Shown: positions 1 through 55,793 of the stretch, in pieces | Position numbering within the stretch: the first letter of the stretch is position 1 | How the letters are laid out: each line of letters opens with the position of its first letter | Assembly: GCA_030694365.1 (NCBI GenBank) | Contig: JAUXYM010000117.1 | Location: 1-55,793, forward strand | DNA length: 55,793 bases | Source: Nevskia sp. | GTDB lineage: Bacteria; Pseudomonadota; Gammaproteobacteria; Nevskiales; Nevskiaceae | Reading direction: 5' to 3' | Made by a program: the position numbers and the translations under genes | The notes under the pieces: model-generated | What the model saw: only the letters and a program-made list of their open reading frames with translations | What the model was told of the DNA's origin: nothing | Database searches by the model: none

Positions 1-5
1 TGCGT

Positions 6-97
6 ATTCCGCGCGATGTCGGTCCGCGATTCCGCGGCATGCCGGTCCAGCATTCCGCCGCATGTCGGTCCACGATTCCGCGTGATGTCGGTCCAGT
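6..97. repeat. Four tandem 23-bp repeats
   Basis: Four head-to-tail units of exactly 23 bp lie at 6-28, 29-51, 52-74 and 75-97. Each begins ATTCCG and contains a GATGTCGGTCC-like core (CATGCCGGTCC in unit 2), with a few substitutions per unit. Tandem near-identical short repeats next to the edge of a foreign-looking gene resemble the multiple transposase-binding repeats found at the ends of IS21-family elements, but no transposase is in view, so this link is only an inference. The array may continue to the left of the window. Confidence 0.7.
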
Positions 98-150
98 AGG
101 TGAGGCGGGATAACCCCGCTACCGCGGCTCCTTTTTTTGAAGGGGCGCTT

Positions 151-447
151 ATGGTGGGCACGTTTTCACAGAAAGCTGCTGGCATGGGTCTGGCGGCTAT
201 TTTTGTAGTTACTGGGATCGGAGTTACATATCACTCAGGATTTTGGATTGGCCTGTTTGGCTATACGATTTCGGGCACCGTGTGGTGCCTCGTTGGACTA
301 ATCGCGGGCTGGATTAGTACAACTCGATGGCATGCGGAATTATCAGGGCAATACGGCTCCATAGCTCGCAGAAGAGTGTGCTGCCTGCGTTTTGATGCAA
401 CTCCGGCATCGCCTCGCTTGGGGTCCCCTCTGAGGGCGCGAAATTAA
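151..447 (+). CDS. Small membrane protein of unknown function
   Basis: A 98-residue product starting at ATG 151, chosen because a GAAGGGG ribosome-binding site lies just upstream; the frame is open further 5' to 100. Two hydrophobic segments (about residues 10-30 and 33-53, rich in Gly, Ile, Val, Phe and Trp) predict two membrane helices, followed by a short basic tail with an Arg-Arg-Arg-Val-Cys-Cys stretch. The base composition is visibly more AT-rich than the neighbouring genes, and the gene sits between the 23-bp tandem repeats and a toxin-antitoxin pair, so it may have been acquired by transfer. The C-terminal third reads like arbitrary GC-rich sequence and may not be ancestral. I do not recognise a family. 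Confidence 0.5.
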   Translation: MVGTFSQKAAGMGLAAIFVVTGIGVTYHSGFWIGLFGYTISGTVWCLVGLIAGWISTTRWHAELSGQYGSIARRRVCCLRFDATPASPRLGSPLRARN

Positions 448-505
448 ACGGCGCAGACACAAGCCTATGTGCTCGTCAGGCTGCCCAGCGGCGGTTCCTC
501 GAAAA

Positions 506-931
506 TTAGCTGCGTATCGGCCCCAGCGCTTCAACCCGCCGCGCCACCTCTTCCGCAACCCGGATCAGCGCCGAGAGTAGCGCCTCATCGACTTCGATCT
601 CGCCTTCATACTCGGCGAGATTCCGCTTGCGGTGCGCTTGATCCAGCACGCGCCATTGCTCGGTTGAAAGCTTCAGCGTGTGAGGGAGAGACTGAAACAC
701 GGTGTAGCGGTTTTCTGATCGGTAGCCGTGCCAGCGCAACGCTGCCAGTGAGCAGGCATGCGCCGAGTTGTAGGCGAGATCGAAACGACTTTCTGCGCTC
801 AGCGTCGTATTGCCGGCATCGGTCAGTCGCAGCTTGCCTGAACGCAACAGACCGGCAATCTCGGAATGCGACGCCGGCTCGGCCTTCAATTGCCGAATGC
901 GCACCAGATTATCGAGTTCAGGCAACGGCAC
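506..931 (-). CDS. HEPN-domain protein, likely toxin of a MNT/HEPN pair
   Basis: A 141-residue, mostly helical protein starting at GTG 931, overlapping the end of the upstream nucleotidyltransferase gene by 14 nt, which indicates translational coupling. Residues 49-71 (RFDLAYNSAHACSLAALRW onward) match the Arg-Phe-x-x-Ala-Tyr helix pattern of SAV_6107-type HEPN proteins, and a second helix carries HRKRNLAEY at 100-108. In classical HepT toxins the second helix carries an RX4-6H ribonuclease motif; here a Tyr stands where the His would be expected, so the protein may be a non-canonical or inactive member. Inference: partner of the adjacent MNT-fold protein, as toxin or as substrate of nucleotidylation. 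Family level is fairly secure; the activity is not. Confidence 0.75.
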   Translation of the reverse strand: MPLPELDNLVRIRQLKAEPASHSEIAGLLRSGKLRLTDAGNTTLSAESRFDLAYNSAHACSLAALRWHGYRSENRYTVFQSLPHTLKLSTEQWRVLDQAHRKRNLAEYEGEIEVDEALLSALIRVAEEVARRVEALGPIRS

Positions 932-1544
932 TGTCGCTGCCGATCAGGCTGAGGTGGTGGCCCTGCAGCACCTTGCTCAGGAAGTGGTTGCCGGCCAGCT
1001 TGCGGGTTCGAAATTCCCCGGACGTGTACAGCGTCGGATTGATTTTTCGGCTTGAACGCGTCTCCGCCCCGGCTAGGACGCGATAAAGGTCTTCCAGCGT
1101 CAGTTGATCGGAGACCACCATCACATCAATGTCGCTTCCAGCGTGCAGTTGGCCGCTTGCTGCCGAGCCATAGAGCATGGCCCAGGAGATTCGGTCAGCG
1201 ATCGGCATCAGCGCGTCGCGAACGATCTCTGGAATGCCGAGCGTCTTGCTGATGATGCTGCGCAGCTCAGAGAAGATCGGCGAGGCCTCGTTGGCCTGAT
1301 AGTGTTTCTGGTTGCCGCGCATCTCGGCCTTGACGATGCCGGCCGCCGCCAGTGATTGCAGCTCTCGCTGCACGGCACCGATGCCGGAGCCGGCCTGCCG
1401 GATCAGCTCGTTGGCGTAGAAGCTGCGCTCCGGCTGCCCGAGCAGGATCGAAAGCAGGCGCTGACGGACCTGCGGAAACAGCGCGGTCAGCAGACTCGTT
1501 ACGATCGGTTCATTCGTTCCCATTTCGGGGATCATCATACCCAT
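918..1544 (-). CDS. Winged-helix plus nucleotidyltransferase (MNT) protein, likely antitoxin
   Basis: A 208-residue two-domain protein. Residues about 12-95 form a winged helix-turn-helix of the ArsR/MarR kind (VRQRLLSILLG, then a recognition-helix stretch ending in RELQSLAAAGI). Residues 115-200 are a minimal nucleotidyltransferase with the diagnostic motif GSAASGQLHAGSDID (126-140) supplying the Gly-Ser and the Asp-x-Asp metal ligands. Fused wHTH-MNT proteins paired with a downstream HEPN gene form a known toxin-antitoxin class, where the MNT protein can nucleotidylate the toxin and the wHTH represses the operon. The start at ATG 1544 lacks a clear ribosome-binding site; an internal Met at 1523 is an alternative. 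Two operator-like repeats overlap the start region. Confidence 0.85.
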   Translation of the reverse strand: MGMMIPEMGTNEPIVTSLLTALFPQVRQRLLSILLGQPERSFYANELIRQAGSGIGAVQRELQSLAAAGIVKAEMRGNQKHYQANEASPIFSELRSIISKTLGIPEIVRDALMPIADRISWAMLYGSAASGQLHAGSDIDVMVVSDQLTLEDLYRVLAGAETRSSRKINPTLYTSGEFRTRKLAGNHFLSKVLQGHHLSLIGSDSAVA

Positions 1545-1553
1545 TTAGGGAAT
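1519..1553. promoter_or_regulatory. Paired operator-like repeats of the MNT/HEPN operon
   Basis: Two copies of CCCATTT(C/A)GGG(G/A)AT lie at 1519-1532 and 1540-1553, each itself a CCC-N5-GGG palindrome, with starts spaced 21 bp (two helical turns). They cover the start codon and first codons of the wHTH-nucleotidyltransferase gene, the expected place for an autorepressor to bind. Function as its operator is an inference. Confidence 0.6.
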
Positions 1554-1604
1554 GAAATCCAGATCACGAACGAGCTGGGCAATGCGGTTCAAGCAGCCTC
1601 TGAC

Positions 1605-3788
1605 TCAGAACAAATCCGCCGGATCAATATCCAGCGACCAGCGCAGCCGGGTCTTCTGGCCCAGGGCTTCGATCTCTGGCAGCCAGATGCCGAGCGTCCG
1701 GTGCAGCGCGGCGCGTGACACGCTCTTGAGCAACAACTGGCCGCGTTGATAGCCGGCGCGGCGGGCCATCGTCGCCGGGGCCGGGCCGAGGATTTCGACC
1801 TCGTCGGCCGCCGGCAACTGGCCGCGCAGCGTGCGCAGGAAGTTCATCACTTCGCCTTCGGTTCGCGCTTCGACTCTGAGCAGCGCCAGGCTGGCGAACG
1901 GTGGCAGGCCGAACTGTTTGCGCTCGGCCATCAGGCATGCGGCGAATGCCGGATAGCCGCGCTCGACCAGCAGGCGCAGCAGCGGATGGTCGGGCTGGTG
2001 GGTCTGCAGCAGCACTTCGCCGGGGGCATCGGCGCGGCCGACCCGGCCGGCAACCTGGACGACCATCTGGCCCATCCGTTCGATGGCGCGGAAATCGCTG
2101 CCGAACAGGGCCTGGTCGACATCGATCAGGCCGGCGAAGGCGAGGCCGGCGAAGTCGTGGCCCTTGGCCAGCACCTGGGTGCCGACCAGCAGCTTGACGT
2201 CGCCGCGCTCGACATCGGCGAGCAGTCGCGCGATCGCCGCGCCGCTGGACAGGCGATCGGAATCGAAGCGTTCGATCCGGTATTCGGGGAAGCGCATCCG
2301 CAGCGCGTCCTCGATCCGCTCGGTGCCCTGGCCGACCGGCACCAGCGTGCCGCCGCAGTCGCTGCAGGCCGGCGGGATCGCTTCGACATGGCCGCAGTGA
2401 TGGCAGGCCAGGCGCTTGCGGGCGCGATGGACGACCAGCCGGGCATCGCAGTTCGGGCAGGGCGTGACCGCGCCGCAGTCATGGCAGAGCAGCACCGGCG
2501 CGTAGCCGCGACGATTCAGAAACAGCAGCGCCTGATGGCCGGCTTCGAGCTGGCGCGACACCGCTTCGATCATCGTCAGGCTCAGGCCGTTGTCGAGCGG
2601 CGCGTGGCGCACGTCGAGCAGATGGATGCGCGGCGGTGCCTGGCTGCGAACCCGGCGCAAAAGGCGCAGATGCCGATAGCGGCCGGTCTCCGCGTTGTGC
2701 AGCGATTCCAGCGATGGCGTCGCACTGCCGAGCAGCACTGGCGCACCGGCCCGGCGGGCACGCAGCACGGCGACATCGCGCGCCTGGTAGCGCAGGCCGT
2801 CCTGCTGCTTGTAGGAGACGTCGTGCTCCTCGTCGACGATCACCAGTGCCAGCCGCGCCATCGGCACGAACACCGCCGAGCGGGTGCCGACGACGATGCG
2901 CGCGCGGCCGTCCCGTGCGGCCAGCCAGTTGCGGGCGCGTTCGGTTTCGCTCAAGCCGGAATGGAAGCTGGCGACGCCATCGCCGAAGCGGGCCTTGAAG
3001 CGCGCCGCGAGCTGCGGCGTCAGGCCGATTTCCGGCACCAGCACCAGCACCTGGCCGCCGGCGGCGAGCACGGTTTCGGTCAGCCGCAGATACAGCTCGG
3101 TCTTGCCGCTGCCGGTCACGCCTTCGAGCAGGCTGACCGCGAAACCAGCGCTCAAGCCTGCGTCGAGCGTGGTCAGTGCGCCGCTCTGTTCCTCGGTCAG
3201 CGGCAGGCGGGCTTCGAGCGGTGTGACCCGGTCCAGCGCACAGCGTTCTACCCAACCGCTGTCCAGCGCTTTCTTCAAGGCCGCCGCGGCATTCGGCAGC
3301 GCGGTGCGGACTTGCGCGCTGCTGCCTGGCGCCGGTGCCAGCAGATCGAGCAGCGCTTTCATCGCCGTCGAGCGAGCCGGCAAGCTCGCCATCGCTACAC
3401 GCCCAGCAGGCGTCAGCTGCAAGCCATCGGGCGGCGGCATGGTCACCGGTTCACCGCGCCGCAGCGGGCCGGGCAAGGCAGCGGCGATCACTTCGCCGAG
3501 CGGGTGCAGGTAGTAGTCGGCGACCCAGCGGCACAGCGCCAGCAGTTCGGGGCCGACCATTGGCCCGGTCAAGGCAACTTCGTCGAGTACGGCGGTGATC
3601 GGCCGCGGCTCGAACTCCGGGATTTCCACTTCGCGGACGGCGTCGACCACCACGCCGATCAGCTCGCGCCGGCCGAACGGCACCCAGACGCGCACGCCGG
3701 GCACCAGCGCAGTGAGCAGCGAGTCCGGCACCTCGTAATCGAAGCGCTGCCGCAAGGGCACCGGCACGGCGACTGTGACGAGCTTCAC
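1605..3788 (-). CDS. priA: Primosomal protein N' (replication restart helicase PriA)
   Basis: A 727-residue superfamily 2 3'-5' DNA helicase that recognises stalled forks and loads the replicative helicase at them. The N-terminal DNA-binding domain is seen in the RQRFDYEVP signature (14-22). Helicase motifs include GVTGSGKT (223-230, Walker A), DEEHD (319-323, motif II) and LLGSATPSLESL (motif III). Eight cysteines at 435, 438, 444, 447, 462, 465, 475 and 478 provide the two zinc sites characteristic of PriA. Length matches the family (about 730). It starts at GTG 3788; a perfect DnaA box lies 9 nt upstream. The next gene on the strand, the MNT/HEPN pair, begins about 60 nt downstream with its own operator. 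Confidence 0.97.
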   Translation of the reverse strand: MKLVTVAVPVPLRQRFDYEVPDSLLTALVPGVRVWVPFGRRELIGVVVDAVREVEIPEFEPRPITAVLDEVALTGPMVGPELLALCRWVADYYLHPLGEVIAAALPGPLRRGEPVTMPPPDGLQLTPAGRVAMASLPARSTAMKALLDLLAPAPGSSAQVRTALPNAAAALKKALDSGWVERCALDRVTPLEARLPLTEEQSGALTTLDAGLSAGFAVSLLEGVTGSGKTELYLRLTETVLAAGGQVLVLVPEIGLTPQLAARFKARFGDGVASFHSGLSETERARNWLAARDGRARIVVGTRSAVFVPMARLALVIVDEEHDVSYKQQDGLRYQARDVAVLRARRAGAPVLLGSATPSLESLHNAETGRYRHLRLLRRVRSQAPPRIHLLDVRHAPLDNGLSLTMIEAVSRQLEAGHQALLFLNRRGYAPVLLCHDCGAVTPCPNCDARLVVHRARKRLACHHCGHVEAIPPACSDCGGTLVPVGQGTERIEDALRMRFPEYRIERFDSDRLSSGAAIARLLADVERGDVKLLVGTQVLAKGHDFAGLAFAGLIDVDQALFGSDFRAIERMGQMVVQVAGRVGRADAPGEVLLQTHQPDHPLLRLLVERGYPAFAACLMAERKQFGLPPFASLALLRVEARTEGEVMNFLRTLRGQLPAADEVEILGPAPATMARRAGYQRGQLLLKSVSRAALHRTLGIWLPEIEALGQKTRLRWSLDIDPADLF

Positions 3789-3796
3789 AGGCGGCC

Positions 3797-3805
3797 TGTG
3801 GATAA
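3797..3805 (-). promoter_or_regulatory. Perfect DnaA box upstream of priA
   Basis: Reads TTATCCACA on the minus strand, an exact match to the consensus DnaA box, 9 nt before the priA GTG start and thus over its ribosome-binding region. Occupation by DnaA could modulate priA expression; this is an inference from a single 9-bp match. Confidence 0.45.
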
Positions 3806-4150
3806 AGATGTGTACATCCTGACAGGCCGCGCACGGGGTTTATCGCGGCGCAGCATCGGGACCTGGGATATCCCAAAAGGCGTGAAATAAATCAGCATTG
3901 ATTCAATGGCTTGAGGAAATTTATCAAGGCCTTGGCGAAAATGAGGCTTGACGCTCTGGAAAGTGGCACCTGGACTGGCCTTGTGCATAAGCCTCGGGAT
4001 TGTGCGCAATTCCGGTGCAAGCCAGACAGGGGCCGGCGGGCGCAAACGGATTGCCATCATAGAGCTGCCGGTCCGCTGCTTCTTGCCGGCATCGCGCGGC
4101 GGGGCGCGAAGTCCGACAATGCCGGCCCCCTCGAAGTATCCGACTCCGCG
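3806..4150. other. Divergent intergenic region priA / EamA transporter
   Basis: About 345 bp between two diverging genes. The stretch 3860-3960 is clearly AT-richer than its surroundings and is the probable location of the priA promoter, and of one for the transporter. I do not see a convincing consensus promoter or an additional gene. Open frames crossing it in both directions are extensions of the flanking genes. Confidence 0.5.
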
Positions 4151-5062
4151 ATGTCGTCGCCCGATTCCGCCCCTGCTGTCAGCCGTAGCGGCCTGCCCGG
4201 CTTGGTGCTGGGCGCGGTGCTCATTGGTTTTGCGGCGATCATCGTCCGGCTGGTCGAGGTCGGGCCGACGGCGGCGGCGTTCTGGCGGCTGGCGATCGCG
4301 GTGCCGGTGCTCGGCTTGCTGCGCTGGCGGCTGCAGCCGCGCAGCGAGGGGCCGACGGATCGCCGCGCGCTGGGTTTGATGCTGCTCGCCGGTATCGCCT
4401 TCGCGCTCGACTTGGCGCTGTGGCATCGCTCGATCCACCTGACCTCGGTCGCCAACGCCACGCTGATGTCGAACCTGTCGCCGGTGTTCATCGCGCTGAC
4501 CCTGCATTTCGGCTTCGGTGACCGCCACCCGCTGCGCTTCTGGATCGGCCTGGCGCTGGCCCTGATCGGTGCCGGCGTGCTGGTCGCCGACAGTTTCCAG
4601 ATCAGCCACGAGACCGCGATCGGCGATCTGCTGGCGGTCGGCACCGCAGTGTTCTATGCGATCTACCAGTTGCTGGTCAGCCGCAGCCGGCAGCGTTATT
4701 CGGCGCTCGACGTGATGTTCTACGCCAGCCTCGCCGGTGCCGCGCTGCTGCTGCCGATGGCGCTGCTCAGCGGCGAGCGCCTGCTGCCAGCCGGTCCGCG
4801 CGACATCGCGTTGCTGCTGGCCCTGGGTCTGGTCGTCCACATCGGCGGACAGGGGCTGATCGCCTGGGCGCAGGCGCATGTCACCGCCTCGTTCGCCAGC
4901 GTCACCCTGCTGGCGCAGCCGGTCGCCGCCGCGCTGTTCGCCTGGGTCCTGCTCGACGAGAGCTTCGGCCTGCAGCAGGCGCTCGGCGGCATCGTCATCC
5001 TGGCCGGCATCCTGAACTGCCGGCTGGCGATGCCTGCACTGGCGCGGCCGAAATCTCCCTGA
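4151..5062 (+). CDS. EamA/DMT-superfamily transporter
   Basis: A 303-residue inner-membrane protein with about ten hydrophobic segments in two homologous halves, the 5+5 helix arrangement of EamA (drug/metabolite) exporters. Typical signatures are the loop with FWRLAIAVPVL in helix 2, LTSVANATLMSNLSPVF after helix 3 (the first EamA repeat signature), and ASVTLLAQPVAAALFAWVLL near the C-terminus (the second). The frame is open upstream to 3911, but residues before ATG 4151 look non-coding and the family normally begins a few residues before helix 1. The stop overlaps the ATG of the metallopeptidase gene by one base (TGATG), suggesting co-translation. The substrate cannot be told from sequence. 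Confidence 0.9.
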   Translation: MSSPDSAPAVSRSGLPGLVLGAVLIGFAAIIVRLVEVGPTAAAFWRLAIAVPVLGLLRWRLQPRSEGPTDRRALGLMLLAGIAFALDLALWHRSIHLTSVANATLMSNLSPVFIALTLHFGFGDRHPLRFWIGLALALIGAGVLVADSFQISHETAIGDLLAVGTAVFYAIYQLLVSRSRQRYSALDVMFYASLAGAALLLPMALLSGERLLPAGPRDIALLLALGLVVHIGGQGLIAWAQAHVTASFASVTLLAQPVAAALFAWVLLDESFGLQQALGGIVILAGILNCRLAMPALARPKSP

Positions 5063-5571
5063 TGACCGATCTGCCCTACCTCGCCGGCTACCCGCCGACC
5101 ACGCTCGATCAGGTGCGCAAGCTGATCGCCGAGCAGCGGCTGAGCGCGCATCTGGCGAAGAAGTATCCGGCGCGCCACGAGATCCAGTCGGACAGCGCGC
5201 TGCAGACTTACATCGGCGATCTGAAAAGCGAATACCTGCGCAGCGCACCGCCGCTGCACCGGGTTTGTTACGAAGGCGGCATGGAAGCGGTGCGCAATGC
5301 GCTCGGCGTGCACGTCCGCTCATCGCGCGTGCAGGGCGGCAAGCTGAAGATGAAGCGAGAGATTCGCATCGCCGCCGTGTTCCGCGAAGCGCCGCCTGAG
5401 TTCCTGGAAATGATCGCCGTCCATGAGCTCGCCCACATTCGCGAGCAGGATCACGACAAGGCTTTCTACCGCCTCTGCGAGCACATGCTGTCCGACTACC
5501 ACCAGCGCGAGTTCGATGCCCGGCTGTGGCTGACCGCGCGGCGGCTGGAGGTCGCGAAACCCCTAGGCTGA
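5062..5571 (+). CDS. YgjP-like zinc metallopeptidase domain protein
   Basis: A 169-residue cytoplasmic protein of the YgjP/WLM-like metallopeptidase family. Zinc ligands are visible in HELAHIREQDHDKAFY (121-136): His121 and His125 of HExxH with catalytic Glu122, and the downstream His131-Asp132 typical of the group. The N-terminal 60 residues are helical and charged. The gene overlaps the EamA transporter gene by one base, so the two are probably co-expressed, although the functional link is unknown. The stop codon lies inside a perfect 11-bp hairpin that also encodes the end of the convergent MFS gene. YgjP itself has no settled physiological role. Confidence 0.88.
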   Translation: MTDLPYLAGYPPTTLDQVRKLIAEQRLSAHLAKKYPARHEIQSDSALQTYIGDLKSEYLRSAPPLHRVCYEGGMEAVRNALGVHVRSSRVQGGKLKMKREIRIAAVFREAPPEFLEMIAVHELAHIREQDHDKAFYRLCEHMLSDYHQREFDARLWLTARRLEVAKPLG

Positions 5572-6789
5572 TGCCATGGCTGGCATCAGCCGCGCCTCGC
5601 GGAGCGGCAGGCAGATCAGCGCCGCGAACGACGCCAGGCCCATGTCGGCGATCCACATCCACGAGTAATCGCCGAACCGCGAGATGGTGACGCCGCCGAG
5701 CCAGGCACCGAAGAAACCGCCGATCTGGTGGCTGAGCACGGCCAGCCCGAACAGGGTGCCGAGGTAACGCGGCCCGAACATCTTGCCGACCAGCCCCGCA
5801 GTCGGCGGCACCGTGGCCAGGAAGGTGAAGCCGAGGCCGGCGGCGAACAGATAGACGCTGGTGGCGTCGCGCGGCGACAGCAGATACAGCGCGATCAGCG
5901 CGGCACGGCTCGCGTACATCGCGCACAGGATGGTCTTCAGCCGCATCCGCTGGCCGAGCCAGCCGGCCGCCAGACTGCCGGCGATGTTGAAGCCGCCGAC
6001 CAGCGCCAGTGCGGTTGCCGATACCGAAGCCGGCAGGCCGCAGAGCGCCACTTCGCCCGGCAGATGGGTGACCAGGAAAGCGACATGGACGCCGCAGGTG
6101 AAGAAGCCGAGATGCAGCAGCGCATAGCTCGGATCGCGCAGCGCAACGGCGAGCTGGGCTTTCAGGCCGGTGTCGTTGCTGCTGGCTTGGGTCGCTGCAA
6201 CGGGGGCTGCATCCGGCCGCCGCAAGGCACGAGCGAGCGGCAGGGTCAGCAGGGTCGACGCGGCCATCGCGTACAGCGCCATTGCCCAGCCGTAGGCAGC
6301 AATCAAGGCCTGCACGATCGGCGCGAAGACCAGCTGCCCGGCCGAGCCGCCGGCATTGATGAAGCCGGCCGCAAACGCCCGGCGTTCGGCCGGCAATTGC
6401 TGCGCGGTCGCGCCGATCAGGATCGAGAACGCCCCGGCCCCGGCACCGGCCGAAGTCATCAGGCCGAGGCAGAACAGCAGGCCGAATTCCGAGCTGAACA
6501 TCGGCGTCAGCATCAGGCCGGCCGCCATCAGCAGGCCACCAAGCACCACCACGCTGACCGAGCCGCGCTGATCGGCAATGGCACCGAACAAGGGTTGCGC
6601 GAGGCCCCAGACCAGTTGCCCGACGGCCAGTGCAAAGCTGATCGCGACGATGCTCTGGCCGGTGCTGGCGCCGATCGGCTGCATGAACAGGCCCAGCGAC
6701 ATCCGCGCGCCCATGGTCAGCGCCAGGATCGCGGCGGCCGCCAGCATCAGCGTCCAGGCGGCGCGGGCAGCAGTGGTCGAGGACGTCAT
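5563..6789 (-). CDS. MFS transporter
   Basis: A 408-residue protein with twelve hydrophobic segments in two bundles of six, typical of the major facilitator superfamily. The helix 2-3 loop reads GAIADQRGSVSVVVLGG, matching the G-x-x-x-D-R-x-G-R-type signature with Gln and Ser variants. The overall pattern (GARMSLGLFMQPI at helix 1, a Gly-rich AGAGAGAFSILIG in helix 4, and GLVGKMFGPRYLGTLFGL in the second half) is that of monocarboxylate/oxalate-formate-type antiporters. Cargo is therefore possibly a small organic acid, but this is inference. It lies 91 nt downstream of the giant 1615-residue gene on the same strand and could be co-transcribed with it, although a weak hairpin intervenes. Its 3' end overlaps the convergent metallopeptidase gene by 9 nt. 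Confidence 0.92.
   Translation of the reverse strand: MTSSTTAARAAWTLMLAAAAILALTMGARMSLGLFMQPIGASTGQSIVAISFALAVGQLVWGLAQPLFGAIADQRGSVSVVVLGGLLMAAGLMLTPMFSSEFGLLFCLGLMTSAGAGAGAFSILIGATAQQLPAERRAFAAGFINAGGSAGQLVFAPIVQALIAAYGWAMALYAMAASTLLTLPLARALRRPDAAPVAATQASSNDTGLKAQLAVALRDPSYALLHLGFFTCGVHVAFLVTHLPGEVALCGLPASVSATALALVGGFNIAGSLAAGWLGQRMRLKTILCAMYASRAALIALYLLSPRDATSVYLFAAGLGFTFLATVPPTAGLVGKMFGPRYLGTLFGLAVLSHQIGGFFGAWLGGVTISRFGDYSWMWIADMGLASFAALICLPLREARLMPAMASA
5566..5591. terminator. Hairpin at convergent gene ends (bidirectional terminator candidate)
   Basis: GGCTGATGCCA pairs perfectly with TGGCATCAGCC across a 4-nt TGGC loop. It covers the stop codon of the metallopeptidase gene and the final codons of the convergent MFS gene. 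No T-tract follows on either strand, so intrinsic termination would be weak; the position still suits transcript-end formation. Confidence 0.45.
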
Positions 6790-6853
6790 CGGCGGATCGG
6801 AGTTTGTTGGGCAGGGCGACGCAGCCTAGCGCAGACCAGGTGCTTCGAGGCTC

Positions 6854-6870
6854 CTCCCCGTTTAGGGGGG
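6854..6870 (-). terminator. Weak hairpin between giant gene and MFS gene
   Basis: A six-pair stem (CTCCCC with GGGGGG, one G-T wobble) around a GTTTA loop, 11 nt past the stop of the 1615-residue gene. There is no T-run, so termination would be partial at best. Confidence 0.2.
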
Positions 6871-6880
6871 CGTTATCGGC

Positions 6881-9800
6881 TCACAGCTCGTCGCCGACCT
6901 CTGGCTGGTAGCCGAGCACGTACAGCTCGCGGGCGAAGACCAGGCGTTCGGCGACCTTCGGCAGCCGCACGCCATTGCCGGTGCCGCTGCTGATCACTTC
7001 CTGATCGTCGCCGAGATGCCGTTCGTACTCGCGCAGTACCAGCCGGGCGCGGCTGCCGCGTGCCAGCGGCGGCAGCGCGATGCGGACGTGGAACAGCAGA
7101 TCGCTGCGGCGGATCGGCAGGCGCAGCATCGGCGCCTGGATGGCTTCGACGAACAGCCGGTCGCGGCGCTCGGCGACCACGGCGGCGAATGCCCGAGCCG
7201 GCGGCGCGACATCGTCGACTCGCGCTTCGACATCGGCGCTGACCGGCGTGACGTCGCTGGCATCGAGCCAGTCGAGATCGGTCGCGAAGTTCGAGGTCTG
7301 CAGCTGCAGTGTCACTTCCATGCGATTGCGGCTGCTGCCGAGCAGCTTTTCGTTGAGCAGCGCGCCCCAGAGTGCGAAGTCGAACGGCTCCATGTCGTTG
7401 CCGACCGGCCCGCGCGCGGGTGCCACGCCGTAGACCTTGATCTCGTGAATGCGCTCCTCGCGGGCCTGGACCTGGATCTCGCGCAGCGGCGCGATCTGCG
7501 CGAACGGCGCCAGCACCACCGGCGACAGCTCGCAGCCGGATACCGCCCGCGGCTGCAGCCGCACCAGCGCCAGGCGCACGAACGGCGTGTAGCTGCTGCC
7601 CGGTTCGATCTCGATGTCGGCGTACCACTGGTCGCGCAGCGCGTCGAAATGGACGCGATGACCGACCACCGTGAAGACCTGATCGCCGGCTTCGGCCAGC
7701 GGTGCCTGCACGGTGATGACGCCGGCCGGGAACGCCTCCGGCGTGATCCGTGCGCGCGGCAGGGTCGAGGCGAACAGCGGATCGCTGCCCCACTGGCTGA
7801 CGAAGGGCTCGATGCGCTCGAACAACTCGGCAAACGGCCAGCCGAGATCCAGCGGCACGCCGGGCAGCACCACACCGAGCAGTTCGCCGTCGCCGCTGGA
7901 GAACCAGGGGCGGTGCAGGTAGACGCGCAGGCCATTGCCGCGCCGCACGCAGGTGAACTGCGCGTCGTTGCCGGACTCGGTCCAGCGGAAGGTCGGGATC
8001 ACCGCGTCGAGGCGCGGCGTCACCGGCCGCACCGTTGCCGGCACGATGCGGCCCGGCGCTGGCGCCAGCCCGGAATTGAGCAGCGCAGCACCGGCGTTGA
8101 CCAGGCCGGTTGCTACCTCGCCATTGCGCGCCGGCAGCTCGTTCCAGTAATCGGCGGGCAGCGCCAGCGGCGAGCCGGCGAACACCTCGCCGGTCTGCTG
8201 CAGCAGCTCGGGATCGGCGGTGATCGCCAGCGGCAGGTATTCGCGGAAGCGGGTGCTGGCGCGCAGCCGGTAGTGCAGCAGGCGGAACTTGCCATCGCCG
8301 AACTCGTGGCGGTAGTGCGGCACCTGGTCGGGCTTGTCGCCGTTGCCGAGCTCGGAAAACACCACCTGGCGCTGCGGCTCGTCGCGATCCAGCGGCGGCT
8401 GTGCGATGCCGACCTCGCGCAGCTGCGCGCTCATCCGGCGGCGGCCCAGCGGCGTGCCCGGGCCGTTGTCGATCCACTCGATCCATTCGCCGAGCACCTC
8501 CAGCTTGCCGGTGCTGCGGCCATGCAGGCGTACCTGGGTGCGCCCGGCGAGGTCGGCGTAGGTGAGCCCCGGCTCTCGAACGATGTCGAGGCCCTCGAAC
8601 ACGGGCTTGCAGATCGGCTTCTGCGTGGCATGGACCAGGGTCATCAGCCGGTCCGGCGTCAGCATCCAGTGGCAGCCGACGCTGGCCTGCTCGACGGCGA
8701 GATCGGCGGCCGCAGCGCCTTGCTGCTCGGTGATCCAGGATGGCAGCGCCAGATGCTCGCGGAAGCGCTCGTTGAGCACCGAGGCATAGCGCACCGGTGC
8801 CACCTCGCCCTTGCGCAGGAACACTCGCAGCAGGCGCCGCTCGCCATCCCATTCGGGCAGCCGCGGCGGCAGCTCGGCGTGGACGTCGCAGGGATCGATC
8901 GCCAGCTCTTCCGGCTGCTCGACGATCGCGATCCGGCAGCCCTGCACCTCGGGCCAGCCACGCGCGGGATCGACCGCATTCGGCACTACCAGCACGTACT
9001 GGACGCGCTCGCTATGGTGATCCGGCACCCGGCGCACATACAGGCTGTTGCGGCGATCGAGCCACCACAGCGTGTCGCCGCCGACCGCCTCGCGATCCAG
9101 CGCCTGCAGCGTGTCGCGGGTGATGCCGGGCAGGTCGCGGAACGCGATCGCCACCGCCAGCGGATCCGGCAGATACGGCGTCAGCAGTTGCTCCTCGGTG
9201 TGGATCACGTAGTCGCCGGGTTCGAGGCGATAGCCCTCGGGCGGCGTCTCGGTCAGCGGCAGTTCGGGCGAGCCGATCTGACCGGCTTTCGGTGGGGTGA
9301 TCCTGAGCACCGGGGCACCGCCCTGATACAGCGTGCCGGCTTCCTTGGCGACGATGGTCTCGTAGGCTTCGCGGATCTCGGCCGGCGTGCCGCCGCTGAA
9401 GGCGTGCTCGAAAGCGCCGTGCTGCTCGGCCATCAGCTGCGCCACCTTCGGCGGCACCAGGTGGCGCTGGTTGACGCTGTCGTAGGCGAAGCCGCTCAGC
9501 TTCGGATCGTTGTCGCGATAGGCGGCTTCCCGCGCCAGGTAATCGTTGCTCGACAGGCCGGCATCGCTGCGGATCACCAGACGCTCCACCGACTCGCCTT
9601 CGGAAATGCGCTGCTTCAGCGCCAGCGCCGGCGGATCGATCGGCTCCAGGCGCTGGTAGGTGATCGCCTGGGTCTGCTGGGCGTCCATGGCCAGCGAGCG
9701 ATCGTCGAGCGACAGGCTGTTGCCGGCGAGGTCGACGACCCGGGCGCGCATCCGGTAGCGGTTGCCGAAACGCAGCCGGGGCAGCGTGCCCTTCAGCGAT

Positions 9801-11728
9801 TCGGCGACGCTGAGCAGCGGGCTGTGCCGGGGCAGCACGTCGATGTCGGGGTCGTGATCGGCAACCTGTTCCTCCTGGATCTGGCCGTGCTCGTTGCGGG
9901 CGACGATGCGCCGCCCGGGGCGCGGCACCACCAGGCTCCAGCCGGTCCAGCGGAACACTGCCGAATGCAGGTAGTGATCCTCGGGCGTGTTCGCCGGTGC
10001 GGCCTGCAAGGTCTTCGGCGGTGCGCTGCTGGTGCTGGCGCCTTTGACATAGCCCTCGTCGACGACCTGCGCGAACTCGAGGCCATCGTCGGCGAGGCGG
10101 TAGCTGACCTGCCGCTGGCACAGCGAGCACCACTGGCCCGGCCGCTGCGAACCTGGCCGCGGCAGTTCCTGGATGTCGACCCGATAGCCGTGCAGCAGAT
10201 CCTCGATGAACAGCACGGCCTGGTCGAAGGCCGGCGGCTGCTGAGCGAGCGCCGGCTGGGCCAGTGCCTGATTCTTGAGCCGGGCGGCATGGGCCAGATT
10301 GGCCAATGCTTCGGCGCGGCCATTGCGCAGCAGGGCAATGCCGCCCGAACGCAGCACCGCTACCGATTCCTCGGTGCTGGTCGTGTAGCTCAGCTCGCCC
10401 GGCTTCTCCAGCGCCTGGGCATCGTTCGACGAGGCACCGGCATGCTTGAGGTGACGCTCCAGCGCCAGCGCCGTGCCCAGGGTTTTCAGCGCTGCGCCGT
10501 CGACATCGATCTGCGCCAGGTTGTAGGTCTCCGGCACCGGCAGGCCCTTGTCGGTCGCCGGCTTCGGCTCGCCGACCTCGGCCAGCCGCATCAGGCCGTC
10601 GCGATGCTCGGCCGGCACCCGGGTGGCGGTGACGAAGCGATCGTCGATCAGCTCGAAGGCGGTGAACGGCGTGGTATCGACGGCCGGCCCGCCCAGCAGC
10701 TCGCGCCGCACCTGCAGCCGGAGCCTTGCCGACAGCCGGCCGTTGACCAGGCCGCGCGCCCGGTCGCGCAGGCGGCCGCCGTCGCGGACCACGACATCGA
10801 CGATCAGGCCCAGCGAGCGCAGCACGCTCGGCGCATCGGCGAGCAGCGCGATGCTGCCGTGGAAGTCGATATCCGGCTGCTCGACCTTGCCGGGCTGGTG
10901 GTCGGGATCGGCGTAGCGCAGGTCCTCGGCCTTGAGCTGCTCGGGCGCAGGACCGACCTTGGCGCGGCGCGGGTCGTCACGCTTCAGCTCCGGCCGCGAA
11001 TAGAAACGGTTGGCGAGCGCGAAGGCGTAGTGGGCATCCGAGCTGTAGACGTTGCCGAGTTGCGCCGGCCGTCGCGCCGGCAGCGCCCGCAGCAGGCGCT
11101 GGCTGTTGGCGCCGACCGAGCGGCCGACATCGAGCCGGCCGTCGATGCCGACCACAGCACCCACCGGCTCGCCGTAATGCTCCAGTTTCAGGTCTAGCGA
11201 ATTGGCCAGCACGCTCGGCGTCTTGCGGCCGGGATGCTCGCCGAGGCGTACGCCGAGATCGCCGAGCAGGCCATGCAGGCCGGTACGCCGCGGCCCGAAC
11301 AGCGATGGCCGGTCCAGGCCATCGCGCGCGGCCAGTTCGGCATAGCGGCGCTTCAGGGTCGAGATCACCGCATCGGCGGGATAGTCGTGCAGCTCGTGCG
11401 CCGACATGTCCTTGAACGCGAACGGCTGCACGAACAGGTCGCGCGGGAACATGCGCGCCCACAGCGCCGAGCCCCGGTCGAGATCCAGCGGCGGCTCCGG
11501 CCGCAGCCGGAACGGCTCCGGTTCACCGTCGACCAGCAGCTCGAAGCGGGCCCTGCTGACCGAGGTCGGCCAGTCGTGCCAGTCGCGGTAGGTCTCGGCG
11601 CCGAGGAATTGTTCGCTGCTGTCAGCGGGGTCGGTGAGCCGAGGCGATACGACGATCGACAGGCGCAGCTCGCCTTCGTCGGTATAGCCGTTCGGCAGGG
11701 CGGTCCAGATGATGGTTTGGCGAGCCAT
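6881..11728 (-). CDS. Giant 1615-residue protein of unknown function
   Basis: One uninterrupted frame starting at ATG 11728, with GGAA about 9 nt upstream. No signal peptide or membrane helix is apparent. The sequence is rich in Pro, Arg, Leu and Asp and looks like many short beta-strand modules. It opens with a hydrophobic strand (QTIIWTALPNG). Midway, FGNRYRMRARVVDLAGNSLS recalls immunoglobulin-like or fibronectin-like strands. A single CSLC pair may bind metal. The C-terminal third has conspicuous segments such as HRPWFSSGDGELLGVVLPG and ADIEIEPGSSYTPFVRLALV. I do not recognise a catalytic motif or a named domain. It follows a 1474-residue gene after 34 nt, so the two are probably co-transcribed and may act together. 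The composition matches the host genome, so there is no sign of recent transfer. A large structural or secreted-complex component is possible but unproven. Confidence 0.9.
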   Translation of the reverse strand: MARQTIIWTALPNGYTDEGELRLSIVVSPRLTDPADSSEQFLGAETYRDWHDWPTSVSRARFELLVDGEPEPFRLRPEPPLDLDRGSALWARMFPRDLFVQPFAFKDMSAHELHDYPADAVISTLKRRYAELAARDGLDRPSLFGPRRTGLHGLLGDLGVRLGEHPGRKTPSVLANSLDLKLEHYGEPVGAVVGIDGRLDVGRSVGANSQRLLRALPARRPAQLGNVYSSDAHYAFALANRFYSRPELKRDDPRRAKVGPAPEQLKAEDLRYADPDHQPGKVEQPDIDFHGSIALLADAPSVLRSLGLIVDVVVRDGGRLRDRARGLVNGRLSARLRLQVRRELLGGPAVDTTPFTAFELIDDRFVTATRVPAEHRDGLMRLAEVGEPKPATDKGLPVPETYNLAQIDVDGAALKTLGTALALERHLKHAGASSNDAQALEKPGELSYTTSTEESVAVLRSGGIALLRNGRAEALANLAHAARLKNQALAQPALAQQPPAFDQAVLFIEDLLHGYRVDIQELPRPGSQRPGQWCSLCQRQVSYRLADDGLEFAQVVDEGYVKGASTSSAPPKTLQAAPANTPEDHYLHSAVFRWTGWSLVVPRPGRRIVARNEHGQIQEEQVADHDPDIDVLPRHSPLLSVAESLKGTLPRLRFGNRYRMRARVVDLAGNSLSLDDRSLAMDAQQTQAITYQRLEPIDPPALALKQRISEGESVERLVIRSDAGLSSNDYLAREAAYRDNDPKLSGFAYDSVNQRHLVPPKVAQLMAEQHGAFEHAFSGGTPAEIREAYETIVAKEAGTLYQGGAPVLRITPPKAGQIGSPELPLTETPPEGYRLEPGDYVIHTEEQLLTPYLPDPLAVAIAFRDLPGITRDTLQALDREAVGGDTLWWLDRRNSLYVRRVPDHHSERVQYVLVVPNAVDPARGWPEVQGCRIAIVEQPEELAIDPCDVHAELPPRLPEWDGERRLLRVFLRKGEVAPVRYASVLNERFREHLALPSWITEQQGAAAADLAVEQASVGCHWMLTPDRLMTLVHATQKPICKPVFEGLDIVREPGLTYADLAGRTQVRLHGRSTGKLEVLGEWIEWIDNGPGTPLGRRRMSAQLREVGIAQPPLDRDEPQRQVVFSELGNGDKPDQVPHYRHEFGDGKFRLLHYRLRASTRFREYLPLAITADPELLQQTGEVFAGSPLALPADYWNELPARNGEVATGLVNAGAALLNSGLAPAPGRIVPATVRPVTPRLDAVIPTFRWTESGNDAQFTCVRRGNGLRVYLHRPWFSSGDGELLGVVLPGVPLDLGWPFAELFERIEPFVSQWGSDPLFASTLPRARITPEAFPAGVITVQAPLAEAGDQVFTVVGHRVHFDALRDQWYADIEIEPGSSYTPFVRLALVRLQPRAVSGCELSPVVLAPFAQIAPLREIQVQAREERIHEIKVYGVAPARGPVGNDMEPFDFALWGALLNEKLLGSSRNRMEVTLQLQTSNFATDLDWLDASDVTPVSADVEARVDDVAPPARAFAAVVAERRDRLFVEAIQAPMLRLPIRRSDLLFHVRIALPPLARGSRARLVLREYERHLGDDQEVISSGTGNGVRLPKVAERLVFARELYVLGYQPEVGDEL

Positions 11729-11762
11729 GGGAGTTGTTCCGGTTCAGGTCGGACAGACAGCG

Positions 11763-14700
11763 TCAGGCGAAGGCTTCGCAGTAGGTCCGCCACGCGTATT
11801 GCGTGTCGTCGTCGAGCACCACGCCGTCATCGGGGCCGAGCAGGGCCGCGAAGCTCGGGTCGCCGTTGGAGCCGGCGAAGGTGCGCTTGGCGTGGATGCC
11901 GACCGAGGCCGAGAAGATGAACAGATGGATCTCGACGGTGATCGTCGCCTCGCCTTCGCACTTGCCGGAGTCCGGGAAGTAGTTCAGCGCCAGGTACAGC
12001 TCGATCGAGGCCGAGATCAGGCCGAGCACATCGACCTCGCCACCCATCCGCAGGTAGCCGGTCAGCTGCGCTTCCTCGTCGCTGCCCGGCTTCTTGCCGA
12101 TCCGGAAGTAGATGCCGGCCATCACGTGGACGCTGCCGCTGGCCACCGCGAAATCGACGGCCAGGCAGGCGCCGAACTCGAAGCTGGCTTCCAGCAACTG
12201 CACGCCGTGCGGATCGATGACGATGCCGAAGAAGCCGCCGCCGCCGAGGAAGGACACGGTCAGGTTGAACGGCTGGTCGCGCGTGCAGAAATTGAAGCGC
12301 ACCGCCAGCGGCTGGCCGATGAAGGGCACCGTGAAGCCGGCACCGAGGCTCAGGTTGGTCAGGCTCATGACGCCGAGCGTCAGGTTCGGCAGCGCCATCG
12401 AGAAGCTGGCGTCGACGCCCTGCTCGGTGATGCTCAGCGCCGGCGGATCGGAGAAGCCGTCGAGCGGAATCAGGTCGCGCAGGGTTTCGACGAAGCTCAG
12501 CACGCCGACGAAATGGATGCCGCCCATGCGCACGTCGACATCCATCTTGCCGTCGCCGCTGACCTTGAGGCCGATCTTCTCGAAAGCGATCTCGATGAAC
12601 GCCGCGTCGCCGCCGAACAGGCAGAGATCGAAATTCGACAGCGAGCAGTAGGCATTGACCTTGGCATCGCCGCCGCTCTTCTTGACCCGCGCCTCGACGC
12701 CGACCACGAAGCCGCGCTTGTCGTGCGGAGTGAACAGCGGCGGCGAAGCACTCGGCCAGGGCTTGATCTCCGGATGCCAGTCGAAGCGCAGCACCAGTTC
12801 ATCGCTGATCAGCGATTCGATGATCGGCAGCAGCTCATCGCGCGCCGCGGTGATCTTGCCGACCAGGTCGAGCAGGCTCAGCGCGGTCTGGCGCAGCGCG
12901 TCCGGCAATAGCGTCATCGCCTTCAGGCGCTGCTTCAGATCCGGCAGCCGCGCATCGATGTCGGCGAGCAGAGGTGCCAGATCCTCGATCTTTGGCGCCG
13001 CGGGATTGTCCTTGTTCAGCGCCGCTTCGATGCCGTTGATGAAGTCCTCGGCCTTGCCTGCCGTGGCCTTGGCCTGGCCGAATAGCGCCGGCAGCGTCTT
13101 GATGCTGGCCAGCAGCGCTTCGGCCTGATGGATGCGCAGGCGCACCGCGTCGATCTGCTGGCGAGCCACCGCCTGCACGCCGGCCGACAGTGGCTGGCCG
13201 GCACCGGGGAAGCCGGGCGGCACGGCATTGCCAAGCGTGGCGAGGCGAGCTTCGAGCGTGGTCCGCAGCAGCGCCAGCTGGTCGAGCAGCGACGTCAGCG
13301 ACAGCGGCGGCGGTGCTGCATCCGAGTCCAGCGCGGCGATCGCATCGGCCACCGTCTTGGCGGTGCTGCTGGCCAACGTGATCAGGTTTTCGACCTGGCT
13401 GCGTGTCGCTGCCGTTTCGGCGTCGAGCAGCGCCAGCTGTGCCTTGGCTTCGCGGAACGCCCGTTCGATGCCCTGGCGGATCGCGGCCTCGATGGCCTGC
13501 CTGGCGGCGTCGATCAGCAGCTGGTCGAGATCACCGAGTTCGCCGAGCCGCGCGATCAGCGCCGCGCCTTCGTTGGCAGCATCGGCGACGAAGCGCGGCA
13601 GCTTCGGCAGGCTGCCGCCGAGATTGCCGGTGACGCCTTCGATCAGCGCGCCGAGCGGCAGGCAGCCGAGCAGCAGCGGCCCGTTGCTCGCGAAGAAATC
13701 AGCGGGATTGAAGTTGCCGCCGGCGAACTGGTCGGCGGCCCCGGCGACCGGCCCGGTCAGATAGGACAGTGCACTGGGCCGCAGATTCGGCTGCACCAGG
13801 CCGCCGGAGCGGTTGCCCTGGGCGGTGAAGTCCAGTGCCGGGCCGCCGATGATCTTCGCGTAGACGCCACCGGCGCCGTAGCCCTTGTCGCGCTGCAGGT
13901 AGCCGAGGTCGAACTGGATCGTCGTGCCGCCGCCCGCTCCGCCCAGCCCGGCCATCGCGGGCACCCGGATCTTCGCTTCGCGCACCTGCGGATAGGTGTA
14001 CGGCGGATCGCGGTAGGGCAGATCGCTGGTGTGGCCATCGAACTCGATGTTGATCACCTCGGCGTCGGTGTCGCCGGCCTTCTGCGGCGGCTCGATCAGG
14101 GCAGTGAAGGCGAAGCGGACCGACTGGTTGCGGCACTCGGCGATGCGCGTGGCCTGCGGCTCGGCCATCCAGGCAGCGTGCGCCGTCGCGAACGGCTTCT
14201 GGTCTTCGTAAGGCTGGTCCTTGAACAGATCGTTGCCGATGAAGATCGATGGCAGCTCGAAATCCAGCCACTGGCCGTTGAGGCCGAGGGCCCGGTAGTG
14301 GAACCGGAACGGCTCGCCGGCGACCACCGGCCAGAACAGCCGCGGGCCATTTTTCTCGATCTCGGATTTTTCCGGCGGCTCGATATCCGGCGTGGTGCGG
14401 GTCAGCAGCTCGACGCGGACGAACGGGAAGCGGCGATGCAGGCGGACGTCGGCACCGACCTCCGGCACCGTCACCGGCGGCAGCGACGTGGCGTCCTGCT
14501 CGTATTCGCGCACCGGCTGGCGGCAGACCAGGAACATGCGCTGGCGAACATAGGCCGCGTTGCCCGGCTCGTCGTGATGGAAGCGCCGCTCGCTGACCTT
14601 GACCAGCGACACCTGATGGCCGAACGGAAACAAATAACCCTTGTAGACGACGCGGACGTAGTGGTCGCGGCCCTGGGTGGCCTGATGAACCCATTCCTCG

Positions 14701-16187
14701 ACCGCCAGCCCCGGCGGCGGATCCCAGGCACCGCGGGCATCGAGCCAGCCACCGAGCGCCGATAGCATCAGCTGCTTCGCCTGGATCGGATCGTGGCTGG
14801 CCTTGCGCAGCCGGAAGTTGCTGCTCTGGTGGACGATGTTGAAGCGGTCGCGATCGTCCAGCGTCATCCGGAACGGCAGGTTGTAGGTCAGCGGCAGGGG
14901 CTGGCCTTTGGGACCATCGCCGACCTGCCAGTGGTCGGTGAAGCTGTCCGGCAGCGACTTCGGCCCCAGGCGCGCCCAGACCGCGCGCACTGGCGCCGTC
15001 GTCGAATCCGGGTCGGCCGCGAGTTCGGTGCGCCACAAGGCCGTGTGGCCGCTGAGCGGGTTGTGCGAAGGCCGCAGCTCATGGCGGAAGCGGCCGTCCT
15101 CGTTCGGCGACAGGATCAGTCGGAACGGCAGTTCCAGCGCCGTCTGGTTGGCTTCCGGATTCTTCGGCAGCGGCGGACGCAGCCACTCCGCGAGCGGCTT
15201 GCTGACGGCGTTGGCCAGGTTCAGTGCCGTGACCGCAGCGATGCCGCCGGCGGTATCGAAACGGGTGACCGTCGCCGGCTTCGTCATCAGTTGCGTCCCC
15301 GGCTTCGTCACTGGGGCCGCGATGTCACGGACCGAGCCTGGCGCCGCTGCGCGGTTGATCGGCGTGCCGATCTCGGCACGCCGGCGCAGCAGGCCGGATG
15401 CTGCCGCACCAAGGCTGCTGACCAGCTGCTGGTTGCTCAGGCTCTGGGCCAGAATCGCGGCCTTGCTGACGTTCGACAGTTGGGCGAACGCCATGCGGGC
15501 GCTGGCCGACAGGCGGAAATCCCGCTTCGGCTTGGTGTGGATCGTGTTACGCCGCGCGTTGCTGGCGACGTTCAGCGGCAGTACCCGGCAGGCTGCGAGA
15601 ATGCCAGCCAGGTTGTACTCGATCGCATCGATGCCGGCGGCCTTGAGCTTGGCCGCATCGTGCCGGAACACCAGCCGGCTGCCTTTCGACAGCCGAGAAC
15701 GGATCGGCGGCGGATCGGGATTCTCGCTGCCGTTCGGCGTGTCGCTGGCCGGCCCCGATGGCGGCTGGTTCGGCTGGACCGGGCGTGTCGCATGCGCGTC
15801 CTTGGTCGGGAGATCGACGCGCAGCTCGAAGAACACCTGCTCGGCGACCGCTTGCGGCCCGAAGTGCAGCACCAGATAGCTCGGCCCGGTGCCGGCCGGC
15901 ACCAGCGCCGCGCCGCTGCCCGCCAGTTCCGGCCGGGCCTGTGGCTGCAGGTTGATCAGCTCGATGTGCAGCGACAGGAAATCGGCCGAGCGCAGCACCC
16001 ACTGGCGGAACGGCCGCGGCTGGAACGGGCGCAGCGGCGCGCGTTCGAGGACGAGGTCGCCGCGCAGTTCGGGCTGCTTCGCGAGCAGATCGCCGAGCTT
16101 GAGCAGCGACTGCTGCGCGGCGGACAGCCGGGCGCCATTGACGTCATCAACCAAGGAAGGACCGCCGAGCCGACTGCGTCTGGCCAT
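11763..16187 (-). CDS. Giant 1474-residue protein with helical middle and beta-rich C-terminus
   Basis: Starts at ATG 16187 with a good GGAGAA ribosome-binding site. Three zones are visible. Residues 1-860 are mixed, with Pro-rich linkers near 130-165 and beta-strand-like repeats. Residues about 860-1130 are strongly helical and Ala/Leu/Gln-rich (for example ARQAIEAAIRQGIERAFREA), likely coiled coil. Residues about 1135-1440 are regular amphipathic and glycine-rich beta strands (VSFLGGGGFFGIVIDPHGV, SGSVHVMAGIYFRIG, LTGYLRMGGEVDVLG), like a beta-sandwich or groove-shaped sheet. There is no signal peptide. The strand pattern is the kind seen in large uncharacterised families such as DUF6603, which I offer only as a hypothesis to test. 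It is the first gene of a two-gene unit with the 1615-residue protein. Confidence 0.9.
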   Translation of the reverse strand: MARRSRLGGPSLVDDVNGARLSAAQQSLLKLGDLLAKQPELRGDLVLERAPLRPFQPRPFRQWVLRSADFLSLHIELINLQPQARPELAGSGAALVPAGTGPSYLVLHFGPQAVAEQVFFELRVDLPTKDAHATRPVQPNQPPSGPASDTPNGSENPDPPPIRSRLSKGSRLVFRHDAAKLKAAGIDAIEYNLAGILAACRVLPLNVASNARRNTIHTKPKRDFRLSASARMAFAQLSNVSKAAILAQSLSNQQLVSSLGAAASGLLRRRAEIGTPINRAAAPGSVRDIAAPVTKPGTQLMTKPATVTRFDTAGGIAAVTALNLANAVSKPLAEWLRPPLPKNPEANQTALELPFRLILSPNEDGRFRHELRPSHNPLSGHTALWRTELAADPDSTTAPVRAVWARLGPKSLPDSFTDHWQVGDGPKGQPLPLTYNLPFRMTLDDRDRFNIVHQSSNFRLRKASHDPIQAKQLMLSALGGWLDARGAWDPPPGLAVEEWVHQATQGRDHYVRVVYKGYLFPFGHQVSLVKVSERRFHHDEPGNAAYVRQRMFLVCRQPVREYEQDATSLPPVTVPEVGADVRLHRRFPFVRVELLTRTTPDIEPPEKSEIEKNGPRLFWPVVAGEPFRFHYRALGLNGQWLDFELPSIFIGNDLFKDQPYEDQKPFATAHAAWMAEPQATRIAECRNQSVRFAFTALIEPPQKAGDTDAEVINIEFDGHTSDLPYRDPPYTYPQVREAKIRVPAMAGLGGAGGGTTIQFDLGYLQRDKGYGAGGVYAKIIGGPALDFTAQGNRSGGLVQPNLRPSALSYLTGPVAGAADQFAGGNFNPADFFASNGPLLLGCLPLGALIEGVTGNLGGSLPKLPRFVADAANEGAALIARLGELGDLDQLLIDAARQAIEAAIRQGIERAFREAKAQLALLDAETAATRSQVENLITLASSTAKTVADAIAALDSDAAPPPLSLTSLLDQLALLRTTLEARLATLGNAVPPGFPGAGQPLSAGVQAVARQQIDAVRLRIHQAEALLASIKTLPALFGQAKATAGKAEDFINGIEAALNKDNPAAPKIEDLAPLLADIDARLPDLKQRLKAMTLLPDALRQTALSLLDLVGKITAARDELLPIIESLISDELVLRFDWHPEIKPWPSASPPLFTPHDKRGFVVGVEARVKKSGGDAKVNAYCSLSNFDLCLFGGDAAFIEIAFEKIGLKVSGDGKMDVDVRMGGIHFVGVLSFVETLRDLIPLDGFSDPPALSITEQGVDASFSMALPNLTLGVMSLTNLSLGAGFTVPFIGQPLAVRFNFCTRDQPFNLTVSFLGGGGFFGIVIDPHGVQLLEASFEFGACLAVDFAVASGSVHVMAGIYFRIGKKPGSDEEAQLTGYLRMGGEVDVLGLISASIELYLALNYFPDSGKCEGEATITVEIHLFIFSASVGIHAKRTFAGSNGDPSFAALLGPDDGVVLDDDTQYAWRTYCEAFA

Positions 16188-16373
16188 GTCGCGTTCTCCG
16201 ATTCTGGTGCCGCTTTTTTTTTGTCTGCGACGCCCCTAGCGCCGAACGCCGAACTTACGCCCGGCATGCCGATGGCGCCACCCCGAATCAGAGATGTGGC
16301 TCACAAGCCTTTAAACCTTTTTGGGCAAGTGAAAGCGCAACGGCTTCAAACATGACCGGGATCACACCCGCTG

Positions 16374-16387
16374 CCGCCCGAGGGCGG
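16374..16387 (-). terminator. Short GC hairpin after the DNA ligase gene
   Basis: CCGCCC and GGGCGG flank a 2-nt centre, effectively a 5-bp stem with a tetraloop, about 19 nt beyond the ligase stop. No T-tract follows. The remaining 180 bp up to the giant-protein operon start must hold that operon's promoter; I see no convincing -35/-10 pair, only an AT-rich patch around 16310-16325 and a run of nine T at 16214-16222 on the plus strand. Confidence 0.2.
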
Positions 16388-16405
16388 ACGAAGCAGAGAG
16401 CGCGG

Positions 16406-18049
16406 TCAGCGTTTGAGGAAGCACTTCAGGTCATCGAGCGTGTTGGCATCGGGGGGCGTTTTATCGGTACGCCAGCGAGCAATCCTTGGAAAGCGCAGCG
16501 CGATACCGGCCTTGTGCCGCGACGACGCCTGGATGCCCTCAAACGCGATCTCGAAAACCTGTTCGGCATCGACGCTGCGCACCGGGCCGAACTTCTCCCG
16601 CGTGTGCTGCTTGATCCAGTGATCCATCTTGGTCAGTTCGGCATCGGTCAGGCCCGAATAGGCCTTCGCCACCGGCAGCAAAGCGCCTTCGCCGGACAGC
16701 GGACCGGCCCAGACCGCGAGCGTGTAATCGGTATAGAGATTGGCCCGCCGACCATGACCGGCCTGGGCGTAGACCAGCACGCAGTCGATGCTCATCGCGT
16801 CGAGCTTCCACTTCCACCAGGTGCCGCGACGGCGACCGGCCTGATAGCCGGAATCGAACCGCTTCAGCATCAGGCCTTCGACGCCGCGTTCGCGGGCTAC
16901 TGCGCGTTGTGTGGCGAGGTCGTTCCAGTCCTCGGCCATCAGGCATTCGGACAACTTCAGCCGAGGTTCTGCGAACTGCGCGACGATCATTGCGAGCTGC
17001 GCGCGCCGTTCGACCAGCGGCCGCAGGCGCCAGTCCTCGCCCCGCCATTCGAGCAGGTCGTAAGCGACGAACGCGACGGGTGCCTCGGCGAGCAGTTTCT
17101 TGCCGACGGTCTTGCGGCCGATGCGGGTCTGCAGCTTGGCGAACGACAGCACCTGGCTGCCGTCGTGAGCGAGGATTTCGCCGTCGAGCACGGTGCCGTC
17201 CGGCAGTTGCGCCGCAACGGTTTCGATTTCCGGGAAGCGGCCGTTGAGCAGTTCCTCGCCGCGCGACCACAAGAAGCTCTGCCCGGCGCGGCGAATCAAC
17301 TGGCCACGAATGCCGTCCCATTTCCATTCGGCGAGCCAGTCGCCGATCGGCCCGAGCCCGGACGGCAGGCCGTCCTGCCAGACGCTGTCCGGCGCGTCCT
17401 CTACAGGACTGGCGAGGCAGAACGGATAGGGCTGCGAGGGATGCGCTTCGGTCGTGCCCGGTGCGAGCAGTGCTGCGAACGCGTCTGCCGAAGGCTGCCA
17501 GTGGCCGCCTTGTTGGGCCATGAGTCGTTGCGCGATCAAGCTGTCGGGCAATCCGGCATGAGCCGCCAGCGCGCGGGCCGCGAGACCGGACGACACGCCG
17601 ACGCGCAGCGAGCCGGTCAGCAGCTTGTTGAACAGGAAGCACTCATCCAGCGGCAGCCCGGCCCAGACTTCGATCAAGGCCGCGCGCTGCTCATCCGGCT
17701 CGCGATCGCGCAAGGCCAGCAGCCAGGCCACCCATTCGGCGAGGCCGCGCTCGATGGCTGCAGGCCGATCAGCGCGATCGAGCAGCAGTGCCAGGGTTTC
17801 GGCGAGATCGCCGACATGGGCGTAGCAGTCCTCGATCACTGCGGGCGACAGGCCGGTGGCATCGCCGATCCAGGCCCGCAACTGGCTCGGCCCGATCAGG
17901 CGTTTCAGCCGTTGCCCGGTCAGGAAGTACAGGCCCCAGGCGGCATCGGCGGGCGGCGTTTCGGCGAAGTAGGCGCGCATTGCCTCGACTTTCGCGGACG
18001 TCGCGCGAGTCTCGTCCAGCCGCGCATAGAGGGCGGCGAAACGCTTCAC
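16406..18049 (-). CDS. ATP-dependent DNA ligase (cisplatin-damage-response / Lhr-associated type)
   Basis: A 547-residue protein. The adenylated lysine lies in EWKWDGIRGQ (Lys243, KxDG motif I). Further nucleotidyltransferase motifs include DGEIL (motif III region), VAFVAYDLLEW, GVEGLMLKR (motif IV) and WWKWKLDAMSIDCVLV (motif V). The N-terminal 200 residues form the helical DNA-binding domain of long bacterial ATP-dependent ligases, and the C-terminal part is the OB fold. This class commonly sits with an Lhr-family helicase and a beta-lactamase-fold exonuclease in a repair operon; neither is present here. It is followed on the strand by the giant-protein operon and preceded by a GFA-family gene 12 nt upstream. 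It joins nicked DNA using ATP and is probably accessory to an NAD-dependent LigA encoded elsewhere. Confidence 0.93.
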   Translation of the reverse strand: MKRFAALYARLDETRATSAKVEAMRAYFAETPPADAAWGLYFLTGQRLKRLIGPSQLRAWIGDATGLSPAVIEDCYAHVGDLAETLALLLDRADRPAAIERGLAEWVAWLLALRDREPDEQRAALIEVWAGLPLDECFLFNKLLTGSLRVGVSSGLAARALAAHAGLPDSLIAQRLMAQQGGHWQPSADAFAALLAPGTTEAHPSQPYPFCLASPVEDAPDSVWQDGLPSGLGPIGDWLAEWKWDGIRGQLIRRAGQSFLWSRGEELLNGRFPEIETVAAQLPDGTVLDGEILAHDGSQVLSFAKLQTRIGRKTVGKKLLAEAPVAFVAYDLLEWRGEDWRLRPLVERRAQLAMIVAQFAEPRLKLSECLMAEDWNDLATQRAVARERGVEGLMLKRFDSGYQAGRRRGTWWKWKLDAMSIDCVLVYAQAGHGRRANLYTDYTLAVWAGPLSGEGALLPVAKAYSGLTDAELTKMDHWIKQHTREKFGPVRSVDAEQVFEIAFEGIQASSRHKAGIALRFPRIARWRTDKTPPDANTLDDLKCFLKR

Positions 18050-18061
18050 CGCTTGCGGCGC

Positions 18062-18451
18062 TCAGTCACCGAAGCGCGGTAAGTCATCGTCGGTAGTGTC
18101 CCAATCGGCCTTGGCGCCGAGCAGGTAGTGATAGTCCGGCGTCCGGCCAGCCGGCTGGTCCAGCGAGCCGAGCCGGATACGGACCAGCTCCGGATAGCTC
18201 GCCGATTCGCTGTACACCGGCGAGCCGCAGTTCGAGCAGAACCAGCGCTTCTTGCCGGGGCTCGAGGCATAGGCCTTCAGCAGCTCGCTGCCGGCGAGCA
18301 GGCGGAATTCGCTGCGCGGCACCGGCGCATTGGCCGCGAACGCGGTGCCGCTGGCCTTGCGGCACATCGCGCAATGGCACAGGCCGATGCGCGTCACCTG
18401 GCCATCGAATTCATAACGGATGCTGCCGCAGAGACAGCTGCCTGCTTGCAT
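18062..18451 (-). CDS. GFA-family (Mss4-like fold) zinc protein
   Basis: A 129-residue protein from ATG 18451, where the family signature starts directly. The frame is open upstream to 18652, but those residues are not family-like. Zinc ligands are clear: Cys6 and Cys8 in SCLCGSIRYEF, Cys25, Cys27 and Cys30 in LCHCAMCRKASG, and Cys72 and Cys75 in WFCSNCGSP. These define the glutathione-dependent formaldehyde-activating (GFA) enzyme fold, although most members are not proven to act on formaldehyde. It ends 12 nt before the DNA ligase gene, so the two are likely co-transcribed, with no obvious functional tie. Confidence 0.92.
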   Translation of the reverse strand: MQAGSCLCGSIRYEFDGQVTRIGLCHCAMCRKASGTAFAANAPVPRSEFRLLAGSELLKAYASSPGKKRWFCSNCGSPVYSESASYPELVRIRLGSLDQPAGRTPDYHYLLGAKADWDTTDDDLPRFGD

Positions 18452-18750
18452 GGTCGAGTCTCGAAGGGAGCGGTGGAGAGCGGTGACCGCCATGCTTCGG
18501 ACAGGTCGGACCGGGAGCAAAAGTCTAGCCTGACCAGGGCCTCGAATATTTCTTCGGGCAGGCATCCTGGCTCTTGCAGACGAGGCTTCCGCCTTCACAT
18601 TTGGCGGCGTGCCGATGGTTAGCTGCACAAGCGAGTAAAATCGCGCCGTCATTCGAGTGCCGCTGTTCTTGCGGGCGTTCGCCGGGCCGTTGACTGGCCT
18701 TCCCCCAAGACCCGGACGCTCGTGCGCGAGTGTCCTTTCCAGGTATCGAC
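18452..18750. other. Divergent intergenic region GFA / deaD
   Basis: About 300 bp between diverging genes. A TAAAAT hexamer at 18636-18641 is the best -10 candidate for the helicase, with no good -35 partner, and would give a leader of roughly 100 nt. Long leaders are common for this helicase family, which is often autoregulated. No further gene is visible. Confidence 0.4.
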
Positions 18751-20691
18751 ATGTCCGAACCGGCTGCTGAAGTTTCCGTCACATTCCGCGATCTCGCGCT
18801 TTCCGAACCAGTGCTCGCCGCGCTCGATGCGGTCGGTTACGAATCTCCTTCGCCGATCCAGGGCGCGACCATCCCGCATCTGCTCGCCGGCCGCGATGTG
18901 CTCGGCCAGGCGCAGACCGGTACCGGCAAGACCGCCGCTTTCGCGCTGCCGATCCTGTCCAGGCTCGATGCCGAGCAGCGGCTGCCGCAGGCGCTGGTGC
19001 TGGCACCGACGCGCGAACTGGCGATCCAGGTTGCCGAAGCGTTCCAGAAATACGCGGCGAAGATTCCCGGCTTCCATGTGCTGCCGATCTACGGCGGCCA
19101 GAGCTACGGCCCGCAGTTGTCGGCGCTGAAGCGCGGCGTCCATGTCGTCGTCGGCACGCCGGGCCGGGTGCTCGATCACATGAAGCGCGGCACCCTGGAT
19201 TTGAGCCAGATCAAGTGCCTGGTGCTGGATGAGGCCGACGAAATGCTGCGCATGGGCTTCATCGAGGATGTCGAATTCGTCCTCAAGGAAACCCCGCCGG
19301 AGCGCCAGGTGGCGCTGTTCTCGGCGACCATGCCGGCGGTGATCCGCCGCATCGCCCAGACCTATCTGAAGGACCCGGCCGAAGTCACCATCAAGTCGAA
19401 GACGTCCACCGCGACCAATATCCGCCAGCGCTACTGGCTGGTGTCGGGCATGCAGAAACTCGATGCGCTGACCCGTATTCTCGAAGCCGAATGCTTTGAC
19501 GGCATGCTGATTTTTGCGCGTACCAAGGCGGCGACCCAGGAACTGGCTGACAAGCTTGAAGCGCGCGGTTACAACGCCGCAGCGTTGAATGGCGACATGG
19601 AGCAGCGCGCCCGCGAGCTGACCGTGGCGCGCCTCAAGGACGGCCGTCTGGACATCGTCGTCGCCACCGATGTCGCCGCCCGCGGTCTGGACGTGGAGCG
19701 CATCAGCCACGTCTTCAACTACGACATCCCGACCGATACCGAGTCCTACGTGCATCGCATTGGCCGCACCGGCCGCGCCGGGCGTTCGGGCGAAGCGATC
19801 CTGTTCGTCGCCCCGCGCGAGCGGCACATGCTGAAGCTGATCGAGAAGGCGACGCGCCAGCCGATCACGCCGATGGAGTTGCCGTCGGTCGAAGCGGTCA
19901 ACACCCAGCGCATCGCCCGCTTCACGCAGAAGATTTCCGATGCCCTGGCCAGCGGCGGTCTCGAACCGTTCCGGCCGATCATCGAAGCCTTCGAGCGCGA
20001 GAAGAACATTCCGGCGATCGAGATTGCCTGCGCACTCGCCAAGCTGGTGCAGGGCGATGCCTCGCTGCTGCTCGACGATGTCGTGGAGCTGCCGAAGCCG
20101 CGCAGCTACAGCGTCGAATCGTCGTCGTCGCCATCGAGCAACTACAGCCCGCCGCCGCGTCGCGAATACGATCGCAGCTCGTCGTCCGACGGTGCGCGTC
20201 CGTCGCGTCCGCGTCCCGAAGCGGTCGGTACGCCGTTCGAGCGTCCGGCGCGGGCCGAACGCCCGGAACGCAGCGAGCGTCCCGAGCGTCGTCCGCCATC
20301 GTCGCTGGCTGCCGCGCCATCGTTCGCCGCCCGCAGTGACGAAGCACCGCGCCCGAAGCGCGCGCCGCGCGAGGAATCGGTGCCGATGGAAACCTTCCGC
20401 GTCGAAGTCGGCCATGCCCATGGCGTCAAGCCGGGCAACATCGTCGGCGCGATCGCCAATGAAGCCGGTGTCGAATCGAGCTTCATCGGCCGCATCGAGA
20501 TCGAGAACGAGTACAGCCTCGTCGATCTGCCGGCCGGCATGCCGAAGGAAATCTTCCGCGACCTGCAGAAGGTCTGGGTGGTCGGCCGTCAGCTCAAGCT
20601 GAGCCGGCCGGGTGCGCCGCCGGCGAAGACGCCGTATGAAGCCGGTGCTGCGCCGCGTCCGAAAGCGAAGAAGCCACCGCCGCGTCCCTGA
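18751..20691 (+). CDS. deaD: DEAD-box ATP-dependent RNA helicase DeaD/CsdA
   Basis: A 646-residue helicase acting in ribosome assembly and mRNA turnover, especially in the cold. ATG 18751 is preferred over an in-frame GTG at 18730 because an AGG ribosome-binding core precedes it. Motifs are in order: Q motif near SPSPIQ (33-37), AQTGTGKT (54-61), PTREL (86-90), TPGR (136-139), DEAD (160-163), SAT, and HRIGRTGRAGR in the second RecA domain. Residues about 450-550 are a low-complexity Ser/Pro/Arg/Glu segment with repeats of RPERSERPER type. The last about 80 residues (FRVEVGHAHGVKPGNIVGAI onward) match the DbpA/CsdA RNA-binding domain, followed by a short basic tail. Full length for the family. 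Confidence 0.96.
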   Translation: MSEPAAEVSVTFRDLALSEPVLAALDAVGYESPSPIQGATIPHLLAGRDVLGQAQTGTGKTAAFALPILSRLDAEQRLPQALVLAPTRELAIQVAEAFQKYAAKIPGFHVLPIYGGQSYGPQLSALKRGVHVVVGTPGRVLDHMKRGTLDLSQIKCLVLDEADEMLRMGFIEDVEFVLKETPPERQVALFSATMPAVIRRIAQTYLKDPAEVTIKSKTSTATNIRQRYWLVSGMQKLDALTRILEAECFDGMLIFARTKAATQELADKLEARGYNAAALNGDMEQRARELTVARLKDGRLDIVVATDVAARGLDVERISHVFNYDIPTDTESYVHRIGRTGRAGRSGEAILFVAPRERHMLKLIEKATRQPITPMELPSVEAVNTQRIARFTQKISDALASGGLEPFRPIIEAFEREKNIPAIEIACALAKLVQGDASLLLDDVVELPKPRSYSVESSSSPSSNYSPPPRREYDRSSSSDGARPSRPRPEAVGTPFERPARAERPERSERPERRPPSSLAAAPSFAARSDEAPRPKRAPREESVPMETFRVEVGHAHGVKPGNIVGAIANEAGVESSFIGRIEIENEYSLVDLPAGMPKEIFRDLQKVWVVGRQLKLSRPGAPPAKTPYEAGAAPRPKAKKPPPRP

Positions 20692-20701
20692 AGCTTTCGT
20701 T

Positions 20702-20728
20702 GCGCGACTGACCGTTGGTCGGCCGCGC
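20702..20728 (+). terminator. Hairpin after deaD
   Basis: GCGCG-A-CTGACC pairs with GGTCGG-C-CGCGC around a GTT loop, with one wobble and an A/C mismatch. It starts 10 nt past the helicase stop. No T-tract follows, so it may be a weak or Rho-assisted end. Confidence 0.35.
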
Positions 20729-20827
20729 GGCGAGTTCAGGTCTGATTCATCGCGAACTCCGCAATCTGTGCCCAACACGACGCGAATCCGCGTCGGTTTT
20801 TCGGATCACGGAAACAGGAGTCACGTC

Positions 20828-21256
20828 ATGTTCAAGACCCTTCTTGCTACTGCCTTGCTGCTCGGCGCGGCGATCAGCGTGCCGGCTTCCGCCGGTAGCC
20901 GTGGCAACGCCATTCTCGGTGCCGCGATCGGTGCTGCGGCCGGTGTCGCCATCGGTGACTCGGTCGGCGGCCGTGATGGTGCCGTGGTCGGCGGTGCCTT
21001 CGGTGGCCTGGTCGGTGCCTCGATCGGCAGCCAGAGCGGCCGCCGCAACGACGATCGTCGTTACGATGCCCACTATGACAACCGTCGTTACGACAATCGC
21101 TATGACAGCCGCTACGACGGTCGTTACGAGCGTCGCTATCAGCCGCGCTATGTCGAGTATCGCGATTACGACCACGGTGGCCATGGTGGCCATGGCGACC
21201 GGGACTACGGGCGCGATGACGATCGGCACCAGCATGGCCGTTATGGGCACCATTGA
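20828..21256 (+). CDS. Exported glycine-zipper protein with Tyr/Arg/Asp and His-rich tail
   Basis: A 142-residue product starting at ATG 20828 with an AGGAG ribosome-binding site. Residues 1-22 form a signal peptide ending in VPASA. Residues 24-65 are glycine-zipper repeats (AAIGAAAGVAIGDSVGG and similar), which form membrane-associated helical hairpins in outer-membrane proteins of the Rick_17kDa/YmgG type. Residues 70-105 repeat R-Y-D-x-R-Y units, and the last 30 residues are rich in Gly, His and Asp. The tail may bind metal or nucleotides by composition only. A strong terminator follows directly. The role is unknown; envelope location is likely. Confidence 0.85.
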   Translation: MFKTLLATALLLGAAISVPASAGSRGNAILGAAIGAAAGVAIGDSVGGRDGAVVGGAFGGLVGASIGSQSGRRNDDRRYDAHYDNRRYDNRYDSRYDGRYERRYQPRYVEYRDYDHGGHGGHGDRDYGRDDDRHQHGRYGHH

Positions 21257-21274
21257 CCGGGTTGACGTGAAGGC

Positions 21275-21300
21275 AAAGCCCGGCTCCAGCCGGGCTTTTT
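21275..21300 (+). terminator. Intrinsic terminator of the glycine-zipper gene
   Basis: AAAGCCCGGCT pairs with AGCCGGGCTTT across a 2-nt CC gap (effectively a short loop), followed by T residues. A classic Rho-independent terminator 18 nt past the stop; the leading A-run could also serve the other strand. Confidence 0.85.
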
Positions 21301-21366
21301 GATTGGTGCCGATGCTGGGATCGAAACAGCTCCACCGGCGGCGCGAAGCGGCGATGATGTCGACTC

Positions 21367-21819
21367 TTGTTTCCGCCATCCAAGCCGGTGCCGACGAACC
21401 TTCCGAAGACCGTGCTCGAAGCTGCGATCGGCAACGGCCAAGTGCGCCGCTTTCGCGATTTCGCGCTGGTGGTGCTCGATGGCGAAGGCGCGCTCTGCGT
21501 GCCCAACGACATCTGGCTGCCAGCCGCCTCCTGGGCCACGGCGCGCGCGCCGTCCGGCAACCGCATGCGCGATCGCATGAACTTGCTGCAGCGGCTGGAA
21601 GTGCTGGTCACCCGGCGCGGCACGGCCGTAGTGTCGACCACTGGTGGGCCGCTGCGGCTGGCCCGGCTGCGCGAACTGATGAAGCGCGACGGGCTCGATG
21701 TCGGGGAATGGAATTTCCCGCCGCAGGCCGTGCTGGATCAGGCGCTGAATCCGACGCCGTTGCCGCCGAAACCGGAGCAGCCGCCACCGTCGTCGACGAC
21801 GCCTGAAGACGCGGCCTAG
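21367..21819 (+). CDS. Hypothetical protein, about 150 residues
   Basis: An open frame with coding-like composition, beginning at a TTG (21367) without a clear ribosome-binding site; the true start may be downstream. The middle part (RRFRDFALVVLDGEGALCVP, then WLPAASWATARAPSGNRMRD) looks like a compact alpha/beta fold, followed by an Arg/Leu-rich helix (GGPLRLARLRELMKRDGLD) and a Pro-rich, probably disordered tail of 30 residues. No signal peptide, no family recognised. It stands alone between a terminator and a structured intergenic element. Confidence 0.55.
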   Translation: MFPPSKPVPTNLPKTVLEAAIGNGQVRRFRDFALVVLDGEGALCVPNDIWLPAASWATARAPSGNRMRDRMNLLQRLEVLVTRRGTAVVSTTGGPLRLARLRELMKRDGLDVGEWNFPPQAVLDQALNPTPLPPKPEQPPPSSTTPEDAA

Positions 21820-21877
21820 TGCAGCGCGTACAACAAACCGCTAGCGCTGTGCCGCGTCTCGCGGCGCGACTCTGCGT

Positions 21878-21930
21878 TGCGAATCGTCGCCATAGAACAA
21901 CTATGGCTCCTCATCGCGCCTTGATTCGCA
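21878..21930. other. Nested inverted-repeat element of unknown function
   Basis: An inner perfect hairpin GCCATAG-AACAA-CTATGGC (21889-21907) lies inside an outer pair TGCGAATC (21878-21885) and GATTCGCA (21923-21930). The element occupies the gap between the hypothetical gene and the pirin gene, and a second GC-rich palindromic stretch (CCGCGTCTCGCGG, 21852-21864) lies just upstream. There is no T-tract, so it is not an ordinary terminator. It could be a structured RNA, a protein-binding site or a mobile palindrome. Confidence 0.55.
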
Positions 21931-22018
21931 CCACGATCCATCGCCACATCACTAACGCTTCGTTGTGTGCGCTGCCCTAGCGCCTATCATTCCGCATCCC
22001 CTTCGGAATGTTCGACCG

Positions 22019-22924
22019 ATGAATTCGTCTTCAAGCGCAGCATCCAGCTGCATCCTCGACCGCATCGCCGGCCGCAGCCGCGATCTCGGCGGTTTCTCGG
22101 TCAAGCGGGTGCTGCCAATCGCCCATCGCAAGATGGTCGGCCCGTTCATCTTCTTCGACGAAATGGGCCCGGCGAGCTTCGCCGCCGGCAACGGCATGGA
22201 CGTGCGGCCGCATCCGCACATCGGCCTGGCCACGGTCACCTATCTGTTCGAAGGCCGCATCCGCCATCGCGACAGCCTCGGCACCCTGCAGGACATCACG
22301 CCGGGTGACGTCAACTGGATGACCGCTGGCCGCGGCATCGTCCACTCCGAACGCACCCATCCGGACGATCGCGTCAGCGGCTACGCGGTGCACGGCATCC
22401 AGAGCTGGGTGGCGCTGCCGGTGGTCGACGAGGAATGCGCGCCGGCCTTCGTCCATCACCCGGCGGCCAGCCTGCCGGCTTTCGAGCGTGATGGTGCCAG
22501 CCTGCGGCTGATCGCCGGCCACGCTTACGGCCGCTGCTCGCCGGTCGAGGTGCGCTCGCCGACTTTCTACCTCGCCGCCGAGCTGCCAAGCGGCACCCGG
22601 CTGACGATGACCGACGAGCACGACGAGCGCGCCGTCTATGTGGTCAGCGGCACCGTGACGATCGGCGGTGAACGCTTCGAGCCCGGCGAACTGGCGGTGC
22701 TGGTGCCGGGTGCGGAAGCGATCGTCGTCGCCGACGAGACAAGCCGGGTGATGCTGCTTGGCGGCGCCCGCCTGCCGGAGGAGCGCCACATCTGGTGGAA
22801 CCTGGTGTCGACGCGCGCCGAGCGCATCGAACAGGGCAAGCGCGACTGGCTCGACTACGGTCGGCAGGGGCCATTCACGCAGGTGCCCGAAGAACGGGAA
22901 TTCATTCCGCTGCCGGCGAACTGA
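22019..22924 (+). CDS. Pirin-family protein
   Basis: A 301-residue bicupin protein. The start ATG 22019 was chosen because the upstream in-frame extension is not pirin-like. The N-terminal cupin contains the pirin metal site: His65 and His67 in RPHPHIGLATVTYLFEG, and His109 and Glu111 in GIVHSERT. The second cupin follows from about residue 170, including DEHDERAVYVVSGTVTIGG. Bacterial pirins are iron proteins variously reported as quercetin dioxygenases or redox regulators; which applies here cannot be told. The next gene starts 2 nt after the stop, suggesting an operon with the RNase H-fold-like protein. Confidence 0.95.
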   Translation: MNSSSSAASSCILDRIAGRSRDLGGFSVKRVLPIAHRKMVGPFIFFDEMGPASFAAGNGMDVRPHPHIGLATVTYLFEGRIRHRDSLGTLQDITPGDVNWMTAGRGIVHSERTHPDDRVSGYAVHGIQSWVALPVVDEECAPAFVHHPAASLPAFERDGASLRLIAGHAYGRCSPVEVRSPTFYLAAELPSGTRLTMTDEHDERAVYVVSGTVTIGGERFEPGELAVLVPGAEAIVVADETSRVMLLGGARLPEERHIWWNLVSTRAERIEQGKRDWLDYGRQGPFTQVPEEREFIPLPAN

Positions 22925-22926
22925 GC

Positions 22927-23805
22927 TTGGCAACGATCCCTGCTGCGATCGACCGCGAGTTCGATGCCGAATTCGACAACTATGTCGGCATCGACTGGTC
23001 TGGAGCCGCCCAGCCCGGTTATGCGGGCATCGCGGTCGCTCGCTGTGCAGCAGGACGCGCCGCGCCGCAGCTGATCAAGCCACCGGGCAAGACCTGGACG
23101 CGCAGCAGCGTGCTCGACTGGCTGCGTGCCGAACTGGCGCGCCCGCAGCGGCTGCTGGTCGGTTTCGATTTCGCGTTCTACTTGCCCGGCGATGGCCGGG
23201 CCGCGCCGGTGCTGTGGGCGGAAGTCGAGGCTCATTGCGCGGCTGAGCCGGACTTGCTTGGCCGCGCCTACGCCGAGGGCGATCCACGCTTCTGGACCGC
23301 CGGCCCGCAGCCAAAGGGCTGGAACGAACAGTCGCGCAACGCTGAAACCGCCTGCCGCGATGCCGGGCTCGGCAATCCGCAGACACCGTTCCAGCTGATC
23401 GGTGCCAAGCAGGTCGGCAAGGGTGCGCTGGCCGGCATGCGCCTGTTGCATCGACTGGAAACGCAGGTACGCGAGCGGGTCGCGATCTGGCCGTTCGATG
23501 CGTCCGCCGGACAGGACCGCCGCTCGGTCTGCGTCGAAATCTATCCGCGCCTCTACATCCGCAAGGCCGGCTTCGGCAACGCCAAGCTGCGCAGCCGCGA
23601 GGACATCAACCACGTGCTGAACGCGCTGGCCAGCATCGGCCTGTCACCGGCCAAGGCCGCCAGTTCGGCAAGCGTCGAGTTCGATGATCACCAGGCCGAC
23701 GCGCTGGTCACCGCGGCCGGTCTGCGCGAAGCCGCCAGCGAACCGGCGCTGTGGGCGGCCGGTGCCGGCGAGGCGGAAGGCTGGATCTTTGGCGTGCCGA
23801 AGTAG
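22927..23805 (+). CDS. RNase H-fold-like protein (DUF429-like), coupled to pirin
   Basis: About 292 residues from a TTG at 22927, directly after the pirin stop. The frame is open further upstream, but that part would lie inside the pirin gene. Three acidic strand motifs fit an RNase H-like or DUF429-type fold: YVGIDWSGAAQPG (first strand, Asp), LLVGFDFAFYLPG (Asp after the middle strands) and FDDHQADALVTAAGLRE (C-terminal Asp-Asp and Asp). The central part includes QLIGAKQVGKGALAGMRLLH. The reaction is unknown; nuclease activity would be an over-reading. The call rests on motif spacing and is moderate. Confidence 0.7.
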   Translation: MATIPAAIDREFDAEFDNYVGIDWSGAAQPGYAGIAVARCAAGRAAPQLIKPPGKTWTRSSVLDWLRAELARPQRLLVGFDFAFYLPGDGRAAPVLWAEVEAHCAAEPDLLGRAYAEGDPRFWTAGPQPKGWNEQSRNAETACRDAGLGNPQTPFQLIGAKQVGKGALAGMRLLHRLETQVRERVAIWPFDASAGQDRRSVCVEIYPRLYIRKAGFGNAKLRSREDINHVLNALASIGLSPAKAASSASVEFDDHQADALVTAAGLREAASEPALWAAGAGEAEGWIFGVPK

Positions 23806-23848
23806 GTCCGCGAATGGGCGTCTCAAGTTGAGTGACCCAATAAATTCC

Positions 23849-23931
23849 CGTCATGCCCGCGAAGGCGGGCATCCAGTTTGGGCCGTGGCACGCCGTATCA
23901 GAACTGGATTCCCGCCTGCGCGGGAATGACG
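23849..23931. repeat. REP-like palindromic repeat, copy 1
   Basis: Left arm CGTCATGCCCGCGAAGGCGG and right arm CCGCCTGCGCGGGAATGACG form an imperfect palindrome of two facing GC hairpins with CCAGT/ACTGG next to them. It is related to the copies at 34424-34515 and 53078-53159. It lies between convergent genes and may act as a transcription end or as a target of a REP-associated transposase. Confidence 0.85.
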
Positions 23932-23960
23932 AGTCCTTACAGGGGCTCGACGGGGAAACC

Positions 23961-24698
23961 TTATTTGCCGAACAGCCCGCCGAACGAACGCAGATCAGGC
24001 AGTACGGTCGGTTCGGCCGGTAGCGCGAAACGCGAAGGCGGCGGCGTTGCGGTATCGAGTTTCTCCAGCCTGAAACTGCGGCCGACTCGCAGAATGCCGG
24101 TACCGCGCTGCTTGAGTTCTGTGGCCAGGCGCTCGTTGGCGTCGGCATCGAGTTCCGGCAGCGAGCGCGCCAGCAGGCGGCCGGTGCTGAGCATCGCATC
24201 GGTCAGCTCGCGCACTTTCGGATCGTTGGTCAGCACCATTTCGTCGACCCGCTGACGGCCGGCCTTGTTGACCGTGGTCAGCTCCCAGACGCGGCCCGAG
24301 AAGCCGGCGATCGACTCGATCGCGCCCGGTCCGGTCAGGTTCACGTAGCGGCCATCGGTGATCAGCGAGCGCGGCGCCAGGCTGCGCGCCATGCCGCCCA
24401 TGGTCTGCATCATCTGCGCGAAATTGAGCACGATCGGCTGGCCTTCGAGCGCGGTGATCGCATACGGCACGCCCTCACGAACGATCAGATAACCCTCGCG
24501 GCGATTCTCGGCCTGCACGCGGACATGGGCGCTGCCATCGAACTCGATGCTCGAACGTACCACCTGCAGATTCGGCTGGCTGAAATCCTCGCCGGCCAGC
24601 ACGGTGGCGGTGCCGCCGGCCTGCGCAGCTTGCAGTGCGGAGAGACCGAACAGCAGCGGCGCGAACAGACGAACAGACGATGTGATGGACAGACTCAT
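23961..24698 (-). CDS. Exported protein of unknown function (DUF4412-like size)
   Basis: A 245-residue protein from ATG 24698, chosen because a signal peptide follows at once (LFAPLLFGLSALQAAQA, residues 10-26) and GGGA lies upstream; an in-frame start at 24755 would bury it. The mature part starts with ATVLAGEDFSQPNLQVVRSS and is beta-rich, with segments on residue modification by parental phrase such as AENRREGYLIVREGVPYAI and VWELTTVNKAGRQRVDEMVL. These alternate like a lipocalin- or LolA-like half-barrel, a weak impression only. The C-terminal 60 residues are helical and then Pro-rich. Probably periplasmic. The REP copy 1 follows its stop. Confidence 0.7.
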   Translation of the reverse strand: MSLSITSSVRLFAPLLFGLSALQAAQAGGTATVLAGEDFSQPNLQVVRSSIEFDGSAHVRVQAENRREGYLIVREGVPYAITALEGQPIVLNFAQMMQTMGGMARSLAPRSLITDGRYVNLTGPGAIESIAGFSGRVWELTTVNKAGRQRVDEMVLTNDPKVRELTDAMLSTGRLLARSLPELDADANERLATELKQRGTGILRVGRSFRLEKLDTATPPPSRFALPAEPTVLPDLRSFGGLFGK

Positions 24699-24805
24699 GC
24701 GGATGATCCCGAGTGACAGTTGGGGGAAACGGGGTTGGGGGCAACGGGCGACCACCGTCGCAGTTCAAACCCGAACGCCCGCTGAACGAGCGCCCCAGGT
24801 CAGAC

Positions 24806-25543
24806 CTATTTCAAGGACTTCGTGTCGCCCTCGTCCTTCAATGAGAACGGCGAAAACGAGATGTCGCGATCGTAGGTGTCGACGCCTTCGGCGCGCTTCA
24901 GCGCGTTGACCACCCAGTAGGTGACCGGCGTGAACGCCACTTCGACGCCGATCTTGAACAGCACGTTGAACGTCATCAGCGAAGCCAAGGTCGCGTTGTC
25001 GAGCAAGGCATAGAAGGCGATCGGATAGAACAGCAGGCTGTCGATACCCTGGCCGCAGATCGTCGAGCCGATGGTGCGCATCCACAGGTGCCGGCCTTCG
25101 CTCCAGACCTTCATCTTCGCCATCACCAGGGAATTGACGAAGTCGCCGACCCAGTAGGCGACCATGCTGGCGACGACGATGCGCCAGGTATTGCCGAACA
25201 CCGTTTCCAGCGCCGGCTGCAGCAGCTTGTTGTAGTCGCTGGTCGGGCTCGCCGGCATCGCCACGATGAACGCCGACATCAAGGTGGCGAAGAGCATCGC
25301 CGCGAAGCCGGCCCAGATCGCCCGGCGCGCACGGGCATAGCCGTACACCTCGGTCATCACGTCGCCGAAGATGTAGCTGATCGGGAAGAACAGGTTGCCG
25401 GCGCCGAAGGTGACGACGCCGAGAATCGGCAGGCTGACGACACAGGCCTTGGCCGGGCCGATCAGGTTCGAGCACAGCAGCACGGCCACCGTGCCGGCCA
25501 TCAGGAAGTCGTAGTAGCGGAAGTTGCGCAACACAGACTCCAT
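24806..25543 (-). CDS. yhhQ: Queuosine-precursor transporter, YhhQ family
   Basis: A 245-residue inner-membrane protein with about six hydrophobic helices. Signatures of the DUF165/YhhQ group are clear: VLLCSNLIGPAKACVV in helix 1, FGAGNLFFPISYIFGDVMTE (Pro-Ile-Ser-Tyr and Gly-Asp), YWVGDFVNSLVMAKMK, and RTIGSTICGQGIDSLLFYPI. The family imports queuosine precursors preQ0 or preQ1 for tRNA modification. No preQ1 riboswitch is apparent in the short upstream gap. The start ATG 25543 leaves a typical short N-terminal tail (MESVLRNFRYYDFLM). The gene stands alone between two hypothetical genes on the same strand. Confidence 0.93.
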   Translation of the reverse strand: MESVLRNFRYYDFLMAGTVAVLLCSNLIGPAKACVVSLPILGVVTFGAGNLFFPISYIFGDVMTEVYGYARARRAIWAGFAAMLFATLMSAFIVAMPASPTSDYNKLLQPALETVFGNTWRIVVASMVAYWVGDFVNSLVMAKMKVWSEGRHLWMRTIGSTICGQGIDSLLFYPIAFYALLDNATLASLMTFNVLFKIGVEVAFTPVTYWVVNALKRAEGVDTYDRDISFSPFSLKDEGDTKSLK

Positions 25544-25660
25544 CAGGCCGGCCGTGAATCACGGCCCCGTAGCTTACCGGGCTGCTCGCTCAGCCGATCA
25601 GGCCGCCGCGTGGCCCGGCAAGGCAATGCGGTCGTCCGCACCAAGCCGATGGAACGGCTA

Positions 25661-26074
25661 TCAGGCGCTAGGGGGGCGCGGGCCGCCCGTGTTCGGAATC
25701 GTCGGATCGAACGGCGGGGGATTCGGCGTGCCGTTGATGCCGACCAGGTGGAAGAACACGTGGCCGTCCGTCCAAGGCTTCAGCGCTGCCCGCGGTCGGA
25801 TGCGGACGGTCAGCGACACGCCGTGGCTTTCGGCGAACAGGTCGGCCAGACGGTTCACGCCCTGGCCGTTGTGTGACAGCGGACGGTCCTCGTCGAAGCG
25901 GTACAGGGCGGCGGCTTCGTCGTCGAGCCGGTAGGTCACCCAGTCGGCACGGGCCGGCAGCAAGGCCCAGACCAGACCGTGGACGGGAACAGCCGTGCAA
26001 TTCGAGGAGCGGATCTGCTCAGCGGTCAGGGTCACGACATGGCGTTGGGGGTCGCCGTATGGATTGGCAATCAT
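25661..26074 (-). CDS. Hypothetical protein, 137 residues
   Basis: Starts at ATG 26074 (MIANPYGDPQRHVVTLTAEQ). A probable beta-rich soluble domain with no signal peptide or membrane segment, and a Pro-rich C-terminal tail (TPNPPPFDPTIPNTGGPRPP). The Pro-Gly tail suggests a flexible end. It follows the TIR-TPR gene by 64 nt on the same strand and may be co-transcribed with it. I do not recognise a family. Confidence 0.65.
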   Translation of the reverse strand: MIANPYGDPQRHVVTLTAEQIRSSNCTAVPVHGLVWALLPARADWVTYRLDDEAAALYRFDEDRPLSHNGQGVNRLADLFAESHGVSLTVRIRPRAALKPWTDGHVFFHLVGINGTPNPPPFDPTIPNTGGPRPPSA

Positions 26075-26138
26075 TGGAGCCTCTGCGAAATGAGTCAGTG
26101 GACGAGTTTCGGTTCGACGATCGACAGGGAGCGCTGCT

Positions 26139-28307
26139 TCAGGGGCGAGCCGTGTTTCGCGACGCTTCAGCCCGGCAGACTGCAGCCGGCAGTTGCGCCG
26201 GATTGGCCCGGCAATGCCGCTCGATGAACCGGATCACACTGTAGGCCGTCGGGGAGGCGTTATCCGGCCGCGCTGCGTCCGGAATGTGATCAGCGCCACG
26301 AATCAAATCGAATATCGCGCGCAGCCGCATCTGGTTGCGGCCGCTGTCCTTTGCGGCGTCGGCAGTGATGCTGTCGAACGCGCTCTGAATGGCATCGCTT
26401 TGCGCGGCTGTTGCCGCGTCGTCGTGATCGACGTAGCGGGCCAGTTCCAGTGCGAACAGATGGCCCTGAAGGGATTGAACCCTGGCGTCGGCATCGTCGG
26501 GAAAGACGCCGCTGACTTCCTTTACCGACTCGGCGGCAACGGCGTGCGCGGCTTTCAGGTCGCCGGTCTGCCAGGCCAGTTCGTAGGCCAGATAGCGGCT
26601 GGCCAGCAAGGCGTAATGGGCCTTGACGAGGCTGCGATCCTGGCCGAGCACGGCCAGAAACTCGGCACTGGCGCGCTGGTTGCTGGCCAGCGCCTCGCTC
26701 CAGTGACGCAGTTGGAACTGTGCGATCGCGTCGATCTGCAGGTGCAAGGCGGCGCACAGGCGATAGTCAAGATTGCCGGGGTCGGAAAGGACCAACGGTT
26801 CTGAAAGCGCCGTGCCTTCCCGGGCTGCCTCCAGCGCTGTTTTCGGTTGTCCCGCGTCGATTGCTGCGTAGCCGAGCGCCGACAAAGCGGAGGCCAGTTT
26901 CGATTGTTGACGTCGGTCATCGGGCTGCTGGCGAATCAGTTCGCGCAGCACCTCCGCGTACTCGCCGAGCCGGGCCAGGCCTTCGTCGTGGCGGCCGAGG
27001 CTGATCAGGGTCGAGCCTTCCCAGCTCAGCGCGCCGAGCAGCGAACTGGTGGTCTCGGCATCCAGCGGGCCGTCCTTGAGCAGCGAGCGGGACAGCGTGA
27101 CCACCTGCTGGAACAGCGGTAGCGCCTGGTCATTGCGTTTGCGTTCGGAGGCCAGAATCGCGAGGTTGTTCAGCGCGTAGGCAACTTCGATCTGCCAGCT
27201 GCGGTTGGCTGGATCGCGGGCGACCAGCCGCTGGGAAATTTCCTGGTAGGCGATCAGGTTCGCTTCCGCCTGATCGAACTGGCCGGCGCGCCAAGCCGCA
27301 TAGCCGACCCAGAACTCGGTCTGGCCGAGTTCGAACAGCAGGGCATTGTCGTCTGGTGCTGCGGCCACCAGGTCGCGCTGCAGCTTCAGCGCGGCGGACA
27401 GGGTTTCTACCGCATCGGCCGGCCGGCCCTGGGCGAAGCGCACTTCGCCGATCTGGCGCAGCGCCTTGGCGCGTGCGGCCAGCGCGCGCGGGCCGGGATC
27501 GCTGCCGCGATCGAGTCCGGCGAAATAAGCCGTGGCCCGGTCGCCGACGGCATCGAGGATGTCGAGCTTGCCGAGCGGTTCGAGCTTGGCCCGGAGATCG
27601 CCGAGCATGAAGCCGATCAGCTCCTCGCCCTGCTGGCGGCTGTGCTCGGCTTCGCGTTGGGCGAGCACTGCGAAGAAGGCCAGCGCCACGGTGACCGCCG
27701 CAATGCCGAGACTCAAGCCGGCGAGCACCGCCAGCCGGCGATTGCGGGCGATCAGATCGCGGCGCTTGAGTTCGTCGAAGCCGACGCCGAGCAGGCCGGC
27801 GATGATCTTCAGCCGGGCGTTGTCGCGGCCATCGGCATCGTCATCGAGCTGGGCGGCCATCGGCTCCAGCGGCAGGCCGTTGACCTTGGCGTTGCGCAGT
27901 GCCGGCGGAAAGCATTCGCGTTCAGGTGCGCCCTTGGCAGTGGCGTTCGGTTCACCGTCGACGATCAGGCACAGGAGACCGGCCGGATCGCGGACTTTCA
28001 GGAAATGCTCGACCTCTTCGTTGACCCAGCGCGAGGTCGCGGCGTGCGGCGAGCAGATCAGGATATAGCAGCGGCTCTGCGCGATCGCCAGCCGCAGTTG
28101 CTCGGCGAGCGCGCCGGCGGACAACTCTTCGCGGTCGCGGAAGATGGGGTACAGCCGGGCCGGCACCGGGCCATGCTGGCCGGGGCTGCCGATCAGATGT
28201 TTCGGCACGCGATAACTCTCGAGCGCGCGATGCAGCCATTCGGCGATCTTGCGATCGCGATGGCTGTAGCTGATGAAGCCCGGATATTTGTAGTTGCTGC
28301 CGGTCAC
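26139..28307 (-). CDS. TIR-domain, single-membrane-span, TPR-repeat protein
   Basis: About 722 residues from GTG 28307 (a TTG at 28331 is possible), with GGGGGCG upstream. Residues 1-150 are a TIR domain: KYPGFISYSHRDRKIAEWLH at the first strand, FRDREEL in the loop, and SRWVNEEVEHF, where Glu98 aligns with the catalytic Glu of SARM1-type TIR NADases (W-V-x-x-E). A conserved linker (ARLKIIAGLLGVGFDELKRR) leads to a membrane span at about 197-220. The remainder is a tetratricopeptide-like helical repeat array. Basic residues before the span predict TIR in the cytoplasm and TPRs in the periplasm. Architecture is known in bacteria as a putative signalling or defence receptor; NAD cleavage is an inference. 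Confidence 0.88.
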   Translation of the reverse strand: MTGSNYKYPGFISYSHRDRKIAEWLHRALESYRVPKHLIGSPGQHGPVPARLYPIFRDREELSAGALAEQLRLAIAQSRCYILICSPHAATSRWVNEEVEHFLKVRDPAGLLCLIVDGEPNATAKGAPERECFPPALRNAKVNGLPLEPMAAQLDDDADGRDNARLKIIAGLLGVGFDELKRRDLIARNRRLAVLAGLSLGIAAVTVALAFFAVLAQREAEHSRQQGEELIGFMLGDLRAKLEPLGKLDILDAVGDRATAYFAGLDRGSDPGPRALAARAKALRQIGEVRFAQGRPADAVETLSAALKLQRDLVAAAPDDNALLFELGQTEFWVGYAAWRAGQFDQAEANLIAYQEISQRLVARDPANRSWQIEVAYALNNLAILASERKRNDQALPLFQQVVTLSRSLLKDGPLDAETTSSLLGALSWEGSTLISLGRHDEGLARLGEYAEVLRELIRQQPDDRRQQSKLASALSALGYAAIDAGQPKTALEAAREGTALSEPLVLSDPGNLDYRLCAALHLQIDAIAQFQLRHWSEALASNQRASAEFLAVLGQDRSLVKAHYALLASRYLAYELAWQTGDLKAAHAVAAESVKEVSGVFPDDADARVQSLQGHLFALELARYVDHDDAATAAQSDAIQSAFDSITADAAKDSGRNQMRLRAIFDLIRGADHIPDAARPDNASPTAYSVIRFIERHCRANPAQLPAAVCRAEASRNTARP

Positions 28308-28556
28308 GCCCGCCCCCAATGCCAACTGCAAACTTCAAGCTGCTTCCACCTTGTCATGTCGTGGTACCAATCGCGGTACGCATTACGGCGGTTGCTCGCG
28401 AGCGTAGTCAGCTTGCCCCAGTGCGGCAAGAGCAATCCCGCCTTCCCGTTGACGCGGCCGTTGCGGTAACTTTGCCGGGCCCTGCGCCGGTTCGTCCGCG
28501 ATCCGTCATCGGGGCAGTCCATAACCACAATGAAACCCTGCTAGGAGACAAGACGC

Positions 28557-29036
28557 ATGAACAAGCTCATCGCGATTGCTGCCGTCAGCCTGTTGCCGTT
28601 CGGTTCGGCATTCGCCGCCCAGGACATCGGCTGCGGTCTCGGCACCCAGTTGATGAAGGACCAGAACGGTCTCATCTTCAGAGTGCTCGGTGCCACCACC
28701 AACGGTTTCTTCGGCAACCAGACCTTCGGCATCACCAGCGGCACGCTGGGCTGCGCCAAGAATGGCGTGGTCGCCGAAAATGCCCGCCGCTCGATGTTCG
28801 CGGCCACCAACGTCGATCAGCTATCGGCTGAAATCGCCGCCGGTGAAGGCGAAACCCTGGCCACCCTGGCCGCGCTGTACAAGGTCGATGCTGCCGATGT
28901 CGCCGCGTTCTACGCGCTGGCCCAGTCGCAGTACGCCACCTTGTTCCCGAATGCCGAAGTCACCACGGGAGAGGTGCTGGCGCGGCTGGAAACGGTGATG
29001 GCCAATGACGCCCGTCTGGCGCGCTACGTCGCCTGA
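28557..29036 (+). CDS. DUF3015 family exported protein
   Basis: A 159-residue protein with an AGGAG ribosome-binding site, a signal peptide (residues 1-20, ending FGSAFA) and the DUF3015 core AQDIGCGLGTQLMKDQNGL followed by TTNGFFGNQTFGITSGTLGC. Two cysteines (25 and 65) could form a disulfide. The downstream gene starts 3 nt after its stop; DUF3015 next to a DUF4105 protein is a recurrent pair in gammaproteobacteria, suggesting a common envelope function. It is transcribed away from the TIR-TPR gene, with 225-250 bp of promoter region between. Confidence 0.92.
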   Translation: MNKLIAIAAVSLLPFGSAFAAQDIGCGLGTQLMKDQNGLIFRVLGATTNGFFGNQTFGITSGTLGCAKNGVVAENARRSMFAATNVDQLSAEIAAGEGETLATLAALYKVDAADVAAFYALAQSQYATLFPNAEVTTGEVLARLETVMANDARLARYVA

Positions 29037-29039
29037 TCG

Positions 29040-30947
29040 ATGCCCCTTGGGTGGTACCGGACGGCCCCGCTCGGGGCCGTTCTTCTTTTCTGCAACCTGT
29101 TGCTGGCTCCCGCTCGGGTGCTGGCAGCGGAGTCCTATGTCGATGAGCTGATCGCCGAGGCCGAGCAGCAGCAGCTCGCCAGTTCACGCGAATGGGCGAA
29201 CCTGCTGCACGTCGAGCCGGCGCTGTTTGGCAAACCCCGCAGCACCGTCAAGAGCGACTGGTTCTTTGTCGCCGCCGATGGCGCGACTGATCCCGCTGCC
29301 GAGCTGCGCGCCACGCTGGTCGCATTCTTCGATCCCGCCATTCGCCCGCCGCGCGATGAGCCGGCGCAGTGCCTCTTCGGTGCCCGCTATGCCTGGCTCG
29401 ATGCCCGCCTGAAGTTCGATCCGGCACGCCTGCCACGGCAGGTCTGCGACAGCCGCGACACCTGGATGAAGGCGCTGGCACCCGAGCAGCTCTGGGTGGT
29501 GTTTCCGTCGGCGTACCTCAACAGTCCGGCGTCGATGTTCGGCCACACCCTGCTGCGGCTCGATGGCCCGGAAGTGAAAGCCGGCACGCCGCTGCTGGCC
29601 TACGCTGCGAACTACGTCGCCGAAACCCCGGAAACCAATGGCCTGCTGTTCGCGGTCAAGGGACTCACCGGCGGCTATCTCGGCCAGTACAGCGTGCTGC
29701 CCTACTACGAGAAGGTGAAGGAATACGCGCGGCTGGAAAGCCGCGATGTCTGGGAGTACCCGCTGGCCTTCAATCCAGCGGCGCGCGAGCAACTGCTGCT
29801 GCACCTCTGGGAGCTGCGCGGTGCGGCGTTCACCTACTACTTCTTCACCCGCAACTGCTCGTATCAATTGCTGACCCTGCTGCGGGTCGCCGATCCGACC
29901 ATCGAATGGGGTCATCGCTTCGACTGGCGGGCCATTCCGACCGATACCCTGCGCGTGCTGCTGCCGGTGCTCGGCGCGCCGCAGTACCGCCCGGCGCTGG
30001 CGACGGTGATCGCCGCCGAGGGCAGGGCGCTCGATGCCGGGCAGCGCGAGCAGGCCGTGGCGCTGGCTGCAGGGCGCCTGATTGCCGATCAGGCCAGCGC
30101 CCCGGCCTCCGCTGCGGTACTGAGCCTGGCCAACGATTTGCTGCAGTACCGTTTTGGGGCCGGTGCCGTGCCGCGCGTAACGGCGACCGGCCGTTCGCTG
30201 AGCCTGCTGCGCGCCCGCGCCGCGACGGGCGAAAAGGGCGGACGAGCCGACGTCGCCATTCCCGAGCGCGATCCGGCGCAGGGTCACCAGACTTCGCGCG
30301 TCGCGCTCGGCGTGCGGGCGCGACGCGGCGCGGCCGAGGTCGCGACGCTCGACTGGCGGCCCGCCTACCACGATCTGCTCGATCCGCCGGCCGGCTACAG
30401 CGATGGCCAGCAGATCGGCTTTCTCGATGTCGGCCTGCGCAGCCGGCTCGACAACGGTGCGACCACCCTCGATCACCTGACGGTCGTCGACATCGTCTCG
30501 ATCGCGCCGCGCAGCGCCCTGTTCCAGCCGATTTCCTGGCGCTTTCGGGCCGCGCATGAACGCGCCGATCTCGGTCTCGGCCGCGATCCGCGGACGACGG
30601 TGCTGCAGGGCGGACCCGGTCTCGCCTGGGGACGTTTTGCGTCGATCGTCGGCTATGGCAATGCCGAGCTGCGTGCCGAGATCGGCAATGCCCGCAGTGA
30701 CGGTTATGCCCTGCAACTCGGCCCGCGCCTGGGCCTGCTCGCGCAGCCGCAGAAGTTCTGGAGCCTGCAGCTCGAAGCCCGCTGGCTGCCCGGCCTCGCC
30801 GGTGACCAGGCCGATCGCCGGACCATCAGCCTCGAACAGCAATGGCAGCTCGGCAAGAACTACGGCCTGCGCCTCGGTGCCCGGGCGCTGTGGCTCGGGC
30901 CTGAGGAAACCCAGCAGCTTGATCTACGCCTGATCCGATACTTCTGA
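29040..30947 (+). CDS. DUF4105 (Lnb N-terminal-like) periplasmic/outer-membrane protein
   Basis: A 635-residue protein with a signal peptide (residues 1-29, ending RVLAA). Residues 150-270 hold the DUF4105 features: FPSAYLNSPASMFGHTLLRL with the His, YVAETPETNGLLFAVKGLTG, and FFTRNCSYQLLTLL with Asn-Cys. This resembles the Lnb/NlpC-P60-like cysteine-peptidase fold. From about 400 onward the sequence is made of alternating short strands (TSRVALGVRARRGAAEVATL and onward), ending in an aromatic residue (RLIRYF), typical of a C-terminal beta-barrel in the outer membrane. Coupled to the DUF3015 gene. Its role is unsettled; possibly envelope or lipoprotein handling. Confidence 0.9.
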   Translation: MPLGWYRTAPLGAVLLFCNLLLAPARVLAAESYVDELIAEAEQQQLASSREWANLLHVEPALFGKPRSTVKSDWFFVAADGATDPAAELRATLVAFFDPAIRPPRDEPAQCLFGARYAWLDARLKFDPARLPRQVCDSRDTWMKALAPEQLWVVFPSAYLNSPASMFGHTLLRLDGPEVKAGTPLLAYAANYVAETPETNGLLFAVKGLTGGYLGQYSVLPYYEKVKEYARLESRDVWEYPLAFNPAAREQLLLHLWELRGAAFTYYFFTRNCSYQLLTLLRVADPTIEWGHRFDWRAIPTDTLRVLLPVLGAPQYRPALATVIAAEGRALDAGQREQAVALAAGRLIADQASAPASAAVLSLANDLLQYRFGAGAVPRVTATGRSLSLLRARAATGEKGGRADVAIPERDPAQGHQTSRVALGVRARRGAAEVATLDWRPAYHDLLDPPAGYSDGQQIGFLDVGLRSRLDNGATTLDHLTVVDIVSIAPRSALFQPISWRFRAAHERADLGLGRDPRTTVLQGGPGLAWGRFASIVGYGNAELRAEIGNARSDGYALQLGPRLGLLAQPQKFWSLQLEARWLPGLAGDQADRRTISLEQQWQLGKNYGLRLGARALWLGPEETQQLDLRLIRYF

Positions 30948-31039
30948 GCATCGCGATAGCGGGCTGGCGGCGGTCACGCCGCGCTGCCTACACTCATCGC
31001 TAGCGGCGCCTTCGACGTCGTTATCACCGGGGCGTCGCG

Positions 31040-32182
31040 ATGATCCTGCAGCTACTCGATGTGCTGATCGGCCTGACCCTGGTCTACCTGATCTTTTCGA
31101 CGGCGGCCTCGATCGGCGTCGAGCTGCTCGAAAGCTGGCTGCGCCGGCGTGGCCAGTTGCTGGAGCGGGGCATCGGCGAAATCCTCGCGCAGACGCTCGA
31201 CAGCGCCGGCCAGAACCGAGAGACGGCCGCGAAAGCACTGGTCCAGCAGTTGTACGAAAGCCCGTTCGTCTACTCGCTCTATGAAGGCCCGTACAAGGCC
31301 GGCGGCCGGCACCTGCCGTCGGCGATTCCATCGGCGCGTTTCGCCGGCGCGCTGATCGCGCTCGGCCACGACAACGACAAATTCAGGCAGGCCGCCAACA
31401 CCCTGCTCAAGGTCGCCGGCCTGAAGCTCGGCGACGATGACGCCCGGGTGCGTGCCGCGCTCGCCACCTACTTCGATGAATCGATGGAGCGAGTCACCGG
31501 CTGGTATCGCCGCCACGTCCAACTGGTGCTGCTGGCGATCGGCGCGGCGCTGGCCATCGCGCTGAATGCCGACACCTTGAACATCGTCCGCAGCCTGTCG
31601 CAGGACGATGCGCTGCGCGCGAAGATCGTCGCGGCGGCGATCGGCGTGCAGGGTGAAGGGCAGGCCGCGGCACCGGTCTGCAAGGCGCTCACGGCGGATT
31701 GCGAGCGCCAGTTGGCGCAGCAGGTCAGCAGCCAGTTGGCTTTGGCCAACACCCTGGGCCTGCCGCTCGGCTGGGACCTGGGTCGGGATGGCATGGGCCT
31801 GCCGGCCTGCATCCCGGCGGCTGGCGATCAGGCTTGCGGCGGAGGCCGGGCTATCGCGTCCGGCCTCCTGCTGGTGATCAGCAAGATTCTCGGTCTGAGC
31901 TTGACCGCGCTGGCCACCACCTTGGGCGCGCCGTTCTGGTTCGAACTGCTGAACCGTTTGATCCAGGCACGCAACGTCGTCGCCCCGGCCAAGGCGGCGA
32001 TTGGCCGGACCACGGCGGGCAGACACGCGGAGCCGGAGGCCGATCCGGAAATCAAATCCGAGCCCGCCGCCAACGACGACGGCGCCCCGGACCCCGATCC
32101 CGGCCCGAACAAGCCGCGCAGCACGCGAACGCCACGCCGCCGTCGCAGTTCGCCCCGGCCACCGCGCACGCCGGCGGCCTGA
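31040..32182 (+). CDS. Inner-membrane protein of unknown function
   Basis: A 380-residue protein with hydrophobic segments at about 5-25 (VLIGLTLVYLIFSTAASIG), 155-175 (LVLLAIGAALAIALNAD) and 275-305. Between them is a helical charged region with KAAGGRHLPSAIPSARFAGALI-like segments. Four cysteines in 205-265 (VCKALTADCERQ, GLPACIPAAGDQACGGG) would lie on the periplasmic side by the positive-inside rule. The C-terminal 60 residues are Pro/Arg/Asp-rich and probably disordered. Similar proteins occur widely without a named function. A bidirectional hairpin marks the end. Confidence 0.8.
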   Translation: MILQLLDVLIGLTLVYLIFSTAASIGVELLESWLRRRGQLLERGIGEILAQTLDSAGQNRETAAKALVQQLYESPFVYSLYEGPYKAGGRHLPSAIPSARFAGALIALGHDNDKFRQAANTLLKVAGLKLGDDDARVRAALATYFDESMERVTGWYRRHVQLVLLAIGAALAIALNADTLNIVRSLSQDDALRAKIVAAAIGVQGEGQAAAPVCKALTADCERQLAQQVSSQLALANTLGLPLGWDLGRDGMGLPACIPAAGDQACGGGRAIASGLLLVISKILGLSLTALATTLGAPFWFELLNRLIQARNVVAPAKAAIGRTTAGRHAEPEADPEIKSEPAANDDGAPDPDPGPNKPRSTRTPRRRRSSPRPPRTPAA

Positions 32183-32220
32183 AACAGGAAAGCCGCTCGA
32201 AAGCGGCTCTTCTGTTTCAG
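32179..32220. terminator. Bidirectional terminator between convergent genes
   Basis: CTGAAACAG and AAGCCGCT are mirrored by AGCGGCT and CTGTTTCAG, giving a two-part stem around a CGAAA-type loop. It contains the stop codon of the membrane-protein gene and of hsdS. A strong shared transcription end. Confidence 0.75.
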
Positions 32221-34382
32221 TGCAGTGGCAACTGTGTCTGCTGAACGGTGCGACGTCCAAGGCCTTTCGGCACCAGTTTCTGGGTCCGCATCCAAGCCAG
32301 CCATTGTTGAAGCTGCGCGGGTGTGAAGCGCGCTTTCTCGCAATGCCAGCGTTCACGGACTTCGCGGATGATCTCGTCGTCGCTCGGCTGCAGGCCGTCG
32401 ATCAAGGCGTCATTCCAGGCTGCGAACAGCGTGGCGATGATCTCGGCCTGCTCGAAGGTCTTGTCGGCGAACAGTCCGAGCACGCGATCAAACTCGGGCT
32501 GCTGATCGCCGAGCAGCGCGGCGGCCTCAGCGGCTCTTGCTCCCAGCCCGGCTTCTGCGCGGTATTCGAACTTGATGTGGCCGTCGCCGATGTCGTGACG
32601 GATCACGCTGAACCAGTTCTGTTCCTGGCCCAGGCTCTCGAACTGGTCGATCCACGGGTCCCAGGGCCCAGCCGCATGGCGCTTGTAGGTGCCGCCGAAC
32701 GATCGGTCGAGATGCGTCTCGGACAGATAGAACAGCTTCATCAGCATCACCTTGCCGAAGCGCGGATTGCCCGCCATGCGCTGGATGATGTGGCAGCCGA
32801 TTGCGGCGCGGTCCCAGACACGGTTCTGCCGGTTGCGCGGGAACTCGATGATCTCGGCGCGAGGGTTCAGCAGTTCGTGGATCACGGCATCGAGCAGCTT
32901 GCTGGCCTTGGCTTTGGATTCCGTGAGCTGGGCTTCCAACTGATCGACCAGGGCCATCAGTTGCTCCACTTTGGCCACGATGCGGCGCTGTTCGGCGAGC
33001 GGTGGGAGCGGGACAAGTAGCTCCTTGATTTTCTGGATGTTGAGATTTGGCTGCGCACCTCCGGCTGAGAGCAAACGCATTTCGTCGTACTGCTTTTCCA
33101 GCAGAAGCTTCAGATAGTCCTGTATCGACGGAATGCCTTCGATAGAGCAAATAGCGGCACATGCTTGATTGATCGTTGCCGTGATTCCCAAGACAGCAAC
33201 TTGTCCGCGAGTTTTTCCTTGACCGTAAAGCGCTACAAGCAGAGTTCCTTTGGGGTAAATGCGCAGTCTATGAGCCTTAATTGCGTCCTGGGTGACAAGC
33301 TCGTCAGCCTCAAGTATTGGAGAACTTGAAGTTGATCCACTGGTGATCCAAGGAATAGAGCCGCATATCCAGAAGCTAGGCTCCGTTCTGGCTGGAGTGC
33401 TGCCTGTACCAATATCGGCAATGTTGCCTAGTACCGTCCAAGACCAAGAGCTCGGAATCTCATATGGCCCTTCGATGTGCGTCCGTTCGGGAAGCTGTTT
33501 GCCTACTCGCGAATGCTTTCCACGGCTAGCCCGAACCAGTGCGATAAATCGATCTGCCGGTTCGTCGGTGTGGTTTTGCGGTAAGAGTTTGCCTTCGACT
33601 GCGAGAGCGAGAATGGCCTTACGCGCGTCGCCGGGAGCGATGTCGTAGGACGGGTGGAAGAGAAAGCTGAGGTTGGCCGGGGTGGGCGCGTCGACAAAGC
33701 GGGACAGGGACGCGCGGGCGAGCGCGGCGTGGCGGGTCTGGCGCTCCTGCTGCTGCGCCTCCAGCCGATCACACAACGCCATCAACTCATCCACCTTCGC
33801 CACGATCCGCTTTTGCTCGGCGAGGGGTGGGAGCGCAATTGGAAGCACATACGCCTCCTTACGGCTCAATCCCGGCTTGATACCTTTACCAAGCTCATCA
33901 AGCCGCAACGATCTCAATAAATAGTAGGTGTAGCGCAGATCGAGATCAGACGGAGGCTGGACAAAATATGCAACGTCCGTAGTCCACGATGGGCCAGTGG
34001 CGATGTTCAGTGCACCAGCCGAGCCTTTTCGCCCAACGATGATCGCGGGTGCTTTGGTGAGATAGGTATCGTGAGTTCCAACAATTCCATTAGAACCGTA
34101 AACCGGATATTCACCGGATTCTCTGCGCTTTGGCGCGGGGAGATTGTCTCCGTACTCGAACGACAGAGCATCACCAAGCACGCCCGCGCTCCAGTTCGCC
34201 GGTAACGCCTCCCCTTCCTCCAAAGGTCTAGCCAGTTTTAGCCCAACTGCTTTTTCTCTAGGATCGTTCGGTACTACTTTGCCTCGTATCGCGAGGTGAA
34301 CGATCAACTCCCGCATCTTCGCCACCGCATTCGGCGCATCCGCGAACAACTCGAACTTCTCGAAGAACGTGTCGAGCTTCAT
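32217..34382 (-). CDS. hsdS: Type I restriction-modification specificity subunit with C-terminal extension
   Basis: A 721-residue HsdS. Two target-recognition domains (about 40-195 and 300-475) are separated by two conserved helical repeats: LPPLAEQKRIVAKVDELMAL near 201-220 and LPPLAEQRRIVAKVEQLMAL near 472-491, each followed by a coiled-coil arm. TRD-encoding DNA (about 33010-33560 and 33830-34320) is visibly AT-richer than the conserved arms, the usual mosaic from TRD exchange. Ordinary HsdS proteins end at about 400-550 residues; here about 190 extra residues follow (from RAEIIEFPRNRQNR), with FGKVMLMKLFYLSE and YKRHAAGPWDP. It forms M2S complexes with HsdM to read a bipartite site. The role of the extension is unknown. 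Confidence 0.93.
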   Translation of the reverse strand: MKLDTFFEKFELFADAPNAVAKMRELIVHLAIRGKVVPNDPREKAVGLKLARPLEEGEALPANWSAGVLGDALSFEYGDNLPAPKRRESGEYPVYGSNGIVGTHDTYLTKAPAIIVGRKGSAGALNIATGPSWTTDVAYFVQPPSDLDLRYTYYLLRSLRLDELGKGIKPGLSRKEAYVLPIALPPLAEQKRIVAKVDELMALCDRLEAQQQERQTRHAALARASLSRFVDAPTPANLSFLFHPSYDIAPGDARKAILALAVEGKLLPQNHTDEPADRFIALVRASRGKHSRVGKQLPERTHIEGPYEIPSSWSWTVLGNIADIGTGSTPARTEPSFWICGSIPWITSGSTSSSPILEADELVTQDAIKAHRLRIYPKGTLLVALYGQGKTRGQVAVLGITATINQACAAICSIEGIPSIQDYLKLLLEKQYDEMRLLSAGGAQPNLNIQKIKELLVPLPPLAEQRRIVAKVEQLMALVDQLEAQLTESKAKASKLLDAVIHELLNPRAEIIEFPRNRQNRVWDRAAIGCHIIQRMAGNPRFGKVMLMKLFYLSETHLDRSFGGTYKRHAAGPWDPWIDQFESLGQEQNWFSVIRHDIGDGHIKFEYRAEAGLGARAAEAAALLGDQQPEFDRVLGLFADKTFEQAEIIATLFAAWNDALIDGLQPSDDEIIREVRERWHCEKARFTPAQLQQWLAWMRTQKLVPKGLGRRTVQQTQLPLH

Positions 34383-34423
34383 TCGCCTGCCTCGCTATTG
34401 AGACAGCCATCGAAAAAATGAAC

Positions 34424-34515
34424 CGTCATGCCCGCGAAGGCGGGCATCCAGTTTTCGCAGCTTAAAAGCACGGCGCTTCGCGCCGCTCTGGATTCCCGCC
34501 TTCGCGGGAATGACG
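34424..34515. repeat. REP-like palindromic repeat, copy 2
   Basis: CGTCATGCCCGCGAAGGCGG and, in mirror, CCGCCTTCGCGGGAATGACG, with CCAG/CTGG adjacent and an inner CGGCGCTTCGCGCCG hairpin. It fills the gap between hsdM and hsdS, inside what should be one operon, and could attenuate hsdS relative to hsdM. Same family as copies near 23.9 kb and 53.1 kb. Confidence 0.85.
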
Positions 34516-34530
34516 ATGGGTGAATTGGCA

Positions 34531-35997
34531 TCAGGAGTGCGTCAGCGCGCGGTGCAGTTCGGTTTTGAGCGCCGCCCGCGTCTCCGCAATCCGCGCCAGC
34601 AGCGCCTCATACTCCGGCAACAAATGATCCACATCGCCCGGCCCGGTGTCCGGGTTGTGCGGGTTTTTCAGGTCCAGGTTGTAGTTGCCGGCCTTGATCT
34701 GGTCGATCGACACGCACCAGGCCTGCTCGTTTTCCACGCGGGACTTGAAGCCGTCCGCCGCGTCGCCCCACCAGGCGCGCTCGGCGGCGAATTCCTCGAT
34801 GCGGATGGGTTTGCCTTTGTTGTAGCTCTTGGCGCCGGCCGGGTATGGGTGTTCGTAGTACCAGACCGCAGTCGTCGGCGCGCCCTTGGTGAAGAACAGC
34901 AGATTGGTGCGGATGCCGGTGTAGGGAGCGAACACGCCATTGGGCAGGCGCACGATCGTGTGCAGGTTGCAGTCGGCGAGCAGGGCTTCCTTGATGCGCG
35001 TCTTGACGCCTTCGCCGAACAAGGTGCCGTCGGGCAGCACCAGGCCGGCGCGACCGCCGCGCTTGAGAATCTTCATCAGCAGCACCAGGAACAGGTCGGC
35101 GGTTTCGCGGGTGCGGAACTCGGCGGGGTAGTTGGCCTCGATGCCGTCCTCTTCCATGCCGCCGAACGGCGGGTTGGTGACGATGACGTCCACCCGCTCC
35201 TTCGGCGACCAGTCGCGCAGCGGCCGGGCCAGGGTGTTTTCGTGGCGAACATTGGACGGCACGTCGATGCCGTGCAGCAGCAGGTTGGTCATGCACAGGA
35301 TGTGCGGCAGGTGCTTTTTCTCGATGCCCTGGAAGCAGTCCTGGATGAATTGCTCGTCGGCCTCGGTTTTGGCCTGCTTGCGCAGGTGGTCGACCACGCA
35401 GGTCAGAAAGCCGCCCGTTCCGCAGGCTGGATCGAGAATCGTCTCGCGCCTCTTCAGGCTGGGGTTGATCTGCTCGACGATGAACTGGGTAACCGCGCGC
35501 GGCGTGTAGAACTCGCCGGCGTTGCCGGCCGACTGCAGGTCCTTGAGGATCTTCTCGTAGATGTCGCCGAACATATGGCGGTCTTCGGAGGCGTTGAAAT
35601 CGATGCCGTTGATCTTGTTGATCACCTGCCGCATCAGGGTGCCGTTTTTCATGTAGTTGTTGGCGTCCTCGAACGCCATGCGGATCAGGCCGGCGATGCG
35701 GTCGCCGCCGCCGGTCAGCGCCTTGAGCCGGGGCAGCAGGCTGTTGTTGACGAAGTCGAGCAGGGCGTCGCCGGTGATGCCTTCGGGATCGGTGGCCCAG
35801 GTGGACCAGCGCAGATGCTTGGGCAGCGGCGACTTGTAGTGGTCGCGTAGCAGCTCCACCTCTTGCTCGCGGTCGTCAAAGATCTTGAGGAAGAACATCC
35901 AGCCGAGCTGCTCCAGGCGCTGGGCGTCGCCGTAGGTGCCGGCGTCCTTGCGCATGATGTCCTGGATGGATTTGACGAGGCTGGAGACGTTGGGCAT
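34531..35997 (-). CDS. hsdM: Type I N6-adenine DNA methyltransferase subunit
   Basis: A 488-residue HsdM from ATG 35997; an in-frame start at 36108 would add 37 residues without family features. The helical N-terminal domain includes QRLEQLGWMFFLKIFDDRE. The S-adenosylmethionine site is DPACGTGGF (189-197, motif I) and the catalytic motif is NPPF (275-278, motif IV), specific for adenine N6 methylation. LPDGTLFGEGVKTRIKEALL follows as in other type I methylases. Full length. It methylates the site chosen by HsdS to protect host DNA. Separated from hsdS by a REP-like element and preceded by the DUF3800 gene. Confidence 0.96.
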   Translation of the reverse strand: MPNVSSLVKSIQDIMRKDAGTYGDAQRLEQLGWMFFLKIFDDREQEVELLRDHYKSPLPKHLRWSTWATDPEGITGDALLDFVNNSLLPRLKALTGGGDRIAGLIRMAFEDANNYMKNGTLMRQVINKINGIDFNASEDRHMFGDIYEKILKDLQSAGNAGEFYTPRAVTQFIVEQINPSLKRRETILDPACGTGGFLTCVVDHLRKQAKTEADEQFIQDCFQGIEKKHLPHILCMTNLLLHGIDVPSNVRHENTLARPLRDWSPKERVDVIVTNPPFGGMEEDGIEANYPAEFRTRETADLFLVLLMKILKRGGRAGLVLPDGTLFGEGVKTRIKEALLADCNLHTIVRLPNGVFAPYTGIRTNLLFFTKGAPTTAVWYYEHPYPAGAKSYNKGKPIRIEEFAAERAWWGDAADGFKSRVENEQAWCVSIDQIKAGNYNLDLKNPHNPDTGPGDVDHLLPEYEALLARIAETRAALKTELHRALTHS

Positions 35998-36123
35998 GGG
36001 TCGGGCGGCTTTACGGTGTTCCGTAATCGGTGGATAATTTGCGGCAAGCTGGACTGGAAACTTCCGGTCGGCGCTGGGCTCCTGGGATTTCCCGGGGGCC
36101 CTTCGCATTTCTGGAGGCGGATT

Positions 36124-36882
36124 CTAGGGCAGTACCTTCAAGCCCCATCCTTCAACCTTGCCGTATGGGCTGCGGCGCAGCTTGGATTCGATGATCTCGT
36201 AGGCGCGGTTTTGCTGTTCGGGGCGCAGCTGATGCAGGGCAATGGGCCGAGCCATCAGGTCCGCAAGCTGCAGGCCCGCCGAGTTGGAAGCCTTGGTCGC
36301 CATGACCACGTCGAACGGGAAGCTTCTGCGCAGCGCGTTTGCGCCGTCGCAGACCCGGCGGAAGGCCAGCTCCAGTTCGGCGTCCTCGCGCCGGCCCCGG
36401 CATTCCACGATCACCGGAGTGCGCCGGTCCTGCTGCCGCAGACTCTGCAGGTGGGTGAACACGCGCTCCAAGCCGGCTTCCATCGCGTAGTCGTAAGGGT
36501 TCACGGGCTGACGGTAGCGCGTGGCCAGGGCCGTCTTGTCGATGACCACGGCTACCAGCGTGGCCGGCAAGGACTGGATCAGCTGGTTGAGCCCTTCCAG
36601 GAACCGCTCGCGTAGCGGCTTCTGCAGCAGGAACAGGAATTGGCCGAACGGTTTGCGAATCTCGTGTTCGTGCAGTACCACTTCGTCGTGACCCCAGAAT
36701 TCCAGTTTGAAGCGCTGCAGATCACGGCAGACCTGATCGACGTAATCCGCCTTGCGCATGATCACGAACAGCAGCACGAAGACCGGGAACTGCGGATCGA
36801 TGGTTTTGAGGTTGTGGTCGCCGCTCTCGTCGACGAAGACGAGATAGTCGCTGAAGCTTTGGGGTGTCGCGTCCACGGTCAA
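36124..36882 (-). CDS. DUF3800 protein inserted between hsdR and hsdM
   Basis: A 252-residue protein starting at TTG 36882 (or GTG 36876), overlapping the hsdR stop by four bases, so translation is coupled to hsdR. DUF3800 signatures are present: [13 protein letters not shown] near the N-terminus (Asp-Glu-Ser-Gly-Asp) and [17 protein letters not shown] near the C-terminus (Leu-Ala-Asp), with VVIDKTAL and [16 protein letters not shown] between. The acidic residues are spaced as in an RNase H-like nuclease fold; activity has not been shown for the family as far as I know. The family often appears in defence and mobile islands. Here it is probably an accessory of the type I system. Confidence 0.88.
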
Positions 36883-39251
36883 GCCGCTTGCGCGTAAAGC
36901 GCCGATTCCAGTTGCCGGATGGCGGCAAGGTAATTCGGCTTGCCGCCGAAAATCCTGACGATCTCCGTCGGCGTACCGAAAGCCGTCAGCGGATCAACCT
37001 TGAGGATGTCCAGCGACTCGACGCTGCGAATGCCGCCATCGGCGTATTTGTCCAGCAGGACATCGAGTACCGCGCGGGCCTGGTCGCCGTGCTGGGCGAA
37101 GACGTGCCGCTTGCGGACGTTGTCGGCGCGCTCGCGCCGGGTGAGCGGCGGCTGGTCGAAAGCCACATGGCAGACGAGATCGAAGGCGTCGTAGTCACGG
37201 CCGACCTGTTCGGCGAGTTCGTCGAGGAATACGCCCTGACCGGCCAGTTCCTCGACCAGCGCCTGCTTGCGGGCAGCGTCGTTCCAGGCGTTGAGGAAGG
37301 CATCGAGTGAGCTATAGGTCTTGAGCAGCGTCTTGCGCGTGTAGTCGCGCAGCGATTCGGTGATCAGCCGGCCGTCTTCATCGAGGTACTGGACGCGCTC
37401 GGTGGCGACAGCGACTTCGACATCGTGGACCACATACTTCCTGGGGCGCTCGCCGACGCCGAGCGTTTCACCGGGACCGGTGATCGGGTAGGCCTCGCTG
37501 GCGCCAGCCTCTTCGGCCGGGTCCCCGTCCACGGGCTCGTCCGGGGGCACCGGCGAGTCGTCGGCACCGGGCTGATAGATCTGCACCGGGTCGCCATCGA
37601 AGTCAGGGTCTGCAAACAGCGCCGTGGCCCGCTTGAAATCCATGATGGTGAAGAACAGCTTGCCGTAGTCCTCGTTGATGCGCGTACCGCGGCCGATGAT
37701 CTGCTTGAATTCGGTCATCGAGGCGATGCGGCGATCCAGCACGATCAGCTGGCAGGTCTGCGCATCCACGCCGGTGGTCATCAGCCGCGAGGTCGTGGCG
37801 ATGACCGGGTAGGTCTTCTCGGGATCAATGAAGTTATCGAGTTGCGCCTTGCCCTCGTCGTTGTCGCCAGTGATACGAACGACATAAAGCTTGTTGGCAG
37901 CGGCGAGATCGGCGTTGGCATTGACCAAGGCCTGGCGCATGCGTTCGGCATGGTCGATGTTCTCGCAGAAGACGATGGTCTTGGCGTAGCGATCGGTGGC
38001 TTTCAGGAACTCCGTGACCTTGGCGGCAACCAGGTTGGTGCGCTTCTCCAGAATCAGATTGCGGTCGAAGTCGAGATCGTTGTACTCGCGGTCCTCGATC
38101 TCGTTGCCGTACTTGTCGAGTTGGCCGATCGAGGGCCGCCAGCCGTCGAGGTCTCGGTCGAAGCCGATGCGAACGACCTTGTAAGGAGCCAGAAAGCCGT
38201 CGGCGATGCCTTGCCTCAGCGAATACAGGTAGATGGGGTCACCGAAGTACTCGATGTTGGAGACTTCTTCCGTCTCCTTGGGTGTGGCCGTGAGGCCGAT
38301 CTGCGTGGCGGAGCCGAAATACTCCAGCACCTTGCGCCAGGCAGCATCGTCGGCGGCGCTGCCGCGGTGGCACTCGTCGACCACGATCAGATCGAAAAAG
38401 TCGGGCGAGAACTGCTTGTAGATGTTCTGCTCTTCTTCCGTGCCGGTCACCGCCTGGTACAGCGCGAGATAAATCTCGAAGGCCTTGTCGGCCGTCCGGT
38501 TGGTGATCTTGGTCATTGCCTGACCAAAGGGCTTGAAGTCGTTGGTCTTGGTCTGATCAGCGAGGATGTTGCGGTCTACCAGAAACAGGATTCGCTTCTT
38601 GGCCTTGGATTTCCACAGCCGCCAGATGATCTGGAAGGCCGTGTAGGTCTTGCCGGTACCGGTGGCCATGACCAGCAGGATGCGGTTCTCGCCGCGGGCG
38701 ATGGCATCGACGGTGCGATTGATCGCATTGAGCTGGTAGTAGCGAGGTGCCTTGCCGGAGCCGTCGTCGTAGTAATCCTGCGTGGCAACCGCTTCCTGCT
38801 CCGGCGTATAGCCCTTCGCCTTGCGATAGCGCGCCCATAGCTCTTCGGACGTCGGAAACTGATCCAGCGGGATTTCGCGCTCGACCGGATCGGAGTTGCC
38901 GGTCCGGTCGTGTTCCAGAAAGGCGTCGCCGTTTGAGCTGTAGGCGAACGGCACATCAAGAATTTCGGCGTATTCGAGAGCCTGCTGCATGCCCGCGCCA
39001 ACCGAGTGCTTGTTGTCCTTGGCTTCGATGACCGCGATCGGAATGTTGGGCTTGTAGAACAGGATGTAGTCGGCCTTTTTGGCCTCGCCGCGCCGGACCA
39101 TCTTGCCGCGAACGATGACCCGGCCTTTGGTGAAGAAGCGCTCTTCCAGTACCTGCGTCATCAGGTTCCACTTGCTGCCGTCGACGCCGAGGATGGCCGG
39201 CGTGATGAACTTGGTGCGGATATCCGCTTCGGTCAGCGCCGACTTGTTCAC
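36879..39251 (-). CDS. hsdR: Type I restriction endonuclease, motor and nuclease subunit
   Basis: A 790-residue HsdR of the shorter EcoEI/EcoAI type, starting at GTG 39251. The N-terminal PD-(D/E)xK nuclease is visible as KADYILF (Asp61) and AVIEAKD (Glu76, Lys78). The superfamily 2 motor has ATGTGKT (196-202), DECH (292-295), TATPKE, and late motifs in [14 protein letters not shown]. After about 590 there is an acidic Pro/Glu/Asp linker ([20 protein letters not shown]), then the EcoEI_R_C-type helical domain. It translocates and cuts DNA lacking host methylation when bound to HsdM/HsdS. First gene of the operon hsdR-DUF3800-hsdM-hsdS. No lesion is visible. Confidence 0.95.
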
Positions 39252-39411
39252 AGGTTCGCCGAAGGTGGATCAAGTCGCGCGAAGGCAAGCGCGACGTGGA
39301 TTGACGGACGCAGGATTGGCACCACCACGGTTCTCACGGTGAGCAGTATCGGCAGGATTCGTCAGGATGGTAACTCAGCCTTCCGCGCAGAAAAGTGAAC
39401 CCGTCAGCAAC

Positions 39412-39436
39412 AAAAAAACCGCCCGAGGGGCGGCCT
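39412..39436 (-). terminator. Terminator of the pnt operon
   Basis: On the minus strand, CCGCCC-CTC-GGGCGG is followed by a run of T residues. It lies about 50 nt beyond the pntB stop. Between it and hsdR (39252-39411) I see no gene; that gap holds the hsdR promoter region, without a clear consensus. Confidence 0.8.
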
Positions 39437-39487
39437 TTCTGTTGAAGCGGTGCAGCCTAGTGATCGCCGCCATCCAGCCCCGACGGC

Positions 39488-40912
<1,425 letters not shown>

Positions 40913-40919
40913 GTCGGTC

Positions 40920-41213
40920 TTAAGCCTTCTTCTTGTCTGAGGACTTGAACATCTGCAACATCCGCTCGGTCACCACGTAGCCGCCGGCCGCATTGCCGGC
41001 ACCGAGCAGCACGCCGACGAAGCCGATCACCTGCTCGGTCACCGAGGTGGCATTGAGCAGCGCGAACAGCGCGCCGACGACGACGATGCCATGCACGAAG
41101 TTGCTGCCCGACATCAGCGGCGTGTGCAGGATCGACGGCACCCGGCCGATGATCTCGTAGCCGGTGAAGGCGGCGAGCATGAAGATGTACAGCGCGATGA
41201 ATCCGGTGAGCAT
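40920..41213 (-). CDS. pntAB: NAD(P) transhydrogenase alpha subunit, membrane part
   Basis: A 97-residue protein with three hydrophobic helices (GFIALYIFMLAAFTGYEII, IVVGALFALLNATSV, QVIGFVGVLLGAGNAAGGYV), followed by MLQMF and a Lys-rich end. This is the split C-terminal (transmembrane) half of PntA as found in species with three-gene pnt operons. The SGSNFVHGI motif between helices is typical. It is separated from pntAA by a methyltransferase gene but lies 6 nt before pntB. Confidence 0.95.
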   Translation of the reverse strand: MLTGFIALYIFMLAAFTGYEIIGRVPSILHTPLMSGSNFVHGIVVVGALFALLNATSVTEQVIGFVGVLLGAGNAAGGYVVTERMLQMFKSSDKKKA

Positions 41214-41236
41214 GATCGGGCCTTTGTGTGTGAAAT

Positions 41237-41255
41237 CCAGTTACAACCCAGTTAC
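41237..41255. promoter_or_regulatory. Direct repeat upstream of pntAB
   Basis: CCAGTTAC occurs at 41237-41244 and 41248-41255, 11 bp apart (one helical turn), 24-42 nt before the pntAB start. The gap is also unusually AT-rich. It could be a regulator site or part of an internal promoter that became necessary when the operon was split; no regulator is identified. Confidence 0.35.
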
Positions 41256-41310
41256 CACTTGTAATGACTGGTGACGACTTTTGACGACGATTGATGAGGC
41301 TTGATCAGGG

Positions 41311-42003
41311 TCAGATGCGAAAGGCATTCAGGATGCGGCGCAAGCCGCGTCTTTCCTTGGCCAGCCCCCGTGCTTTCTGCAGATAAAGCTCCGGGTGAAC
41401 GTAACAGTCTCCCTGAAACGGCTTGCTGCTTTCGGTCAGCGGATGACCGTTGCGGCAAACCAGAAACAGGTTCTGCCGATACCACCAGTCGACGTCCGGA
41501 TCATTCCAGAACCGTTCGCGGAAAACGTCCAGCATGACGAAATCTTGAGCGGCGAACTTGGTCTGCCAATAAGTCGGCCATTGCTCGTTGATGTGATTCT
41601 CTCCCCCCTGCAAAGGAATCGCCGCCGAGAACAGGATGACCTCCGCCGATTCGCAAAGTCCGGCCACGATCTGGTCGGCATGACTGGCCGGCAGGTGTTC
41701 AACCACTTCCAGGCAGATGGCGAGGTCGAAACGACCGATGCCCTTGAAGCTCATCAGATCGGTTTCGATGAACTCGGCTGCAGCGATCAGCCGCTGATCG
41801 ACCGGGACATGAGGGCCGTCGAGGCCCTTGATCTCAGATCCCAGCGACTTGGCGACCGAGGCCCAGGTGCCGATCCCACAGCCGACGTCGACGACAGTCC
41901 GAGGCTGCAGCATCGAGAAAACCTCAGGCAGGATCACTTGCGCCGCACCGACGGAAAAAAACTGACTGCCGTAAGTGTGCAACGGCTTTTTCGTGAGGTG
42001 CAT
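41311..42003 (-). CDS. Class I SAM-dependent methyltransferase inserted in the pnt operon
   Basis: A 230-residue soluble protein with the S-adenosylmethionine-binding loop VVDVGCGIGTW (37-47), an acidic residue after strand 2 (IKGLDGP), and the post-motif FDLAICLEVVEHLP. This is the Methyltransf_11/23-like layout. The later part has GGENHINEQWPTYWQTKF and DWWYRQNLFLVCRN, seen in glycan- or polysaccharide-linked methyltransferases, so a sugar-type substrate is possible but uncertain. It lies between pntAA and pntAB on the same strand, with slightly AT-richer DNA than either neighbour, which suggests insertion after operon formation. Confidence 0.88.
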   Translation of the reverse strand: MHLTKKPLHTYGSQFFSVGAAQVILPEVFSMLQPRTVVDVGCGIGTWASVAKSLGSEIKGLDGPHVPVDQRLIAAAEFIETDLMSFKGIGRFDLAICLEVVEHLPASHADQIVAGLCESAEVILFSAAIPLQGGENHINEQWPTYWQTKFAAQDFVMLDVFRERFWNDPDVDWWYRQNLFLVCRNGHPLTESSKPFQGDCYVHPELYLQKARGLAKERRGLRRILNAFRI

Positions 42004-42042
42004 CGCGGTTCCCGGTAGCAGGCTCGCTCGATCCTGTCTCGA

Positions 42043-43173
42043 CTAGGCGGCTGCCTCGACCGCCTTCTTCGCCGCTTCGTTCATGATCTCGCCGCCGTGG
42101 GTCAGGCAGCTCTTGGCGATGATTTCATCGCTCCAGTCGAGCGCGATCGCCTGGTCCTTCAGGAACAGTTCGATCAGGTTGTACTGGTTCTTCGCGTACA
42201 GCTCGCTGGCGTGTTCGCCGAGCAGGCTGGGCACGTTGATCGGCGCGACGATGGTCACTTGGCCGACTGTGGTGGTTTCGCCGGGCACTGTGTACTCGGT
42301 GTTGCCGCCGCCTTCGGCCGCGAGATCGATGATCACGCTGCCGGCCTTCATGCCGTCGACCTGCGCCTTCGAGATCAGCTTCGGGCTCGGCCGGCCCGGA
42401 ATCGCGGCGGTGGTGATGATGATATCGGCGGTCTGGATGTGCTTGGTGACGACGGCGGCGATCTTCGCCTTCTCCTCGTCGGTCAGCTCGCGGGCGTAGC
42501 CGCCGGCGCCGCGGGCATCGACACCGGTGTCGATGAACTTGGCACCAAGGGATTCGACCTGCTCCTTCACTTCCGGACGCACGTCATAGCCTTCGACCTT
42601 GGCACCGATGCGCCGTGAGGTGGCGATCGCCGACAGGCCGGCGACGCCGACGCCCATCACCAGCACCGTGCCCGGCTTGATCGAGCCGGTGGCGAAGGTG
42701 GTCATCGGCATCATCCGGGCGATGCTGGTGGCCCCCATCAACGCGCCGTAATAGCCGGCGAGCGCGGCCTGGGACGACAGCGCGTCCATCGACTGCGCGC
42801 GGGTAATGCGCGGCACCAGCTCCATCGCGAAGCAGGTGATCTTCTTGTCGCGCAGCGCCTTGACCAGCTCGACTTCCTTGTGGGCGTAGACGAACGACAG
42901 CAGGATCGCGCCCTCCTTCATCGCACCGACGGTTTCGACGCTCGGCGGCTGCACGGCCAGCACGATGTCGGCATCCGACACCAGGCCCTGCGGGTTGACG
43001 GCGAAGGCGACGTTCTTGAACGCGGCATCCGGCAGCTTCACGGCGTCGCCGGCGGAAGACTGCATATGCAGTTCGGCACCGAGCTTGGTCAGCTTGTCGG
43101 CGACGGCAGGAACCAACGCCACGCGGCGCTCGTTGGCGCGGGTTTCCTTCAGCACGGCAATTTTCACCGGCAT
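42043..43173 (-). CDS. pntAA: NAD(P) transhydrogenase alpha subunit, NAD-binding part
   Basis: A 376-residue protein from ATG 43173 with a GAGGA site upstream; the open frame further 5' is not family-like. The alanine-dehydrogenase/transhydrogenase N-terminal signature PVKIAVLKETRANERRVAL is at the start. The NAD-binding Rossmann loop is VLVMGVGVAGLSAIATSRRIGA, followed by the mobile-loop region and VIIDLAAEGGGNTEYTVPGE. It is the soluble domain I of a three-subunit transhydrogenase. A terminator-like hairpin lies in its leader. Its stop is 39 nt before the methyltransferase gene. Confidence 0.96.
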   Translation of the reverse strand: MPVKIAVLKETRANERRVALVPAVADKLTKLGAELHMQSSAGDAVKLPDAAFKNVAFAVNPQGLVSDADIVLAVQPPSVETVGAMKEGAILLSFVYAHKEVELVKALRDKKITCFAMELVPRITRAQSMDALSSQAALAGYYGALMGATSIARMMPMTTFATGSIKPGTVLVMGVGVAGLSAIATSRRIGAKVEGYDVRPEVKEQVESLGAKFIDTGVDARGAGGYARELTDEEKAKIAAVVTKHIQTADIIITTAAIPGRPSPKLISKAQVDGMKAGSVIIDLAAEGGGNTEYTVPGETTTVGQVTIVAPINVPSLLGEHASELYAKNQYNLIELFLKDQAIALDWSDEIIAKSCLTHGGEIMNEAAKKAVEAAA

Positions 43174-43206
43174 GGACAATCCTCGATTGCAGACGTGATA
43201 GGCACG

Positions 43207-43243
43207 AAAAAGCCGAAGGTCCCGGGGGTTTTCCGGCTTCGGC
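43207..43243 (-). terminator. Terminator-like hairpin in the pntAA leader
   Basis: On the minus strand GCCGAAG pairs with CTTCGGC, with a GC-rich inner loop, followed immediately by TTTTT, about 34 nt before the pntAA start. No minus-strand gene lies upstream, so it would be an attenuator if the promoter is upstream of it, or a relic. The remaining gap to the DUF4331 gene (about 140 bp) holds the divergent promoters; none is clear. Confidence 0.4.
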
Positions 43244-43381
43244 GGTCCGAAGTCTAGCCGATGGGGTGGGCAATCACACAGCCGCTGCATCCGATGCCGA
43301 TGACGGCGAGTAAGGCCAAGAGAACGGTCGATTACGACCGGATCGTCGCCCGCCACACCCATAACGACATTGGAGATCAAT

Positions 43382-44950
43382 ATGTTCATGAGGAATGCAA
43401 TTCCGCTCGCGCTCGCGGCTGCCGCCGCCAGCCTGACGGCCCAGGCGTCCAGCCACCGTGAGGCACCGTTCATCGCGCAGAATCCCAGCGTCGACGGCAC
43501 CGATTTCTACCTGTTCAACAGCTACGAGGCCGGCCGCACGGGCTTCGTCACCCTGATCGCCAACTACAACCCGTTGCAGGACGCCTACGGCGGCCCGAAC
43601 TACTTCGCGCTGAACCCGCAGGCCCTGTACGAGATCCACATCGACAACAACGCCGATGCGGTCGAAGACCTGACCTTCCAGTTCCGCTTCACCAATGCTT
43701 TCGCGGCGCTCAGCGTGCCGGTCGGCATGATTGATGGCGTGGCCACCAGCCTGCCGATTCCGCTGATCAACCTGCCGCCGACCGGCAACCTGCCGACCCT
43801 GAACCGCACCGAGAGCTACACGGTCAGCCTGGTTCGCGGCCCGCGCCGGGGTGCCAACGTGCAGCCGCTGACCAATGCTGCTGGCGGCGGCACCACGTTC
43901 ACCAAGCCGGTCGACAACATCGGCAACAAGTCGATTCCGGACTACGTGGCCTACGCCAACCAGTTCATCTACAGCGTCAACATTCCGAGCTGCGCCACGC
44001 CGGGCAAGCTGTTCGTCGGTCAGCGTCGCGAAGGCTTCGCGGTAAACCTGGGCGAAATCTTTGACCTGGTCAATCTGGTGCCGCTGGCCAGCGTCACGCC
44101 GCGTGACTCCAAGGGCAGCGCCACCGCCGACAAGAACATCACCACCCTGGCGCTGGAAGTGCCGATCAGCTGCCTGACCGCCTCGACTGCCCAGCCGATC
44201 ATCGGCGCCTGGACCACGTCCAGCTTGCGTCAGGCACGGGTGCTCAACCCGGCGCCGCAGGGCCCGGTCACGGCGACCGGCGCCAGCCCGCGCAGTTTCG
44301 GACCGGAAGTGTCCGGCGGCGCCTGGACCCAGGTTTCGCGCCTCGGTTCGCCGCTGGTCAATGAAGTGGTCATCGGCCTCACCGACAAGGACAAGTTCAA
44401 CGCCTCCGAGCCGAAGAACGATGGCCAGTTCGCCAAATACGTGACCAACCCGACCTTGCCGGTGCTGCTCAACGCCCTGTTCGGCGCTGCTGCCAACGTG
44501 CCGGCGACGCCGCGCGGCGACATCGTTCAGGCGTTCCTGACCGGCGTCGCCAACGTCAACATGCCGGCCAACGTCGTCGCCTCGGAAATGTTGCGCCTGA
44601 ACACGGCGATTGCGGCCACGCCGGCGGCCACCCAGGTCAATGTCGGCGCGGCGCTGTGCTTCACCAACGACGGCGCGCTGCTGCTGACCAATCCGGGCTG
44701 CGATCCGGCCGGCTTCCCGAACGGCCGTCGTCCGGGTGACGACATCGTCGACATCGAACTGTCGGTGGTCGAAGGCTTCCTGCTTGGCGCTGCCAACCCG
44801 AACCGCGCCGACGGCGCTTATCAGGTCTATACCGACGGCGCGTTCCAGGATGTTTCGCAGTTCGACGTCAGCTTCCCGTACCTGAAAGCTCCGCTGCCGG
44901 GCTCGCCGAATGGCGTCAACGGCATCAGCAATCCGACCCCGGCGCTGTAA
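43382..44950 (+). CDS. DUF4331 family exported protein
   Basis: A 522-residue protein from ATG 43382 with GGAGA upstream. A signal peptide (residues 1-22) is followed by SSHREAPFIAQNPSVDGTDF, the hallmark of DUF4331, where the His and the Asp may bind metal. Further features are YALNPQALYEIHIDNNADA-like segments, LVRGPRRG, FVGQRREGFAVNLGEIFDL, and the C-terminal GDDIVDIELSVVEGFLLG. Beta-rich and probably periplasmic or surface-exposed. It precedes a small lipoprotein gene by 13 nt and faces HupE/TPR/DUF6279 genes across a terminator; this neighbourhood recurs with DUF4331 in other proteobacteria. Function unknown. Confidence 0.93.
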   Translation: MFMRNAIPLALAAAAASLTAQASSHREAPFIAQNPSVDGTDFYLFNSYEAGRTGFVTLIANYNPLQDAYGGPNYFALNPQALYEIHIDNNADAVEDLTFQFRFTNAFAALSVPVGMIDGVATSLPIPLINLPPTGNLPTLNRTESYTVSLVRGPRRGANVQPLTNAAGGGTTFTKPVDNIGNKSIPDYVAYANQFIYSVNIPSCATPGKLFVGQRREGFAVNLGEIFDLVNLVPLASVTPRDSKGSATADKNITTLALEVPISCLTASTAQPIIGAWTTSSLRQARVLNPAPQGPVTATGASPRSFGPEVSGGAWTQVSRLGSPLVNEVVIGLTDKDKFNASEPKNDGQFAKYVTNPTLPVLLNALFGAAANVPATPRGDIVQAFLTGVANVNMPANVVASEMLRLNTAIAATPAATQVNVGAALCFTNDGALLLTNPGCDPAGFPNGRRPGDDIVDIELSVVEGFLLGAANPNRADGAYQVYTDGAFQDVSQFDVSFPYLKAPLPGSPNGVNGISNPTPAL

Positions 44951-44963
44951 ACGGAGACCGACC

Positions 44964-45218
44964 ATGAACAAGTCCCTGCTAGCCGTGGTGCTGGCCAGTG
45001 CCGTGCTCGCCGCCTGCGATAACGGTGGCGGTGCTGCTCCGGCACCGCCACCCGCACCGGCACCGGCACCCGATGGTCCGACCGGCCCCTCGCTTGCTTC
45101 CGTTGTATTCGATGCCTTCGACCAGACCAGCGAAACCTCGCTGCCTTTCGATATCAACGTGCTCGATCTCGATCCCTCCGACGAGACGGCGACCTTGTAC
45201 GACGATCTGCTGGTCTGA
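44964..45218 (+). CDS. Small predicted lipoprotein next to DUF4331
   Basis: An 84-residue protein with an N-terminal lipobox: MNKSLLAVVLASAVLAACDN, with Cys19 the probable lipidated residue. A Pro-Ala repeat linker (APPPAPAPAPDG) follows, then an acidic short C-terminal part (FDINVLDLDPSDETATLYDD). The final Asp-rich segment is DLDPSDETATLYDDLLV-like and resembles nothing I can name. It is 13 nt downstream of the DUF4331 gene and followed by a strong terminator, so the two form an operon. Possibly an anchor or partner of the DUF4331 protein. Confidence 0.8.
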   Translation: MNKSLLAVVLASAVLAACDNGGGAAPAPPPAPAPAPDGPTGPSLASVVFDAFDQTSETSLPFDINVLDLDPSDETATLYDDLLV

Positions 45219-45252
45219 GCATCTGACCTGCCCGAACCCGCTGTAACCTTGA

Positions 45253-45278
45253 ACCCCGCCGCTGGCGGGGTTTTTTTT
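45253..45278 (+). terminator. Intrinsic terminator of the DUF4331 operon
   Basis: ACCCCGCC-GCT-GGCGGGG followed by eight T residues, 35 nt past the lipoprotein stop. A textbook Rho-independent terminator. Confidence 0.9.
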
Positions 45279-45312
45279 GAGCTTCAGGCCCCATTTTCAG
45301 ACCTTCAGACCT

Positions 45313-46449
45313 TCAGAACGGCATCGGAATCGGCAGGCCCAGCGCCCGCTGCAGCAGCCAGGCCAGGCCGGCGATGGCGACGATGATCGAGCCCGGCACC
45401 AGCACCGCGTTGCGGAACAGCGCCGAGTTTCGGCCGGCGAAGCACAGCGGCACCACCACGGCGATCAAGCCCAGCTGGGCGAACTCGACGCCAAGATTGA
45501 ACGCCAGCAGCGCCCAGACCCGGCCAGAGGTCGGCAGGCCAAGTTCGAGCAGCGCGCCGGCAATCGCCGCGCCATGGATCAGGCCGAAAAAGCCCGCCAG
45601 CAGCCACAGCCGGCGATGGACCATCGGCAGCAGATTGTTCAGCCCGGCGAACAGCACCGAGGCCGCGACCAGCGATTCGACCACGCGTGACGGCGGGCTG
45701 AACGCGCCGCTGGCGGCCAGCGCCAGCGTCGTGGCATGGGCCAGGGTGAACGCGGTGACCAGTGCGGCGGTATCGCGCAGCGCCGTGCTCAGGCGCTCGG
45801 CCGGCTGCCAGCCGCCAGCGCGGCGGCGCAGTACCGCCGGCAGGAACAGACCAGCGAGAAACAGCATGTGATCGGCGCCGGTCCAGACGTGCCACAGGCC
45901 TTCGATCAGATAAGTGCGGAAGACATCGGCCGGCCGGCCGGACTCGAAGCTCTGGCTGCCGCGATCCGGCCCGAACACGGCGGTCTGGGTCTGACCGGCC
46001 AGCGACAGGTTGAGCAGGCCGCGATGCTGGGCATCGATGTCGAACAGCAGGGAATAGGCAATGCCGAGCTTGGCCGGCGTCTGCGGGCACGAGGCTTTCA
46101 AGCTCAGCACCGCGTACCGGCCATCGCTGTGTTCGGCGATCTGCAGACCGGGTGTTGCTTCAAGGGTGCAGGGCCGGTTGTCGCTGCTCAGCTTCAGCCG
46201 GCTCAGCGCGTAGGCGTCGATCGCCGCTTCGGCGTTGCGCACTTCGCCCCAGGTGATCGCGCCATCGGCATCGCGATCGAGCCCGATGGCGAAATCGAGA
46301 TCGCGCAGCGCGATGTCCCAGCGGCCGCTGACCGTGCTGCCGTCGACGCTGAGCCGCAAAAAGCTGTCGCTGGCCTTGTGCGCCTTGGCGCTGCCGATGG
46401 CACCGAGCAGCAGCATCAGCCCGAAGAAGCTGCGGATCATGCGGCTCAT
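45313..46449 (-). CDS. HupE/UreJ-family membrane protein
   Basis: A 378-residue protein with a signal peptide (residues 1-23, ending GSAKA). The periplasmic N-terminal domain contains an EF-hand-like loop DRDADGAITWGE (58-69). Membrane helices follow from about 180, beginning with the family signature GLWHVWTGADHMLFLAGLFL and including FTLAHATTLAL and GLIHGAAIAGAL. HupE/UreJ relatives are linked to nickel or cobalt import for hydrogenase and urease, but the long form with a periplasmic domain is widespread without a proven role. It overlaps the TPR gene by 4 nt (ATGA), so the pair is co-translated. The start ATG 46449 fits the signal peptide. Confidence 0.92.
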   Translation of the reverse strand: MSRMIRSFFGLMLLLGAIGSAKAHKASDSFLRLSVDGSTVSGRWDIALRDLDFAIGLDRDADGAITWGEVRNAEAAIDAYALSRLKLSSDNRPCTLEATPGLQIAEHSDGRYAVLSLKASCPQTPAKLGIAYSLLFDIDAQHRGLLNLSLAGQTQTAVFGPDRGSQSFESGRPADVFRTYLIEGLWHVWTGADHMLFLAGLFLPAVLRRRAGGWQPAERLSTALRDTAALVTAFTLAHATTLALAASGAFSPPSRVVESLVAASVLFAGLNNLLPMVHRRLWLLAGFFGLIHGAAIAGALLELGLPTSGRVWALLAFNLGVEFAQLGLIAVVVPLCFAGRNSALFRNAVLVPGSIIVAIAGLAWLLQRALGLPIPMPF

Positions 46450-47666
46450 CGGCTGGCTCCCGGCGCCGGCGAGGCTCGTAGCTGATCGGCGAGCCGGTGC
46501 AGCGCCGGGTCTTCGATGCCGGTCTGCTGCAGCCAGGCCAGCGCCGCTTGCGCAGCAGCTGGCTGCGCAGCCGCCAGGCTTGCTTCGAGCAGCAGCCGGG
46601 CATCGGCCGGTTCGCGCTGGCTTTGCCAGTTCTGAGTGGCGAGCGCGACGGCGCGGCCGGCATCGTGCTGCAGCCGGAGCGCGTACAGCGCTTCCTCGCG
46701 CAGATGCACCGATCCGCCGCGCAGCCCGGCTTCGGTGAAGCGGGCATCGAGCTGCGCCAGGCTGTCAGCGAGGCCGGGGTCGCCGAGCGCGGCCTGAGCC
46801 AAGGCCAGACGCAGCAGCAGGTTGTCGATCTGCCGGCTGTCCCTGGTCAGCTCGCGCGCTTCGGCGGCGCGGCCGGCCGCGAGCAGGTAGTCGGCATAGG
46901 CGGTCAGCAGATAGGGATCGTGTTCGCCGCTGGCGCGCAGCAGGCTGACCGCCGCTTCAAAGTGCTTGCCGGCCTCGGCATCTCGGCCTTGCCGGGCTTC
47001 GATCTCGGCGAGCGCGGTCAGCGCCCAGAGCCGCTCGCCTGCTGAGGCAGCTACTGATTCAGCGATAGCGGCGGACAGCACTTCGATCGCCGCCGCTGCA
47101 TGGCCATCGAGGCTGCGCACACTGGCGATGCAGGTGGCTGCGGCGATCAGATCGCCGTGGGCAGCGATCAAGGCATTGCAGTCGGGCAGCGCATCGGCCG
47201 GGCGGCCCTGCACCATCAGGATCGTCGCCCGCGTCAGCCGCGCCTGGGCGTTGCCGCTGTCGCGAGCGATCAGTTGATCGAGATCGCTCAGTGCGCCGCC
47301 GAAATCATGGCGCTGCTGGCGCAAGGTGGCACGCAGCAGGCGCACCACCGGCGGCGGCTCGGCCAGCCCCAGCCAGGCTTTCAGTGCTGATTCGGCCTGA
47401 CCGTGATAGCGCGGATCAGCGGTTGCGCGGCCGAGTTCGATTGCCCGTCGAGCGTAGGCAACGGCAGCCGGAAGATCATCCGGCCGCGCCGCGAGTGCGC
47501 GCCGCTGGGCGTTCAGCGCCCGCACGTTGTCGGCTTCGGCCCGCGCGGTGGCGACGTGCTCAAGCACCTCGGCGTCGTCGCTCGGCACATACGGTTCGGA
47601 CGCGGCGAGCGCGGCCGGCACCAAGACCGCGACCAGCAGGCCGGGCAGAAAGAGATGAAGGGACAT
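46446..47666 (-). CDS. Exported tetratricopeptide-repeat protein
   Basis: A 406-residue protein from ATG 47666, where a signal peptide begins (LFLPGLLVAVLVPAALAA); the longer open frame upstream overlaps the DUF6279 gene and is rejected. The mature part is helical hairpin repeats, Ala- and Leu-rich, with TPR-like units such as NAQARLTRATILMVQGRPADA (two units joined) and LYALRLQHDAGRAVALA. Probably a periplasmic scaffold. It lies between the DUF6279 gene (7 nt upstream) and the HupE-like gene (4-nt overlap) in one operon facing the DUF4331 gene. Confidence 0.88.
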   Translation of the reverse strand: MSLHLFLPGLLVAVLVPAALAASEPYVPSDDAEVLEHVATARAEADNVRALNAQRRALAARPDDLPAAVAYARRAIELGRATADPRYHGQAESALKAWLGLAEPPPVVRLLRATLRQQRHDFGGALSDLDQLIARDSGNAQARLTRATILMVQGRPADALPDCNALIAAHGDLIAAATCIASVRSLDGHAAAAIEVLSAAIAESVAASAGERLWALTALAEIEARQGRDAEAGKHFEAAVSLLRASGEHDPYLLTAYADYLLAAGRAAEARELTRDSRQIDNLLLRLALAQAALGDPGLADSLAQLDARFTEAGLRGGSVHLREEALYALRLQHDAGRAVALATQNWQSQREPADARLLLEASLAAAQPAAAQAALAWLQQTGIEDPALHRLADQLRASPAPGASR

Positions 47667-47673
47667 GTCCGCC

Positions 47674-48570
47674 TTACGCGGCGGGCTGCGCGATAGACGC
47701 GGCGGCGGGCTTGGCGGACTTGGTCGATTGGGCCGATTGGGCCAGCGCATCGAAATCATCGGCGAGTTCGAGCAGGCGCTCGCGCACATGTTGACGCTGG
47801 CGCGCATCGCAGGCTTGCAGCAGTTCGATCAGCAAGCTGCGATCGCGGGCCGAGTCGCGGGTGCTGCGCGCCTGTTCGCGCTGGTCACCGTTGGCGCTCA
47901 GCCGATCGATCAGTCCGGGTTCGTGGCGGCTGGCAAGCACGGTCGCGAACTCGTCGACATCGGCCAGCCGCTGCGCCTTGCGCTGTTCCGGGCTCAGCAG
48001 GCTGGGCTGGCGGCGCTGCCAGCCGGCATCGAGCAACTGTTTCTGCCGATCGTTCAGACGGCCGGTCCAGCGTTCCAGGTTTTCGCGCTGCTCGCGCAGC
48101 CAGCGCTTGCGGCGATCGGCGAGTTTTTCGTCGGCGCGCTCGGCTTCGTCGTCGTTGATTCGTTCGCGGCTGCGCTTGCCGAACGCTTCGATCTGCTCGT
48201 CGCGCAGCGAGGCGAGCAAGCTCACCGTTGCCGGTTGCGCTTGCTCCCAGACTCGGGTGGCATGGGCTTCGATCTGGCTCATCGCGCGTTCAAGTGCATC
48301 GCGCGGCACAGGATCCTGCTCGAACGCGGTGGCTAGGCTGCGCAGATCAGCCGAATACAACGGTAGTTGGGTGCTGCGATGCCAGGCTTGCAGGCTGCCG
48401 AACTCACGGCGGAATGCGGTTTTCTGCGCCTTGTCCAGCGACAGGTAATCGCCGAGCGTCCACAACGCCAGGCGATCGAGGTTCTGATAAGCGAGTTTGA
48501 GCCCGGTGTTGCAGCCCGCCAGCGTCAGCAGCAGCACGGCAAGCAGGGACAGACGCAGCAGACGGGTCAT
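47674..48570 (-). CDS. DUF6279 family lipoprotein
   Basis: A 298-residue protein from ATG 48570, with an N-terminal lipobox in LLAVLLLTLAGCNTGLKLAY (lipidated Cys at about 20). The family start pattern LKLAYQNLDRLALWTLGDYL is followed by a long charged helical region with Arg, Glu and Gln (ERINDDEAERADEKLADRRK), and a low-complexity Ala/Ser/Lys C-terminus. Likely attached to a membrane and periplasmic. First gene of the operon with the TPR and HupE-like genes. Function unknown. Confidence 0.88.
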   Translation of the reverse strand: MTRLLRLSLLAVLLLTLAGCNTGLKLAYQNLDRLALWTLGDYLSLDKAQKTAFRREFGSLQAWHRSTQLPLYSADLRSLATAFEQDPVPRDALERAMSQIEAHATRVWEQAQPATVSLLASLRDEQIEAFGKRSRERINDDEAERADEKLADRRKRWLREQRENLERWTGRLNDRQKQLLDAGWQRRQPSLLSPEQRKAQRLADVDEFATVLASRHEPGLIDRLSANGDQREQARSTRDSARDRSLLIELLQACDARQRQHVRERLLELADDFDALAQSAQSTKSAKPAAASIAQPAA

Positions 48571-48705
48571 CGGCATCCGGGATCGTAGGTGGCGGGGCAC
48601 CGGTCGATGGACTGCCGACAGGGGTGAAAGTTTCGCGATGCGGTGGATCAGCGCCTGCCGGACGATCGCAAAGGCGATCCAGTCCGGCAGGCGCAGCCAA
48701 CAATC

Positions 48706-48873
48706 TCAGTCGACTTCGACCATCTGGAAGTCAGCCTTGCCGGCGCCGCAGTCCGGGCAGGTCCAGTCGTCCGGCACGTCTTCCCAGCGCGTCCCCGGCT
48801 TGATGCCTTCATCGGGCACGCCCTTGGCCTCGTCGTAGACGAAATCACAGACCAGACAACGCCACTTCTTCAT
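48706..48873 (-). CDS. rubA: Rubredoxin
   Basis: A 55-residue iron protein: [20 protein letters not shown], then a short acidic middle and [15 protein letters not shown]. The four iron-ligating cysteines are Cys6, Cys9, Cys39 and Cys42 in the canonical CxxC...CPxCG arrangement, and aromatic residues Trp4, Tyr13, Trp30 and Trp37 line the core. Small one-electron carrier, often serving alkane hydroxylases or oxygen detoxification. It stands alone, divergent from metH, with 322 bp between; the gap on its 3' side carries no terminator I can see. Confidence 0.97.
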
Positions 48874-48911
48874 TGCAAAACCCCATCTTTGGCCATCGTT
48901 GAATAATTGAA

Positions 48912-48960
48912 AGCGGTGCAGCGCAGGCCGGAACGGGTCCGGATCTGCCGCTGCACCGCT
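48912..48960. promoter_or_regulatory. Long three-part hairpin between rubA and metH
   Basis: AGCGGTGCAGC pairs perfectly with GCTGCACCGCT, continued by GCAG/CTGC with a 1-nt bulge, then CCGGA/TCCGG around an ACGGG loop: 20 base pairs in all. It is 39 nt before the rubA start and 236 nt before metH. The rest of the 322-bp gap (48874-49195) holds no gene and no riboswitch I recognise; TATCTGCC-like and TACAAT (49166-49171) hexamers near metH are possible promoter parts. Confidence 0.6.
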
Positions 48961-49195
48961 CGGTGATCAGCGCACGCGGTCAGCGCGCCGGGGGCAATTA
49001 TGCGGTGGCGCTGAGAACTTCCGCCAACAACCGGCCCGCGTTCAATCTTCAAAGTCCGGTGGCCGAGTTCATCGGCGACCTCGATCGGCAGCCCCGAAGC
49101 CGTGCCGAGCGAGCGGACGCGCCCATCGCCCGGCTCCCAGTATCTGCCTATCCGCATGGAGGGATACAATTCGGCCGCTCAACCGGAAGCCCGCA

Positions 49196-52987
<3,792 letters not shown>

Positions 52988-53040
52988 ACGTCCTCTGCTG
53001 GGGCCTGCGAGCCGGAGACTGAAGGCCAGTCGTCCGGCCC

Positions 53041-53197
53041 GCTAGAGCATTTTTCCTTCAAATCCTTACAAAACACTCGTCATTCCCGCGCAGGCGGGAA
53101 TCCAGTTCTGATGCAGCGCTCAAGGCCAAAACTGGATCCCCGCCTGCGCGGGGATGACGGAACTACATGTGTTCATTTAACTTGAAAATGCACTAGC
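53041..53197. repeat. Composite palindromic element containing REP-like copy 3
   Basis: An inner REP-like palindrome (53078-53159; CGTCATTCCCGCGCAGGCGG and its mirror) is enclosed in a second inverted repeat: GCTAGAGCATTTT (53041-53053) and, in mirror, AAAATGCACTAGC (53185-53197), matching at 12 of 13 positions. It ends at the stop of the next gene and fills the whole convergent gap after metH. Confidence 0.75.
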
Positions 53198-53199
53198 GC

Positions 53200-54021
53200 C
53201 TAGCCGCCGCGCTTCGGCTTGACGAACTTAAGGGTCATCCGGTCCGATTCGCCGATCGCGAGGTACTTGTCGCGGTCGACCTCCTTCAGGCGCAGCACCG
53301 GCGGCAAGGTCCAGACGCCTTCCGGGTAGTCCTTGGTGTCGCGCGGGTTGTCGTTGACCGGCGATGCGCCAGCGAACTCGAAACCAGCGCCGTAAGCCAG
53401 CGCCTTGATGTAAGCCTCGGTGACATAGCCGTTCTGTTTCGACTGTTCCCGTGACTGGCCGGCTGGAGCGCGGTGTTCGACCACGCCGAGCACGCCGCCC
53501 GGTTTCAGCGCCGCGTAGAAGGCCTTGAACGCATCCGCCTCGTATTCGCTGGCCATCCAGTTGTGGACGTTGCGGAAGGTCAGCACCAGGTCAGCCGTGC
53601 TCGGCGGGGCGATCTCGACACGCTCCGGCGGCTTGAATTCGCTGAGGTGCACCTTGTCGTAGGCGTCCGGGGTGGCGGCTAGCTTGTCGCGGAAGCTGGC
53701 GACGCCCTTCTTGGTGCCGTCGCTGGCGTTCGGCAGGCTGGCGGCCTGGGTGGCCGCGTAGTACTGGCCGGACTGGCGAAGATAGGGTGCCAGGATTTCC
53801 GTGTACCAGCCGGCACCCGGCCAGATTTCGACGACCGTCATGTCTGGGCGCAGGCCGAAGAAGCTCAGCGTTTCCAGCGGGTGGCGGTAGCGGTCGCGCT
53901 GCACGAATTCTGGCGTGCGATGGGGGGCGGCAATGGCCGCGGCGAGATCGCTGGCAGCCGTCGCCGCCGCCGAGACAACGAGAAGTAGTGCAACGACGGC
54001 ATAACGCAACGGAGAGATCAT
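53200..54021 (-). CDS. Exported SAM-methyltransferase-like protein
   Basis: A 273-residue protein from ATG 54021, chosen because a signal peptide follows (MISPLRYAVVALLLVVSAA, cleavage near 22); the open frame upstream to 54264 is not family-like and overlaps the diverging peptidase gene. The mature part has a methyltransferase Rossmann core: MTVVEIWPGAGWYTEILAPY (motif I with Trp in place of the usual Gly), DLVLTFRNVHNWM (motif II) and LKPGGVLGVVEHRAP (motif III). This COG4798-type family combines a methyltransferase fold with an export signal, odd because SAM is cytosolic. Whether it is active is unknown. Confidence 0.88.
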   Translation of the reverse strand: MISPLRYAVVALLLVVSAAATAASDLAAAIAAPHRTPEFVQRDRYRHPLETLSFFGLRPDMTVVEIWPGAGWYTEILAPYLRQSGQYYAATQAASLPNASDGTKKGVASFRDKLAATPDAYDKVHLSEFKPPERVEIAPPSTADLVLTFRNVHNWMASEYEADAFKAFYAALKPGGVLGVVEHRAPAGQSREQSKQNGYVTEAYIKALAYGAGFEFAGASPVNDNPRDTKDYPEGVWTLPPVLRLKEVDRDKYLAIGESDRMTLKFVKPKRGG

Positions 54022-54119
54022 CAGCTCGGGTCTCGCTTCGGATGAAAGTAGAACGACAGACCCTAGACTATCGGCCCGGTCACCGGGGTGACAAACGAGA
54101 AAGCGGCAGGGGGCGGGAC

Positions 54120-55793
54120 ATGAATCGGGAAAACTTTTTCGGCGCTGTGTTGATGGCTGTCTGTGCGCTGCCATGCTTGGCCCATGCGCTCGAACCGATC
54201 CCGGTCGAAGCGTTCGCGAGGCCGGCGGAGTTCGAGAATCTGCAGCTATCGCCGGATGGGACAATGGTGGCGGCGGTGATCCCAGGCCTGCGCAGTGGTG
54301 GCATGGTGATGCTGAGCCTCCCGAAGTTCGAGCGGGTCGGCGCGATTCGCTTCGGCGACGAGACCCAGATCGCTCGGTTCTGGTGGGCGGGCGATCGGCA
54401 ACTGGTTGCCGAGCTGGGCTTCCGCGACGGGCCGCTCGATCATCTGGTCAGTTCTGCAGATTTCGTCACCTTTGCAGCCGACGGCTCCGGCATGCGTTAC
54501 GTCGTTGGCCAGCAGGGTAGCCTCGGCGCCGCCGGCAGCCGGATCGTCACCCGGACGCTCAAGCGCATATTCGTCGACATGGTCGATCCGCTGGTCGATG
54601 ACCCCGACCATGTGATCGTTTCCAGCGTGTCGATAGACGCCGGCGACAACGCCGAGGCCGTACTGTCGAAGCTCAACCTGCAAAGTTCGAGGATGGAAAA
54701 GCTGGCGGTGGCGCCGCTGGCCGGCCCGGCCACATTCCTGCTCGACCGTGACAGCAAGCCGCGCTTTGTCTCGGTCGACATCGACGGCTTCCGCCTCCGG
54801 ACCTGGGCACGAGACGCCGATCAGAGCGAGTGGCGAGCTTTGGAGGCCAACAAACAGCCGGCAATCGCTAAACCCTTGGCGATGTCGGCAGACAATCAAT
54901 CGGTGTTTCTGCGTTCCGCCGAGTTCGGCCCGCGCGACTGTCTCGTCGAACAGGTGCTGGCAACGGGCGAACGCCGCAAGCGCGCCTGCCATGAATCCGC
55001 GAGCCTGGATCACGTGATCCGCGCGTTCTTACCGAATGGCCCGCCGATCGCCGCCGTGTTCGAGGCCGGCAGGCCAGAGATCAAGCTGCTCGACAACATC
55101 GGCCGCGATGGCGAACTGCTGAAGCTGCTGATCGACGCCTTTCCGAACAAGGTCATCAGCATTCCATCGGTGACTCGCGACGGCCGCAAAGCCCTGGTGT
55201 TCACCAGCGACGATCGCACGCCGGGCGATTACTACCTGTTCGATACCGAAACGGCTAAGGCGGATTACCTGCTCGGCCTGCAGGTCTGGCTTGATCCGGA
55301 GCGGATGGGCGAGCGCCGGCCAATTGCCTTGAAAGCGCGTGACGGCACACCGCTGCACGGCTACCTGACCTTGCCGCCGGGCAGCGACGGCAAGAAGCTG
55401 CCGCTGGTCGTGCATCCGCACGGTGGGCCGTTCGGCAGCCGCGACAACTGGACCTTCGATACCGATCCGCAACTGCTGGCCTCGCGCGGCTACGCAGTGC
55501 TGCAGGTCAATTTTCGCGGCTCGCCCGGTTTCGGCACCGCTTTCGTCGATGCCGGCAAGCGGGCCTGGGGCACGACCATGATCGACGACATCACCGATGC
55601 CACGCGCTGGGTCATCGAGCAGGGCTACGCCGATCAAAAGCGGGTCTGCATCTACGGCTGGAGCTATGGCGGCTATGCGTCGCTGATGAGTGCGGTTCGG
55701 GAGCCGGACTTGTATCGCTGTGTTGTAGGGGCGGCAGGTGTTTACGATATGAAACTGCAGCGGGATCAAAGTGACAGCAGCCAGAGCGGTTCG
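54120..55793 (+). CDS. Prolyl-oligopeptidase (S9) family peptidase, 3' end cut by window
   Basis: 558 residues are visible from ATG 54120, with a GGGGG site upstream; no stop occurs before the window ends. A signal peptide covers residues 1-23 (ending CLAHA). Residues about 30-390 form the N-terminal beta-propeller seen in S9 enzymes (repeats such as ENLQLSPDGTMVAAVIPG and SIPSVTRDGRKALVFTSDD). The alpha/beta-hydrolase domain starts near 400 with PLVVHPHGGPFGSRDNW and carries the nucleophile in YGWSYGGYAS (Ser515). The catalytic Asp and His lie beyond the window. Probably a periplasmic dipeptidyl or acylaminoacyl-type peptidase. Confidence 0.93.
   Translation, partial: MNRENFFGAVLMAVCALPCLAHALEPIPVEAFARPAEFENLQLSPDGTMVAAVIPGLRSGGMVMLSLPKFERVGAIRFGDETQIARFWWAGDRQLVAELGFRDGPLDHLVSSADFVTFAADGSGMRYVVGQQGSLGAAGSRIVTRTLKRIFVDMVDPLVDDPDHVIVSSVSIDAGDNAEAVLSKLNLQSSRMEKLAVAPLAGPATFLLDRDSKPRFVSVDIDGFRLRTWARDADQSEWRALEANKQPAIAKPLAMSADNQSVFLRSAEFGPRDCLVEQVLATGERRKRACHESASLDHVIRAFLPNGPPIAAVFEAGRPEIKLLDNIGRDGELLKLLIDAFPNKVISIPSVTRDGRKALVFTSDDRTPGDYYLFDTETAKADYLLGLQVWLDPERMGERRPIALKARDGTPLHGYLTLPPGSDGKKLPLVVHPHGGPFGSRDNWTFDTDPQLLASRGYAVLQVNFRGSPGFGTAFVDAGKRAWGTTMIDDITDATRWVIEQGYADQKRVCIYGWSYGGYASLMSAVREPDLYRCVVGAAGVYDMKLQRDQSDSSQSGS

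Follow-up and report, generated by a model that had tools for sequence, protein, structure and literature searches.

A two-gene module of giant proteins in Nevskia sp. and other bacteria, possibly encoding a heteromeric carrier of apolar cargo

Two adjacent genes of Nevskia sp., here called A and B, encode giant proteins that none of Pfam, NCBIfam, PHROGs, PADLOC and PDB sequences assigns to a family. The pair is kept in the same order across phyla while its other neighbours change, and this argues strongly that the two proteins form an obligate complex not characterised before. We tentatively favour the reading that A and B are obligate subunits of one complex that would bind a hydrophobic cargo and would be exported in a folded state by the Tat pathway in many relatives. 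The window mentioned below is the whole stretch of DNA that was analysed (55,793 nucleotides), and its features are as follows.

11763..16187, minus strand: gene A, first of the pair (1474 aa; ORF and homologues)
6881..11728, minus strand: gene B, second of the pair (1615 aa; ORF and homologues)
11729..11762, minus strand: gap of 34 nt between A and B (ORF positions)
11874..12800, minus strand: A residues 1130-1438, predicted C-terminal long-strand meander with one apolar face (mapped from the model of a relative)
12804..13478, minus strand: A residues 904-1128, helical insert resembling a coiled coil, which the compact modelled relatives lack
9683..9802, minus strand: B residues 643-682, Ig-like edge (LPRLRFGNRYRMRARVVDLAGNSL), sub-threshold Pfam match to Big_3_2 (E 0.069)
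16406..18049, minus strand: ATP-dependent DNA ligase, upstream edge of the occupied site, outside the system
5563..6789, minus strand: MFS transporter, downstream edge of the occupied site, outside the system

The first-pass annotation had described two adjacent minus-strand genes of 1474 and 1615 residues lying 34 nt apart, and both the coordinates and the open frames were borne out, with A upstream of B. Protein homologues of A and B were found in Pseudomonadota, Actinomycetota, Chloroflexota and Nitrospirota. When the window copy was compared with the second Nevskia copy (genome G014) using NG86, dN and dS were 0.168 and 0.51 for A (partial, 1266 codons) and 0.203 and 0.563 for B (1587 codons); as judged from these values, both genes are under purifying selection between the two Nevskia copies. 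Further, the codon-position GC of A (0.69/0.47/0.88) and B (0.75/0.47/0.88) was similar to that of host genes. Thus, homology across phyla, purifying selection and host-like codon-position GC indicated that A and B are true genes, and ruled out spurious chance frames of 70% GC DNA. A plus-strand ORF that overlaps B (7016-11197, 1393 aa) is most simply explained as a shadow frame. The codon-usage distance to a pool of window genes was 0.22 for A and 0.29 for B; the ligase and the MFS gene, themselves members of the pool, had distances of 0.25 and 0.45, respectively. Between the two Nevskia genomes, A and B were 73-76% identical, compared with 95% for PriA, 97% for YgjP and 79% for the MFS protein, and by this measure A and B evolve faster than their neighbours in Nevskia. 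Nothing informative emerged when the pair was scanned for promoters, terminators and Rfam families.

Neither protein matched anything above the curated thresholds of Pfam, NCBIfam or PHROGs, and no PADLOC match was obtained for either. The sole match of the pair to PDB sequences was that of A to 8i3e (E 3e-4, residues 1006-1106), which is coiled-coil-type noise. When nine A relatives and nine B relatives were searched against Pfam, just two sub-threshold matches appeared, Big_3_2 being found in one of the nine B proteins. A profile of A (52 rows) matched helical-bundle and coiled-coil PDB sequences alone, all inside the helical insert, and a profile of B (48 rows) matched an odorant-binding protein over 85 positions (E 0.003), which we take as a chance match. 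These searches agree with the earlier remark that the proteins belong to no recognised family, in that no strong match appeared in Pfam, NCBIfam, PHROGs, PADLOC or PDB sequences. Further, no paper on the pair surfaced in the open-licence PMC literature.

The pair was rare around its host: with the own genome included in every count, it was detected in 2 of 18 Nevskia genomes, 2 of 61 relatives, 2 of 321 genomes of the class (B as the single query) and 6 of 398 genomes of the phylum (C-terminal profile of A). It was also present in 16 of 150 Streptomyces genomes and in 10 of 41 Achromobacter genomes (14 were tallied, four of which were short N-terminal matches alone), and weak matches to A were detected in the plasmids CP021832, CP050515 and CP125297. 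We then compared the site between the ligase and the MFS gene with six ligase stretches from genomes that lack the pair. The ligase-MFS gap was approximately 0.2 kb or less in G015, G016 and G008 and approximately 1.3 kb in G002 and G010, and in G013 no MFS gene lay within 9 kb of the ligase. This occupied and empty site, together with the low frequency among the Nevskia genomes, shows that the two genes form an accessory cassette in Nevskia, inserted at a fixed site. The pair had been described as host-like in composition and long-resident; the composition does fit the host, and the polymorphism of the site and the presence in just two Nevskia genomes qualify the idea of long residence. A phage origin was rejected, as no relative was found in viral contigs (few peptide patterns per scan) or in phage records; a BFVD fold search gave weak tail-fibre and porin-like matches alone. 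In Achromobacter pulmonis (L046 2169-6881, genome G416), A seems to be present as partial copies in tandem; we regard these as an assembly artefact because they share 100% identity and break off at runs of N.

To define the pairing, we scanned 84,980 species genomes with a single pattern and obtained 71 loci, a number that is a lower bound because one pattern was used. B followed A in 70 of the 71 loci, and in the other (L086) the contig ends inside A. The same was true of all eight plasmid loci first fetched (Rhizobium, Diaphorobacter, Cupriavidus, Streptomyces and Sinorhizobium), although L013 and L084 among the plasmid loci are one plasmid counted twice, and the order was also found in eight further loci (L005 of genome G092, L111, L112, L114 and L123-L126). 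Some copies were broken: B is split into two frames in L114, A into two frames in L008, and both genes are in pieces in L064 and L087. In the plasmid loci L113, L115 and L116, a truncated B stood alone and A was not found in the stretch; these B pieces look like remnants on transposase-rich plasmids. In the very distant L127, A lies beside an ORF of 1948 aa that is not matched by the standard B profile. The identities of A and of B in all pairs of 48 rows were closely correlated (Pearson r 0.969, Spearman 0.889), and by this comparison of sequences A and B diverge in step. The first-pass annotation would have been refuted by homologues that do not co-occur, a result that did not appear: wherever A was intact and the contig did not end, B was found with it. 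The pairing, the order, the co-divergence and the absence of other partners suggest that A and B work together, probably as one large complex.

No third gene recurred throughout the family when the flanking ORFs were clustered. The largest clusters were of an ABC transporter type (14 loci, annotated via one member) and a LysR-containing cluster (12 loci), and the smaller ones were mostly common to Achromobacter genomes. Pfam families were each present in at most three of 145 flanking genes taken from 59 loci (best 25 of 155 families) and PADLOC families in at most one, several of the PADLOC matches being to generic domains. A proposed link to contractile injection loci was not supported, as sheath, baseplate or tube genes did not recur alongside the pair among the best 25 of 155 flanking families.

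Individual loci carried genes of their own. L123 has the order A, B, M35 peptidase, tatA and DUF4403, the operon continuing at 456-3237 with the M35 peptidase, tatA and a lipoprotein-like DUF4403 gene. An M35 peptidase that is 30% identical to that of L123 lies a few genes behind B in Ruegeria, an astacin lies behind B in R. phaseoli, and an annotated M23 peptidase lies behind the B remnant of L113. Of 12 genomes or records tested, one had DUF4403 next to the pair, and G890 has two DUF4403 genes, neither of which is near its pair. A passage in PMC6791001 argues that DUF4403 is a tandem TULIP lipid-binding fold. In L126, a 385-aa ORF behind B, just below position 4690, resembles by eye a trypsin-type protease with TAASC for the usual TAAHC. 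On an Agrobacterium vitis plasmid (L114 14688-26504), dpd genes for 7-deazapurine DNA modification lie directly behind the frame-broken B. In one Streptomyces clade, a gene of its own of approximately 365 aa lies just upstream of A (L077 6723-7811; also L078, L080, L081 and L082); it has no Pfam match, and an SxxK stretch (SASLLK) recalls, by eye, serine hydrolases of the penicillin-binding type.

Using family alignments, we modelled compact relatives that are 33% (A) and 32% (B) identical to the window proteins. The model of A (Luteimonas saliphila, 1023 aa) had a pLDDT of 79.3 and a pTM of 0.67, and that of B (Amycolatopsis, first 1200 aa) a pLDDT of 87.1 and a pTM of 0.77. In the A model, the last 300 residues are predicted to form long antiparallel strands, those of the C-terminal meander being 10-18 residues long. 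Family-averaged hydropathy was then compared between the two faces of each strand at least nine residues long. From residue 693 onward, 11 of 14 such strands, and from residue 818 onward all nine, differed between their faces by at least 2.5 Kyte-Doolittle units. In the rest of the A model, none of 10 strands reached this value (maximum 2.01), and in the B model 4 of 14 did. The B model is a string of beta-sandwich-like domains. The strand-rich, modular look noticed at first reading was thus reproduced in models of relatives.

In Foldseek searches, the top match of A was LptD (E 7e-4), the sole match under E 0.001 among the 50 listed; it was followed by P47 (1.6e-3), FimD, OccK10, microsomal triglyceride transfer protein (2.9e-3) and porins. 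What these weak top matches have in common is a long sheet; several handle lipids, and porins score equally well. P47 and OrfX3 matched A weakly (E 1.6e-3 to 7e-3, TM 0.06-0.14, rmsd >20 A), and OccK10 matched A with a probability of 0.97, a TM of 0.27 and an rmsd of 22 A. B had 25 matches under E 0.001, mostly to Ig/Fn3 and complement-type chains such as complement/A2M; a mastigoneme protein was also matched (E 7e-8, TM under 0.1). Among the 50 matches listed for each protein, no superposable structure was found (TM at most 0.27, rmsd mostly >20 A). We conclude from the models that A is predicted to contain a one-sided long sheet and B to be a string of sandwiches, and we do not conclude membership of a fold family.

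We next examined the N-termini for export signals. A Tat-like signal was recognised, by pattern and by eye, on A in 15 of 85 loci, mostly on deep branches (L012, L014, L015, L067, L071, L073, L074, L076, L083, L111, L112 and L123-L126); L010 also has a pattern match, which precedes the likely start of A and was left out of this count. No Tat-like signal was detected on B in a pattern scan of 78 loci, or by eye at the B N-termini of L111, L112 and L123-L126. Both Nevskia copies begin MARRSRLGGPSLVD, in which we saw no signal peptide, and a hidden Tat leader upstream of the window A was rejected, as none was found in 16 in-frame codons or in the other two frames. The earlier statement that the proteins lack a signal peptide therefore holds for the window and fails for these 15 loci. 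In a tree of 68 A C-termini, the Tat label (14 rows, L074 being left out) required 6 changes, compared with 13.0 in shuffles, and the 40-row clade that holds the window copy had no Tat-like signal (0/40); the tree has many long branches, and its root and deep joins are unsure. Where A has no Tat-like signal (L045 to L082), it often begins with a basic Ala/Lys/Pro-rich tail in Pseudomonadota or a Gly/His/Pro-rich one in Streptomyces.

A TatA-like pattern occurred at three places in 90 loci (1,874,901 bases), all of them behind B. It was directly behind B in L014 (S. meliloti, annotated TatA) and in L115, where B is truncated and A was not found in the stretch, and one gene intervened in L123. 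That the Tat-like signal is confined to A, and that some loci have tatA close by, suggests that the lineages concerned export the two proteins together in a folded state. According to a passage in PMC4273604, signal-less subunits are exported by Tat hitchhiking in PaoABC, and Tat substrates span 20-70 A in diameter.

On the reading that we tentatively favour, a self-contained two-gene module would encode both subunits of a carrier. The C-terminal sheet of A, or a half-closed groove formed by it, would shield a hydrophobic cargo (a lipid or another apolar polymer), and the sandwich string of B would serve as a strap or clamp around A or as a surface-docking part. In the many distant relatives in which A has the Tat-like signal and B does not, we propose that the pair is assembled in the cytoplasm and exported folded, with B riding on A as a hitchhiker and with the help of its own tatA in some loci. 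In the window's clade, where the signal is absent, the complex would stay inside or leave by another route. The apolar face of the sheet and the single DUF4403 neighbour point weakly to a hydrophobic cargo, and the apolar face could equally be the interface between A and B. It is doubtful that the pair represents a new bacterial class of carrier for apolar cargo that crosses the membrane folded as a two-chain particle in many lineages and that the window's clade uses without a signal.

The alternatives differ mainly in where the pair would act. The sandwich-domain string of B, its Foldseek matches to Ig/Fn3, complement/A2M and mastigoneme chains, the Tat-like signals in relatives and the secreted peptidases behind B in some loci would also fit an adhesin-like extracellular or cell-surface scaffold, in which B is a spacer, A an anchor and there is no cargo. 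This is conceivable and somewhat doubtful, since we noticed neither near-identical domain repeats nor an anchor or sorting motif, the window's clade has no export signal, and the sharply one-sided C-terminal strands of A would be left unexplained. An intracellular complex in the window's clade, such as a scaffold, the coat of a storage body or a large regulatory assembly, with export elsewhere as the derived state, would agree with the lack of Tat-like signals in all 40 rows of that clade and with its basic, low-complexity N-termini. We regard it as unlikely, because the signals occur on most deep branches and their 6 changes fit loss better than gain, albeit on a tree with an unsure root and long branches.

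The patchy distribution, partly on plasmids, and the weak resemblance of A to P47/OrfX3, which are proteins of toxin clusters, recall a secreted toxin or an injected effector pair. Such a role is very improbable, given that family searches gave no catalytic or pore motif and no Pfam match to P47, and that no immunity-like or injection-system neighbour appeared among the best 25 of 155 flanking families. Slighter still is the chance of an anti-phage defence module, even though the pair is patchy, mobile and composed of two genes, the window also encodes a TIR-TPR protein and a type I restriction system, and L111 and L114 lie near restriction genes and dpd genes, respectively. Neither A nor B matched PADLOC, and the PADLOC families of the flanking genes were neither recurrent nor, in several cases, specific; an identity as a known anti-phage defence system was rejected for lack of any known defence protein family (PADLOC).

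The favoured carrier reading has partial parallels in known systems. TULIP proteins (P47/OrfX, DUF4403) have long curved sheets with an apolar interior and a wrapped long helix. Foldseek matched A weakly to P47 and OrfX3, among others, and DUF4403 occurs in one relative's operon; however, Pfam gave no TULIP match in A or nine A relatives, TM was about 0.1, A is 2-4 times larger, and its C-terminal sheet holds just one short helix in place of the wrapped long one. AsmA/TamB, LptD and other beta-groove lipid transporters resemble A in their long antiparallel strands, which are apolar on one face, and LptD is the top match of A. In contrast to them, A and B are not matched by Pfam, neither a Sec signal nor a transmembrane anchor was noticed, no repeating groove units were shown in either protein, and the pair occurs in Actinomycetota. 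An outer-membrane beta-barrel was rejected because the window copy has no signal and the family extends to Streptomyces and other Actinomycetota. In the Tat hitchhikers PaoABC and HybOC (PMC4273604), one co-encoded subunit has the Tat signal and its partner does not, an arrangement found for A and B in relatives and not in the window copy; PaoABC and HybOC are, however, cofactor enzymes, and no cofactor motif was found in A or B. Multi-domain Ig/Fn3 proteins (adhesins, A2M/complement folds) resemble the B model in being strings of beta-sandwich-like domains, but no domain family of B was above threshold and no whole chain superposed. A giant adhesin was not supported, as profiles revealed no repeated Ig/Fn3 domains in nine B proteins, sub-threshold Big_3_2 in one of the nine being the only trace.

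If the carrier reading is true, Tat would have to move a very large particle, and this could be the reason for the private tatA in some operons. The L112 pair comprises approximately 5200 residues (3312 + 1900), and the rhizobial and Ruegeria plasmid pairs comprise 4800-5200 residues, or roughly 530-570 kDa at 110 Da per residue. If a Tat-tagged A carries an untagged B out, these pairs would provide a natural test of the size limit of folded Tat cargo and of the role of an extra TatA. Should the apolar sheet hold lipid, the pair would represent an additional, stand-alone kind of lipid handler.

Elsewhere in the window, the minus-strand gene at 26139-28331 encodes a TIR domain followed by TPR repeats (Pfam TIR_2, ThsB_TIR) and is likely a defence-type gene. 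A type I restriction-modification system lies on the minus strand at 32217-39251 (Methylase_S at 32217-34382, EcoEI-type R at 36879-39251), in a stretch of lower GC of about 0.58-0.63.
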